A stretch of 64,000 nucleotides of DNA from Grammothele lineata. Lineage: Eukaryota; Basidiomycota; Agaricomycetes; Polyporales; Polyporaceae. Below are positions 1-64,000 of the stretch, piece after piece. The notes beneath the pieces were generated by a model. It was given only the letters and a program-made list of their open reading frames with translations. It ran no database searches and was not told the origin of the DNA. The position numbers were made by a program, and so were the translations under genes. Numbering within the stretch: position 1 is the first letter of the stretch; every line of letters begins with the position of its first letter. The DNA is taken from NCBI GenBank assembly GCA_002150815.3, contig NDFF03000002.1, positions 62,001 through 126,000 of the forward strand, written 5' to 3'.

Positions 1-3000
1 GCCCGCTACAGAAACCGCTCACGGGTCTGATCCTCCATCGCTTCCTCCGGGAAAGACTGGTAGTACACCTATCAAAGCCACCCTATCTACCACTGAACGC
101 CACAAGACTCAGGAGAAGGCAGTTGCCTCAGACTCTAAGTCGAAGCTCAAGGAAGACTCTAGGTTGAAGCTCAAGGAGCGGCGTGAGAAGTTGGTCGCCG
201 AAATGGATTGGGTATTCGCCGAATTAGAAAAGTGGCTTGCGGTGTGCACGCCTAATCGCCCAGCTCCCTCGACGTGCCGATTCAGCCAGAGCACATTCAG
301 TGGCATGTCCGAGACAGTACTCAAGAAGGAGCCGGCTATGTATTGTGTTCTAGTGAGTTTGACTCGATCATAACCTGAGCCTATGTTGCTCACCTCTGTC
401 TCTAGGCCCCTGCCATAATTGATCTGCTCACTACCTTGGGCTGCACTGAATTCACCGTGCGCGTAACGGGTACACGTGCTGACGAGTCAGCGACAGCATT
501 CGACGGCCGTCGTGTTCGGCTAAGGCCTGACTTGTCATTTTTACCGATACCGCAAGCCGCAGAGATCCCTGCGACAACAGAGACGGAGTCTTGTAAGGTG
601 CGAAGTAGAACCGGCTACGGCGCAACAATCACCAATGACCAGGCGTCGAGCACCCACATATCGGCCTCCTCTTCCTCCAGTGCTGGCGCGATCTTCCCAT
701 CATCTCCCGCAACTTCACTCACCCTCTCTGACACTTCCCTCTCCATACCACCTGTACCAAACGAAGTCTGCCTTAATGATGAACCGCGCGGCCCTGATCC
801 TGAGCACATCGCTAACGTGGCATGGGCATGGGCCGAAGTGCTTGTCGAGGTCAAAACCGCATCTGACAAGTTCCCTTTCCACTTTTACAAATCGGGGAAA
901 CTCTCGGTCGCCGAAGAACGCGTCTTCAGTCAGGGACAACTCATCGATTACGCCTGCGAACTCATTCGACGACAACACCGTCTGTTTGTGTTCATCATCT
1001 CCATCTGCGGACGAGAAGCTCGCTTTCTCCGTTTTGATCGATCAGGCGCGTTTGTGTCCAGCTCCTTCGACTACGTCACGAACCCCGGCATCATGGGTGA
1101 TTTCCTGTATCGCATTTTCCATCCTACCGCCACCCCCGCGGATCGCGGCCACGACCCTACTGCGAAGCTTGCCTCGGACGACGACCGGGATTTCTTCCGC
1201 AAACTGCACGTTTCTTCCCCGACAGTGCCCACCAAGGAAGCCAAGGAGGGCCTTCAGCATGCCGCATCGCCGGACTGGCCCGTTTATGAGCTTCACATCA
1301 CCTCGCCCTGGTCGCCTCTGGAGCCCCTGCATACGTCTATCTCCGACTCCCACAATCCCCGGGTCTACAAGCGAGCCGTTCGTCCAGAGGATGCCACTGT
1401 GACACGCCGAGTGCTCGTCGGACGACCCACGTTCTCGACCTCCTCCTTAGTCAGCCGCGGGACGAGGGTATATGTAGGGTTCGACTACGATGCGAGGATT
1501 CCTGTCGTGGTGAAGGATGCGTGGAGGAATGACCGTGGAGAGAACGTGCGGACAGAACTCACGACGTATCATACACTATGGAAGGGCCAGGAAACGCTCA
1601 ACATCCCTACACCGTTGGGCGGTGGGGATGTCTCCGGCGTGAACGAGACTTCCAGTGCATCGCAACGCACTATCATGCCACCGAATTTGGAGCTTGGTGA
1701 TCGTTTAGCCCGGATTCACACTCGGCTTGTGCTGCTTGAGGTGTGCCGCCCGCTGGCGAGTTTCGCTACGCCATATCAGCTGGTGCTGGCTCTTTACATG
1801 GCGTTGCTAGGTGAGTTTCAGCTTGTCACGGTGCCTCTGTCTGGCGGTTGGTTGATGATAACTATGCGATATAGTGCATCAGTATGCCTGGGAACAACGC
1901 GACATTTTACACAGAGACATTAGTTCCAGCAATATACTGATATTCAATGACTCCAACGGGCGTTTTAGGGCACTCCTTGCAGATTGGGATCTAGCTAAGT
2001 CAAAGGTTGAGCTTAGTGAATTCAAGGTTTTGCCTTGGAGATCGGTAACTCCGGATTACTTTTCTTTCTGACTCAGGTCTGATCTGGTCGTCTTGAATAG
2101 GGAACATGGCAGTTTATGTCTGCAGCCCTCCAACGCTTGCGCTCGAGGGTGCACTGGGTTTCGGATGATCTCGAGTCGTTTATGCACGTGCTTAACTGGC
2201 ACGTCCTCGCATATCTGAGAACGAGTGACACTCCGAAGGTCGTAACTGACCTTCTTGTCACGATCTATGACAATTTTTGCGAAGACAAGGACGGACCAGG
2301 AATGCGATACACGTGTTCCTCCAACAAGTTGCACAGGATCCAATTTGGCCTTCCGGTTGCCCAGCTTCAAGTGGACGATCACCCCCTCAGCCAGCTACTA
2401 CAAGACTTGGCACAGCTGTGCAAGCAGCACTATGCAACACTACCCTTCCCTTCAGTTCATCAACCGCTCGCCCCCCCTGAACCAGATGATGAGGACGGAT
2501 GTTATCCCACTTTCCAGGATCTAGTACCACAGCCGCTCTCGTCTACTTTGTTACCACGTTCAAATCCCGATCGACTTCCTGTTCCGGCCCTGCCTTTCGC
2601 AACGCCGCCAGTGACGGCCGACGTCTCGAGTGTCGATCAAGTTCAGCTGCCATCCACGTATAGTACAACGGCCGAGACATCCGCTCCTACGTCCCCGCCA
2701 ACCACTGAAACCCGGAGTTCCCCACTGAACAATCACGCGGCGTTCGAGTGCGCCTTGAGGAATGCGCTTTTCACTGCCGACCGGCAGCGCTTGATATGGG
2801 CACGCATTGACCGTCTCCCAGAACCCATATTCCCTCGTGTTCCGAGCAGCACGCCTGACGGTTCCGGAAGCAGCATCATTGGAGAGAAGCGTCCAGCGCA
2901 ATCATCAGCACGGTCGCAAAATGATGCCAAACGCCATCGCGCGTCCCCGAAGGCGTCGCCCGCGGGGAGTCTGACTTCTATGGAGCAATACGATGCCCCC

Positions 3001-3129
3001 TTAACGGACGGTGTTCCCCATGCAGGGTCGCTCGAGGATGTCTTTGGCCCAAACTCGACGAATAGTGGGCAAGCCTCCGTCCCGAAGGTTACGCACGCGA
3101 GCAAAGTCCGCGATCTCCACTTGAAGTAA
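1..3129 (+). CDS. FunK1-type fungal protein kinase (5' end outside the window)
   Basis: Fungal-specific kinase of the FunK1 family; substrate unknown. The frame is already open at base 2, so the start lies upstream. Exons that keep frame: 2-352, 406-1810, 1875-2044 and 2101-3129 (introns 353-405, 1811-1874 and 2045-2100, all GT-AG). Kinase evidence: a nucleotide-binding region around 1400-1560, the catalytic loop LHRDISSSNIL near 1908-1940, DWDLAK in place of DFG near 1984-2000, and GTWQFMSA at 2101-2124, a signature of the family. The N-terminal part (2-900) is Ser/Thr-rich and low in complexity. The last exon ends in a Ser/Pro-rich tail with basic patches after about 2480. The catalytic Asp is present, so the gene looks functional. 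Family call firm; biological role unknown. Confidence 0.85.
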
Positions 3130-3344
3130 CGGAGATAGGAATGCTCTCCCTGCTCACTCGGTGGTATGGCGCCTTTAGTTCTCCACGTTGGTCTCGGACT
3201 ACCATGCTGATTCGGCTGGACCAGCCTCTTACCTTGGTCCATCTGGATTCAAACCCGCTTCCGTTGTCTGGTTTCACGCGTATCTTCTCGTGTTCTGCGT
3301 CTATCAATATCCATCGACCGTTTCATGCCCTTTCGTCTCAAGTA

Positions 3345-5039
3345 TCACGTCCGTATGCCATCTCTATACGATCTAAGTAGTGGGTCCTTTAAGAAGCGAT
3401 CCATCGCCGTCTGCTCAAGGTGTAAGGACACGCACACCGGCTCGTCGTACCACCGCTTCCTCGACGTCGCCCCCAACCGTCCCGCAGGTCCAGCTTCCAT
3501 GATATGGATGCATCCATCCATGCTCGGCATGACCGCATCCACGTACCGCGCGGACGCGCCACTGCCGAAGTCCACCTCATATACGGCCAGGTTCTGCCAC
3601 GACGTAACGATCACGTGCCGCCTACCGAGGAATGCGCGCCACGTCCGCTGAGGATTGACCTCGTGCGCGAGTGCGTGCAACAGCGCGCCGAAGGCGGCGG
3701 ACGTGTATGGCGCGACGGCATTGCGGATCGCAGCGGCGCCTGCCGCGAGGCCCACCGTAGGCTCTCCGATGTTCGACTCGGGGAGAGAAGCGTGTGCCAG
3801 CGTGATGGGCGACCCAAGGAAGGAATCGGGGAGTGGGGGCGAGAGGCGTGCCCGCGCCCCGACGGTGAGCGCCATGTGCGTCGGGCCCGCGTCTGCCTCT
3901 AAACCTCGCGCGCGGACGTTGAGCTGCCAGACGAAGGCGAGGAGGGCATCCAGGCGTGAGATACGGGGAGTCGGGGCACTGGTGGAGTCCACGCTGCTCC
4001 GTTGCGCGGTCGCGTCCTCCCAGATGCGCTGAATCTCTGCAGGAGAGAAGTACAAGAGGTAGTGCGCGACGGGCGCGAAGACGTCCCAGTCCGCCCATGG
4101 CATCTTGTCTCCATAAGGTCCGAGGTCCGGGTTCTTGAGCTCGTCTGGCAGCTGGGTTGCGGGCAGCATTGGGGCGGGACATCCTTCCGCCGAAGCCCAC
4201 CAGTCGTATCGCAACGCAGGCAGCGCGCGGGCAGCGTCAAGGAGTGTAGGATCCGGCTGGCCCCCTTTCACGTCTCCCTCTGCGGCTGCGTCGATGCGTG
4301 CAGGGTCGAAGATCGGCTCGAGCTTCGGAAGAGGGTGGCTGGCGCACAGCGCGCGATGGACAGCAGCCCAGTCGTTGACGAACTGCATCATCGCGGTTGC
4401 GTCCGCCATGGGGTGCGATATCCGAACGGAGATGCTGAGTCCTCCGCACGCGAAGGTCGTGAGCTGCACCGCGACGCACGAGCTGCCGGCGGAGTCGTTC
4501 CCGTTATGCAGTGCGAGGGAGACTGGGCAGTTTAGGGCGTGCGAAGGGACTGAGCTTGCGTCCCATGCGCCTCCGGCTAGTCGCTCGGGGGTGGAAGGCA
4601 CGAGCGAGGCGAGGGTGCTGGAGCAGTGCGCGATTATGAGTTCCAATCCTGGGTCAGATGGAGAACCGTAGGTGACTGCTGTGCGTCCATGCCGCTGGTT
4701 CTTGGAGAGGTCGTAGGGAAGCCAGTGTAGCTGACCGGCCCATTGAGGGTATGCGGGTAGCGTGGCGCGGAGGGATTCCCTGAGCTTCTCCACAGATAGC
4801 GCGTTCATGGCATCATCTGTTGCTGGTCTGTCAAAGTACCATACTGCGCTGGTAAGCCCGAATCTGACCACCGTGTTGTCCAGGATGGAAAGCGGCACAG
4901 TTTGTGCTAGACTGGCCTCGGAGTCCAGCCGGAGTCGCTCACGCGAGATACACTCCAGCTGAAGGTTGGCATTGTCTGCATGATTGAGTAAATCATGAGA
5001 AATGCGCCATTTGCAGTAGTACGCACTAAGCGTTGGCAT
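3345..5039 (-). CDS. BAHD-like acyltransferase (transferase family)
   Basis: Single-exon gene of 564 residues. Family members move acyl groups from acyl-CoA to alcohols or amines of secondary metabolites; trichothecene O-acetyltransferase-like proteins are fungal relatives. The catalytic HxxxD motif is visible as HPMAD near residue 208 (plus-strand bases about 4404-4418). The second family motif DFGWG appears as DFGSG near residue 490, one residue off consensus. No signal peptide or membrane segment is apparent, so it is probably cytosolic. The start at 5039 is supported by a TATA box about 80 nt upstream. It lies tail-to-tail with the FunK1 gene, 215 nt away. No other biosynthetic gene is adjacent, so a metabolite cluster is not indicated. 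Substrate unknown. Confidence 0.82.
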   Translation of the reverse strand: MPTLSAYYCKWRISHDLLNHADNANLQLECISRERLRLDSEASLAQTVPLSILDNTVVRFGLTSAVWYFDRPATDDAMNALSVEKLRESLRATLPAYPQWAGQLHWLPYDLSKNQRHGRTAVTYGSPSDPGLELIIAHCSSTLASLVPSTPERLAGGAWDASSVPSHALNCPVSLALHNGNDSAGSSCVAVQLTTFACGGLSISVRISHPMADATAMMQFVNDWAAVHRALCASHPLPKLEPIFDPARIDAAAEGDVKGGQPDPTLLDAARALPALRYDWWASAEGCPAPMLPATQLPDELKNPDLGPYGDKMPWADWDVFAPVAHYLLYFSPAEIQRIWEDATAQRSSVDSTSAPTPRISRLDALLAFVWQLNVRARGLEADAGPTHMALTVGARARLSPPLPDSFLGSPITLAHASLPESNIGEPTVGLAAGAAAIRNAVAPYTSAAFGALLHALAHEVNPQRTWRAFLGRRHVIVTSWQNLAVYEVDFGSGASARYVDAVMPSMDGCIHIMEAGPAGRLGATSRKRWYDEPVCVSLHLEQTAMDRFLKDPLLRSYRDGIRT

Positions 5040-5120
5040 CTTGCAAGTGACGTAGAAGGAGAAGACTGATGGACCGCTGATGGCAAGTCGTACTTCGTGA
5101 CGATCCTCATTGCCACCGGC

Positions 5121-5128
5121 TTATATAG
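5121..5128 (-). promoter_or_regulatory. TATA box of the acyltransferase gene
   Basis: The minus strand reads CTATATAA about 82 nt upstream of the acyltransferase ATG at 5039, a normal position for a fungal TATA element. Stretch 5129-5405, before the end of the next gene, shows nothing else clear. Confidence 0.55.
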
Positions 5129-5405
5129 GCGAGTGTAATAGCCACGCGGCATAAGGCTGGGGAGTCACCGATCATCAACGGTCCCGAAGGCGCGGGACAT
5201 TTCTTCCGACAGCTCCTTGTCGCTGAGGCAAAAATGTCTTACATTTCAGGCTGACAGCGTCCCACGACGTACATTCGATATTTCATTAGCTCAGCTAAGA
5301 TACAACCTGGCACAATACAGTATTAGGAACAGGCATCGCGTTCTTCAATCCATACGAGACAGTTGCAACACATTTACGTAGGGCCGTCCGGAAACGGTGG
5401 AACCT

Positions 5406-6816
5406 TCACCACAACGTATCCGCCGGCAGCGGTGCGCGGTCCACACACACGCTCAGCCCCCAGCCCCCAGTCCGCCTCGCCCACCTGTACATCTTCTGCC
5501 CCTCGTGGCCCCCGCGTGCGCTGTACATCTCCTCCACGAGGGTAGCGAACAACGTCGGGTTCGCGGTGCGCCGCACGAAGACGGTAAACGACCGCTCGCA
5601 GTCGTAGACCATCATGTACTGCGGCCCGGCGCGGTCCAAGGTCTGCTGGAGTTGCAGCTTGACGAGGAAGGCGCGGGAGGCGTGGATGTTCGGAGGCGGG
5701 ACGGAAGAATTAAGGCGGTGAGCGCGCGGGGTGCTATACGCGAAGAGGGAGCCGGGGTTGGGGTTGTGGACGAGGGAGAACGGGTACATGAGGTCCCCGT
5801 GTGCGTCTGAAGGCTTGGCGTGGATGGTCATGGGGCGCCACGCGCCGCCACGGAGGGTGCCGCAGATTTCGGAGTGCTGTTGCTCGTCCTTCTTCTGGCA
5901 GTCTAGATGAGGTGATGGGGTAGGATGGCGATGAGCACACACGCGACGACGGAGACGGGTTGTCAGAGACGTACCTTCTGTGCAGTACGCCACGGACTGG
6001 CACTGCGCACAGCGGCTACTGGGGGCCTTGCCGCATACCTCGCAGGGCAGCTCGCCGGTCGGCGGCGTGGAGGTGTCGTACAGACCGAGCGGAAGGATCA
6101 CTGAAACGGCGAAGCCGCCCTCAGTGCGCGTCCGGCCCAGCGGGAAGTTGGTCGGGACGAGGGACGCGTTCGTTTCGAGCAGCCGAAGGAGCAGCTTCTG
6201 TTCGTGCGGAGTGGTGTACAGGTAGTGCACGTCGTGTTGATCCTCCGGGACGCCGCTGAACTTGTCGTTGAGCCATGCAGCGCCGTCGAAGTTCTCGCCG
6301 TCGGAGAGTGCACGGTAGAGCACGACGATGGCCGGCGTTCCCTCGCTGACCTCGAGCACCGAGATAGCCTGTGCGGACAAAGAACGGGTGTCAGCACTAG
6401 TGTGGGTGGACGACACGAGGCGTGCCACTCACCCGGATGTGGAACGCAGAACCGCCTGACTCGCGGTCTTGCACGACGTACCACGACGCGCCTTGATCCA
6501 GGAGGTTGGCAATGCTCACGACGGTCTGGCGAAGGTCGGCGAAGGTGCCTGCGGGGGTCTCATTGAGGGCGCCTTTGTTCATGGCCTCGACCAGAGAGAC
6601 GTGAAGGTTCTCCCTCTGGATGGTCGACTGGAATGGAGACCCGGGGTTGTGGTTCATCGGCCACAGAGGGAAAGTGGTGAGGGGTAGTGGCCCGTCGAGA
6701 GAGGCCGAGCGGCCTGTGTCCTGCGACGTGCCGGGCGTGTCACGGACGCGCTCGTCGAGGACCTCGACGGGGGCTAGGGTGACTGGGAGAGCTTGGGCGG
6801 GAGTCGACGGCTGCAT
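5406..6816 (-). CDS. MYND zinc-finger protein (downstream member of a tandem pair)
   Basis: Three exons, 6433-6816, 5975-6368 and 5406-5902, joined by introns 6369-6432 and 5903-5974 (GT-AG), give 424 residues. The second splice (phase 1) restores a complete MYND finger, CEVCGKAPSSRC followed by CAQC, YC, DCQ, H and C. MYND fingers bind proline-rich partner peptides; the flanking regions match no enzyme I recognise, and no SET domain is visible. The C-terminal block with RGGHEGQKMYRWARRTG is shared with the neighbouring gene at 7183-8716, which has the same orientation, the same intron positions and a similar N-terminal region. They are clearly tandem duplicates. Start chosen at the first ATG of the exon; upstream AT-rich ATACTTAAAC near 6885 may be the promoter. 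Function unknown. Confidence 0.78.
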
Positions 6817-7182
6817 GTTGTATGAGGATGAGAGTAGGAAAGAAAGGCTGCGATGCAGTCGACGAGTCCGAGAGCGGGGTTTAAGTATCCGTTCCTCTGA
6901 GCCATGTGCAGTTAATGTGCGGGGGCGCCTGTTGCAGTGGCACCGATTCGCAGATCGTAGACAAAGGAGTCGGTGCCACTGAGACTGCGTACGGTTCTAG
7001 GCAGGTTGCGGCAAGTTTCAACGTGTCCGTCGCCTCCTCTGTGCGTCCGTCGACGATCACCCAGATTGGAGAGACTGCAGCGCGACGAAGGCAGTAAATT
7101 CATTCCAAGAGGTATGAGAACAAAGCACCAACACTCCGGACACGCCATCTTGGCATTCGACATTCGAGCCTTGACGTCCCCA

Positions 7183-8716
7183 TCACCACTTCACGTCCGC
7201 CGTCGGCGCGCGGTCCAGACACACGCTCAGCTCCCAGTCGCCCGTGCGCTTCGCATAGCGGTACATCTTCAGACCCCCGTGTCCCCCACGTGGCCCACAC
7301 ATCTCCCCGTGGAAGTCCTCGAAGAGCGCGGGGTCGCCCGCGCGGTGGAAGAACAGCTGGAAGGAGCGCTTCCGGTCGTACAGCATCATGTGCTGCGGGC
7401 GATAGCCCGCGGGGCCCATGCCCGCTTGGAACTTGACGAGGAAGAGCTTGTCGCCCCAGACGTTCGCGGGCGCGGTCGTGCCGTCTGCGCGGTGCTGACG
7501 TGATTCGTGCTCGGAGTGGGGGAGTCCGATTTGGGTGTTTCTGTTTATGGAGGAGACGTACATCCCGTCCCCGTTTGCGGAGGGGGTGGGGGATGCGTTG
7601 ATGGGAGAGTCGCTGAGGCGGATCGTGCACCAGCGCCCGCCGCGGAGCGAACGGCAGTCGGCGCGATGCGTGGGCCAGTCTGCGCGCTGACATTCTGGGT
7701 CGAGTTGAGTAGAAAGTAAAGGTGTGGCATGAGGAACAACATGACGGACGAGGAAAGCACAGCTAGGTGTACGCACCTTTGCCGCAGTAGGAAACGGATT
7801 GGCATTCGGAACAACGGCTGGCGGCTGTCTTTCCACAGAGCACGCAGCCCATATTGCTGTTCAAGCTTGACAGAGCGTCGAATTCGAGCGGGCCGATTGG
7901 GAGGAGGATCGAAGCTTTGAATTGCTCTTCGCCCGGCTGCCGCTCGATGGGGAAGTCGGCAGGGAGCAGGGAGGTGTTCAGCTTGAGCAGCTTGAAGATG
8001 AGCTTGCGCACGAGAGGAGACACCGGTACACGGAAGACGACTTTGTCGCCGTCGGGGCCGTCGAACTCTGGGGGATTGGCATCGGATTGAGCAGTTATCC
8101 ACCGTACGGACTCATTGGCGTTTTCGCGTTTGACGACGCGATAAAGCACGACAAACGCGGGCGTCTTCTTGTCGATGACACGGATGGCGACGACCTATTA
8201 AGAGGAAACAGGGTGTGAGACGGAAAGTCGAATATTCCGAAGCACGAACGGGGGACGTACCCGCATAATGATGAACGACGGCTCAGACCCGTCATCGTCG
8301 AGCGTGCACCAGCGCGCGCCCCGGTCCATGTGCCCCCCAAAGTTTATCATGAATATACGGAGCTGCCTCAAGGGGTTCGTCTGGTCGTACAAGTTCGACG
8401 CGGGGGAAGGGCCTCCCCCGCGCGCTGCGATCATCTCCTCCATGCTGCCCCTCCAGACGGCGAGACAGAGCGAATTCGAAGCTGCCGCGTCTTCCTCGCC
8501 CAACAAAGCAACGTCAAAATTGTACGGGAGCCTCGGCCATTCGGGGAGACTGCAGAGGTCGAGGTCGGATGGGAGGCGATCCTTGTATTGGACGCCGTTG
8601 AGCGCATCTCGTAGGCGTTTATCGAGCACGTCGTCTGCCAGGCGAGTGTTCTCCGGAATGTCAACTCCAAAGCCTCGCAATGCTGTGAGTGATTCTTGCC
8701 GAGAAAGAGAATCCAT
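7183..8716 (-). CDS. MYND zinc-finger protein (upstream member of a tandem pair)
   Basis: Three exons, 8261-8716, 7777-8194 and 7183-7694, with introns 8195-8260 and 7695-7776, give 461 residues. As in the neighbouring paralog, the last intron (phase 1) splits the MYND finger between YCGK and ECQ. The spliced finger, CVLCGKTAASRC, CSEC, YC, CQ, HRADC, is complete. An in-frame ATG at 8812 would add 32 residues; 8716 (MDSLSRQE) is preferred because the upstream part is Pro/His-rich and looks non-coding. The C-terminal motif RGGHGGLKMYRYAKRTG matches the paralog. The likely role is protein-protein interaction through the finger; no catalytic domain is recognised. The 366 nt between the paralogs (6817-7182) contain no further gene. 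Confidence 0.78.
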
Positions 8717-8889
8717 GCGATCTGAAGAGGAAGGTGGTGGGTGATAACAATCGAAAGGGTGCGTCGGGGGACATGGTGGCAGGACGGTATATGCATGCAA
8801 GGCGATCGACATAGATCGACATATGAGATCCCGACTCCGTTGGCGTTGATAAAAGGTATGAGGATGTACGAGACCCCTTAACTCTTGTG

Positions 8890-8976
8890 GGCCGGCTGGC
8901 CTAATGGTTAAGGCGTCAGTTTCCGGTCACGTGATCTATAAGCTGAAGATTGTGGGTTCGACTCCCACGTTGGTCG
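8890..8976 (+). tRNA. tRNA-Arg (anticodon CCG) with a 14-nt intron
   Basis: Cloverleaf read by hand. Acceptor stem GGCCGGC pairs with GTTGGTC (with G-U pairs), discriminator G8976. D arm GCC/GGC encloses TAATGGTTAA. Anticodon stem TCAGT/GCTGA. Loop TT-CCG-G-[intron]-A. T arm GTGGG TTCGACT CCCAC. The intron 8927-8940 sits after position 37, the canonical place, and contains the palindrome TCACGTGA. The mature length is 73 nt. The A box (TGGCCTAATGG) and B box (GGTTCGACTCC) are good. The anticodon depends on a 5-bp anticodon stem with a terminal T-G pair; CCG (Arg, codon CGG) is the only sensible reading. Confidence 0.8.
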
Positions 8977-8981
8977 TTTTT
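8977..8981 (+). terminator. Pol III terminator of the tRNA gene
   Basis: A run of five T residues directly follows the tRNA discriminator base. Confidence 0.75.
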
Positions 8982-10436
8982 GCACCGTTGCGATGCCATT
9001 GTTGCCAGGTTTTTTTAACGCTGGGTGCTGAACTGCAACATCCGTGAAATTTCACGCACAATTCGAGCAAGAATGCGTCGACGGAAGCCTCCGAGACTCC
9101 ACAACGCCATGAGAACACAGCCACCACCCCGCGGCCCGAGGCAGAGCATACGCACGACCGCAGTGCGTCATCAGCCGAGGGATCCCTGACGCGCACGGAG
9201 GGCCTCTCCGACTCAGCGTGGTCGGGTGGCGGGGCGATCGTCTAACGCGCATCCCGCGACGTTGCAAGTTTCGGCCCGTGCGCGCGAGGCTGGCTGCGGG
9301 GTCGCTGCGGTCGTATCGGCAGGGTGTAGCTAGATCCGCTACGTTGCTGGTTGTTGCGGGCTCAGCGCAGGCACCGGAGTCGTCATAACGCCGGGAAATT
9401 GTGTAGAAGGACAGGCGAGCAGAGTCGTCTGCCTGCGCGGCGTCTGCACGGTCAGGATGGGAAGTACTTGAGAAAGCTCTTGTGTGATGCGCACATGAAG
9501 AGGAACAGGACTTGTGTAGACGTCTCAGTCTCCGAGCGGTGCGGTAGATGCCCACTGCTGTCGTTGCTGCTATGGAGCGCTTGCTGAGATGCCATGGCTG
9601 AGCCTCAAGGCCTCAAGGTCAAGCACAGCGGACTGGGCGACATAGGCACGTTCTATAACCGGCGGAAACTCGAACAGGTTGGAACCGCCTGTTCACTGAC
9701 ATGTCACCGTAACACATAAGTTGACAAGGCTCGAGTGGCTCCGAAAAACCGCAAACACCTCTGCACTGCAGTGGACGGTCCGAGCAGTCTGTACTAGTGG
9801 CCTGTACAAGAACCCTCAAGCAGTGCAGAGTGGCCAATGCGTTTCGAACACGAAGCTCGACACATCCTAATATCCACAGTACTCGGAGCCTAGCCGAATT
9901 CCTGTGTACGAAGCTCGAGTCAATGCTCGTCTATAGAATGCGCACCGTGATGCGCGCATCATAGCAGACCACAGCACGTACCTTCACAAGCCCACGAAGC
10001 CCTGAAGCGCGCCCGGGCAAGGGAGACGTCGCATTTCGCACGTTTGTCGATTTTTCGGTGCGCCGGAAGCTTCTTCCGACAGCGACGTGGGTGCCGGATG
10101 TACATGGCGGACGTAACATAGCCATCAGTATTCAGCTGCAGTATCCGCGTTCCACAACTGCACCCGCCAAATGCGGACACTCTGATATGCAACTTGCTTA
10201 ACCTGCCGCAAGACAGCAAGCGGCGGCCGCGGGGCGCGGAGCAAGCTTCCAGGCTTCCGAAAGCAGCGCTCGTCGGCAGTACTGCAGCGCCCCCTTGGCT
10301 CTTTCTTGTACAGCCTCGGCGGCGCCTGTAACGGAAATGTGGCACTCGACGATTTGAGCGAGGGACATTGAGTAAGGGGCATCGGGTATGGAGAGGGGCG
10401 GCAGAGAGGTAAAGCGAAGCGGTGGAGGAAAGGAGA
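8982..10436. other. intergenic, no gene supported
   Basis: About 1.45 kb between the tRNA and the kinase promoter. Open frames exist on the minus strand (for example 9052-9555), but they are Arg/Ser-rich, show no domain and no splice-supported extension. I see no gene here. Confidence 0.5.
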
Positions 10437-10445
10437 TATATAAAT
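10437..10445 (+). promoter_or_regulatory. TATA box of the CaMK-type kinase gene
   Basis: TATATAAAT lies 227 nt upstream of the ATG at 10664 and 724 nt upstream of the alternative ATG at 11161. This favours transcription covering the upstream coding exon. Confidence 0.55.
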
Positions 10446-10663
10446 GGGTTCTGGGGCGTGCGCGGCGTCCCGCACGACACACATCATCCTCGCACCCACC
10501 GAGAACTGCCTCTGCTCGCGAGACGCTTCATCCATCCATCAAGCCAGCGACAGGGAACGTACGACCACCACGCGCATTCCGCCTGCTCCTGCTGTACTTG
10601 AAACCTCCACAGACCGCGCTATCCTCTTCCTCCACCCTCCCTTCACCTCCTGTCCTCACCACA

Positions 10664-13151
10664 ATGGGCGCGCAGTCCAGCAGACCAACGCTCCGACCTC
10701 TTCGCAATAAAGGATCCTCGAAGCGGCTAGGCGAAGAGGGAAGCGGAGACAGCGTTCGAAATCAGCCGGAGAAGGCCTCGGGCGCGCGCGGGGAGGCTGC
10801 AGGGACGACATGGACAGCCTCGTCGTCATCGGGGGCGAGGAGCGAGGGGGCAGAGCAGGTGCAGGTGCAGGCCGCACCGGTGCGGGTGCTGGCGGTGGCA
10901 GGGGCGGGGACGCGGGCGGGGGCGGCTGGAAGGAGCGAGCCGGGCGGCGGGGGCAAGGCCGGAAACGGCAGGGCCCCGGCGGGCGGCGGAGATGGAGATC
11001 TGGTGAGTGGCGATCAAGTGCTAGAGAGAACTAATTATAAGTAACAGCCACAACCCCGCTGCTTGCTCTCTCCCCTCGCCTCCTCGTCCCATCCGCCTCC
11101 ATCGCCCTCCCTGCGACCCCGCGCACCCAGCAGCCCCAGCAGCATCCACCGAAAGTCGTCATGGCCCCCGCGACGGTCCCCTGCCAGGTGAGCGCGTCTC
11201 CGTGCCAGCGACTGCGCCCCGGCGGCTGATACAGCCCGCGCGCGACGACGACAGTATCGTACGGGCAAGACCCTCGGCAGCGGGACGTACGCCATCGTGA
11301 AGGAGGCCGTACACATCAAGACCGGCAAGTACTATGCCTGCAAGGTCATCAACAAGAAGCTCATGGAGGGCCGTGAATACATGGTGCGTCTCCGTCCCCT
11401 GACTTCGCCCCGGCTTGTCGCCCCTCCACCCCCCGAGATCCTGCGATCGGGCCCATTCTTCGCCGTGCAATGTCGGGCGCAAGGTCTCATTCTTCTTCCG
11501 CCCTCGTGCGCGCAGGTCCGCAACGAGATTGCCGTCCTCAAGAAAGTGTCGAAGGGCTACCGCAACATCGTCACTCTCCACGACTACTTCGAGGTCCGTC
11601 GTCATGTTATCGTGATCGCGCCCGCGCATGCGCCCGCTCACCGCTGCCGTCGCTAGACTGCGCACAACCTCTACCTCTGCTTCGACCTTTGTACCGGCGG
11701 TGAGCTCTTTGATCGCATATGCGCCAAGGGCAACTACTACGAGGAGTGAGTACTGCACCCGCTCTATTTCCTGCGTCTCCCGCTCACATGAAGCGCTCGC
11801 GCGGCCCAGAGACGCCGCCTCGCTCGTCCGCACCATCATGGGCGCGGTCAAGTACATTCACGAGTGCGGCATCGTGCACCGAGGTCCGTGCCCCTCCCCG
11901 TTCGCGGCCGCAGATCGTCCCCGTTTAATCTCACGTCGCTCGCGTATCTCAGATCTCAAGCCCGAGAACCTGCTCTTCCGCACGAAGGACGAGGATGCTG
12001 ACATCATGATCGCGGACTTTGGCCTGAGTCGCGTGATGGACGACGAGAAGTTCCACTTGCTCACGGAGATTTGCGGTACGCCTGGGGTGCGTCATAGCAA
12101 TCGCTCTTTTGGTTGCTCTCCGACTGACCGCGTCGCAGTACATGGCGCCTGAGATCTTCAAGAAAAGTACGTAACACTATTAACGAGGAGTGAAGTTGTT
12201 CTAAATTTGGCTGGGTTTTCCAGCGGGTCACGGCAAGCCAGTCGATGTCTGGGCCATGGGTGTCATCACCTACTTCTTGCTATGTGGTATGTTGTCCTTC
12301 CACTGTGGATCCATCACGAGTTTATTGGATATCAGGATACACACCCTTTGACCGCGATACCCAGCAACAGGAGATGGAGGCTATCATCGCCGGTGACTAC
12401 CGCTTTGAGCCAGGTTCGTTCTTGATTTACCCACCCAAGAGACAACTCGCTCAGTCTTATTTCTGCGACAGAGGAGTACTGGGCGAACGTGTCCGAGACC
12501 GCGAAGAGCTTCGTGCGGGAGTGCCTGACGATCGACCCGACGTCACGGCCGACGGCGGCCGAGGCGCTGCAGCACAAGTGGCTCGCGTCCGAACAGCCGT
12601 ACTTCGTGCCCGACCCCGAGAGCCCGAGCGGCCGCCCGACGAACCTCTTGCCGCACATCCAGAAGGCGTTCGATGCGAAGAAGACGTGTACGTGCCTGCT
12701 TTTCCTTTGCTTTGCTTTGGCCCGCGTGGTGTGAAGGGTAGGATACGATGCTGACAACGCTGTGGGGCGTGTAGTCCGCAAGGCCGTGTTCTCGATGATC
12801 GCGACGAAGCGCATGTCCACCCTCGCGGGCCTCTCGCCCACTGCGCAGACGCTGGGCCAGAACATCCAGCAGTTCAAGGAGGAGTCCGAGAAGGAGCACA
12901 TGGACGAGGTGCGTTGCCCTTCCCTTCCCCCTTCCCCTTCCCCCCTTCTCTTCCTTCTTTCTCTTCTCTCCTTCTCCTCCTTTGAAGTATTGGCAGACGC
13001 TGACGAGAGCTGGTAGGACCGGAACGTGATGCACTACGACGGGAGCTCGGAGGACTCGAGCGAGGACCTGAAGCAGCAGGACGACGTGTCGAAAGAGGAG
13101 GCGGAGGGGCATACCCCGCTCGTCAAGCGCTTGGAGAAGCTCGCCGTATGA
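10664..13151 (+). CDS. Ca2+/calmodulin-dependent protein kinase type I-like
   Basis: Ser/Thr kinase of the CaMK group. Exons keeping frame throughout: 10664-11002, 11131-11187, 11255-11383, 11516-11593, 11657-11745, 11810-11883, 11953-12086, 12139-12166, 12224-12286, 12336-12413, 12472-12687, 12775-12908, 13017-13151; 517 residues. Kinase motifs in order: GSGTYAIV (P-loop), VAI-type Lys in [37 protein letters not shown], and a hydrophobic or basic segment [14 protein letters not shown] after the kinase domain that fits a calmodulin-binding or autoinhibitory helix. The start is the open question. The kinase could begin at 11161 (MAPATVPCQ, 394 residues). However, the upstream exon 10664-11002, starting MGAQSSRP, splices in phase to 11131 and reads through to that ATG without a stop. 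MGxxxS is a good N-myristoylation signal. An N-myristoylated CaMK (CoPK12) is, as I recall, described in Coprinopsis. The acidic C-terminus ends KRLEKLAV. Confidence 0.85.
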
Positions 13152-14220
13152 GCGTTCCTTTCCGCCGCCGCCGCCGTGCGTGATGTGGTTTAGGGGTGGG
13201 TCGGTGCAGATTTAAAGACGGGCGAGGGTCGTGGACCTCAGCCTTGGGAGGAGAGATGGGTGGTGGTAATGCTGCTTGTGAGTAGTGCGAATGCGACACT
13301 GGGGCGGGCGGGAAGTCTGCGAGTGTCGAGCATACCGTCGAGTTTTGTGTACAGCTACTACGTACGTGCGTCCGCTGCATCTGCATCTGCATCTGAATCT
13401 GTATGATCATGGACCGTTTGAAGTAATTAGCATTGGCTTTCGTGCACGTCTCAAGAGAGGGGGTTTCGTGCTTGCATTCCTCGCAGGCGACGTGCGTTTC
13501 CGTCAATTCCTCCCCAAGCGGGATCGCTCGGGCCGGGTGCGCGCCGAGTGTGAACGTCGTCCCCGCTTCGAGGCGGAGTGCGTTGGTTCGACCCCCGATC
13601 TTGGCAAACTTCGCGAGCTTCGTCCTCCCACTTACGTCTGCAGCTTTGGCTTCCGCACCGTTCCGCACAGCCTGTTAAGTCCCTGTGTCTCGCTCTTCTA
13701 TTCCTCATGCTTACCTGACGTCGCCCAAGGTGGCGGGGATGCTCTCGTTGTCGGGACGGTTCTGGTAGGTATTCCATCTTCAGTATTCCGTTGCGTCAAA
13801 AACGGTCAGCGAAGCCATGAGGGCCTTTGCGTCAGGTGAGTCCCGAGGAGATTTTACTACCACGGACGCTGATGCTCAATTGCAGCACACAGCACGTTCT
13901 TATCCAAGATCGTCCAGTCTGCCTTGTGTATACTTGGCGCTTTGACATCGAAGACGTGTCACAGACAGTATCTTCTGATGCTGTCTCACCGGAGATCCGT
14001 CTTTGGAGCGAAGGCTTACGCATGATTGGCAACTCTGAGATCGGAGGATCCCACGTCGGACGGCGAGTGCTCTTCTATTTTCTCCCATCTATCTGCGAAT
14101 ACTGTCATGCGGCCTCAAACGGAGCATTTGTTTATTCTCGACTTCGTGCATCATTCCGACGGTAGTATTTATACCTGGTCCTAAGAATGTCTCGACTGTC
14201 TAAACGCCTTTCCTTCCAGC
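13152..14220. other. intergenic; short hexanucleotide repeat
   Basis: Holds the 3' flank of the kinase gene and a CTGCAT microsatellite at 13375-13398 (four units, the last imperfect). A TATTTATA-like element near 14166-14173 could serve the next gene. Frames in 13285-14165 show no domain or splice support. Confidence 0.45.
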
Positions 14221-15934
14221 ATGGATTCTCAGGCCATTGACACGTCAGGAATCATTTCTCGATGGAACAGTGGGTCAGTCCGTGAAAGCTCATTGGAAGC
14301 AGCACAAAGTTGAAACCCATTTCTCTATCTGCAATCTTGCCAAGCGTCGTGGTGCAATACTGCAATGTCGCGGCGCTAGGTGAGTGCTGCACTTGCATGT
14401 TGACTCCAAACAATGCTCATGCAAACAACTAGCTCTCGTTGGCTATGACTACATCCTCACCTTCGAAGTCGAACTCAAACATTTCTGGGCGACCAGGTTC
14501 ACAGGCGCATTCGTCCTGTTCTTTGTGAACAGATATCTCAACCTGCTTTATCGTTCTTATACCGTATTCTGCAACCTATCGCCCCAGTCAATAGGAGAGA
14601 AAGTGTGTCGTCGTCTCTGCCAAGCATGTCGCTGTTTAGAACTAACTATATCTCAGGGGTGAGCTCGTGCGTGTCTTCATACATGTTTACTATTCAAACG
14701 GGAAAGCATGCAGAGCCTTGTATATTACACTCGTCCAGGGATATACGCAAGTATCGCAGTTTGTTGCATGGGCGAGTGAGTACTAGTCTTGTATCTCTCG
14801 TTCCGTACCCCTGAGTCTGACGTGTTGCTTCGCAGCCTTCTCAGGAATGCGAACTTTCGCACTCAGTCGGAGTCGGTTACTCGCCTTGTTTGCTTTCGCC
14901 CTCTCACTTGTGCCTTTTGGAGTGAACGTGGTACGTCGTGATTTGGTCCCTCAGGTAGTCCCCTGACATGTACAGAAAACGCACATTCAGTACAGTGTTG
15001 CTACCATCAGCGTTGTGGACCTCCCCGTCTTTGGATGGTCGACTTTTACCACCTCCCAAGTGAATCCTAGTCTGTCAGCATTACTTTTCTTTCACTGTAA
15101 TGTATGCTAATTCCACATACCTACTTTAGGTGTCAGTGCGGTGACAGTCCTGGTATACCATTGCTCCGAAAGACGAGACTCACATTGTTCTCAGTAACGT
15201 CTTTGTCTAGATCTACTCTTATGTTGGCGGATGGTACCGTATTCTGCACTACATGGTACAAGCTACTCCAAGGAAGGTCTGGGATTCTTGGTACGAACAC
15301 TCTCTCGAAGATTCTCTTGCTCGATGGTAAGTTTCCTGTTCGCTGTTCGCTGTGGGTGTACGACGCTCACGCTGCCGCACATTTTGGCCCGTGTAGGAGC
15401 GACCTATTTTGTGTACGCACTCCTACAAACCTCTTATACGTAGTTCGATGAGTCTGATGGGACTCGTGGTTATGCTCCCATTTTGTCTCAAGTGCCCTTC
15501 TTGCTTTGAATGCGCTACACCTTTCACTCTCCTTGCTCTCTGAGGTACTATGCGACGTTCTGACATATATCGTCACGCCAACTGACTCAGTTATTCAGGC
15601 AGGCTTTGATGGAGGCAGCTCTAGCATCGTGACTTCCTTCAGTGATCCGTACGTATCCAAATTCCACCGATCCGCTACGGTATTGTAACGTTTGGGAGCT
15701 AATGAGATATACACCGTTGCTCTTGATAGATTGACCTCCCTGCTCATCTCGCGTTTCTTGCTCGACCTTCAAGCTGCGAACAGAGCAACCGCTCATATGT
15801 CATCGACATCAGAAGGAAGTGATGAATCAATCGTGTTCCAGAGGGTCGTAGGCTCACTCGGCGCGTCGATTGATACTGAGCAGGTTCTTTTCGGGGAAGC
15901 ACCTAGCTCTGACGATGATGTATTGTTTGATTAG
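14221..15934 (+). CDS. DUF6533 family multi-span membrane protein, copy 1
   Basis: Fungal seven-helix membrane protein with the N-terminal DUF6533 domain; function unknown. Roughly eleven exons. Recognisable blocks in order: MDSQAIDTSGIISRW (14221), VVVQYCNVAAL (about 14355-14378), the DUF6533 core LVGYDYILTFEVELKHFW followed by FTGAFVLFFVNRYLNLLY (about 14432-14602), CRALYITLVQGYTQ with VSQFVAWA (about 14710-14772), FSGMRTFALSRSRLLALF (about 14840-14930), a luminal loop YSVATISVVDLPVFGWST, then STLMLADGTVFCTTWYKLL, LNALHLSLSLLS, SIVTSFSDP, and the last exon with LISRFLLDLQAANRA and the family tail IVFQRVVGSLGAS. Exon borders in the middle were not all resolved. Same plan as copies at 18858 and 40714, so a tandem family. 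No stop inside any recognised block. Confidence 0.75.
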
Positions 15935-16038
15935 GGGTCTGCAAGTGTTTCCTTACAGATAGAAGAGGCCGGGACCGAGAGCGATGCATCATAGAACTGT
16001 CCTTACGAGGGACGAGATGGCGAATGATGTTAGGCCCT

Positions 16039-18006
16039 TTACTTCCCGACCACGTCCCTTAGCTGCGTCCGCGGCACCGCGTCGGGGTACGCCTTCATCC
16101 TGAGCCGATGCAGCGTCGCCTGCTCGAACGCGTACGCCATCCGGATCAATTCGAACTCGCTCCACGCCGTCCCGACGAACGCGAGCCCGAAGGGCATGTT
16201 CGGGCCCGAAGTACGCGTCGGCGTCGCGGGTGCGAGGGGCGCATCGGCGGGGAGGAAGCCGAGCGGGACTGAAGGCACGGCCGAGGCGTTTTGTCAGCAC
16301 GGTGTAACGCGCAGTCTGGGAAATACAAGGAAGGGAATGGAACGAGACACACCGGTGACAATGGGGTAGCCGACGATGGCCGGCGGGTCGTACGCGGTGG
16401 TGGCGGGCGCGATGAGTGCGTCAAGGGAGTAAAGCGAGAGCGCGGCATCGATGCCGCGCGCGCCGCCGAGCTCACGGTTGTGTACAAGTGCGGCGAAGTA
16501 GGCGGCGTCTTTCGTAGTGTTTTGCGAGGCAAGGAACCTGTGTGGAACTGGAGGTTAGTGCACCCAAACGAGGCTTGAGAGCAGCAGCGTACTCGGATTG
16601 AGATGTCCAGTAAGGAGGGATGAGCTCCTCATCGGCGTGCGCGTCGTTGAACGCGATCAGGTCTGCGAGCGTGCGCACGCCTGTCGGGACGTCCAGCAGC
16701 TCCGCCATGTATGTCGCGACTTCTTCCTTGAAGTCTGTGCGCATCACGATCGTCTCGTTCTGCGACGCGCGCAGCTCCTCTGTGTCTGGGAGGTCCGCGG
16801 GGTCGACAATCGTCGCGCCCTGTGCGCGAAACACGGCAAGCGACGCGTTAAGAGCCGCGACGATCGCGTCGTCGACCTCGCCGTTGGAGAACAGTGCACG
16901 TGGTACGCCGAGTCGGACGCCTTGCAGTCCGCTGGGGTCGAGTGCGCGCGTATAGTCTGGCAGGGATTGGGGTTGCGAGAGAGTGGCGTTGTCGCGCGGG
17001 TCGCGCTCTGCGATCGCGTTCAGGAGGAGGGCGGCGTCTGCAACGGATCGTGCCATGGGACCTACGGTATCTTGGTGGGATGAGATGGGGATCACTACGC
17101 ATGGACGGGCGAGTGAGATCCAAAGTCGGGGGGAGGGGACAGTGCGACGTACCGCCCGCGCGAGATGTGAGCCCAACCGTGGGCTTAATGCCCACGATAT
17201 TGTTGTGATTGCATGGATAGACAATCGATCCAGTCGTCTCCGTGCCCAGCGCCGCCGCACAAAGCCCAATTGCAGTGGCGACCGCGCTGCCCGAGCTCGA
17301 ACCCGACGGGTCGCCAAGTGGAACGTACGGGCTTGTGCCCTGTCCAGCGCGCGCACAGAACCCAGGCGGGAGCTCGCCTCGGAAGTGCGCCCACTCGGAA
17401 AGGCTCGCCTTCCCAAGGGTAATTGCTCCGGCCTCGCGCAGCAGGAGTGCGACGTGTGCGTCGCGCGGGACGATGGACTTGATGAGCGCAAGCGAGCCTG
17501 CTGTCGTGTTCATGCCTACGAGGACATCAGAAAGCGAATAGAGAGGGGGAGGATGCAAGCGCACCCTCGCTTGCGACCGTTGCGATATTGTCCTTCAGGA
17601 GGATCGGGATGCCGTGCAGAGGACCCCGCGCCCCGGAGACCTTCCGCTCAAGGTCGAGTGCTCGCGCTTGCTCAATCGCGCTTGGGTTCGTCTCTATGAC
17701 TGCCCGCAAGACGGGACCCCTGAAGTTGACCTCCTCGATCCTCGCGAAATAGGCCTGTCGAATATGTCAGTACACTTCTGTGGTCGGGGCATTCATCCTT
17801 CTTACCTCGACAAGATCAACGCTAGTAAATTGACCCCGCGCAAGACCACCTTGTAGCTCCGCGATCGGAGCTTCATACAGGTCAGGGAATGAAAGGGAGT
17901 GGTCCAGCATCGTCGGTCTTTGTTCATGAGTGATAACACAGGGCTCGAGAATGGCAAGAACGGAGAAGACAGAGAGCGCGCCCCGGCTCGCAAGCCCCAT
18001 CCGCAT
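16039..18006 (-). CDS. amidase signature enzyme, probably secreted
   Basis: Hydrolyses amide bonds through a Ser-cisSer-Lys triad. Six exons, 17806-18006, 17565-17754, 17153-17515, 16593-17094, 16353-16537 and 16039-16268, all phases consistent, give 489 residues. Visible motifs: the Lys in HGIPILLKDNIAT, the Gly/Ser-rich signature GDPSGSSSGSAVATA, the nucleophile region GTETTGSIVYP, then VGPMARSVADAA and ALIAPATT. The N-terminus starting at 18006 has a hydrophobic stretch, GALSVFSVLAILEPCV, that could be a signal peptide; a start at 17904 (MLDHSLSF) would remove it and make the protein cytosolic. Length is normal for fungal amidases. It lies convergent with DUF6533 copy 1 (105 nt between stops) inside that gene cluster, with no obvious functional link. 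Natural amide substrate unknown. Confidence 0.88.
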
Positions 18007-18857
18007 ACTACCAATGTCTGGTGGCCGAGGGACGAGAATATCGCCGCACCGGCCATAAAGAGCGTGTGGGATATTGAGACCTTAGAGCCGTCGGGGCCAG
18101 GCCGCCCCGGTTAGTGGCGCTATGGTTGAGAACGCGCGCTGATTAGTCAGCGTCTTGCCTCACGAATGCAGCAGTTTTTCAGCAGACGCAGCTCGAGTTA
18201 ACGTTGAACTTCAGAACGACAGAGAGTGAGAAATGAGGCTGAGCAGCGAGCACAGGTGAGTATAAAGGGCCGGTGGCCGGCCATCCGGCGAGGCTTTGGC
18301 AGTGAAGTTGCTGAGGCCGTGGCAGAACCCGGAGACGCGCTGCGCCACCCGGCCCGAATGGGTCCTGGGCGCTCCGGCCAGCACATCTGAAGCATCGACT
18401 CGGACTCATGCAGTTCGGGCTTGCCTCAGCCTGCCACATTCCGGCATATGCCCATTCCTTGAAACCTGATATTTGGGAGGTATCACCCACACTTGCGCGC
18501 TGTTCTGGTATGAAGTTTATTCTGATGCATTTTTATGGCACTCAACATGCCTTTCAGCGTCCACCGAGTCGCTCCTCTGCACCCAGAGGCGATGGATAGA
18601 AGGAAATTTACGTCCGACGTGTACAGATTGAGCGAGTCCACAGAAGCCTCCAGATATGCTGGTGGGTATGTTGATTTCTTATTTGGATGACAGGAGCTCG
18701 GTATGAGTCTTCTGTACGCGATCCCCGTTATAGCACCGGTTGACTTGGAATCCTAGAAGTTCGAACTTACAGCGCCGGGCGTTAGGCTGTGGTACTTAAT
18801 TCCACGAAGTTACGTTTGGGATGTTCACAGCTACCAGTTCACTCTTGACGCAACTCC
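18007..18857. other. intergenic between divergent amidase and DUF6533 copy 2
   Basis: Shared upstream region of two divergent genes. No further coding signal. No convincing TATA box for either gene was identified. Confidence 0.4.
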
Positions 18858-20626
18858 ATGGCGGATCCAGCCTACATTTCGTCGCTGATAGTGGATCTCA
18901 ATGGCCAGTAAGTCTCCTTGTTGCTGCGATCATGTGCCGCCCATCCCCAAAATTTCGCTGATCCGTTGTTTGTTTCAAGACTTCCGATTGCGTATTCAGA
19001 CATTGCAATGGCTGGCAAGTGATCGGGAGTGTGTCTCATTAGCGCTCTGTTGACCTGAGCTCTACGCCTAGCGCTCGTGATTCACGAGCATTTAATCACG
19101 TTTGACATCGAAGTGAAGTACTTCTGGTCGACGAAGATCTCCGGAGCAGTTATCATCTTCTTTGCCAATCGGTACCTCAATCTTCTCGCTAACAGCGCTT
19201 TCGTAATCGTCCAAGCCCTCCTTTCACCTGGTGCCAAGGTTCGTCGTTCTCCGAACCAGTGTATCACTGCTGCTCACTGTTTCATCGTAGGGGTAAGTAC
19301 TATCTAGCATGATACGGGCATATATTCACATCAAATGTTGATATCTCAGTCTTCTCAATTTGACGCACGCGCAGAACACCGCTGTTCTGTCGATGTTTTT
19401 GATATGGGCGGGTGGGTACTCTCGTGCGACAATCTAGCTTTATAGCCTCGCCGCTGATTATTCTCCTATAGTATTCTCCGCCATGAGAACCTTCGCCATC
19501 AGCCGGAGCAGAGGACTCGCCTTATCGGTTTTGATCCTCTCGCTCGTCTCATTCGGAGTGAATGTGGTAAAATCCAGCGTGTTCTTTGAACCTGTCCTGT
19601 ATATGTAGTGTCTGATGATCAACGTCAGTACGGCGACGCAACTCTCTACATTGTCGACATACCCATCTTGGGGTGGTCGACGGCCTCCGATGTGTCGCCT
19701 ACGGCTGCGAGGCTGTGAGTTCTCTAATTATACCACTATGTGTTGAATACTCACAGGCCGTGTGCAGGTGTGAGTGTCCTATGTCACTATAGAGATGTAC
19801 CGGTGTACCGGGAGTCTTACACCCTCTTGGCAGTCACCGTATTCTCTAGATCGACCTTGATACTTGCAGATGCTATTGTTATCTCCGTGACGTGGTACAA
19901 ACTTCGCATGACGAGCGGCGTGCTCGGTAAGAACACGTTATCGAACATTCTCTTGGTTGATGGTAAGATGTGCAAGCACGTCCATAGTTGGCTTATGATA
20001 CTCATTCTTCACTTGGAACGTTCAGGCTCAATCTACTTCATGTACGTCTCCTTCGCTGATACGTCTATTGCGTCTGATGTTTTTCTTCCTTTGAAAATGA
20101 AGCGTTCTACTGACACTGAACGCGCTGCATCTCACCCTCACACTTCTCTCGGAGGTAGGGGTGCGATATACAGTTCGTTCTAGTCCTCACTGATTTCATT
20201 GCTCAGGCAGGGAGCGTGGGTGATAACTCTAGTATCATCACCACATTCACGGATCCGTACGTCATCGCTTCCCGCTTCCTTTTGCCACTTTCAGCCGATT
20301 AGGAGCCTGACTGCGATATTCCCAACTTTACATGCAGCTTAACGTCCATCCTCATCTCACGGTTCATGCTCGATCTCCAAGCCGCCAACAGGGCGTCTGC
20401 GCACGTGTCCTCAGATGGCGGCGCTGTCGAGTCAATCGTGTTTCAACGGATTGTGGGTTCTCTCGGCGCGTCGATCTCCCCCGAGCAGTTCTCTGGCCCG
20501 TCCCTCCACGAGCTTGGCGATGACTTGAAGGATGACGCTTTCTCTCAAAGGGACGCTGATGATATTCCTGCGCAAGCGACCCTCGGGGCGGCGTGCGATG
20601 AATCGCAGCCCGCGGAAGGATGCTGA
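18858..20626 (+). CDS. DUF6533 family multi-span membrane protein, copy 2
   Basis: Same exon plan as copy 1. First exons: 18858-18907 (MADPAYISSLIVDLNG), 18980 to about 19016 (LPIAYSDIAMA), then the DUF6533 core from about 19073 (LVIHEHLITFDIEVKYFW, then ISGAVIIFFANRYLNLL). The second intron opens with GCAAGT and closes with CTAG, a GC-AG intron. Later blocks: FSAMRTFAISRSRGLALS, YGDATLYIVDIPILGWST, STLILADAIVISVTWYKL, GVLGKNTLSNILLVDG, SSIITTFTDP, and the last exon with LISRFMLDLQAANRA and the tail ESIVFQRIVGSLGAS ending at 20626. Predicted to have seven membrane helices with a cytosolic C-terminal tail. Function unknown; no G-protein-coupling evidence from sequence alone. Confidence 0.75.
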
Positions 20627-21067
20627 GCAGTGCGGTGTCAGGGTAAAAATGACCCATTGTTGTACCACACGTCGAACTTGCATGCAAATTGAGAATAATC
20701 TGCACTGCGACAGCACGTATGCCACCGTCATCATCCCACAGAGCGCCCCCTGGCCCAGGGCCGCAAATCGGCGCCGTCGGAGACGTATCGACCACGACTA
20801 TACGACCTGGCGGGCCTCCGCGCTCCGGTCCTGAGACCTTGGCACTAGCGGCCTGCCTGTCAACCTTCTCTGGGCGTTCTGGCAGGTTGGCAGTGAACGC
20901 CAACCTGACGCCGCGCGGTCCTTTCGCTATCCCGAGTCTCGAAACCTGCAGGGCTATGAAGACAGTTTCAACTTTCTAGGCTATGTCTTTCCCCATAACG
21001 TTCTCCCCCGCGACCTCTCCTTTCTGTCCTCTGATAATAGTCTGACGATCTTGCTCATGTCCCTTTA
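20627..21067. other. intergenic, no gene supported
   Basis: Spacer between the complete copy 2 gene and the stray last exon downstream. No coding signal seen. Confidence 0.4.
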
Positions 21068-21225
21068 GCATCACTTCCGTGCTCATGTCGCGCTTCTTGC
21101 TCGATCTCCAAGCAGCCAACGGGGCGTCTGTGCACATGTCTTCCGAGGGTGGGGATATGGAATCGATCGTATTCCAAAGGGTTGTGGGCTCCCTCAGCAC
21201 GTCCATCCACCGGGGAATGTTCCCG
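21068..21225 (+). pseudogene. isolated last exon of a DUF6533 gene
   Basis: Encodes TSVLMSRFLLDLQAANGA, then MSSEGGDMESIVFQRVVGSL, which is the terminal exon of this family, closest in wording to copy 2, 730 nt upstream. An acceptor-like TAG precedes it, but no matching upstream exons are present between 20627 and 21067. The family motif is altered (SLSTS instead of SLGAS) and the reading frame continues into unrelated sequence. It may be a duplicated gene remnant, or an alternative last exon of copy 2; RNA data would decide. Confidence 0.6.
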
Positions 21226-23201
21226 CATCCGACTCTGACAACCCTGGAGATGATCGTAGTAATGACAGTGGCCACTCCGGGGAGAATATCGCCCCGGCGA
21301 CGCGAGCTATTCCCAGAGGGGCCGAGGGGGAGCGGGGTTCGTAGAGAGGTGCTGATGACGCGGACTAATAGCACTCGAACGTTTCTGTGTATCTTGAATG
21401 GGCTGAACATTCGCACCATGGGCGAGATTGATCATTGCTGTGACTTCGCAAATAGCGCTCATATGGCCTCAGGAAACCGACCCAGTGTTCGCATCATCAT
21501 GACTGAGACGAGTAAAGGGGTCACCAACGTCGATACGCCGCCCGTACGAGATTGTGTCGTCATACATACCCAAGAGACGACAACTCGAGCATCTCCAATC
21601 AATGATATGTGGTTCGCGATGGCGTTATGGATACCGCTATGATACGAGAGTGTATGCTTACCTATCTGCCAGTGGCGCCAAAGCTAGTTTGCCGAGAGAA
21701 GCAGAAGACCTGCACTCATGATGTTCGATAGCATGGGCTTACTAGAGAGTAGACGGCTTGTAAGCAGGATGCCGTAGAGCATCGGAAGGAACGGCTTCTC
21801 AAGCGACCGTTCTGTGCAACTGTGATTAGTCCACAGTAGACGCCTCTAACGGGATTCCGTACGCACAAAGAGTGGTTGAGAATGGTGATTTCCGGCCCTG
21901 GAAGAGCAGTTTCTCGGACGACCGTGGCCGGTCAATGTTAGAATAGCCGAGTCGCTCTTTCCAATGACACAAACTGAGTCTAGTTTCGCCCCTTCTTGAA
22001 TCTGTGAGATCCCGACGACTTGCTGACACAATTGTGGGAGCCCGCAGTATCTCGGCTCATAGCGATGAAACACTCCGTCGTGAGGTTTACAGCATGAGCC
22101 GTAGTGGTAGCTAGTAGTAGATTCAACCAGAGGACGAACGTGACGGTCGAAGCGGCAAGTTAGCGCGCTGCTCAAGCCGGCCGGCAGCTGAGTCTGAAAA
22201 AAAATGTAATACCCATCAATGCTGCCAGACTGGGAACGAGCCTGGCAGGGACACACCCTTGCCTCTTGATCGTCGTGTCCTCTTCGCCCCTTTTCCTCGA
22301 AGGACCGTGCCAGGATCAATATTACGCTCACGCGATGCACTGTGCCCCTACGATCGTGGCTAGTGAACCTACTCACGGGATGTCGTAAAGATTACCGCTC
22401 AACTTGAAGGACTGCGCGAGGTGGGCCCAGTGCGCTGCCCCTCGGGGTCTCTGTTCTCTGGACGACTATCTCCAGTGTGAAGATGTCGCGCGAGGTCTCT
22501 AATATTCTCAGGATGTCGATGACGAGGCTGAGTACGCAGCAGGTGCGCAGACACGGCTCTCATTACTTTGCAAATGATTTTGATGGGTGGTCTCAAGCGC
22601 TCAGCTATGGCACCGCCATTTTCGAGCAACGTGAATCCAGCGATCTTCGCGTGGCTGTGAGATACCAACCATTACCTCATGGATTCAAGGAGCTAAGCGA
22701 GGGATGTCTTCTTTCTGGCCAGCGGTGCGTTTTGTCCCGCACGAAACCCGCAGCTTATCCTCTCATCCCGTTATTGCTGACGTTTCTTTCCGATTCAGGC
22801 TGCCTGTCGGTGTCTCAACAATCATGTTGTATATCCCGTCAAGCGGGCGACATACGTCAGCCTGGCATTCGGCATCACAGCTCATAATCATGAGTGATGC
22901 TTAGCTTCGCATGCAAGCTGTGCATCCGATCGGACACGAAGGCGACTTACCCTCGATGCGCCTTAGCCCTGGACGTGGCGAGATGTGAGTCTAAGGCGTC
23001 TTGATACTGCATCTTACCCTACTGCTTACAACCCGCAGTCGCTGCCGCTCCTTGATGTCGTGTACATCAAGAGAAGCGGTGTTTCTTCACGTTTGGTGTG
23101 GTAAAGATGGTGCCTCGGTAACACGGCGAAAGATCTTAAGTGGTGCTAGGCAGCCTGAGTCCTAATCTCATACTCACTCGCCTCACATCGCATACTCCTT
23201 A
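21226..23201. other. intergenic, nothing recognised
   Basis: About 2 kb without a supported gene. Open frames at 21846-22376 (-) and 22477-22887 (+) lack domains, membrane segments or splice-supported extensions. Confidence 0.4.
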
Positions 23202-23594
23202 TGGCGTCCCAAGACGAAGTAGCTGCGCTTATTGCTGCCTTTGACAGCTTGTGAGTACCCTGTTCAGACACCCATTGAAGTGCCACTTACCGAGTTGTTA
23301 GGAATGTCGCGGAGTACTTCGAGATTGCAACAATCGGCATGTACCGGGTTCGATCACGCTCCGAGTTGTGCTGACCCATGCCGCAGCATTCGTTCTCTAC
23401 GAGTACTTGATCACGATCTCCGAAGAAATCGGGCTATTCTGGAGGAAGAAGTTCACCGGGGCCGTTGCCCTTTTCATGGCCAACCGTTATCTCACATTAG
23501 CCTACTTCTTTTACGACATCATCAGCTTGACTGTTCCGATGTACAGCGGAAAAGTGAGTCCTTCACCCCACCCTGTAGGGCTATTACATGATAC
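23202..23594 (+). pseudogene. DUF6533 gene copy 3, 5' part, cut by the KDZ transposon
   Basis: Start MASQDEVAALIAAF at 23202, second exon VAEYFEIAT after a GT-AG intron, then a GC-AG intron (donor GCATGT) and the DUF6533 core FVLYEYLITISEEIGLFW with FTGAVALFMANRYLTLAYF, ending SGK before a GTGAGT donor at about 23554. The transposon begins about 41 nt inside this intron. The remaining exons lie 14.6 kb away at 38207-39689. The insertion is therefore intronic, and splicing across 14.6 kb is theoretically possible but unlikely to be efficient. All visible exons are open, which fits a recent disruption. Confidence 0.8.
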
Positions 23595-23975
23595 TACAGG
23601 AAATACCGCGCAGCGCGGTACAGTGTGCCCAGGAAATCCTGGGCCCTAACTCTCCTGCAGCCAACACGTCGGCCACTGACATGTCATTTACAGGAAATCT
23701 TGCTGCACTACTTCTAGCACCAGACACGTCGACCTCGGGCTCGTCCGTACTCGCTCGCCGCCGTCCCGACCCTCGCCGCGCTCCCCGCGATCCCCGGCAC
23801 ATCCCGCCCGCGATACCGCCCGCCGTCCCGCCCGCGCTCCCGCTCGCCGTCCCGCCCGCGATCCCGCCCGCCGTCCCGCCCGCGCTCCCGCCCGCCGCCG
23901 TCGCGCTCGTCGTCCCGTTCGCGGTCCCGCCCATCGTCCCGCTCGTCACGGTTGCGGTTACGCTTCTGTTCGTCG
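23595..23975 (+). repeat. left terminal inverted repeat (381 bp)
   Basis: Starts TACAGGAAATACCGCGC and matches the reverse complement of 37826-38206 over its whole length by eye. The tip holds two near-perfect palindromes: 23604-23620 (TACCGCGC-A-GCGCGGTA) and 23628-23643 (CCCAGGAAATCCTGGG). AGGAAAT occurs at 23598, 23631 and 23692. The inner part (about 23755-23935) is a CpG-dense run of CCCGCCCG-type subrepeats. Confidence 0.93.
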
Positions 23976-24268
23976 TCGCGAATCGCGTCTGCGCTACTCT
24001 TCGTTGCGGTTGTGCTCGCCGCGTTCATTGCGTCCGGGCGGTCGCGGTTGCGGTCGCGGGCTGCCGTCGGGCGCGCTCCTTGGCGCGGTCGCAGTCGCGT
24101 CGGGTGCCCTCGCCATCGCGTCTGGGACAGCACTCGTGTGGACTGATGCCGGGTCATATGCGGCGTTCGCCGTCGCTGTGCAAGTCGATACTAGGGTCGT
24201 CAGTGAAGATGCCAGGGGGTAGCTGAGGCGCGCTCATGCCTGAGAGCTGCTAGTGCTGAGCGTGAATG

Positions 24269-25144
24269 GACACGGGGTTGTTGCCAGCGACGTTGAGAGC
24301 GTGCGCTGGGAACGTCGAGGTCGTCCGAGTCCGAGTCGTTGTAGAAGGGACATGGGGTTGTTGCCAGCGACGTTGAGAGCGCGCGCTGGGAACGCCGAGC
24401 GAGTCCGAGTCCGAGTCGTTGTAGAAGGGACATGGGGTTGTTGCCAGCGCGGCCAGCGACGTTGAGAGCGCGCGCTGGGAATGTCGAGATCGTCCAAGTC
24501 CGAGTCGTTGTAGAAGGGACATGGGGTTGTTGCCAGCGCGGCCAGCGACGTTGAGAGCGCGCGCTGGGAACGCCGAGGTCGTCCGAGTCCGAGTCGTTGT
24601 AGAAGGGACATGGGGTTGTTGCCAGCGACGTTGAGAGCGCGCGCTGGGAACGCCGAGGTCGTCCGAGTCCGAGTCGTTGTAGAAGGGACATGGGGTTGTT
24701 GCCAGCGCGGCCAGCGACGTTGAGAGCGCGCGCTGGGAATGTCGAGATCGTCCAAGTCCGAGTCGTTGTAGAAGGGACATGGGGTTGTTGCCAGCGCGGC
24801 CAGCGACGTTGAGAGCGCGCGCTGGGAACGCCGAGGTCGTCCGAGTCCGAGTCGTTGTAGAAGGGACATGGGGTTGTTGCCAGCGACGTTGAGAGCGCGC
24901 GCTGGGAACGCCGAGGTCGTCCGAGTCCGAGTCGTTGTAGAAGGGACATGGGGTTGTTGCCAGCGCGGCCAGCGACGTTGAGAGCGCGCGCTGGGAATGT
25001 CGAGATCGTCCAAGTCCGAGTCGTTGTAGAAGGGACATGGGGTTGTTGCCAGCGCGGCCAGCGACGTTGAGAGCGCGCGCTGGGAACGCCGAGCGAGTCC
25101 AAGTCCGAGTCGTTGTAGAAGGGACATGGGGTTGTTGCCAGCGA
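24269..25144. repeat. minisatellite, about eleven 80/89-bp units with a 258-bp higher-order period
   Basis: Units start with GACATGGGGTTGTTGCCAGC at about 24269, 24349, 24429, 24518, 24607, 24687, 24776, 24865, 24945, 25034 and 25123 (the last is partial). The 89-bp units have an extra CGGCCAGCG. From 24429 the units recur as triplets (89, 89, 80), the first of each triplet carrying AATGTCGAGATCGTCCAAG. The array is CpG-rich and free of stops in all three minus-strand frames, which produces three long artificial reading frames. It lies just inside the left inverted repeat. Confidence 0.9.
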
Positions 25145-25593
25145 ATCGCCCCGGAGTGTCTCGGCATCTCTCGTCATCATGTCAGTAGCGCCCACGGCGT
25201 CGCCATTGTGAATGTAGACTTACCTCAGAAGCATCACATGCAAGTCTTGATATCGAACCCGCCCAGGAACTTGAAGGGGGTGTGCAGGAAATGGTATTCG
25301 ATTAGAAAGCTGTAATACGAGGCTAATTACAATTCGAGTAACTTAGTATACGGAAGGTAAGCGAATTAAAACGTGACTAAACAAGCGACGCAGTGTGTGT
25401 ACGAAACTTTCAAGTCATAGTTAGCATGCTGCATAAGATATAAACAGCGGGGATTACGGAGGGCGATACGGAGGAGACGGCATAGGAAAGGTTGATTGAA
25501 TATGATATAATGTGCCACGGTGTACTATGCGATCCAAGTCCGGAAACGGCGTGCCGGCGGTAGCCGGTGGGACCGGAGCGAAGCCTGGGCCCA
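25145..25593. other. non-coding spacer inside the transposon
   Basis: AT-richer stretch between the minisatellite and the stop of the minus-strand accessory gene; probably its 3' untranslated region. No gene seen. Confidence 0.4.
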
Positions 25594-28500
25594 TTAACGA
25601 CGTCGGCGCTTCGCCTTCGACGACTCGCCGTCTTTGGACTTTCCGGGGGCAGGCCGTTTCCTGTAAGTAGTTTAGAGAAATAAAGAAAACGGCGCTGAAG
25701 AGAACTTACCCAGCAAAAGTCGCTACGCCACGCGCTTCGACGCATTTCAGGACCTCGACGAACGCGATCCGAGCCTCTTCGACAGCATCGTCCCAACCGC
25801 CGTGGCTGGCCTGGGCGGTTTCCTTCTCGAGTGCCGCCCGCCACCAGGCCAGACCGAGGACGAAAAGCTGGATCCCGTCCTTTCCAGTGACGAAGAGCTT
25901 CGACCAATCGCAAGTCGACAGTCCAACGCCCTCGCGCGAAGACGCGAGAGCGTCGCCGGCCTCCGAGCGATTGGGGAGGTTGGAGCGCCACCAGCTCCAC
26001 CACGCTGCACTAAACTTCGCGATGTTGCCGATCTTCTGATCGCGATATGGCCGCGCACGCTTCATCCATGCCCCTACCTCTTCCGGACGGTTGCTCGTAG
26101 GGTTACGGAGTTTACCATAGGCGGTAAACTTGATCGCGCGCTCGACCGCAGTGAAAGTTTCGACGAGGTGGAACCATGGACGGCCCCAGTCGCGCTCCTC
26201 CTCGCCGAGGAGGTACTGGAACATATGGTGTTGATCCATAGAACAACCCTCGGTGTTGAGGTCGTCGAGTTCATCGGCGGGGTCCGTTCGGGTGGCGGGG
26301 AGAGGCGCTGAAGCCCACGGCGGGGAAGGCGGGTCGTAGGTGATGTCCTGGAATTGAGCCAAGACCGCCGAGATTGACGTTCCCGGGCTTCCACCCGAAG
26401 AGGAAGCGGCGGAGGTCCTGCGACCGGGGTTTGAAGCCTTCTTCGATGCGCGCGACGTCGAGCTCGACGCGATCGTCGCTCCACCTGCTGCGCGTGGCGT
26501 GACCGTCGTCGGGCGCGATGTTTGCGCTGCGTCGCCCGCATGTGAGCTTGCGCGCGTCTTGGTCTGCTTCCGTGCTGGCGCCTTTGAACGAGGAGATGCC
26601 GATGTGTTGCCGGATGAGGGAGGCTGCTGGATATCGACTCGTAAGAGAGACCCGGACAGGACGAAGGGGGAGGGGGGGCCTTGTGGAACGTTGGCACCGA
26701 GGGATATAGGGCTTCCGAGAGGCTCCGTGCCAACGGGAGGCTCCGCAGCTAAGGCCAACCTGTTCGTCGACGACGAAGGCGTACCTCGGGAGGATGGGGT
26801 CTTCGGGGGCATACTCGAGGCAGCCCGAGGCAGCTGGGGAGAAGGAGACGCGGTCGACGGTGTCCGAGTCCCGGAACCCGACGGCGTTGAAGGGTTTCTT
26901 GGTCCCGCAGGCTTCCTCGGGGTCTTCAGCGCGCGTACTGCAGGTGCCAAGTCGGCCGATGCCGAGAAGGTGCTGCGCAAAGGACTCGGAAAGGCTGGTG
27001 CCGAAGGCGTCCGAGCCTTTGACACGAGGCTAACAGAGGGAATAACTGGAGCAGAGGCGGTGCGAGGGCGTGGCTGCTGTGGCACGGCAGGAGCGGGGGT
27101 CTTAGCCAGATTGGAAGTGGTGGGAGCCGGTAAGCTTTCGGAGGGGCCCGACGAGCTTGCAGTCGTAGTTGACGACGTGTCGGTGCCGCTAGGCAGCGCG
27201 GATGAGGCGACACTCGGCCCAACGCTTGATCGCGAGACAGCGGGGGAGGAGGGGGTATCCGGTAGGGAAGGACGAGGGGTTGGTGGAATCGCCTGATTGG
27301 TTTGGATAGAGGTGGACGGCGACGGCGTCCCTCGAGGGTTGTGGTCCTCCAAGCCGTCAACATCTTCCGGCGTGAACACGCGATCTTGGCATTCGCTCTC
27401 CGCTGTCGACATGCCACATACACATCAGTTCTATCCGCAAATTTACGCAGCAGAAAGCGAAACTTACAGAATGAGGCATGGCCAAAACGCACAAGCGATT
27501 TACAAGCCGCTTCGTATCCCACCGGGTCGTGCTCTGGCCATGACTTCGGGGCAAGGCCCTTAGTCTTGCCCGAATTCACGCTATACGTTGCGCGATTGTA
27601 AGCGAAACGAAACTAGTATGCAGTGGAGGAAACACGTACCTCTGTACCTCCATCGTACCCTGATTACTAGGCCCAGTGAGAAAGATGCTGACGTTTCGCC
27701 CGATCCGTTTCCCCACGTAGTCGGTGAACGGACCGAGCCAATGTTCAGCGAGTTCCAGCTCTCTGCGGCACATAGGTAAGCGTAGCGTTGACTGGGCGTA
27801 GCAGACGGACTTACTCGTGATAGCGCTGCGCTGACCGCCCCTCGCCGGTGTCGCCGTCCGATAGACCGGCCTGCCACGAGGCTAGCGCCTCCTCGTAGTC
27901 GGCCTGGAGCTGCTCCTTGAGCTCCCGCTTGAATTCCTCCTTCTCCGCGTCGAAGTGCGCCTTCGTGATGTCGTTCTGGATGACAACACGCTTCGGGCAG
28001 GGCTGGCCCTTCGCGCTCGCGGTCTGGACGAGAGCGGGATACGTGCTGTCGACGAGCGGCTTGATGCGAGATCGATAGTAAAGACGTTGATAGTACTGGA
28101 CGAGGCCCGGGCGGCGAGGCGCCTTTGAATTCTGCTTCCAGAAGCCGTTGAGGATCTTCGTGAGAGCGCTGATCTGGGTCACCTTGAGCGACTTCGTCCC
28201 GTGATACCGGAACCATCGCGCAATTTGCTGGAAAAGAGTCGTCAGCACGCGCAGGTAGACATCACAATGGACGTAGTAAATACCCCGCGCAACTTGATGT
28301 AGACGAGGTTGCGGTTAGCGATCTCTTCGTTGTTGAGTCCCTCGTGGGCAAGGACGGCGTCAAGATCGTCTTCCGAAGCTTCTGGAACTTCTACGCGATC
28401 GTCATCGTGGGCGGCCGCGCGCTCCCAGGTGAACGTCTTGATCCAGTGCTTGGTGACCGCGGAGTAGAAATCGAGGATATCGCCCTTGTCCCTGGCCTCC

Positions 28501-28628
28501 GTCCACTTGGGGATGCGACGGTGAAGGTACTTGTACCGCGCCCCCTTGGCCCATCGGCGTCCGTCGTCGTTGGCAGCGTCGTCGACGGTGGCCTTCTCCT
28601 TGGACTTCGATTTGTTGGACGGCGGCAT
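25594..28628 (-). CDS. accessory gene of the KDZ element, unknown function (917 residues)
   Basis: Six exons: 28284-28628, 27815-28227, 27640-27762, 27468-27580, 25710-27402 and 25594-25660; all phases agree. The first intron has a weak GTATTT donor. The first four exons encode a basic, helix-rich N-terminal region (WFRYHGTKSLKV, RPGLVQYYQRLYY, then GKTKGLAPKSWPE and YEAACKSLVRFGHA). A 250-residue Ser/Pro/Thr-rich disordered section follows. The C-terminal part has a Trp-rich module (RPWFHLVETFTAVERA, MKRARPY, FSAAWWSWWR, GKDGIQLFVLGLAWWRAAL) that resembles a domain common in Agaricomycete hypothetical proteins; I know no name or function for it. The extreme C-terminus KAKRRRR could be a nuclear localisation signal. 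Divergent from the next gene across a 400-bp shared promoter. Confidence 0.75.
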
Positions 28629-29029
28629 GACGAGAAGCAAAGGCGGAGATGCGCTGAGTAGACGGAGAATGTGGGGGCGTGGGGAGGAGTCGCTGCGGGA
28701 GCCGAGCTAGGAATGGTAAGTAGTAATACGAGTGGCTGTCTTTAGACGCCCGGGAAGTGTCTAACCCCAACCGTGACTAGGCGCGCTCTCATCGGCTATG
28801 CGCACTCGCTCGCTAGTGTCAGGCAGACGTCGTTCTCGAGCCAAACAGAAGGCAACTGCGGTGGGTGGTCCGTGCGTGGAAACTATGGCCTCCGATTTCT
28901 GCCGCTCACCGAACTGTCTATTTAAGATGCGCGCAAACCGCAGTGTAGGGGTGCAGGTCATCTTTGATCTGGACGTCTCATCCCCCCCGCTCTCTTCTCT
29001 CGTGCGCACCACAGTCCACTGTTTTTGCA
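28629..29029. promoter_or_regulatory. bidirectional promoter region inside the transposon
   Basis: Separates two divergent accessory genes. On the plus strand TATTTAAG at 28919-28926 lies 104 nt upstream of the ATG at 29030. No clear TATA was found for the minus-strand gene. Confidence 0.45.
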
Positions 29030-30227
29030 ATGTCTACGCCCTCGTCTGACCATAGTGACGACGAGTACGTATTCACGGGGCGGGAGTCGGCTACCAGCAC
29101 TGCCTCGACTCCTGAGCCATCTCCGTCGCCCGTGTCACCCGTGTATGTACCCCAAGGGGATCACGTTACGTACGATATGGCGGAGAACGCCTACAGATAT
29201 TGTGCGCACAGCATTAACTGTTTCACTTATTTTTTTTCTGATCTTTCTTGGCAGGCTTGGAGGGTTTCGTGTGCATAGGCCCCATCGGACACCCCGTCTG
29301 CGGGAACGATCGCAAAATCTTTGATCGGCTTCGTCGCGAGTGTCCTACCGACGCTAAACTGGGGTGGTAAGCTGCGTTATGATACTTTTGATTGCATTGC
29401 TCGGCTACTTATGACAAGCGTTCATTATTACCCAGGTTCGAGAAGGCCTGCGAGGAGCGCTTCTTCGATACGAAGCTGTGGGATGAGCGCTGGGCTTCTC
29501 CCAACCCGTCGCTAAAGGATATCCGCTACGTAGTCTATCGCGGACGTCGTGGTCCCATCGTACGCGAGAAGTGGTAGGTGTGCTCTGGGGCTACGTCTTA
29601 CTTCATAGTACTAATGTCATGTTGGGGTTTAGGGAACAGATGGCCGACGACGTCGTAGGCGTGCAGGGGAGCCTCTACGAGATGTGCACGTCGGTGGTGG
29701 AAGCTCGCCTGCGCATGATCCAAGCCTGGACTGTGCCGGGGCTGTTGGCGACCATCCCGTCGACTTCGATCCGCGGCGAGACAATGTCTGATTGGCTCTC
29801 AGCCCTGACTGTGGGGACGTTTCATACGCTCTCCGTTCCGGAAGCGGACAAAACAGCTCCATGGCAGCCCATCCCGCCGTCCATTGTCGACATTCCCGAC
29901 GACATACTCGATGCCACGCCGCCGCTGCGCCGTCAGTGGCGCTGGTACACTCCGGATCGCCCGAGGCCGACCCTCGCATACGAGCCTAACAGCTGGACTC
30001 GGTTGCAGGTGCGTCCTGTCGCCGGCCACACCCGAGCGCTCCCTTTGCCACCTTGGCGTCGTCGTGTGACTACGCGTGCCCTGACCAATTCTTCGCCGTC
30101 GAACTGGGCTTCACAGCGGATGATCCAGCCGCCTTCCTTGTCGGCTGTGGGAGCTTCTGGGTCGGGCGACGTTCACACTGCGGTCAACCGCGGCGTCACT
30201 CCCTGGGTCTATCCGGGCCGTCAGTGA
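29030..30227 (+). CDS. second accessory gene of the KDZ element, unknown function (338 residues)
   Basis: Four exons, 29030-29201, 29255-29366, 29436-29573 and 29633-30227, phases consistent. The start MSTPSSDHSDDEYVF is acidic and Ser-rich. The middle contains a possible small cysteine-containing module (YCLEGFVCIGPIGHPVCGND, then RRECPTDAKLGW) and a charged helical stretch (ACEERFFDTKLWDERW). The C-terminal third is Pro/Arg-rich and low in complexity. I do not recognise the family. Its place between TIRs beside the transposase and TET/JBP genes suggests it moves with the element; comparison with other KDZ copies would show whether it is a constant passenger. Confidence 0.72.
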
Positions 30228-30635
30228 GTGTCCAGGGATAAGTGCATGTAATAGTCATTAATGTATATGTTTTAGTGGTACTTGGCCGAAGGCACGCTCG
30301 CTCATGGCCGAGGAGCGAGTGTTTCCGTCGTTCGGTGCTGCACTGGATTCGTTTGGCGAGGCGATCCACAGTGGGCAGGTTTTTAGTCCACGGGAAGCAG
30401 GTTTTTAGCCCCGTTAACATGATGTATACGTGTTTTTGTATGATATGGTTAGCAATCATATGTCGTACTATGTCGCCCCAGCTGCTGTATTCGGAGGCAA
30501 AATATAGTGCCAGTATCGCAACCTGTGTGAATGTCTGTACAAAATGCTGCGCTGAATAGTTCATGCCCGAGAGCGAATTCAGACTTGTTCGCGATATAGC
30601 TCAAGCCTCAAGCTTGCAGTGTATTTCTGCTAGGT

Positions 30636-30867
30636 CCGCAGATGCTCCGCTACGCTCGCATTATATACATTGAGTATCTCAGCTAGGCCCGCAGATGCTC
30701 CGCTACGCTCGCATTATATGGCCTGAGTAGTAGTATGGCCCGCGGATGCTCCGCTACGCTCGCATTATATCCACTAGTGTCTCTGCTGAGCCCGCAGATG
30801 CTCCGCTACGCTCGCATTATATGCCCTTAGTATGGCCCGCAGATGCTCCGCTACGCTCGCATTATAT
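30636..30867. repeat. five spaced copies of a 31-bp motif
   Basis: CCGCAGATGCTCCGCTACGC followed by TCGCATTATAT occurs at 30636, 30689, 30740, 30792 and 30837 (one copy has CGG for CAG). The spacing is 53, 51, 52 and 45 bp, with unrelated spacers. It lies in the 1.4-kb non-coding gap between the second accessory gene and the TET/JBP gene. Regular spacing suggests a protein-binding array; nothing identifies the binder. Confidence 0.85.
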
Positions 30868-31662
30868 ACAGTAATACTCTTACAGGGCGAGTGCAAGGGG
30901 CCAGCAATAAGGCGCGGCACAGACACCGACTCTCAGCCACGCGCCTGAGTGGTCGCTGAACCAGTGGGTATGGGACGGCTGGACAGCGAGTTGCCGCGAC
31001 AGCCGCGGCCTGATGATGTCCGACTCCGAGTCGACGCGTCTCGCATAGGGACCTGTGGGATGCCCGGCCCAGCGAACGAGCTCGCCTCATGGATATAGAA
31101 TTGACTAAATGTTAGCTAGAGAGCAGGCACAAAGCGCGGCGCATGGATATCTAAAGGTACGTACGCATTCAAGTAAAGTTACTGACTCCGGGATTCGGAC
31201 TTACGGCCTCACAGCAGCCTGAGTGAGCGGTGCGCGGCCCGACTCTAACGGGGCGCTTAATGCGCGGCGACCAAACAAGGCCTATTTGGCTACCTTGTTG
31301 AAAGTCACGAGCGGCCGTCTCGCCTGTTTAAAGTATCAGGGGAGGCGCGCTCAGCCACCCGCCCTTCCCCCTTACTTCGCGTCTTTAGTCCCCCATCCCT
31401 GCGTCTTCGCTCGCTCTTCTCTACGTTCTCGCCATCTTCTGAGCGTGTTTCAGGTCAGTCCTCTCCTCGCGCTGCGCCTTCCGTGGAGCGCGCTTCCACT
31501 TCGTTCTCGCTGCTGGACGGGCCACCCCAGGCCTGATAAGTGGGAGGACGCTGTGGCGCGCTGCTATTACGCCTGGCGCGGCGCACGTCGTCACCTGCGT
31601 TGCTATGGATGGCTGAAGCACCCTCTCCCTTTCAGGTTATCTTTGGGCCGTGTTGCGCAAGG
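30868..31662. other. upstream region of the TET/JBP gene
   Basis: Non-coding as far as I can judge, but upstream exons of the TET/JBP gene cannot be excluded: pyrimidine tracts ending in CAG at about 31451 and 31635 look like acceptor sites, so the transcript may begin further upstream with untranslated exons. Confidence 0.4.
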
Positions 31663-33439
31663 ATGTCTTCACCGGTTCGTCCCCTCTTTCCTCGCGCGCT
31701 CTGCCCGCCTCGCTGCTCGCTGATGGGCACATTCTATCTTCTCAGGCGTGCCCAGCTCGCATCGACTCGCCCTATCACGCCATCGTGGTCAACATCGACG
31801 CGTTATCCTTGGTTCGCGACGCGCTGCAAGATCCAAACCGGGGGTCGGAGGATGTCGCACTGGAGCCCCTCTTATCCGCTGCGACAGGTACGCCCTCGGC
31901 TTCTTTTCCAGCGCCGATTCCCCTCGAAGACTGGTTCGATGGGCCCCTCTCCCCACTTCCGGCTCGCTATCTGTCCCCCGATCTCTCGCCGTCGCTTTCC
32001 CCGCTCTCCCTCGAAGATCCTCCGTCCTTCGACGGCTCCTCCCCTGGGCCATCAACAGCGCCACACCCCTCGGATGACGCAGACCATCCCTCCCCGGTCG
32101 TCCTGCTGCCTGCCGCTCCCGGGCCTTCGGGCCAGCGTCCCAAGAACCGGGAACAGCGGCGAAAGAAGGAGGACAAGTCAGCGAAGAGAGCGGGGAAGAG
32201 GCGAAAGGAGAAGGAGTCACGGTATGGCGGAAAACCGAGGTCTTCGGCATTCAAGAGCCTGTCGGCTGTCAGCGTCATCAAGACCGACCACTCCGCGCGA
32301 GGGCTTCCAGTCGCCAAAGGGGGCTTCATTGGGAGGCGGCAGCGAGGGCTGACGGCGGAGACCTGGACGTTGGACCGAGTTCGTAAGGAGGGCATTCCCG
32401 TCTACGAGTGGGATGGCAGGTACGTTCCTGTCTGTTCCACCGCCCTACGCCATCCTCATGTGCACAGGTCTATCATGGTGCTTGTGGACGTCGATGGCCG
32501 CATCATAGCTCTCTTCGCCGGCCGTCCCCTTGGGAAAGATTTCGACGCGGTCATTGGAGAGATCAGCCGCCTTCTTGAGAGGGCGCGGCAGAGATGCCGT
32601 TTTACTCCGGCCCAGTTGGACCATAAGCGGGGGCGCCATGCGGCGTTGGCGAAGGGCGTTACTCATGGCACGGGTACACAGGTGCGTGGCATTCGCTTGG
32701 TGTGGCGAGTCCTCACGAACTGCTGTGTAGCGACCAGGAGTCATCCACAACACTCGCCGGAACGCGGCCGTCCTCGAGGAGCTATGCGGGGAGCCTTCTA
32801 TCCAGCGTGTAGCTGCGTATGGAAGTAGTGAGTTGTATTCGTGGGTCGCGTTTTGTGCTATACTTACGTGGTGTAGGTTTGCTTGCGTCTTTCGCTCCCC
32901 GTGTCTTCGGACAGATGCGGACAAAGATGATGCAGGTTTTTGAGCATCACCGGTTCCCCTTGAACTTCGCGCGCAGCATCTACCCCGCCGTTACGTTCAA
33001 CTTCGGCCCCGTCACTGTATGTCATCCCCACGTCGATGCTGCGAACGACCCGGTCAACTGGTGCCATATCACCGCGTTCGGCCGATTCGACTCGAAGAAG
33101 GGAGGCCATATCCTCCTCCTGAAGCCCCGCATGGCAGTTGAGTTCCCTCCGGGAGCTAACGTCATGATCCCGTCCTCTGTCGTACCGCACGCAAATGTGG
33201 CGATCCAGCCGGGAGAAACACGTCAATCGATGACTCAGTACTGTGCGGGTGGCCTGTTGCGATGGGCCGAATGCGGCTTCCAGACCCTCAAAGACTTCTC
33301 CACGAAGGATCCCGTCGGCTGCGCGGAGTTTGAAGCGCGTCTTCCTGCGAGAACTTTAGAACGCGTAGGTCTGTTCTCGATGTTGGATGGTCTGGAGCAG
33401 GACCGTGCTGCGTTCAGCCGAGGGGAGTTCGACGGTTGA
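31663..33439 (+). CDS. TET/JBP family 2-oxoglutarate/Fe(II) dioxygenase carried by the transposon
   Basis: Family members oxidise 5-methylcytosine (TET) or thymine (JBP) in DNA. Exons 31663-31674, 31746-32419, 32468-32681, 32731-32827 and 32877-33439, phases consistent, give 519 residues. The N-terminal 200 residues are Ser/Pro-rich, followed by a basic stretch (EQRRKKEDKSAKRAGKRRK) that may bind DNA or direct nuclear import. The catalytic domain starts with MVLVDVDGRIIALFAGRP. The double-stranded beta-helix core follows: FNFGPVTVCHPHVDAANDP (iron ligands H384 and D386), GGHILLLKPRMAVEFPPG, VVPHANVAIQPGETRQS (iron ligand H437 and 2-oxoglutarate Arg 448), and TQYCAGGLLRWAECG. All ligands expected of the family are present. 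The first 12-nt exon (MSSP) is the least certain part; the true start could lie elsewhere upstream. Confidence 0.85.
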
Positions 33440-33601
33440 GTCACCGTTTGTCCGCATGGGGGCTGCTGTAGTAGTAAAGGTGCGTGTATTGTCCGCGTTG
33501 TGGGGCTTCGTTAACGTCGTCTCTGCGTAATAGATCCCATGTATGTCTGCCGATAACAGGCAATGATACACGCGGCATCCACTAGCCGGGATGCATCTCC
33601 G

Positions 33602-33608
33602 TATAAAG
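33602..33608 (+). promoter_or_regulatory. TATA box of the KDZ transposase gene
   Basis: TATAAAG lies 42 nt before the transposase ATG at 33644 and 163 nt after the TET/JBP stop, so the two genes are very tightly spaced but have separate promoters. Confidence 0.6.
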
Positions 33609-33643
33609 GTCAAGGCTCTGGTGCCTTCGCTGTCTAACCCAAT

Positions 33644-36600
33644 ATGTATGCCCGCAGTGAAAAACAAGCTAAAGGTAAACGCAAGGCCGCTCAGTCAGGT
33701 TTCTACAAGCTGCGAAATGCTGCCCGTGATATGACGCTATCAGAAAGCGGTCGACGCCGTGTGGCGACGACCCTTATGGTCGATCGGGATGGTGTGGACG
33801 TTCCTGACGATGTTGCTGACGCAGCGGGCTCTACGCCTGCCGCCTACGAGCATGTTCCTCCCGTCGACATGCACGACCCGGCTTTCAACAGCTCTAGGGC
33901 CCCAGAAGCGGTGGATGGCCTCAGCGGCATTGCTGTTGTAGCGACGGAGAAGGCCAAGCGGTACGCCAGTTCGGTAGGTCCGTACGCTTAGTACATGTGT
34001 GTATCGCTCATCCGGGCCCATCTAGGATGAACCGTTGAAGGTCTGGATGGCTTACCGCGACGAGTACCTCGACGAGTGCCTTCGCCTAGAGGGACGTGGC
34101 CGCCATGCCCGTTCTACCACGTGTCCCTTGTGCCAGACGCGCGTGCCGTGCTTTCGCTGTCAAGACTGTCTAGGCGGCGACTTACTTTGTCGAGAATGCA
34201 CGCTGGAGCAACACCAGCGGCAGCCACTGCACCGCATAGAGGTAGGTGCTCACTCATGCAGTTTACCACGGGCTGATGTCTCTCTAGTGCTGGGAAGGCA
34301 CATTCTTTAAACGAGTCTCCTTGCGAGACATTGGTCTCGTTGTGCGTCCATCTCACGGGATAGGGGAGGGATGCATAACGTCTTCGGGGATATCCATCCC
34401 GATGACGGTTCTACACGTCAACGGCATACATGTCGTTGAGGTGCAGTTCTGCTCATGTCGTTCGACACATCGGCGCACGTCTCTGTTACGGATGACGTGG
34501 TGGCCCGCTACTCCGGCCGAGCCGAGGACATGCGCCACGTTTGCTGTTCTCCGGCAGTTCCATCTCCTCAATCTTCAAGGCAAAACGACGGCGTATGACT
34601 TCTACGCTGCGCTCGAGCTCCTGACGGACAACACTGGGTTGGAGAAGCTCCCAGTGAGTACACTTAGTATAGATTCGATGGGTCATTCTCACACCTGGAA
34701 CAGGACCGAGCCCCCGCCTTTGCGCTTATGGTACGGCAGTGGCGCCACATCACCATGGCGAAACGCGCAGGGCGAGGCCACGACGCAACCGGAATATCAG
34801 GAACTGCTAGGGGAGGGTTCGCTGTGGAATGCCGTGCATGTCCCATTCCCGGCGTGAACCTACCACCAGGTTGGGAAGAAGCCGGCGAGGATGACGCGTG
34901 AGTGGCATAGCTCGTGCATCCCAAGCTTCACTAACACCTTAATTTAGCTGGCTTTACCAGCTAATGGTTTCTCAAGACGCAAACTTTCGGCTCAAAAATC
35001 GACTTCGTCCGAACACGCTGAAAGACCCATGGCTCGGCCCCGGTCTTGCCTACTTCGTGGACAACGAGCCGTACGAGGAGCATGTCATGAAGTTTGCCAC
35101 GCAAGAAGACGTCTGTTCTTTTCCTGTCGCCAGTTTACCTGAGTATGCCTGACCCGTGTGCTTTCGCAGGTGCGCACTTGCTCCGGCTTTGCGGCGATCT
35201 TAAACGCTCTTACTCGAAGTTCGAAGGGTCTTCGAGCTACGGGCGTCATCGCAGTTAGCTGTCGCCACGAGTTCTTCATGGCGAACGGCCTCGGGGACAC
35301 GCAGAAGGGAGAACGGTTGGTTCAGTTTCGTCCCAGTGTTAGAAGCCCACTAATAGGTCTGCTTCAGGTGGGCGAACACGGACTACGTCCTTGCTTCCGC
35401 CGTTAAGGGCAAAGGCGTCAAACGCGTGAAGGACTCGTACGACGTGGCATGCGAACATGGGAAGTCGTTCTTCATTCGCGCAGGGGACCTCCCGGACGAC
35501 ATCCGACTGGACCTTCCCAAGGAGGCGTGGGTCTTCGTGGTCCCGAAATTCCACATCAATGCGCACAAGGAATCCTGCCAAGGCACATACTCCCCCAACT
35601 ACACGCTCCACATTGCGCGATGGGATGGCGAAGGCGTCGAGCGGCTCTGGTGGCGACTTTCTGCCTGTGCCCCAAGCACCAAGGAGATGGGGCGCGGTGC
35701 GAGGTGGGAGACGATAGACGACTTCTGCGGTTTCTCCAACTGGAGGAAGACCGTTCAGTTTGGTAAGTACTTTCGCCCATCTGTCTTCCTTCATGTCCCA
35801 ACGATCTCTTCTAGGAGACGATTTGCTTCGCCTTCAGCTGGAAGCTCTGCCCGCTGCAGCCGCACATCGAGAGGACTTCGATAATTTCGACAAGCACCTT
35901 CGTTCCACGCGTCCTCAGGACGTCGCCCGATGGGAGGAGATGGTGAAGAAGTGGGAGGAGGATCGCGTCAATAATCCCAGTCCATTCATCCTCCCGAAGC
36001 AAAGTACGTCGTCTCTGTTTACATGATATCCTATTAACATAGCGCCTGACTATAGGTGTGACACGCGAAGAGGTCCGACTCCGCCTCCTCACTGAGGAGA
36101 ACACGGCGGCGATCAATGGACAGGCTGCATTCCATGAGGAAGGGCCTAGTACCTTCATTGTCGAAGGCCTGGAGATCCGCGCAGCACAGTAAGTCTCCAG
36201 GATAACCCGGGACGCCGTGTCTTTTGCTGATTTTTATACAGAAGGAACCTCTCTATGCAGCGCAAAGAAGCTACCACCGTACTGCAGAAGATCAACGTGC
36301 AAAAGCGCGTATCTAGCCTGCTTCGTCGGATGCAGGCTTTCAATGAACTTCAGACGAAATACATGCCACGGCTCGCATCCCAACCCGCCTTCGCCTCGAG
36401 ACCAGCGCCATCCCTCGAACACGTCGATACCTATCCGATCACCCTACCATCCGATATCCCAGCGTCCGAGCGCGCAAACATCTGCTCTCCCAACCTCATA
36501 GAGATAGAGAATGACCTGCAATACGCGGATGCCTTCGACGCCCTTGACGACTTGCGGCACGCCCTTCGATTGCGGACGGCGTATGTTCGAGACAAGGTCC

Positions 36601-37471
36601 ACAACGTCCGAGGACAGCGAACGGGCACTCGAGCACGGACAATGCAATCCTCCGTGGAGGTATCCGTCTCAAACGCGGCGCAGCGTTATCGCAGCGCACG
36701 TTCTGCAGTGCAGGCCCTCCGAGGACCTGGCGAGTGGGAGGCCGTTCTCAAACCTCTCCTCGACAGCGATATCGTTGGCCTGAACGAACGCGCTCTTACA
36801 CGGGAAGAGGAGGCCGAGGTGGAGTTTGTGCGCAACACGGGCGACGACGTAGACGCAGAAGACGAGGCAACGACCGGTCTACAAGGGGTTCCACTTCAAG
36901 GCGCAGTGTCTGTAGGGGAGGGTCGACGCACCCTATCCTGGATTTGGTATACCAGCGTGGCAGGCGGTGGTGCTGACGACGATGGCAACGACCCGGGGTT
37001 GGGCGACGGTAAGAACCTTCATACCGAGTTTAGTGATTACCCACTAACATATACCTCCCGCCGACAGCACTGCGAACCGAATGGGCCAAGGCGAGAGCAC
37101 GAGCAGCGCGCTGGACAGAGCAAGTCCGCCTGGTCCACGAAGAAATGCGCCGAGTCATCGCCGGCACGAAACACAAGGCGACGGTGTGGAACTCGCGGCG
37201 TTCCCAGCGTCAGAGCAAAGTTTCTCCAACGTCTCCGGTCGACGACGCGCTGGACGAAGGCTTGAAGGCCTACGCTGACGAACATGCCGCCATGGAAGCC
37301 GCAATCGCGGCCGTCTTCGAGGCGCGATGGGCAGCAATCCGTGCCCTAGCAGAGGAAGCTATCAACCCTACAGTGGCCCATGAGCCCGGTGTTCCAGAGG
37401 AGAACATACCTGTCCACGTTCTTCACGTCGACGTGGGCGACGACTACTCCGACGGTGAAGGCGAGGACTGA
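33644..37471 (+). CDS. KDZ transposase with N-terminal CxC2 cysteine cluster
   Basis: Cut-and-paste transposase of the Kyakuja-Dileera-Zisupton superfamily. Eleven exons: 33644-33973, 34026-34241, 34288-34653, 34704-34897, 34948-35110, 35170-35315, 35368-35762, 35815-36003, 36056-36188, 36242-37008, 37068-37471; 1100 residues in one consistent frame. Domain order: basic N-terminus; CxC2 cluster (CPLCQTRVPCFRCQDCLGG, then CRECTLEQH); the family segment LRQFHLLNLQGKTTAYDFY; REWRH-like QWRHITMAKRAGRGHD; RNase-H-like core with candidate catalytic residues D379 (SQDANFRL), D497 (DSYDVACEHG) and E563 (GEGVERLWW); GLGDTQKGER; FVVPKFHINAHKESCQG; STKEMGRGARWETIDD; and a C-terminal coiled-coil region (LRRMQAFNELQTKYM). 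No stop or frameshift in any exon, so it is potentially active. Confidence 0.88.
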
Positions 37472-37825
37472 TCGGTCGAGAGGTACGTCGCCGTTGATAC
37501 CTCCTGCGCTGGGTTCCGCTACAAGAGCGGAGGGGAAGGGCGTCGTGAGTGGCGTGGAGATGGCGGGCACGAAGGTGGAGGTCTGAAGGGCGGATTGGGC
37601 GGGCCGAGGTACGACGGCGAGGAGAGCCACAGACGCGACGGCGAGCACAACCGACGCAACTGCGACGACCGGCACGACCGGCACGACGACGGAGCACGCA
37701 CGCGCGACGGGTTGCATGGGATTGGGATGTTGGTGGGGTTGGCGAGAGGATTGTTGGGGTGGATGGGAGGTTCGATCCTGGAAACCGTCACGACGAGCGC
37801 ATACGACCGACGAGCGCACGCCACC
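37472..37825. other. subterminal non-coding region of the transposon
   Basis: Between the transposase stop and the right inverted repeat. GC-rich with short repeats; no gene seen. Confidence 0.4.
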
Positions 37826-38206
37826 CGACGAACAGAAGCGTAACCGCAACCGTGACGAGCGGGACGATGGGCGGGACCGCGAACGGGACGACGAGCGCGA
37901 CGGCGGCGGGCGGGAGCGCGGGCGGGACGGCGGGCGGGATCGCGGGCGGGACGGCGAGCGGGAGCGCGGGCGGGACGGCGGGCGGTATCGCGGGCGGGAT
38001 GTGCCGGGGATCGCGGGGAGCGCGGCGAGGGTCGGGACGGCGGCGAGCGAGTACGGACGAGCCCGAGGTCGACGTGTCTGGTGCTAGAAGTAGTGCAGCA
38101 AGATTTCCTGTAAATGACATGTCAGTGGCCGACGTGTTGGCTGCAGGAGAGTTAGGGCCCAGGATTTCCTGGGCACACTGTACCGCGCTGCGCGGTATTT
38201 CCTGTA
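37826..38206 (-). repeat. right terminal inverted repeat (381 bp)
   Basis: Reverse complement of 23595-23975; no mismatch found by eye across the length, including the CpG-rich inner part. Identity stops abruptly at 37826, where the left copy continues with unrelated sequence. Confidence 0.93.
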
Positions 38207-39689
38207 TGTGACATGAAATTTCTACAGGGACGGCTCAGTCCTTGCCGTTTTATGACTGCAATGCTCCTTTGCTTATGCCACGCTACGTACACAGAGGCGA
38301 GTGATCCGCTGAACACTAAATCGTCATGTTCTCACGTGTCAATATCGGACAGTGTTCTCGCTTCTGCACGAGCTCAAGACATTCTCCGGATAGGGCAATA
38401 TTTCCTCTGGGCAGGTGCGTTAGTGGTCAACAAAGCGAAAAAGCACGGTATTTAGTTCCCTCCACCAGCGTTCGCCGCCCTTCGAACATTCGCCCTCACT
38501 CGGCACTGGCTGCTGCCATCGTTCATCTTCGTCTTGTCCATGCCCGTCATCGCCGCCAACCTGGTGCCTATTCTCATGGTTTTGCGCGCCGGCATCATAC
38601 TCACGCAACCCAACTATAGTATCAAGTGACTTCTCTTTCGGCAACTTCGGCCCCGCCGTTTGGGTGGGTGCTCGCAAGTGACATTTCCCTGGAAATGAGC
38701 AAAATGTAAGCTGCGTTCTCGCATTGAAGTTCTCGCCATTGATGGTCTCGCTCAGATGTTAGTACCTCCGGCTTTGCGACTTTTCACACGATGATAACGT
38801 GTCATGTCTACTCGTACAGTCACTATCATCTCGCGGGCACCCCTTATCCTCGCAGACCTTCTCGCAGTCTGTGTGATATGGTACAACCTCCTTCGTGACC
38901 GAACGCGAGGCGCGTTCGGTTCTACTTCGCTTACTCAGGTGCTTCTTCGTGATGGTGAGTGTTTAATAGCTTCCTCGTTGAACGGCCATGGCTCATGCAG
39001 TTTGAGCGTAGGGACGATATATTTCGTGTAAGGGCATAAGTGATAAAGCAAGTCCTAGACTGACCCACCCTCTCATCGCCAGTGTTCTGCTCGTGCTGAA
39101 CTGCGTTCACCTTGTCCTCACGCTCCTCTCCGTGAGTCAACATTCCACGGTTTGACGTTTCCATTAGCTCATTATACGAGCATAGATCAACACGCCCAGC
39201 AGCCACGCGAGCGTCGTGACTGCACTCACGGACCCGTAAGGACTGCGCTTTTCTCATAGACACCCTCGTCCTGATTCGTCTGTGTCTTTCCTGTACTACC
39301 CATGCAGGTTGACCTCAGTCATGGTCTCGCGTTTTATGCTCGATCTCCAAGCCGCGAACAAGAAATCAACGGGGATGACTTCCAGCGTCGGTTCGCACGT
39401 CGACTCGGTCGTCTTCCAGCGCGTCTTCGGCTCCCTTGGCGCCTCTCTCACCCCGGACTTGGTATTAGACAGTGGGTCCAGGTCAGGGCGACATAGCGGC
39501 GGAAACCAGGACTTCGGAGAATACGAGGCTGGTTCGGAGGGAAGTACGGCTGTGCGGGATAGCCAGGAGAGGAGCCATAAACACTCGAAGACGAATGAAA
39601 GCGAGCCCGATCTCTCGTCGGCGAGGCGACGCAGCTCAGACGGAGGAGTGGAGTCCGCATCGGAATCTGATTCTGGCTCGATGGTGTAG
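38207..39689 (+). pseudogene. DUF6533 gene copy 3, 3' part, downstream of the transposon
   Basis: Continues the gene begun at 23202. Recognisable exons: IGQYFLWA (about 38390-38414), FAALRTFALTRHWLLPSF with SMPVIAANL (about 38468-38560), VTIISRAPLILADLLAVCVIW then LTQVLLRDG (about 38818-38955), the short TIYFV exon (about 39018-39029), LNCVHLVLTLLS (about 39090-39130), ASVVTALTDP, and the last exon with MVSRFMLDLQAANKK and VDSVVFQRVFGSLGAS, with a longer Ser-rich tail than its paralogs, stop at 39689. Joined to the 5' part the gene would have the full family layout, so it was probably intact before the insertion. The membrane loop around 38590-38760 is hard to read and may have decayed. Confidence 0.72.
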
Positions 39690-40636
39690 CGCGATGCAGG
39701 ATCTACCTGAGGTTTGCGTCGCGAGGGGTCGTTTGTACGGTATCGCAGTGATGGCGCCGGAGCGCTGGACGTTCTGGCGTCGGAAGTAGGATTACATTGT
39801 ACTTCTGCTGTATCTTAACGCTTACTCTTCAGCCAGCGTGTGCTCTATCTGTGACATCAGTCGCGGTTCTTTCGCTCACACAAGAGTGTCTGGAGCCGTT
39901 TACTAGCGTTAGATTGGGCCAATCGGACAACAATGAGCGTGCCAGGTTCGAGGCTGGCGACGGTGGTGCGTCACCTTAAATTACGGTCCGTCTGGCCGGA
40001 CCGCTCCGGACCGCGTCTGGTCCGTGCGCGGCACCGACCCGCGCCCTCCGGGGAGCCCGACGACGCTTGTTTCTTCAAACGCAGCATGATCATGATCACT
40101 GTGGCTACTCCTCCTCTATTCACTATCTGCATGCATACCCGCGCTAACGCCATGACACTCATCACGAACGCGGATCCATCACTCCGAGCTCCTCGGACTG
40201 AGCTCACGGATGGGCATTCGCGTTGCCTGGCTTGGTGATTGACACTCAGTCGACGATCCTAAGCCACCCGAGATATTGTGTGAGTGCGCAATTCTTTCTC
40301 TCTTCCGTCAGGATGGTATGGGTGAACATAAAGTTGATTAGTCTCATCTCAGTATTCCGCCCTTCTTCGACTTCACGAAAGCAGACTACCGGAAACGGGA
40401 CTCGCTTCGCGCCGTGCGCGTGATGGTTCATGCTCGCTTTACCCTCTCGGCCGACAATTCGCGTTTCTAGATCTCGAAGGCTACACTAACTTATCACACC
40501 CGACCTGCATCCCCTGCAGCGGCAATAAACTTCTCCGGCCGCAGAGCGATGCGCATTGCAAATCTGCAGGAGCTAGGCGGCATGGCTTCGCAACGGGACA
40601 CGACTAATCCGTCACGGCACGCGTAGCAGTGGAGAG
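39690..40636. other. intergenic, no gene supported
   Basis: Spacer in the DUF6533 cluster. A small GC-rich stretch near 39985-40030 contains repeated GGTCCG/CGGACC words. No coding evidence. Confidence 0.35.
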
Positions 40637-40642
40637 TATATA
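40637..40642 (+). promoter_or_regulatory. TATA box of DUF6533 copy 4
   Basis: TATATA, 77 nt upstream of the ATG at 40714. Confidence 0.55.
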
Positions 40643-40713
40643 GGCCGCTGCGTGGCGGAATCAACTTTGAATTTGCGCCGTCTAAGTTCTGCTTGTGATC
40701 TTCCCGCTCCGCC

Positions 40714-42470
40714 ATGACATCACGCCTCGACGTCTCTGTGATTATCGAGGAGGTCGGCGGCATGTGAGTGTGAAACTGTATCTGTTAGTGCGTATCTGGA
40801 CTGAGGGTTCGACCCAGTACGATCTACGAGTACTGTCAACTGGCTGGGCAAGGCGAGCACTTCCTCCCCACTTCCTCACGAACCTCCGGTCTTTCTGACT
40901 TCAGCCATTATCCAGTGCTCATTCTGTACGAGTACCTTCTTACACTGAGCGACGAGACGGAGTTGTTCTGGGATGGGAAGATCACCGGTGCAGCCTTCTT
41001 GTTCCTGGCGAATCGCTATCTCGCTCTAGTCAGCTATCTCTACGAGCTTGTGACCAACGCTGTTTCATATCCCGCGACAAGCGGTCGTGTAAGTTTCGCT
41101 TTCCTCTGCTACTGCTGTATCCTCACGCTATCTTCGCAGATGTGAGGACTCAGTGCTACCCTCATGATTTGTGTAGCTAACGCAACACGTTACGCAGGGT
41201 TCTTGCGATATCTCAAAGTCAATCCGTTATTAGGCTAATGCCGTGTCTCATTTGGGCGTGTACGTACTTTCATCAGTCTGCGCTGTAACGAATCTAATAG
41301 CTTTTCAATCAGCCTTTTCGAGTCTGCGAACATTTGCTATCAGCCGCTACAAGATCGTGTCGATCTTGGTCTTTGTTCTCTCACTGTCATCGTTCGCTGC
41401 CAATATCGTATGTGGGGCCAATGGCGAATAGTGTTCTCGTCTGAACGACTCTCGTCCATTGACAGGTACACTTGCCTACGCTCCACGTCATTTACGTGGA
41501 ATTCTTCAATTCCTGGTCCGTTTCCGTGGGAGAAACTGTACAACAAGGAAAATGGTATGTATGACCGTCGCTCAACTGAGTCTTGCTCCTAAAAATCTGA
41601 TTCTTGATTTAAGGGGTTAGTAGATCCTCCTCTCGCCCATCTGGAATGTGGCGGTACTTACGTTCAGCGCCGCCGGTACTAGTTTCCATCGGATCACGGG
41701 TACCCCCGATGTTGGCGGACGCAATTGTAGCATTCGTCACCTGGTTCAAGCTCTCGAGGGACCATGCCGGACGCGTGCTTGGAAAGACGACGCTGTCTGA
41801 TGTTCTAGTTCGCGATGGTACGTGCCCATTATCCCTCCTGGGACCTCTCGTCTAACCTTTTCTGCTCCACTAAGGCACAATCTACTTCCTGTCCGTCCTC
41901 TCATCTCGCTGTCTCACGTATCGCTGACGTCATCTCTAGGACACTGTTTATACTGAACACGCTGCATCTCGCGCTGACGTTGCTCTCCGTACGCCCTTCA
42001 TACTTCTCCCGCTTGACTAGGCTCACCATGCCGAGCAGATCGACCAACCCGGAACGAACTCGAGCGTCGTCACCGCGTTCACCGATCCGTACGCACGCTC
42101 CCGTTCTGTTACTTCTAGTACATCGATCACTCACGTTGACATCGAATGACATGGCAGGCTAACGACGATCCTCGTTTCGCGCTTCATGCTCAACCTCCAG
42201 TCTGCGAACCGGCAGTCTGCACAGATGGCGTCGACTGCGTTCGACGATATCTCGCCTTTTGAGTCCGTCGTCTTCCAGCGCGTGGTTGGCTCGCTCGGCG
42301 CGCCAGTGCTCGCCCATGGCAGTCCAGAATCCGGTGAAGACACTGATAGCTGTGCTGTCGCTAGTGCCTCTGCGGACGTAGAGAGTAAGCCCTACTATCT
42401 CCGAGGCCCTTCTAACGAGATAACGAACCGCTCAGTGATCAAAAATGCAAGCGATGATAAAATACCATAA
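40714..42470 (+). CDS. DUF6533 family multi-span membrane protein, copy 4
   Basis: Start MTSRLDVSVIIEEVGG, then the DUF6533 core LILYEYLLTLSDETELFW with ITGAAFLFLANRYLALVSYL (about 40920-41090), FSSLRTFAISRYKIVSIL (about 41318-41406), LPTLHVIYVEFFNSWS, PPMLADAIVAFVTWFKLS with VLGKTTLSDVLVRDG (about 41700-41818), TIYFL, LFILNTLHLALTLLS, NSSVVTAFTDP, and the last exon LVSRFMLNLQSANRQ with ESVVFQRVVGSLGAP, stop at 42470. The intron before the core probably starts with GCAAGG (GC-AG), matching copies 2 and 3. Not all central exon borders were fixed, and the segment around 41140-41300 is the least clear. No internal stop in recognised blocks. Confidence 0.7.
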
Positions 42471-43483
42471 TGTACCAATCAGCGAGGACCTGAAGCACGT
42501 CCCTCATTGATTGGAGACGCCATCCCTTGATGTTCCAAAGCGTAATACATGATTTCTCCTACGAAGAGCAATGAGGATTAGCCGGCGGCCCCAGTGAGTA
42601 GGGCCGCTTAAGACATACCGTGACCTTGGTTGACTGAGAAAGCCCGCATCATCTTGAATATATGCATGTCATGCGACTGCATCACCAGTGGATTTCCCAG
42701 CCCTCCTTGTGCCCTGGGGCTTCCTGTCCCGCTTTAAGTTCCGAATGCCTGGGGGCAATGCTAGCGACATCTACTTAAGAACCCGGTTCCTATTACGCCC
42801 ATGCTCATCACGTACTTTTGAGAACCCTAATACAGTTCTGACAGAAGTATCACAGGTAGAGGCGTTCATCTGTCACTTTCAGAAGGCTCCCGGTCAGCAT
42901 CAATTGATACCTCATCGGTTCTGGCTGCGCGAGGGCAGCTTGTAGTGCTCGCGGATACCGGAGTACCATGAATGCACGGAATGTGAGTCATGCGGCCGGG
43001 GACGTTGCATTCGAAGCTGCCGTTTCCGTGCCTGTGTGCTTATCTTACGTCCTGCGTTGTCATGTGATAGCCTAGCGTGCATCTATGTCTTGTGCTCTTC
43101 CGACTATCCTCGGATGACGGGGCTTAATTTGAGCTCTACTTGATGTCAAATGATCAGGCACGAGAATTCAAGCATTTCAGTCCCTCGGTTCACGAGGCTA
43201 TTGTTACTACATGTCTTGAGTGTGAGGCGTAGTTGTCGTAGCGTATCAGGGTTCTTCGCGCCTGTGTTGTCATCGCAGAATGATGCGCTTCTGTTCAACC
43301 TTACTGCTTGTACTTCTTCGGTCTATCGGAGGCACATATGAGCGGTACCTCAAGATGTTTCATCTCCGAATCTAATTGAATTTAGGATAGTCTAAGCGCG
43401 GTTCATGGCAAGACATGATACTTAAACCAATGAACTGAAGGCGGAAGGTACCCATTCATATTCCCTCTGCACACGGTCAATCA
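42471..43483. other. intergenic, nothing recognised
   Basis: About 1 kb between DUF6533 copies 4 and 5 with no supported gene or repeat. Confidence 0.4.
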
Positions 43484-43963
43484 TGACATCCCAAGCAGTT
43501 GACCCAGACATCCAATCAGTAATTGTTGCCGCTGAGAGCACCATGTGAGTCCTTCCAGCCCGCGAGATTGCCTTATCTGACTAGTAATCCCTCTCGTGCT
43601 ATTATTGTATCTCACAGTTCTCTGATGAATTTCTGCCAAGTCTCGGTGTCAGGCAAGCCTTTGATCACCCGCGCATCGCAAGTCTGAGGTCTCTTCTTAT
43701 TTTTTTCTCTCTAGCGTTGGTGGTCTATGAGTACTTAATCACATTCAATAAAGAATTAGAGTGTTTCTGGTCGAAGAAAGTCACTGGAGCAGTTGTGCTG
43801 TTCTTTGCCAATAGATACCTCAATCTGGTCTCGTACCCCATTCTTCTACCTATCGGGGACTTCATTCCTTTTATTGGCGAGCAGGTATGACGCTCTCCGA
43901 TGTCTAAACAGTTTATGTCTTCTCACTTATTTTATGCAGAGGTTGGTTCAATCACGTCTATGC
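43484..43963 (+). pseudogene. DUF6533 gene copy 5, truncated at the retrotransposon
   Basis: Start MTSQAVDPDIQSVIV at 43484 and the DUF6533 core LVVYEYLITFNKELECFW with VTGAVVLFFANRYLNLVSY, ending GEQ before a GTATGA donor at about 43887. The LTR element starts at 43964. None of the later family exons is found downstream of the element (51466 onward), so the gene is a 5' fragment, either truncated before the insertion or by a rearrangement at it. Confidence 0.72.
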
Positions 43964-44545
43964 TGTAACGGTTTTCGATCTCACGTGGTCTTAACGCCCA
44001 GGAAAGGCGCCCCTATTTGTTTCGCCCCTTGCAGGGATCGAACCCAGGGCGGGAGAACCCCCAACCCTTCAGGGAACCCTACAGACCACATGGCAGGACC
44101 CTCCTGGGCCCTATTACATACGTCTTACTCCATGGATGATGTCACCCCTCCGGATCCCTCCGGCCATTCCCATTTCACGTGTCCCGAGCTCTGGATCACC
44201 CGGATGCAATCCAAACTCGCTCCCTTGGTAACCATTTGATATTCCCCCTATCTTTAGCGTCCAATCATAGATAGTGTATTGTAGACCCCCCACATGTATA
44301 TAAGGACCCCCTGTCTGACCCTGAGAGGGCAGACTTGTTCTTCTGTTATCCCCTCCTCCTAGTGGAGTCCTCTCCCCTCTATACATCTCTTTGCTAGACT
44401 CCTGTCTGCTTGCAGCCTAACGGCACTGCTCCCTCGTCGCACCTTTGTTTGCACCCATCGCGACACTATTGTGTTTGTTTGCCCCACAAGTAAGCCCCAG
44501 CGCTTTCTTTGTTTGTTTGTCCTTGTGGCGGCACCTGCCGTGACA
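43964..44545 (+). repeat. 5' LTR
   Basis: Begins TGTAACGGTTTTCGATC and ends CACCTGCCGTGACA. A TATA box TATATAAG lies at 44297-44304; transcription would start about 44330. On the minus strand GGTTCGATCC at 44035-44044 resembles a tRNA B box. Confidence 0.93.
44297..44304 (+). promoter_or_regulatory. TATA box in the 5' LTR
   Basis: TATATAAG, 33 nt upstream of the segment 44330-44341 that is complementary to the primer-binding site. This spacing is what a transcription start at the beginning of that segment would need. Confidence 0.7.
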
Positions 44546-44547
44546 TT

Positions 44548-44559
44548 AGAACAAGTCTG
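44548..44559 (+). other. putative primer-binding site, self-priming type
   Basis: AGAACAAGTCTG, two bases after the LTR, is perfectly complementary over 12 nt to CAGACTTGTTCT at 44330-44341 in the LTR. No TGG typical of tRNA-primed sites is present. This fits self-priming by the 5' end of the element RNA, as known for Tf1 of fission yeast. Confidence 0.7.
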
Positions 44560-45368
44560 TTTACTTCAACCGGCGCCACGCGTTAGTGTCCAAGTCACTC
44601 GCGTCCCGCCTCTCTTCCCCCCAGGAGTTTGTGGACCGTTGTCCCGCACGTTTATCATTTGACCCCTTCGCCGACGAAGACCCGGACAACTACCCGGAGT
44701 GTAGGCACCGTCCCGCCGTCGAGCAGGTCGACTACATCCTCGCCAAGGACAAGGCCGACGCTGCCCGCCGCCGCCGCCTCGCCAAGAAGGCAGCCAACCC
44801 TACGCCACTCGTCCCTCGTCGCAAGCCGCTCCCACCTCCCATTCCCATCGCCAAGGGTCTCACCCTACGCGAACGCATCGCCCGCCGCCCGCTAGCCGAT
44901 CGCCTCACCGAACCACTCGGCCCGCCCATCAAGAAGCCGGACCTCTCCAAGATCCGTTTCCACCCTTACGACACACAGACCGCCCGTCGCTCCGCTCCCG
45001 ACATCCCCGACTTCGGACGTAAGAACCACAGCGAGTCCATCGCTATCGTCCGCCCCAAGGTCAACACAGTTCTCACCCGCATCAGTGCCCTCTGGGACCC
45101 TCGCTTCAAGGAGTTCCTCGAGACCCAGGTGCCCGAGCGCGACCGCCTCGCCCTCCAGACCTTCACCGACCGGCTTGAGGCCGTCGCACGTCTCCTCGAG
45201 GCCCCCCACTCTCACAAGTGGCTTAGTGCGGAGTTCCACGAGATCCTCAAGGTTTGCAAGCGCTTCGAACTCATCACGCTCGCTAACCTCAAGAAGAACT
45301 ACGCGACCATCTGCACGGAGATCTACGAGCAGTTTGTGTACACGCGCAGCTTAGATTGGGCAGCATAG
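44551..45368 (+). CDS. upstream reading frame of the retrotransposon without any ATG (272 codons)
   Basis: Open from 44551 (after TAG 44548-44550) to TAG at 45366-45368. It contains no methionine codon, and no ATG occurs in any plus-strand frame from 44330 to 45443. The composition looks coding: codons mostly end in C or G, and the product is hydrophilic and basic, with Pro-rich and Lys/Arg-rich sections (AKKAANPTPLVPRRK, LTLRERIARRPLADRL) and a helical C-terminus (FTDRLEAVARLLEAP, ELITLANLKKNYATICTEIY). If it is translated, initiation must be at a non-AUG codon or after splicing: GTG 44586 is one candidate, and GTAAGC at about 44490 with TTAG near 44549 could form an intron. I recognise no domain; a capsid-associated role is only a guess from its position. 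Confidence 0.55.
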
Positions 45369-45443
45369 TTTTTAGTTTTGGGAATAGTTTTTGTATCAGC
45401 GGCACCAGTTTTCGAATAGACAACACCACTCTCCTCCCCCATC

Positions 45444-47072
45444 ATGGCAAGCGGAAATCGCTTTGCACCAATCGACCCAGATCGACTTCTGGGCAATCCA
45501 TCGCGGCCAGGGTCCGTCCCCCCGCAACCGGAAACATCTCGGCAAGGTAACCCGGATCCGGCTCCCTCGCAACAACCAACCAGGCCTCCGTCCCCGACTC
45601 CGACCCTCGCACCGGCTACCCACCCTCCGTTCTACGAATGGAATGGCACGCAATATGAAAGGTTAGAGGATGCCATCCGCGCAAGCGCTCAGGATTTCAG
45701 CCTTGCTGATGATACGATCGACTGGGTCATGAATATCGTCAAGACCATCACGTATCAGCAAACGGCACACATCTACAACCTCCTCGGCATTAAGGTCTAC
45801 GAACACGCGGATGCAAATGCAGTGGCTCACCACGAGTTTGCCGAAAACATCGATGACTTGGCCAAGGCAATTCAGACGCTAATCAAGGATCGCGACGCCT
45901 TGAGGGCTGCACTCAGCAGGGCTTCAGACAAAATCAAGACCCTCGACGCTGAGTTGCTAACGCTCAACAACAACAACACGGTCCTCTCGAACGTCATCCA
46001 GCAACATTCGACTCAGATTCAGCAGTTGATGAATGCTCAGGCCTCCGCTCCGCTCGGCTCCACCGCTCACGCCGCCCCTGTCGCTACCGCTTCGCACCAA
46101 CCTAAGCCGAAGATCGCTGACCCGCCGCGCTACAAGGGATCCAAGGACGGTATCACACTGGAACATTGGTTGACTAAGTTTGGCATCTGGTGTCGCTACC
46201 AGAACATCACCAACGACGACCAAATCATCACGACGGCACTCATGTACCTGGAGGACGGCCCGTCTAATTACATGTCAGATTATGCTAAGGCAGCCGCCGA
46301 AGGCAAAGCCCTCGGCACCTGGAAGGATTTCGTTTCTCGTCTCGGCACCGGATACCGCGACCTCGCCCCGGACAAGACGGCACAGAACAGCCTCGACAGC
46401 ATTTGCAACAAGTCCCACAGTACACTCACTCAGTTCGCTGAGCAATTCCGCCGCTACGCCCACCAGACCGGTTACAGTGACGTCGAGCTCATTCGCCGCA
46501 TCAACGACCAACTCGGCAAGGAGCTCTCCCAGTCCAAGACCGTCATCACGGTAACAGCACCGCAGCAGGTCCCCAAGACCTGGGTCGCTTACCTCGATTG
46601 GGTTCTCGCTCTCGACACGGAACTTCGCAACGACCATGGCCGCAAGACCCGCTCGTTCAGCTCACAGCCGAGCTCGTCCAAAGATCCTAACGCAATGGAC
46701 ATCGACGCGATGAAGAAACCGGAGAAGCTGTCCAAGGAACAGATGGAATGGATGGACAACAAGAAGTGCTTCCGCTGCGGTAAACACCCGTACAAGAAGA
46801 ACGAGAAGTGTCGCAACCCCAAATACAAAGGCTACTACGAAATGCCTAAGAAGTTCGACACTCCAACGACATCCACCTCTCAGGACAAAGGGAAGGCACC
46901 GGCCACTCGCATCCGCTCGACCGAGGAAAAGGAGGCTGAACACCGCGAACGCATGGAGTTTATCGCCGCCGCCCTCAAGCAGTTCGACGAAAAGAAGAGT
47001 GAGGAACCTGCTGTCGAAACCGCTCGCATCGAGGAGGTCATCGACGAGAAGGATTTTCTCCAAGGGCTGTAA
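45444..47072 (+). CDS. gag: Gag polyprotein of the Gypsy element
   Basis: 542 residues. The ATG at 45444 is the first ATG after the predicted transcription start. Layout: Pro-rich N-terminus (residues 1-70), a helical segment with coiled-coil character (about 140-195), the retrotransposon gag core (about 215-390; PPRYKGSKDGITLEHWLTKF, WKDFVSRLGTGYRD, LTQFAEQFRRYAHQTGY), and one zinc knuckle CFRCGKHPYKKNEKC near residue 440 with spacing that deviates from CX2CX4HX4C. A charged C-terminus follows. It forms the nucleocapsid or capsid of the intracellular particle. The TAA stop overlaps the pol ATG (TAATG). No frameshift or stop. Confidence 0.9.
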   Translation: MASGNRFAPIDPDRLLGNPSRPGSVPPQPETSRQGNPDPAPSQQPTRPPSPTPTLAPATHPPFYEWNGTQYERLEDAIRASAQDFSLADDTIDWVMNIVKTITYQQTAHIYNLLGIKVYEHADANAVAHHEFAENIDDLAKAIQTLIKDRDALRAALSRASDKIKTLDAELLTLNNNNTVLSNVIQQHSTQIQQLMNAQASAPLGSTAHAAPVATASHQPKPKIADPPRYKGSKDGITLEHWLTKFGIWCRYQNITNDDQIITTALMYLEDGPSNYMSDYAKAAAEGKALGTWKDFVSRLGTGYRDLAPDKTAQNSLDSICNKSHSTLTQFAEQFRRYAHQTGYSDVELIRRINDQLGKELSQSKTVITVTAPQQVPKTWVAYLDWVLALDTELRNDHGRKTRSFSSQPSSSKDPNAMDIDAMKKPEKLSKEQMEWMDNKKCFRCGKHPYKKNEKCRNPKYKGYYEMPKKFDTPTTSTSQDKGKAPATRIRSTEEKEAEHRERMEFIAAALKQFDEKKSEEPAVETARIEEVIDEKDFLQGL

Positions 47073-50000
47073 TGCCGGCTGGCCATTGCACCCCGTCAAC
47101 GACTTGTATACGTAAAATCACGCTGTCTGATGAACCCGATGTACCTAGCTCTGGACATGTATATATTCACGCCTCCGCATCGTCTATACATTCTATGAAC
47201 GTCCAACTAGTACTGAAACAGCGTGATACACAAGTCCAGCCGTTTGCACTCCTAGATTCAGGAGCATACTCGTGCTTTATGCACTACAGGTTTGTTCAGG
47301 ACCACAAACTAGCCATGCGCCCGCTCAAAAGACAAGTACGAGTCTTCAACGCAGACGCAACGGAGAATAAGAAGGGATTGATCACCCACTACGCCCGTTG
47401 TCAAGTGCGCATTGGTAATCACACGTCATGGCAATCGTTCCTCATCGCAGAAATCGGCCACCACGATATTATCATCGGCATGAGTTTCTTACGCGAACAC
47501 AACCCAGAAATTGACTGGAAGGAACAAAAGATCAACTTCACCCGTTGCCCGACGGAATGTGCTCCGAACTACCTTGACATCCAAGAAGAGGACTTGGATC
47601 AACTGGAAATACCTCGTTTAGAAGTAGTCGCACAAGATCAGTATGGAGACCTCGAACGTGGCAATTGGGATGATCCCGAAACCTTTGTGCACTACATAAC
47701 CCATTCTGACGACCCGGATGCTCGTATACTTCGTAACGACCCGGACGCCTATATGGCACAATACGGAAAGAGAGACAAGAACCCAGTCATGGCTAACGCT
47801 CCCGAAGTCGGCAAGCCCGACGACGCCTGGAAAGACACCGTGCCAGAACACTATCACAAGCACGGCATTGTCTTTTCCAAGGAAGCTTCATACAGGATGC
47901 CCACACGTAAACCCTATGATCATGCTATCGAGCTGATTCCAGGGGCATCACTCCCGAAGCATTCAACGCCATACCCGATGAACAAGGCAGAACAGAACGC
48001 CTTAGACGAGTGGATCAATGAGCAGCGAGCAAAAGGCTATATACGACCATCGAAAAGCCCACTAGCCTCGCCAGTTTTCTTTGTAAAGAAGAAGGATGGA
48101 TCACCACGACTAGTCCAAGACTATAGAGCACTGAATGCAGTAACCAAGAAAAATCGGTTCCCAATACCCCGCACGTCCGACCTCATTGATCGCCTTTCGC
48201 AAGCCTCCATCTTCACGTCCATGGACTTAAGATGGGGCTACCACAATGTCCGTATAAAGGAAGGCGACGAAGAAAAGGCTGCGTTTTCAACCTTCAGGGG
48301 CCTGTTTGAACCAACGGTCATGCTCTTTGGACTATGCAATGCCCCAAGCACCTTCCAAGCAATGATGAATGACGTACTGGAAGAAGAAATTGCTACAGGG
48401 CATGTAGTAGTGTATATAGATGACATCCTCGTCTTCACCGACGACTTGACACTGCACCGGCAACTAGTATCTAGGGTACTACAAAAGCTACAAGACAACG
48501 ACCTGTTCGTAAAACCCGAGAAATGCAAATTTGAACAATCCACAGTCGAATTCCTCGGGCTAATCATCTCAAAGAACAGCGTGTCAATGGACCCTAAGAA
48601 AGTTGAAGGAGTAAAAGGATGGCCTACACCAACGAAAGTCAAACATGTTCAGGCCTTCCTAGGACTCGCAAACTTCTACCGGCGTTTTATCAAAGACTTT
48701 GCAAAGATTGCTCGCCCACTTACTATCCTTACATGCAAGGATATGCCCTGGCAATGGAACGAGGAACAACAACTCGCGTTTGATCGATTAAAGGAAGCCT
48801 TCACTACAGCACCCATACTACAACTTCCAAACGACACGGCCCCATATCGACTAGAAACCGATTCATCAGACTTCGCAACAGGCGCAGTCCTTGAACAACT
48901 CGGTGAAGACGGTCTATGGCATCCAGTAGCATTCTACTCTAAGTCGCTCAACGAACATGAGCGTAACTACGAGATTTATGACAAAGAAATGCTAGCCATC
49001 ATTCGGGCATTGGAAGAATACCGACACTACTTGGAAGGCCACCCTGAACCGATCGAGATTTGGTCTGATCACCTGAATCTCACATACTTTCGCCAGGCGC
49101 ACAAGTTATCACGTCGACAAGCCAGATGGGCACTCTTTCTTACCCGCTTCAACTTCATTCTACGCCACAAACCAGGGAAAACAATGATTCGAGCCGACCC
49201 TCTGTCCAGGAGGCCAGATCATGAAGAGGGGGTAGACAGCGATAACCAAGGTCGAACGCTGTTAACTCCAGAGTTTTTTGCGATCAAAGCAATGCAACCC
49301 TCTCATGAATCAACGGTAGATGACGCGCAACTACTGTCAAGGATCAAGAAGGCGCTCGAAGATGACACAATGACAAAGGATTACCAAGCCCTCCTTGCGA
49401 GCGGCCCGCGCGAATTTGGTAAAGACCTTAAGGAATGGAACTTCGAAAACGGTTTACTCCTTCATAGGGGAAAAGTTTATGTACCTAAGGACCGAGAACT
49501 ACGTCTAGACCTCCTCAAACTACACCATGACACCCGCCTTGCAGGGCATCAGGGAAGATGGAAGACGCTCGAACTCATCAGTCGCAACTACTGGTGGCCA
49601 GGAATGTCTGTAGATGTCAAGAAATACGTCCAAGGCTGCGACACTTGCCAGCGCAACAAACCAACTCGTCAACCAAAGTTTGGATTGTTGCAACCTAACG
49701 AAGTGCCAGCAGGACCATGGGAGATTTACACCATCGATATCATTACACATCTCCCAGAATCAGCAGACAACTATGGAGAACCCAGGACCGCAATCGTCGT
49801 AGTAGTCGACCGTTATTCCAAACGAGCCCACTTCTTTGCAGAAGACGATCATGTTTCAACAAGTAGTATCGTCAACATCCTGTTTGAACGAATCTACCCC
49901 CTGCACGGGCTCCCTCGACAAATCATCTCAGACCGAGGATCCCAGTTTTCTAGTCAGGTGTTCAAGGAGTTTTGTCAACGCCTCGGCATCCGAGCCACAA

Positions 50001-50890
50001 TGTCTACAGCCTACCACCCCGAAACCGATGGACAAACAGAACGAGTTAACCAGTCCCTCGAGACCTACTTGCGCATCTTCTCTGAATACAGACCAGACGA
50101 CTGGGCAAGGCTCCTATCGTCTGCTGAATTCGCCTACAACAATGCAGCGCATGAATCAACAGGTCTCTCCCCGTTCTACATTGAATATGGCTGGCACCCG
50201 CGCATGGCTCCGGATGTCGAAGGCGTCCTTAGTTACCCCACACTCGAGGAATTATTTGAAAACCGCAAGGAAGCACGAGAGCAAGCTCAAGCATCGCTCA
50301 ACATGGCAGCAGAACGAATGAAGTGGTACTACGACCTGCACAAAAATGACGTGCCCTTCAAAGTCGGAGACAAGGTACTTCTCAAGGGAAGGGACCTTCG
50401 AGTCAAAGTCTCCTCCGAGAAACTTATGGCAAAGAACTATGGCCCGTACACTATCACGGAGAAAGTCGGGCCAGTTTCGTTCCGCCTTAATCTGCCAAAG
50501 CAAATGCGTGTTCACCCTGTTTTCCACGCCTCGAAGTTTATCCCCTACCATGAAGACGAAATTGGAGACCGAAACCCTCCACAGCCGCCCCCCATCGAGG
50601 TCGAAGGGTATGAAGAATTCGAAGTCGAGAAGATCCTGGACAGCCGTGTATACCGTGGATGGGTACAATACCTAGTCAAATGGGATGGCTACGACGAATC
50701 GCACGCCTCCTGGGAACCCGTCCGCAATGTCCGCGACAATGCACGAGAAGCAATCAAGGAATTCCACGACTTACACCCTGACGCACCTGAACCCGAGTCT
50801 CTTCAGAACCCGCGACCAATGAATAAGATCTTCAACCGTAACATTAGGTGGAATCTCGCGGAGCTCAAATCTGAAGAGGGGGTAGTGTAA
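47072..50890 (+). CDS. pol: Pol polyprotein: protease, reverse transcriptase, RNase H, integrase, chromodomain
   Basis: 1272 residues, in the -1 frame relative to gag and starting at an ATG that shares its A with the gag stop. Domains: aspartic protease (LLDSGAYSCF, about residue 61); reverse transcriptase with FTSMDLRWGYHNVRI and the YIDD box near residue 448; RNase H (LETDSSDFATGAVL, then SDHLNLTYF); integrase with an HHCC zinc finger (GHQGRWKTLELISRNYWWPG, CDTCQRNK) and DDE residues near 888 (TIDII), 953 (ISDRGSQFS) and 989 (GQTERVNQS); and a C-terminal chromodomain (about 1180-1230; FEVEKILDSR, YLVKWDGYDESHASWEP). The chromodomain places it among chromoviruses, whose integrases are steered to marked chromatin. 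The stop codon lies within the first bases of the 3' LTR. The frame is intact. Confidence 0.95.
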   Translation: MPAGHCTPSTTCIRKITLSDEPDVPSSGHVYIHASASSIHSMNVQLVLKQRDTQVQPFALLDSGAYSCFMHYRFVQDHKLAMRPLKRQVRVFNADATENKKGLITHYARCQVRIGNHTSWQSFLIAEIGHHDIIIGMSFLREHNPEIDWKEQKINFTRCPTECAPNYLDIQEEDLDQLEIPRLEVVAQDQYGDLERGNWDDPETFVHYITHSDDPDARILRNDPDAYMAQYGKRDKNPVMANAPEVGKPDDAWKDTVPEHYHKHGIVFSKEASYRMPTRKPYDHAIELIPGASLPKHSTPYPMNKAEQNALDEWINEQRAKGYIRPSKSPLASPVFFVKKKDGSPRLVQDYRALNAVTKKNRFPIPRTSDLIDRLSQASIFTSMDLRWGYHNVRIKEGDEEKAAFSTFRGLFEPTVMLFGLCNAPSTFQAMMNDVLEEEIATGHVVVYIDDILVFTDDLTLHRQLVSRVLQKLQDNDLFVKPEKCKFEQSTVEFLGLIISKNSVSMDPKKVEGVKGWPTPTKVKHVQAFLGLANFYRRFIKDFAKIARPLTILTCKDMPWQWNEEQQLAFDRLKEAFTTAPILQLPNDTAPYRLETDSSDFATGAVLEQLGEDGLWHPVAFYSKSLNEHERNYEIYDKEMLAIIRALEEYRHYLEGHPEPIEIWSDHLNLTYFRQAHKLSRRQARWALFLTRFNFILRHKPGKTMIRADPLSRRPDHEEGVDSDNQGRTLLTPEFFAIKAMQPSHESTVDDAQLLSRIKKALEDDTMTKDYQALLASGPREFGKDLKEWNFENGLLLHRGKVYVPKDRELRLDLLKLHHDTRLAGHQGRWKTLELISRNYWWPGMSVDVKKYVQGCDTCQRNKPTRQPKFGLLQPNEVPAGPWEIYTIDIITHLPESADNYGEPRTAIVVVVDRYSKRAHFFAEDDHVSTSSIVNILFERIYPLHGLPRQIISDRGSQFSSQVFKEFCQRLGIRATMSTAYHPETDGQTERVNQSLETYLRIFSEYRPDDWARLLSSAEFAYNNAAHESTGLSPFYIEYGWHPRMAPDVEGVLSYPTLEELFENRKEAREQAQASLNMAAERMKWYYDLHKNDVPFKVGDKVLLKGRDLRVKVSSEKLMAKNYGPYTITEKVGPVSFRLNLPKQMRVHPVFHASKFIPYHEDEIGDRNPPQPPPIEVEGYEEFEVEKILDSRVYRGWVQYLVKWDGYDESHASWEPVRNVRDNAREAIKEFHDLHPDAPEPESLQNPRPMNKIFNRNIRWNLAELKSEEGVV
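50873..50885 (+). other. polypurine tract
   Basis: Purine-rich GAAGAGGGGGTAG directly before the 3' LTR; primes plus-strand DNA synthesis in LTR elements. It doubles as the last codons of pol. Confidence 0.7.
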
Positions 50891-51465
50891 CGGTTTTCGA
50901 TCTCACGTGGTCTTAACGCCCAGGAAAGGCGCCCCTATTTGTTTCGCCCCTTGCAGGGATCGAACCCAGGGCGGGAGAACCCCTAACCCTTCAGGGAACC
51001 CTACAGACCACATGGCAGGACCCTTCTGGGGCCTATTACATACGTCTTACTTCATGGATGATGTCACCCCTCCGGATCCTTCCGGCCATTCCCATTTCAC
51101 GTGTCCCGAGCTCTGGATCACCCGGATGCAATCCAGACTCGCTCCCTTGGTAACCATTTGATATTCCCCCTATCTTTAGCGTCCAATCATAGGTAGTGTA
51201 TTGTAGACCCCCCACATGTATATAAGGACCCCCTGTCTGACCCTGAGAGGGCAGACTTGTTCTTCTGTTATCCCCTCCTCTGTACCTCGGAGTCCTCCTC
51301 CAATCTATCCTCTTGCTAGACTCCTGCCTTGCTTGCAGCCTAACGGCACTGCCCCTCGTCACACCTCTGTTTGCACACCATCGTGACACCTCTGTTTGTT
51401 TGCCCCACAAGTAAGCCCAGCGCTTTCTTTGTTTGTTTGTCCTTGTGGTGGCACCTGCCGTGACA
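50886..51465 (+). repeat. 3' LTR
   Basis: Same ends as the 5' LTR (TGTAACGG to GCCGTGACA), with about thirty differences plus small indels, clustered downstream of the presumed transcription start. Confidence 0.93.
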
Positions 51466-52619
51466 GATGCATATTCCTGCATGGCCTTGAGGCTAAAAGA
51501 TGTACACTACAATACCTGTAGGGCTTCAGCTATATTCCTTTAGTTGTCATCCTTTACAGGTAAATCCCTGGAGGCCTGGATGTATTTCCCTCCAAACCCC
51601 CCAGTGATTTCCCTGCAAGGTACTACTCAACAATCCCTGTACGTGTGAACCTATATCTCTGCACGCCTTAATAGGTGCAGCACTGCAGTGAATATTCTTC
51701 AGGTAAATCACCGCATGTCCTGGATGCATATCCCTGTACATCCGTACATGTAAGTGGCTGCAGCTCTGCAGTGATCTCCACGCAATTCCGCAAAGCCGCC
51801 AGGTGCATTACATAATAAGCGCGTATCTGGCAGAATCTGGCAGATCATGATCCATAGTCCGGGAGTTCATGAAGTCGCGAGTCGCGACGGGCGCTCATCT
51901 CACCAGACTAGCACATGACACCAATGACGTCATCCTCGGTTAGAAATCAGGCCCGAGCGCACCGGAACGCCCACAACTCCCTATACCCATCGCGCACAAC
52001 GTCCGTCAGGCATTTATTCCATCAACTAAGCATTGGCGTCGGGTCTGTGATACGAATTCGGAAACTTATAACGATTCACTCGCGGGCACTGACAAATTGC
52101 GCTTCTTGGGAGGTGCTAGTAGTCGCCTTTCAATTCCCGTGACAGGATCAAAATGTTCAGTGTTTGCGATCCTCCGACTCGAGGGCGGTAATGTGAAGGT
52201 GTCAAAAATTTCCTGGGAGAAGGGCTGAAAGCAGCCTACTGAGACCATGGTCTACCATTCCAACAGTCATGTCGATTATCTATTGAGAACTGCGGTCACT
52301 ATTCCTGGACGTTGTATTAAGGTGTTATCGAACTCGACATACCTGCAGCTTCTTGAGATGTTGCAAGAACACCGGCGCAGGATGGGTGTTCTTGAGTTTG
52401 TGGGACGTAAATCCAGGAATGACACCAAGGCGGGCTCACCCAGCCTTAAAACAAATGAGGTTCTCAAGTGTGGCTGTTGGCATGAGAAACTCTTGCAGGA
52501 TCAGAATCAATAGAATACACGACACGACGGAAATGGTCCGTTCTAGCGGCGAAGAAGTGCATTACAAAAAGCTGGCTGTTCCCGGGCGTACAGCCCGGTG
52601 CTACTTCTCCCGTGCCACA
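51466..52619. other. non-coding, with weak degenerate repeats
   Basis: Between the retrotransposon and the first dehydrogenase. From 51470 to 51790 similar phrases recur: CCTGGATGTATTTCCC and CCTGGATGCATATCCC, CAGTGATTTCCCTGC and CAGTGATCTCC, and two stretches with AGGTAAATC. This looks like an old, degraded repeat. No exon of the truncated DUF6533 gene is present. Confidence 0.45.
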
Positions 52620-53858
52620 TCAATCGAAGCAGATTCCACCGTCAACGGTCCACTGGATGCTATCAGATTCACGTCCTCTGACCGCAAGCCAGAAGGCGGG
52701 TGCACTCACAGTTTGTCCTGGATCATCGCCACATTTCAGTGCCGTTCCCGAGATTCAGAATAGAAACAGGACTTACCAGTAACAAAGGCAGACTGGTCCG
52801 AGAGGAAGAATGACACGACGTTCGCGATCTCTTCTGGTTCGCCGTTCCGCCCTAACACGTTGGGGAACTGCAAACCAGAAACGTAATCCCATCGGCATTG
52901 AGCCCTGTGTCCACCGCGAGGTGAAGAGCGAATAGAACTCACAGCGCCAGCAGTGAACGAGCCACGTGGCGCGCCAGACCTCCCGGTCTCGATTTCGTCC
53001 AGCGTGTCCACTACCAATCGCGACTATCAGCAAAACTGCGAGAGCGAGAGAAGTAGCTGAAAGGGCGGATGCGCACGCAGAGGGGTCTCGATCGGTCCCG
53101 GGGCGTACGCATTCACAGTGATGCCGTACTTAGCCCAGTCCATCGCCGCGTTCTGCACGAGTCCACGCACGGCGAACTTGGACGCGCAGTACGCACCGCA
53201 GCGGGGGAGTCCTAGAGGGTGGCTGTCAGCATGCGCGAGTACGGGACAGAATGCACCGGAACGTGGAGCATGTGCGGGACAGACCTTTCTTGCCCGCGAT
53301 AGAGGATGCAGCGAGGATGCGCCCGCCGGAGCCTTGCTTGATCATTTGCAGAGCGGCGTGCTTGAAAGAGAAGAAGACGCCTTTGAGGTTCACGTTGACA
53401 ATCTTCTCGAATTCCTCCGCAGGAGCTGTGGAGTAGTGTGAACATTAGAGTCAGTCAGGGCGTAGATGAATAACAGAGGAAGAACGTGCTTTCATGCAGA
53501 GCGTTCGGCCTGATCGTTCCCGCGTTTGCGACCATCTGCACTTATGATCAACGCTCTCGCTCTCGTATGAGGGACGCCAGACACCTACCGCATATACACT
53601 CCCGAGCTCGCGAACGACGCTCTCCACGAGTCCCCGCACGTCATCTTCGTTCACCACATCGCCTACCACAATGATCGTCTTCGTCGCATAGTCCCGCTGC
53701 AGCCCCTCCGCGAGCTCCTCGAGCCTCTGCTGAGCGTGTGGTAGGTCGAAAAGACCCAAGTCGAACCCGTCCTTGGCGAGTCTCGTCGCTGCGGCCCGTC
53801 CTATGCCTTCGGCGGCCCCAGTGATGATAGCGACGCGCTTGGGGTTTGGGGAGGCCAT
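52620..53858 (-). CDS. short-chain dehydrogenase/reductase, paralog 1
   Basis: Classical NAD(P)-dependent SDR resembling diacetyl/acetoin-reductase-type enzymes; substrate unknown. Eight exons: 53589-53858, 53490-53535, 53285-53425, 53077-53211, 52943-53010, 52777-52867, 52710-52717 and 52620-52652; 263 residues. Motifs: TGAAEGIGR (cofactor), NAG (VANAGT), N in IVNVNLKG, Ser of AASSIAG, YCASK catalytic Tyr and Lys, PG motif ([10 protein letters not shown]), and the C-terminal VDGGICFD. The intron after exon 2 has a GC donor (GCACGT) where the paralogs have GT. The seventh exon is only 8 nt (GACAAACT, encoding the end of GQT); without it the frame to the C-terminus is lost. A possible TATA lies near 53922. 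Confidence 0.85.
52710..52717 (-). other. 8-nt micro-exon of SDR paralog 1
   Basis: GACAAACT between CAG and GTGAGT on the minus strand. It completes Gly and adds Gln-Thr. Equivalents are at 54662-54669, 60983-60990 and 62706-62713. Confidence 0.75.
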
Positions 53859-54563
53859 ATCGAAGGTGTCAGTGAGAGGATGCGCGGTCCTGGAAGGATA
53901 CGGTGCGCGGTTTGAATGGTTGATATAGCACTCGAGCTTGGCCTTGATGGAGCTCAGTGGGAACTCCCACCGAAAAGAATCCAGGGTGGATCAATGGCGC
54001 GTGCGATTAAGACGCGTGAACCGGTCGATACGACGCTCATGTCTTAGAGTCGTCTCCCTCCGAAGTACGCCTTACGGGCGCGCATCGAGTTTAGCAAGCA
54101 TTGCGATATGAAAATCATCGAGAACTCAATAGCAACTGGGCGTCACCAAGACACAAGGAATACGCTAGAAGTGCCGTCAGGTGAACAAGAGGCCGTATCG
54201 ATCGGAATTGTGGTACCTACCTCGTCGCGACTCGTCTTTCAAAAGCCGCAGAGAGCGCCAATTGAATACATTCCGAGTGGGTAGGCGGAGATCTCGTTTG
54301 CTTCAGGCAGGTTCATGGTACGCGTAGTCCGTGAGTTGAATGATGCTTGATACGTGGAAACTCATGCTAGACAGTGAGGGGCCCTCGGTCTAATCACGAT
54401 CCACACCAGCCGCTGCCAGCAGCAGCAAGTAAACTTCTCCCCGCCCTCGCAGGCTTACCGCAGCCAGCAAGCAGTGCAACACGCGAAAGCTGCTCATCTG
54501 GGAGGACTTAGGCCTCCAATACCGTCCTACGTCACTGCACAGTCATTTTGCAGAGACGACTCC
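53859..54563. other. intergenic between SDR paralogs 1 and 2
   Basis: Upstream region of paralog 1; no coding signal seen. Confidence 0.4.
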
Positions 54564-55812
54564 TCAGTCAAAGCAGACTCCCCCGTCAATGATGTACTAG
54601 ATAGTGTCGAACGCAAGGTCAGTCTCGACCAGAGCGGGAAATATGAGACGAAACGGCCTACAGTTTGACCTACACACGTATTTCAACCAGATCAGTCAGT
54701 ACTGCGTATGGTGAACGGAAGCTGCACAACGACGTACCTGTAACGAACGCAGATTCGTCAGACACAAGGAACGAAACGAGGCTCGCTACCTCCTCCGGCT
54801 GCCCGTTCCGACTGATAAGACTTGCGAACTTCTGAAAGCGCATCATGAGCACGAGACAGCAGATACGTTGGCTTCGGAGATAGCACTCACCCTGCCAGTG
54901 GGAGCTACAGATGAAGCACCAGGCACGGCGTCGCGTTTGGTGGCCGGCTCTCCCGCTTCGACGCGCCCTGCATGAGATACATGTGAGGGCCCGGGTGGCA
55001 GAAATAGAGACGAACGGGGACGCACTCATGCGGATCTGAGTGTTGTCGATCACGCCGGGTGCGTACGCGTTGACGTTGATCCCGTACTTGGCCCAGTCCA
55101 TCGCCGCGCTCTGCACGAGCCCGCGCACGGCGAACTTGGATGCGCAGTATGCGCCCAATCGGGGGATCCCTTATAATGGAGTCTCGTGCATGAACACATG
55201 GGAACGTTGGTCTCATGTGATGACGCACCTTTCTTCGACGCAATAGACGAAGCAGCGACGATGCGCCCGCCCGATCCCTGCTTGATCATCTGTGCCGCTG
55301 CATGCTTGAAGGAGAAGAAGACGCCGCGAAGGTTGACATTCAGAACTGTCTCAAACTCCTCCGTTGGCACTGCGCGTCGTCAGCTGTCAGCCGCCAACAC
55401 ACAAGAGATGAACGGTGGCATCACGGGGACATACTTTCATGAACGGCGTAATGCTTAGCTGAGATCCCGGCGTTGGCAATCATCTAGCCGCTTGATGAGG
55501 CTGTCTTCTACGGGAATATGGGGGGCGAGTCGAAGAACGTACTGCGTATATGTTTCCAAGGCCTCCCACAACCGCCTCCACGAGCCGCTGCACGTCCTCC
55601 TCGCGAGTCACGTCACCCTCAACGACCACCAATTTTGCGCTGTGCCCTTCCTCCAACTCCTTCGCGAGACCCTCGAGCCTCTCCTTCGCCTTCGGGAGGT
55701 CAAAGAGGCCAAGATCGAAGCCGTCCTGCGCGAGTCGGAGGGCGATGGCGCGTCCGATACCTTCCGCGGCCCCTGTAATAATTGCAACGCGTCTTGAGCC
55801 CATAGATGCCAC
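54564..55812 (-). CDS. short-chain dehydrogenase/reductase, paralog 2
   Basis: Eight exons: 55543-55812, 55435-55483, 55229-55369, 55026-55169, 54891-54967, 54738-54831, 54662-54669 (8-nt micro-exon GTCAAACT) and 54564-54596; 271 residues, phases consistent. SDR motifs: [33 protein letters not shown] (catalytic Tyr/Lys), YAPGVIDN, and VDGG-like IDGGVCFD at the end. Exon 5 (RVEAGEPATKRDAVP) differs from the other copies, so the substrate loop has diverged. An in-frame ATG at 55803 is an alternative start. Same orientation as paralog 1, 705 nt apart. Confidence 0.82.
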
Positions 55813-56950
55813 GATTCCGCTAGGTGTTGGTTAGAAGGAGGACTCTAGGGATGACGGCGGACTATATGGCTTGAGGAGGCCTGGAAAGATGACTCGAGCT
55901 CAGGTTGCGCGAAGCAGCGGCCATTAGCAATTGGTCGAGGTTACGCAGCACAACGTCATGCGTGACTGTAAGAGATGACGTTGAGGCAACGGTCCGAAGG
56001 AAAGAGATGGCGGATGGCGTGGGCACTCGATGGGGATATGAATCGCGTTGAGCGGGAACGCTTGAAGCGCCGCGACATGACAATTTCAAGAATCTGAGAA
56101 GACGTTCGCTCCTGATCAATTCAGCAACATTTGCAGGGACTGCAGCGCACTTACCAGCTACGTTAAGTCCAGCCCTTGAGATCCAAGACCAACGGTCTTC
56201 CGCGGCGATGTATGCAGCGCCGTCGCGCGTAGGGCGTAAAATCGTCAATCGCGGCCTTCAGCCACATCCAAATACAAGCAAACAACATCCCGGCGCTCAC
56301 CGAAGACCGGGCCGCAACTGCCGGTCGCCCGGCGAGCCACTTCCGCTGCAGTTTGATCGTGACATCGCACTCCTCTCTGCTCATCGCGACCCCGTTTGAG
56401 TCGCGGTCAAGTATCTTTGGTACGTTCGCGTCAGGTGTGTACAGTATCCTTCTCTTCGCGATCAGGGTATCAGCGAAACCCCACCGTAGTCATCGGAATC
56501 CCAGTGAGGTACGCCCCCGGACACTGCCCTTGAGCTTGAGCTTTCACATCTTCAAGTCATCTTCACGACGCACATAGCTCCACGACAGACGTATTCCCGC
56601 TGAATCATGGAGCGCCTGTACCCGTACACGAAGCTCTGTCACATTTTAAAGCGTGGCACACAGGTTACAAACGTCGTCCTCTTACGTCCCGGTCTGAAGG
56701 ACTCGCCTACATATCTATGGTTCCGTGAGTCCGTACGTCGCAACTTGCGCCGGTCCGCTTATGATACTCTGCCAGAGTGGTATCGGCGGCGGTCCGTTTA
56801 TGAACTGCTATTAATCTTTGTATCATGGGCCGGTTTTGTGGAGATGTTGACCTGAGGTGGACCTTTTGATGCAGTCTGGTCTATAGCGTTCAGGATCCAT
56901 CTTGAACAAGCAGGCAGCCTCGCGAATGCCCGCGCAGAGGTATAATTCAT
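55813..56950. other. intergenic, no gene supported
   Basis: A frame at 56607-56855 (+) encodes 82 residues starting MERLYPYTKLCHIL and ending in a hydrophobic stretch, but it lacks family resemblance or splice context. I leave it unannotated. Confidence 0.4.
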
Positions 56951-58878
56951 TCAGTATCTATGATATGGAGGTGGTAATTCGATCACACTTCCTCCCATCT
57001 CGGACTCATCAGCTAGGACGTCTGGATCGCCAAGCGGACCCCCTTGCAAACGCACGCCTCCGTCCTCCGCATGCACCACCCTTCTCTGAATACTCGCCGC
57101 CGCAATATCTCGGGTGTCTCTCAAATCGAGCCCGGATCTCATGTTCTCCTGGCGTGCTGCGCTAAATGGCCCCGCGCGCGTTGCAAGTAGCTTGCACGAA
57201 GGCTCAGGATGTGGTGAGCCAGCGCCATGCTCAGTGCCGGAACCATATGTTCCGAGCGGTGAAGGCAGAACACCGTCCTCAGTAGATACGGCGGGAGGCG
57301 CCTGAAGTTCTTCTCTGGACGCGTCCTCTTCCTCTTCCCTCTCAGGGTTTTGACCATGCTTGTGCGTCTCTTGGAGTACGGCCTCTGTTGGAAGCTCTTC
57401 TGTAGTAGAAAGCAGAGAACAGTCGGATTGTGAACATCATGATGTGCGAGCGCACACATGCACGCACCAGTCAGATATGGAGTTGAGTGTTGAGCTATTC
57501 CTCCTTTTGTCTCGCGAGCTCTCCGCCGTCGACATCTCATAACCCACAACGCAGCTAACAGGAGGACGAGAAGTAGTACTGAGCCCCCGGCTGCAATACC
57601 CTTCACGGCGTTCGAGCTGATTCCGCCTGAGGAGCCTACGTTGTCATCGTTGGAGTTTGTCTCGTTTGGTTTACCAGGAGTTGACTCTGTCGCTGTGTTT
57701 TGCGAGTTTATTGAACTTCCGCTGGTCATCATAACTGAGAATGAATCCGTCGCTGGAGGGCGTGGGTATTGTGTCAAAATGTCTCCCAAAATAAATGGGG
57801 GTACATAATCACCTCTAGAGGAACCCGGAGCTGTCGCATTTTCTGTTGAGGAGGCTGATGACTGGGGAGCGGTAGGAGGTGCCGTGGAGTTTGTCGTTGG
57901 TTGCACAGGCGTGGCAGTAGCGCTGTCTCCCGTGTCGCTACAGTTTTCACATGTCACTGTTTCATGAACCGTACAAGTATGCCAGAAAACCGAAACCTAC
58001 GTCTGACTGGAGTCCGAAGGTGACCCCTGAGAACTGGAGGGTGACTTAGAAGGGAGAGAAGTTGACTGGGAGTCGGAGCTTGACGTGGGAGTCGATGGAC
58101 TGGATCTCGTCGTGGTAGATCCTGGACCCTGGGAAACTGAAGGACCAGCAGTTGAAGTTTGGTCGGACTCATTCAGGCAGGTACTATCAGCTGATTTCCA
58201 TGTAGAACATAAGAGAGGCGCAACATGAGAAATTTCAAGATGTAGTACATACGTCCAGGCTCTATAGTGACGATTTCAGATGTTACCGTGTTGCGCTTGC
58301 TGTCGAAAAGAGCGGCGAAAATGGAAGTGCCTGGATTTGAGAGCTTGAGAGGAACTAAAATATACTGAGATATGACACCAACCTGCGGTAACATTCGTTC
58401 TCCACTGAAAAGATTTAGTGGTGATTCCATCGTACTGTTGTAGAGGAGGCGCATTAGTTGGACTACTGGGAACGATTCTATCGGAGTCATTCAGCAGGGA
58501 GGAAATTAGAAGCAGTAGCTATAGAAAGGATCTTACTGCTGTGGCGAGAGACATTATTTCCGTCAACAACGATGCAATCTCGGGAGTAAATAGTGCGTCT
58601 CACAACCGAGTAGGGGGCTATCGCATGCATCGAATTCAGCATCGGTAGGTGAAAGAAAAAGGTACCACACGTACCTGTGCCGACGTCATCATTCCAAGTA
58701 ATCTCAACGGGAACACATTGAACGGGATCACCGCTGGCAATGTGTAAATAAGCAGCATACGCGTGAACAGAAAATTAGGCGAGGAAGATTGTACACACCG
58801 TATACTGATCTGGAACGTGGCCGTAGCACCAACAATGAAAACCGCGGCCGTACAGAGTGGTGCTAAGATTGACCTCAT
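56951..58878 (-). CDS. secreted-type single-span membrane protein, MID2-like architecture
   Basis: Signal peptide at the start (MRSILAPLCTAAVFIVGATA), first exons 58799-58878 and 58675-58733, then a beta-rich extracellular segment (GDPVQCVPVEITWNDD; GVISQYILVPLKLSNPG), a long Ser/Thr/Pro-rich stalk suited to O-glycosylation (about 57700-58150), one transmembrane helix (VLLLVLLLAALWVM, near 57560) followed at once by a basic stop-transfer RCRRRRAR, and a cytosolic tail ending ELPPPYHRY at 56951. PPPY is a WW-domain binding motif and might recruit a Rsp5-type ubiquitin ligase. The architecture resembles fungal wall-stress sensors (MID2/WSC type), but I see no WSC cysteine domain. The intermediate exon borders (57430-58500) were not all fixed. 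Function inferred from architecture only. Confidence 0.65.
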
Positions 58879-60897
58879 GGCACAAGTGAGGAGAATCGAC
58901 AGATACGCCTATTGGGATCGGAGAGAAAGAGGGTTACCGAGCGCGGCCTGTCTCGGATGGGGTATAAGTGAGAGGCTCGAGGGGCATTGATTAGTGAGTT
59001 CAGACAGCACTCAATCCACTTCCTATACCGCCACGGAATGATGTATCGCGGGCTACGGCTTCCACCTCCCAAGGGTCCCATACAGAGTGAAGGTCGCATT
59101 CCGGACGGAAAGGTAGGGGGACCTCGGCGCTCTTTGCCCGAGATAGAGATTTCTTGTTTGCGATTGTCTTGGCTTGTCCACACTTGGTTTTACAATCACT
59201 GCACTGAGCGCAACAGCATATTTCATTTTACTCGAAGTAGGATCGTGGTCATTTCTTACCTGAGCGGGAGGGCTGCTGAGGGGAAAGAGGTGCTTTGGTC
59301 GGTCTATATTAGGGATCTATCGAAGGAATCCTTACAAGTCACACTGTCATGCTTCGGATTCCCTGTCGCACGTCCCTCACCTGTCGTAACCTTCAACCCA
59401 TCGATATTCAAGCCTGAGTACCATCAATGATATATGATCACAATCGCCGACCCTCGCGACGTACTGACACTTTGGTCCCTCTGTGGAATCCTGTACCGGC
59501 GAGTCGCGTTCATCGTTGTTCGCTGTGAACACCAAAGTACAGAAAGCCTCTTCTGCCATCATGAGCCACGAATAGCTACTAAGCGGATGCAATATTCGAT
59601 CTGAGATTAGTTACGACTTGCGCTGGCGGTACTTGGGATGCGTGCAGCTGGGATATCTACGATACGTACGAGGATACATACGTGGGCTTCGTTAGCACTA
59701 AGTACTCCATTGAATTTGATGATGCGCCTTCGCGAACTGTACATGAGCTGCATCAATTACAGCTGTGATACCTCTCTTAACGAATGCGGGCTCTGAGATT
59801 TGATCAGCTCAGGCATGAGTTGCGTAGGAGGTGCTCTGTACCTACATCTTCTGTCCATCAACGGTCCACTCGCAGTGAGGGCACATCTCCCATCGGCCGG
59901 CAGAGTTATGCAGATGTTCCGCCGACTAAACACTCTTGTCCTCCATTCCAGCCGTGCTCATGTAAACCTTCGGTGAATCTCCTCCGTACAGGTGTGGGCA
60001 CAGGACTCTCACCGTCGCATAGGCTCGTCGGAGACGGGCAAGAACCGGAACCTTAATGGTTGCGAGCAACGGGAGTCCTGTGGACGGTTCACAAAGCAGG
60101 TAAGCTCAGGATTACGGACAGTAATGTGCACACGACGTTCGAGACCATGCATATCGTTCAAAGAGTTCAAATTAAGAAAATCCTACCAGAACTCGGATGC
60201 GTCTACCGCTTACCAATTCCCAGAGGCGGACTGCGAGGAAGGTTCAGAGGAGCACAAATCTTCGTAACTTAGGGGCAATGAAATGCATCATCCGGATAGG
60301 CTGCATGCTGTCCGAACTGAGTTTTGATCACAGCTGCCTCCAGTCGTGTAAGCAAACTGAAACTTACCGTGTCACCGACGACACCGGTGGCATAGCGGAG
60401 GTTTTGGGGACGCCGAGCGCGGCACGCGAGCGAAGTTGCGGGAGCCGAGTAGCGTCGTCGGGCTTTCATCAATCGTCGCTTAAGCTGAAAACCGCGACTT
60501 CGTCAATGATGGCCGTGCAGAGTTCTACGGGAACCCGAGGGCCCGTAGAATCCCTATCCTCGCGTCCAGCATAGAGTATTTGATCTAAGAAAAAACAACG
60601 CTCTTAGTAGTCTGCACAAAGGATTGTGCGGACGATACGACTCACCTGAGTAGAGATTAGAGAGAACGGTACGGGTGGCGAGGGCATATCTCAGTCCTGT
60701 CGCCTATCGTCTTCGTCACGAGGGACAGAGAAGTAGCTCGATATCCACGTGGGTGTGTATTCCGCGAGATTCCAGATGACATGCAACTGACATCGATAGA
60801 CCGAGACCGAGGTGACATCTCCATACGACTGATCAACACGGAACACAATATTCTACCTGCCGGCTGGCAACGAAGAACTTGCGCCTATTCCTGCCTC
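58879..60897. other. intergenic, nothing recognised
   Basis: Two kilobases between the membrane-protein gene and SDR paralog 3. Short open frames on both strands show no domains, no splice support and no shared sequence with neighbours. Confidence 0.4.
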
Positions 60898-62127
60898 TTA
60901 ATCAAAGCATATTCCTCCATCCACAGAATACTATCAAGAGAACCCAATCAGCACAAGGCTCAGTGTGAGGACGCACGCTTACCGATTGACCTGGAACGTT
61001 CATCGAACCCAGACACAGTTCACGTCAGGTGATACAGCTTCTTAACACATGAACAGAAGTACGCACCAGTAATAAACGCGGATTCGTCGGATACAAGGAA
61101 CGAAACCAGCTTCGCAACGTCCTCGGGTTGTCCATTGCGACCTAATAGAGATGCCGAGTTCCACTACAAGCCGAGGACCGTGTACGTCAAAACCCCGCTC
61201 GAGTAGACGCGACACACGCACGTACCTGGCTTGTCCATGACCCTTTCGACTTTCCGCTGATACTCGTGTGATACTCGTCTAAGCCGGCCACTGAATCGCG
61301 CTCCAGTCAGTCGCGCCGTAGCAGGTCAAGGGAAAGCGTACTCAGGGGTGTCTCTATCACGCCAGGCGAGTACGAATTCGCAGTAATGCCGTGCTTGCCG
61401 TAATCCATCGCTGCACACTGCGTCATACCACGGATCGCGAACTTAGTCGAGGAGTATACAGCCATCTGCGCTCCCCCTGTGCGTACAGGTACGTAGGCGA
61501 ACAAGCGATCGTCAGCAGGCGGACGACAAGAACCTCGTCCCGAGACGTACCCTGCTTGCTTGCCATGGACGCTGCGCCGATGAGGCGACCACCGCCACCC
61601 TGTGCGAGGAGCTGCATCGCCGCGTATTTGTAGCAAAAGAAAGTTCCTTTGATGTTGATGTTCAGCAAGCGATCGAGCTCTGCCGTGGGTGCTGCGGGGG
61701 TGAACTGCATGAGTAGCGGTGACTTCTAGCGATACTGAAAAGAAGACGCACTTTCGTGTAGAATGCGGTTGACTGATACTCCCGCGTTCGCGATCATCTG
61801 GCCAGAGTACAAGGTCAGACACGTTGCATCCAACTACGAAAGCGAGCACCAACTCACCGCCCACAAGCTCCCAAGCTCTCCGACAACGCTGGTCACCAGC
61901 CTCTCGACGTCCGCTTCTTGCGAGACGTCCCCGTATACGAGCACAACGCGTGTCCCGTGGGCTTTCTTCACATTCTCCGCGAGCTCCTCCATACGCGCCT
62001 TCGAACGCGGGAGGTCAAAAAGGCCGAGATCCAACCCATCACGCGCGAGCCGCTCCGCAATCCCGCGCCCGATGCCCTCCGCCGCCCCAGTGATGATCGC
62101 GACGCGCTTTCCGGTGCTTGTGCTCAT
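60898..62127 (-). CDS. short-chain dehydrogenase/reductase, paralog 3
   Basis: Eight exons: 61858-62127, 61752-61797, 61551-61691, 61342-61476, 61226-61290, 61067-61163, 60983-60990 (micro-exon GTCAATCG) and 60898-60930; 264 residues. Motifs: [34 protein letters not shown] (catalytic Tyr/Lys), YSPGVIETPL, LLGRNGQPEDVA, and the C-terminal VDGGICFD. Exon lengths 270/46/141/135/65/97/8/33 almost repeat those of the other copies, so the family arose by duplication with introns kept. A TATA-like ATATAAG at 62211-62217 lies about 84 nt upstream. Substrate unknown; the active-site flank differs most from paralogs 1 and 2 (YSSTKF versus YCASKF). Confidence 0.85.
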
Positions 62128-62615
62128 TGTTGCCTGTGTGTCCGGGGCGACGTTCGTGTGAGAGACGGGAGAAGAAAGTGTTCGCGATCGCGCCGATCTG
62201 TAGTCGCCAGCTTATATCTGGTCGCCGGGAACGCATCGACGTCACCGCTTGGGGCGAGTCATGTGATCGCGCGCCGGTTCGGGCCCGAGCGCGAACTTGA
62301 GTCGAGCTTCGAAGTGCGCTGACAAAGGTTCGCGCCACGAGACGGGGCTGTCTGAAGGTCTCGGTTAGATATCTGAGGAAAGCGTCGGTACCGGGTGCGG
62401 GGACAGAGAGTGGGTCGCGGGATGAAGCCGACGGGTAAACATCCTAACCAACGCTGATAGGGAGTCAGACGGAGATAGAGGCCTGTACTGGTGATTCCGG
62501 TCTTCATCCTGATCGTCCCAGCAATACAAGATGTCTTCTTCAGGTTGAGATTGCATTAAGACCAAAGACACAAACGACACGTCAAGACGTCACAACAGGT
62601 AGGATTACTTCTACC

Positions 62616-63838
62616 TTAGTCAAACAGGACGCCTCCATCCACCAAGTACTATAGACAAGATCATTAGCTTGACCCACGAGAAGAGGGAACACCCTGTGAA
62701 CTCACCGATTGGCCTATCATACCGAGTACCACGCAAACAACACCGTCAGCACGCAGAACAGACACGTTCACGAGATACCGCCGCAACGTACCAGTAATGA
62801 ACGCCGCATCGTCCGAGACGAGGAACGACACGAGCTTCGCGACGTCCTCAGGTTTCCCGTTGCGTCCCAGCAAGTTCGTGAACTGAAGGTCGCATTGGTC
62901 AGCGTACTTAGACACAGAGCTGCCATTGGAAGGAGTGCTCACAGTCGAGCTCCACGTTCCCTTCGGCTGGCCCGTCTGCCTTGACATGTACTCGTCCAGG
63001 CCCTCCACTAGAATCCGTATTAGCATTCCGCGATTGCCGAGCGCACGAGCGCGCGCAAATGAAGGAAGCATACTCAGCGGCGTATCGATCGCGCCAGGCG
63101 CGTACGCGTTCACGTTGATACCATATTTCGCCCAGTCCATGGCGGCGCTCTGCGTCAGCCCGCGTATCGCGAACTTGGACGCGCAGTATGGACCCTGTCC
63201 GGGGATGCCTACGGGATACGATCCGTCAGTATAGTGCATCTCAGCAGCGCGAGGGAAAGTACAGCGCACCTCGCTTGCTCGCGATCGACGCCGCACCGAC
63301 GATGCGCCCGCCCGTGCCCTGCGCGATCATTTGCAGTGCGGCGTACTTGTACGAGAAGAAGGTACCCATAACGTCGATGTTCATCATCCGTTCAAACTCT
63401 TCCACGGAAGCTTCGCGCGCACGGTCACGACACGTCAGCACCAGCAATCCAAGAACGCGCGCGAACGATACTCACTCTCGTGCAAAGGACTGATCCCTGC
63501 TACACCCGCGTTCGCGATCATCTACCAGACACATCAATACTTGCCCAGCACCAAACGCGATGAGTTTAACTCACCGCATACACCCCACCAAGCTCCCCAA
63601 CGACCGTCTGCACAAGCCTCCTCACGTCCTCCTCGCGCGACACGTCCCCCTCCACACACACTACGCGCACCCCGCACTCCTCCTTAAGCGTGCCCGCAAG
63701 CGCGCTGAGTTCCGTCTGCATCCGCGGGAGGTCGAATAAGCCGAGGTCGAACCCGTCGCGCGCGAGACGTGTCGCGATGGCGCGCCCGATGCCTTGCGCG
63801 GCACCTGTGACGATCGCAACGCGTTTTGTAGTAGCCAT
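62616..63838 (-). CDS. short-chain dehydrogenase/reductase, paralog 4
   Basis: Eight exons: 63575-63838, 63476-63521, 63270-63410, 63074-63208, 62943-63007, 62792-62882, 62706-62713 (micro-exon GCCAATCG) and 62616-62648; 260 residues. Motifs: TGAAQGIGR, IANAG, MNIDVMGTFF, AASIAS, YCASK (catalytic Tyr/Lys), YAPGAIDTPL, LLGRNGKPEDVA, and VDGGVLFD at the end. A loop EGLDEYMSRQTGQPKG is shared with paralog 3 (GLDEYHTS), linking these two most closely. TATAAA on the minus strand at 63939-63944, about 100 nt upstream. Head-to-tail with paralog 3, 488 nt between them. Confidence 0.86.
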
Positions 63839-63886
63839 GAGGTGGATTGATGTATTGGGAGGTTGAGGTCAGAGATGTAATCGCGC

Positions 63887-63900
63887 GGGGGGGGGGGGGG
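63887..63900. repeat. G homopolymer, 14 nt
   Basis: Run of G upstream of SDR paralog 4, between its ATG and TATA box. Length could be affected by sequencing error. Confidence 0.6.
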
Positions 63901-63938
63901 CGAGGGCGGGGGAGCTGGGAATGCACGTCGACCTTGCC

Positions 63939-63944
63939 TTTATA
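63939..63944 (-). promoter_or_regulatory. TATA box of SDR paralog 4
   Basis: TATAAA on the minus strand, about 100 nt upstream of the ATG at 63838. Confidence 0.55.
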
Positions 63945-64000
63945 GACTACATTCTCGGCTGTACGTGAGCGCGAGGATCGAACGTTGCGTCACTCGGAAG

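Follow-up and report, generated by a model that had tools for sequence, protein, structure and literature searches.

Transposons of the KDZ superfamily that carry TET/JBP genes are already in print for basidiomycetes (PMC12730594), as the original prediction for the present locus had stated. The TET+ Kyakuja elements of Agaricomycetes are described in that work as having a KDZ transposase beside a TET-fold oxygenase, a 7-bp target duplication, the 5' end CA and hosts in the Polyporales, and two Laccaria Kyakuja families as having no terminal inverted repeats and the termini CA..TG. Zisupton is described there as another system with a KDZ transposase and terminal inverted repeats, with duplications of 8 bp. 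One enzyme type described there, the AG type, has Gly or Ser five positions and Asp eleven positions after the first Fe ligand (+5 and +11; PMC12730594). In the intact KDZ elements described from Pleurotus, a CxC2 domain comes first (PMC7641404). Escape from silencing has been proposed for TET+ transposons, and the function of their TET genes is described as being without experimental validation (PMC12730594).

The element studied here lies in a 64,000-nucleotide stretch of the Grammothele lineata genome (the window; C2:62001-126000 of an assembly of 41.8 Mb in 252 contigs, each denoted by C and a number) and occupies 14,673 bp of the forward strand, 23564-38236. It resembles TET+ Kyakuja in its transposase and adjoining oxygenase, its 7-bp duplication, its 5' end CA and its polyporalean host. 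It differs from the two Laccaria families in having CA..TC termini and long inverted repeats, from Zisupton in the length of the duplication, and from the AG-type enzymes in having Asn and Cys at the two diagnostic positions (PMC12730594). With a complete KDZ domain and a duplication in the 7-8 bp range at defined ends, it belongs to the KDZ superfamily; it stands nearest to Kyakuja, judged by published descriptions. On balance we favor the view that this KDZ transposon is complete in structure and potentially autonomous, that its TET-fold enzyme probably oxidises 5mC, and that the insertion interrupts an intron belonging to a DUF6533 gene. The original prediction largely held for the repeats, the transposase and the split host gene, its interpretation was supported in part, and the limits and some of the inferences were corrected.

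The element had been thought to end with its 381-bp inverted repeats, at 23595 and 38206. The tips of relatives and an exact duplication AGTCCTT (23557-23563 and 38237-38243, forward strand), an addition to the earlier picture, instead moved the left terminus outward by 31 bp and the right one by 30 bp. The left tip (23564-23594, forward strand) begins CACCCCACCCTGTAG and the right tip (38207-38236, forward strand) ends CTACAGGGACGGCTC; they are imperfect repeats, and these outermost 30-31 bp pair poorly. The clue to the true right end was a relative on C10 matching a short stretch just beyond the right repeat. In a pattern search this stretch was found at 11 genomic places with at most two mismatches (reversed control 5). 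The exact 15-base right tip was found at 10 places including this element, all of them with GGCTC at the tip, and at 12 places when one mismatch was allowed (reversed control 7). Downstream of it the sequence varied between insertions, the exception being the near-identical flanks of C53 and C219. The corresponding left-tip search with at most one mismatch gave 15 matches, five of them exact, and its reversed control 21, thus no enrichment as such; because the control beat the search, left tips were counted only with support from flank or subterminal sequence. A left tip was located on the same contig for six of the 10 right-tip sites, and the differences between left and right tips recurred identically in six compared copies.

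In six copies the two ends lie on a single contig; the 7-bp sequences flanking these ends were identical in four (AGTCCTT in this element, CCACCGA in C10, GGTGGAC in C121 and AACCAGA in C246), matched at 6/7 positions in C219 and were unrelated in C74. The relative on C246, only 2.6 kb long, has the left tip CACCCCACCATGTAG and the right tip CTACAGGGACGGCTC, both abutting AACCAGA. Also the cross-contig end pairs C208/C151 and C224/C91 matched at 7/7 positions; they weigh less, having been picked by list comparison. The shared tips and the matching flanks thus define the element as 23564-38236, and this anatomy gives good support for its having moved as a DNA transposon. An alternative target duplication, ACATGA, was ruled out by the true tips seen in the relatives. 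When other copies were searched for in the genome, none of the same kind was found, only partial or diverged matches (longer DNA 65-76% identical, pieces of 38-77 bp 78-95%). The element is the sole copy of its kind, and therefore no burst was seen.

The left (23595-23975, forward strand) and right (37826-38206, reverse strand) repeats were identical at 381 of 381 bases when aligned base by base, as had been read by eye. Searching the assembly with the repeat returned both copies in the element and two weak partial matches, and the 26-base repeat end, at up to three mismatches, was present solely in this element. Identity between the left and right repeats of the relatives was 74.5% in C10 (106 columns), 75.7% in C121 (107), 76.8% in C246 (531), 87% in C74 (231, best of three blocks) and 95.6% in C219 (339 bp). 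The identical repeats most likely arose by local copying within the element between pre-existing imperfect inverted repeats, which would have left the tips untouched. The identity was consequently rejected as an insertion clock, since it dates the copying event and not the insertion; the predicted recent insertion is plausible but not proven by it. Near the right repeat, 66 bp (37706-37771) were 89% identical to C238:193776 and C125:25919, and C125 also carries an oxygenase relative. The interval from the left repeat to gene A holds a tandem array (24264-25144) of about nine copies of an 89-bp unit.

The genes were modelled from the sequence only, with a home-made predictor and hand choices. 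Gene A (25706-28628, reverse strand; modelled at 877 aa) and gene B (29030-30227, forward strand; modelled at 336 aa, first intron provisional) gave no domain in the Pfam search. Gene D (33648-37471, forward strand) encodes the KDZ transposase, predicted with 12 exons and open throughout 1076 aa, including CxC2 (E 2.2e-36) and a complete KDZ domain (PF18758 matched over 1-217 of 217, E 2.2e-52). The modelled part of the oxygenase, gene C, has five open exons, and the introns of these two models are 46-67 bases long. The prediction of four spliced genes without stops thus stood for the transposase, whose predicted cDNA contained none, and for the oxygenase as far as it was modelled. The transposases of C10, C68 and C121 were approximately 56-78% identical to gene D in the main blocks. 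The main exon of gene A was found at six genomic places including its own, all on contigs with the gene C oxygenase family. In Polyporus arcularius, the homologue of gene A and one homologue of the oxygenase are each assigned to a contig 15,791 bases in length, and the two contigs are probably one and the same. A counterpart of gene B is conserved in the relative on C10, and genes A and B are probably accessory genes of this transposon lineage. A fold prediction for gene A (pLDDT 62.6, from a two-sequence alignment) was too weak to use.

Gene C (31756-33439, forward strand; 5' limit provisional, catalytic exon 32877-33439) did not receive its TET label from sequence: its reading frame had no Pfam match up to E 0.1, PDB sequence searches gave nothing or chance matches, and a search with PF20515 matched neither it nor the controls, which makes that absence uninformative. 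The label was settled by a fold search that used the predicted model of a homologue sharing 52% identity with the exon of the element. The closest solved folds were CcTet, NgTet1 and TET2, which ranked by Z above CMD1 and FTO. The closest protein relatives came from Polyporus, Lentinus, Trametes and Cerioporus, and the species in the homologue matches are presumably Agaricomycetes. An alignment of 78 sequences was composed of 58 homologous proteins, the window exon and 19 other loci of the same genome, in which 20 of the 24 oxygenase matches had a locus for alignment. Gaps aside, the ligands were kept as H in 69/72, D in 69/72, H in 66/69 and R in 70/70 sequences, and the Fe ligand motif is HxD and not the PE-type HxE. 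Position +5 from the first Fe ligand was Asn in 69/72 and position +11 Cys in 70/70, many of the sequences being close relatives. The predicted TET/JBP oxygenase was upheld in its TET-type fold, as modelled on the homologue, and in its Fe/2OG ligands. Neither a Pfam match nor an AG-type pocket was found.

The positions were related to TET2 by spacing, counted from the Fe ligand as numbered in TET2. By this spacing, the family has Asn as at human TET2 Asn1387 and Cys in place of Thr1393. Asn1387 occupies the position of CcTet Gly331, bonds 5mC and blocks 6mA by a clash, Asp337 of CcTet (Thr1393 in TET2) makes up for the lost Asn, and the base O2 is bonded by CcTet Arg393 or TET2 His1904, as described in PMC11040006. 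The last position is apparently Ala in the oxygenase of the element, again by spacing, which speaks against a simple TET2 reading. CcTet of Coprinopsis cinerea was only 12-15% identical over the structural alignments, and its Gly331 and Asp337 (PMC11040006) are replaced by Asn and Cys in the gene C family; the dual 5mC/6mA solution of CcTet is accordingly not expected of gene C. Oxidation of 5mC in DNA is its most likely activity. The family forms a branch of TET-like proteins without a name in the databases searched, set apart from the AG and PE types by its residues.

The host gene has exons on both sides of the insertion, at 23302-23553 (start approximate) and 38294-39471 (limits approximate), both on the forward strand. 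The last base of the left exon is 23553 and GTGAGT comes next; the element is inserted after GTG, three bases past the splice donor. Without the element and one duplication, the intron would be about 61-63 bases long and the reading frame stays open. A paralogue at 40903-42302 aligned first with the left flank (23374-23535) and then with seven blocks of the right flank (38246-39443) in the same order, showing that the flanks belong to one gene, as predicted. It spans 1,400 bases against 1,390 for the host gene minus the element and one duplication, although its block adjoining the junction was weak (25%). The DUF6533 match itself (E 8.3e-13) lies entirely left of the element: one gene is interrupted, as had been proposed, but the domain is not split and the site is in an intron. 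The assembly yielded no empty allele; in it the right flank matched itself in full and two other places weakly and partially. Within the right tip, TTTCTACAG makes a good splice acceptor. A superseded model joined the host donor to it in frame, so the element might be spliced out like an intron. The element sits within a local DUF6533 gene cluster, with paralogues at 14432-15889, 19071-21207, 40903-42302 and 43693-43836. Farther to the right there is an LTR retrotransposon (43964-51465) with reverse transcriptase, RNase H, integrase and chromodomain, its direct repeats of about 580 bp being 94.6% alike.

The favored explanation is that the element moved, presumably by cut-and-paste, into the intron of the DUF6533 membrane-protein gene, where site, ends and the 7-bp duplication can be read directly, and that its CxC2-KDZ transposase would recognise the conserved, asymmetric tips. 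Gene C, predicted from its homologue and its own active-site residues to encode a Fe(II)/2OG oxygenase of TET-type fold, would most likely oxidise 5-methylcytosine in DNA and might thereby counter methylation of transposon DNA, the weakest step of the explanation. Counted against it are the single copy with no sign of a burst, the apparent Ala at the O2-bonding position, the CpG comparison and the published link of oxidised methylcytosine with silencing (both below), the unenriched left-tip search, and the 13 of 23 oxygenase loci that had no KDZ match within 10 kb.

The reading most deserving of weight besides the favored one, although rather unlikely, is that the TET fold serves another substrate, such as another base, an added group (as in CMD1 and JBP), 6mA or RNA. 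Asn in 69/72 sequences at the position where TET2 contacts 5mC and excludes 6mA by a clash (PMC11040006) argues against it, as does the ranking of CcTet, NgTet1 and TET2 above CMD1 and FTO. That the element is an immobile relic with a dead transposase, its open frames reflecting a short time since insertion, is unlikely: it is single in the genome and many genomic KDZ matches contain stops, some of them possibly intronic, but its predicted transposase is complete and open, its right tip is identical and its left tip similar to those of relatives, and the duplication is perfect.

We consider it quite improbable that the identity of the 381-bp repeats is an assembly artefact in which one copy was used twice. 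The repeat holds GC-rich short tandem units, which are hard to assemble, and the full-length relatives C10 and C121 have weak terminal repeats (74-76% over 106-107 columns). However, beyond the repeat the tips are unlike at the two ends and each corresponds to the same-side tip in relatives, the window is free of N within a contig of 428 kb, and the relative on C219 comes close to identity in its repeats.

Possible traces of methylation were compared through CpG observed/expected ratios. These were 1.17-1.32 at the ends of the oxygenase-carrying C2, C10 and C121, and 0.41-0.65 at the ends (stretches of 328-1400 bases) of the short C74 and C246 and the partly seen C42, C53, C91, C151, C207, C208, C219 and C224. 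Flanks of the CpG-poor relatives had 0.90-1.23, those of C53 and C219 being also low (0.67-0.74). The poverty of these short or partial relatives points to C-to-T change directed at CpG in the genome; hypermutation is described as not detected in Agaricomycotina (PMC12730594). As a sign of protection the contrast was rejected: all 19 KDZ loci tested had 0.95-1.22, including ones without a listed oxygenase on the contig, and the 20 oxygenase-family loci tested had 0.83-1.20, some without listed partners and still not depleted. Copy number, age or coding content explain the contrast equally well, and the comparison of element relatives, KDZ loci and oxygenase loci did not discriminate in favor of protection. 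Silencing has been described for genes close to highly modified transposons, with suppression suggested, and oxidised methylcytosine on transposons is tied to silencing (PMC8889193). Escape from silencing by gene C is no more than possible.

Pfam Tet_JBP matches were found at 17 other genomic places, 10 of them above the curated cut-off, and at none of the 24 matches of the gene C family. Four of these genes, when read out, had Gly (two) or Ala (two) at +5 and Asp (four) at +11, close to the AG pattern. A KDZ match lay within 10 kb of 4/17 Tet_JBP places as against 10/23 for the gene C family, and the KDZ proteins adjoining three AG-like genes were 26-29% identical to gene D. Oxygenase relatives on C219, C215, C20, C7, C125 and C6, 38-45% identical and with no listed KDZ match on the contig, may have another carrier or be host genes.

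The corrected ends, CACCCCACC...CTACAGGGACGGCTC, and the 7-bp duplications allow relatives to be found, including short ones that lack the genes of this element. With defined ends, a duplication and open genes, the element offers a compact unit for testing the function of transposon-borne TETs. The Asn/Cys pocket predicts activity on 5mC and none on 6mA, setting gene C apart from CcTet. We tentatively raise the idea, somewhat less probable than its opposite, that agaricomycete KDZ transposons carry two separately specialised TETs on different KDZ lineages in one genome, the AG type (Gly and Asp; 5mC/6mA) and the unnamed type with an animal-like Asn pocket (5mC, not 6mA). If this is true, one host faces two base-oxidising transposon systems.
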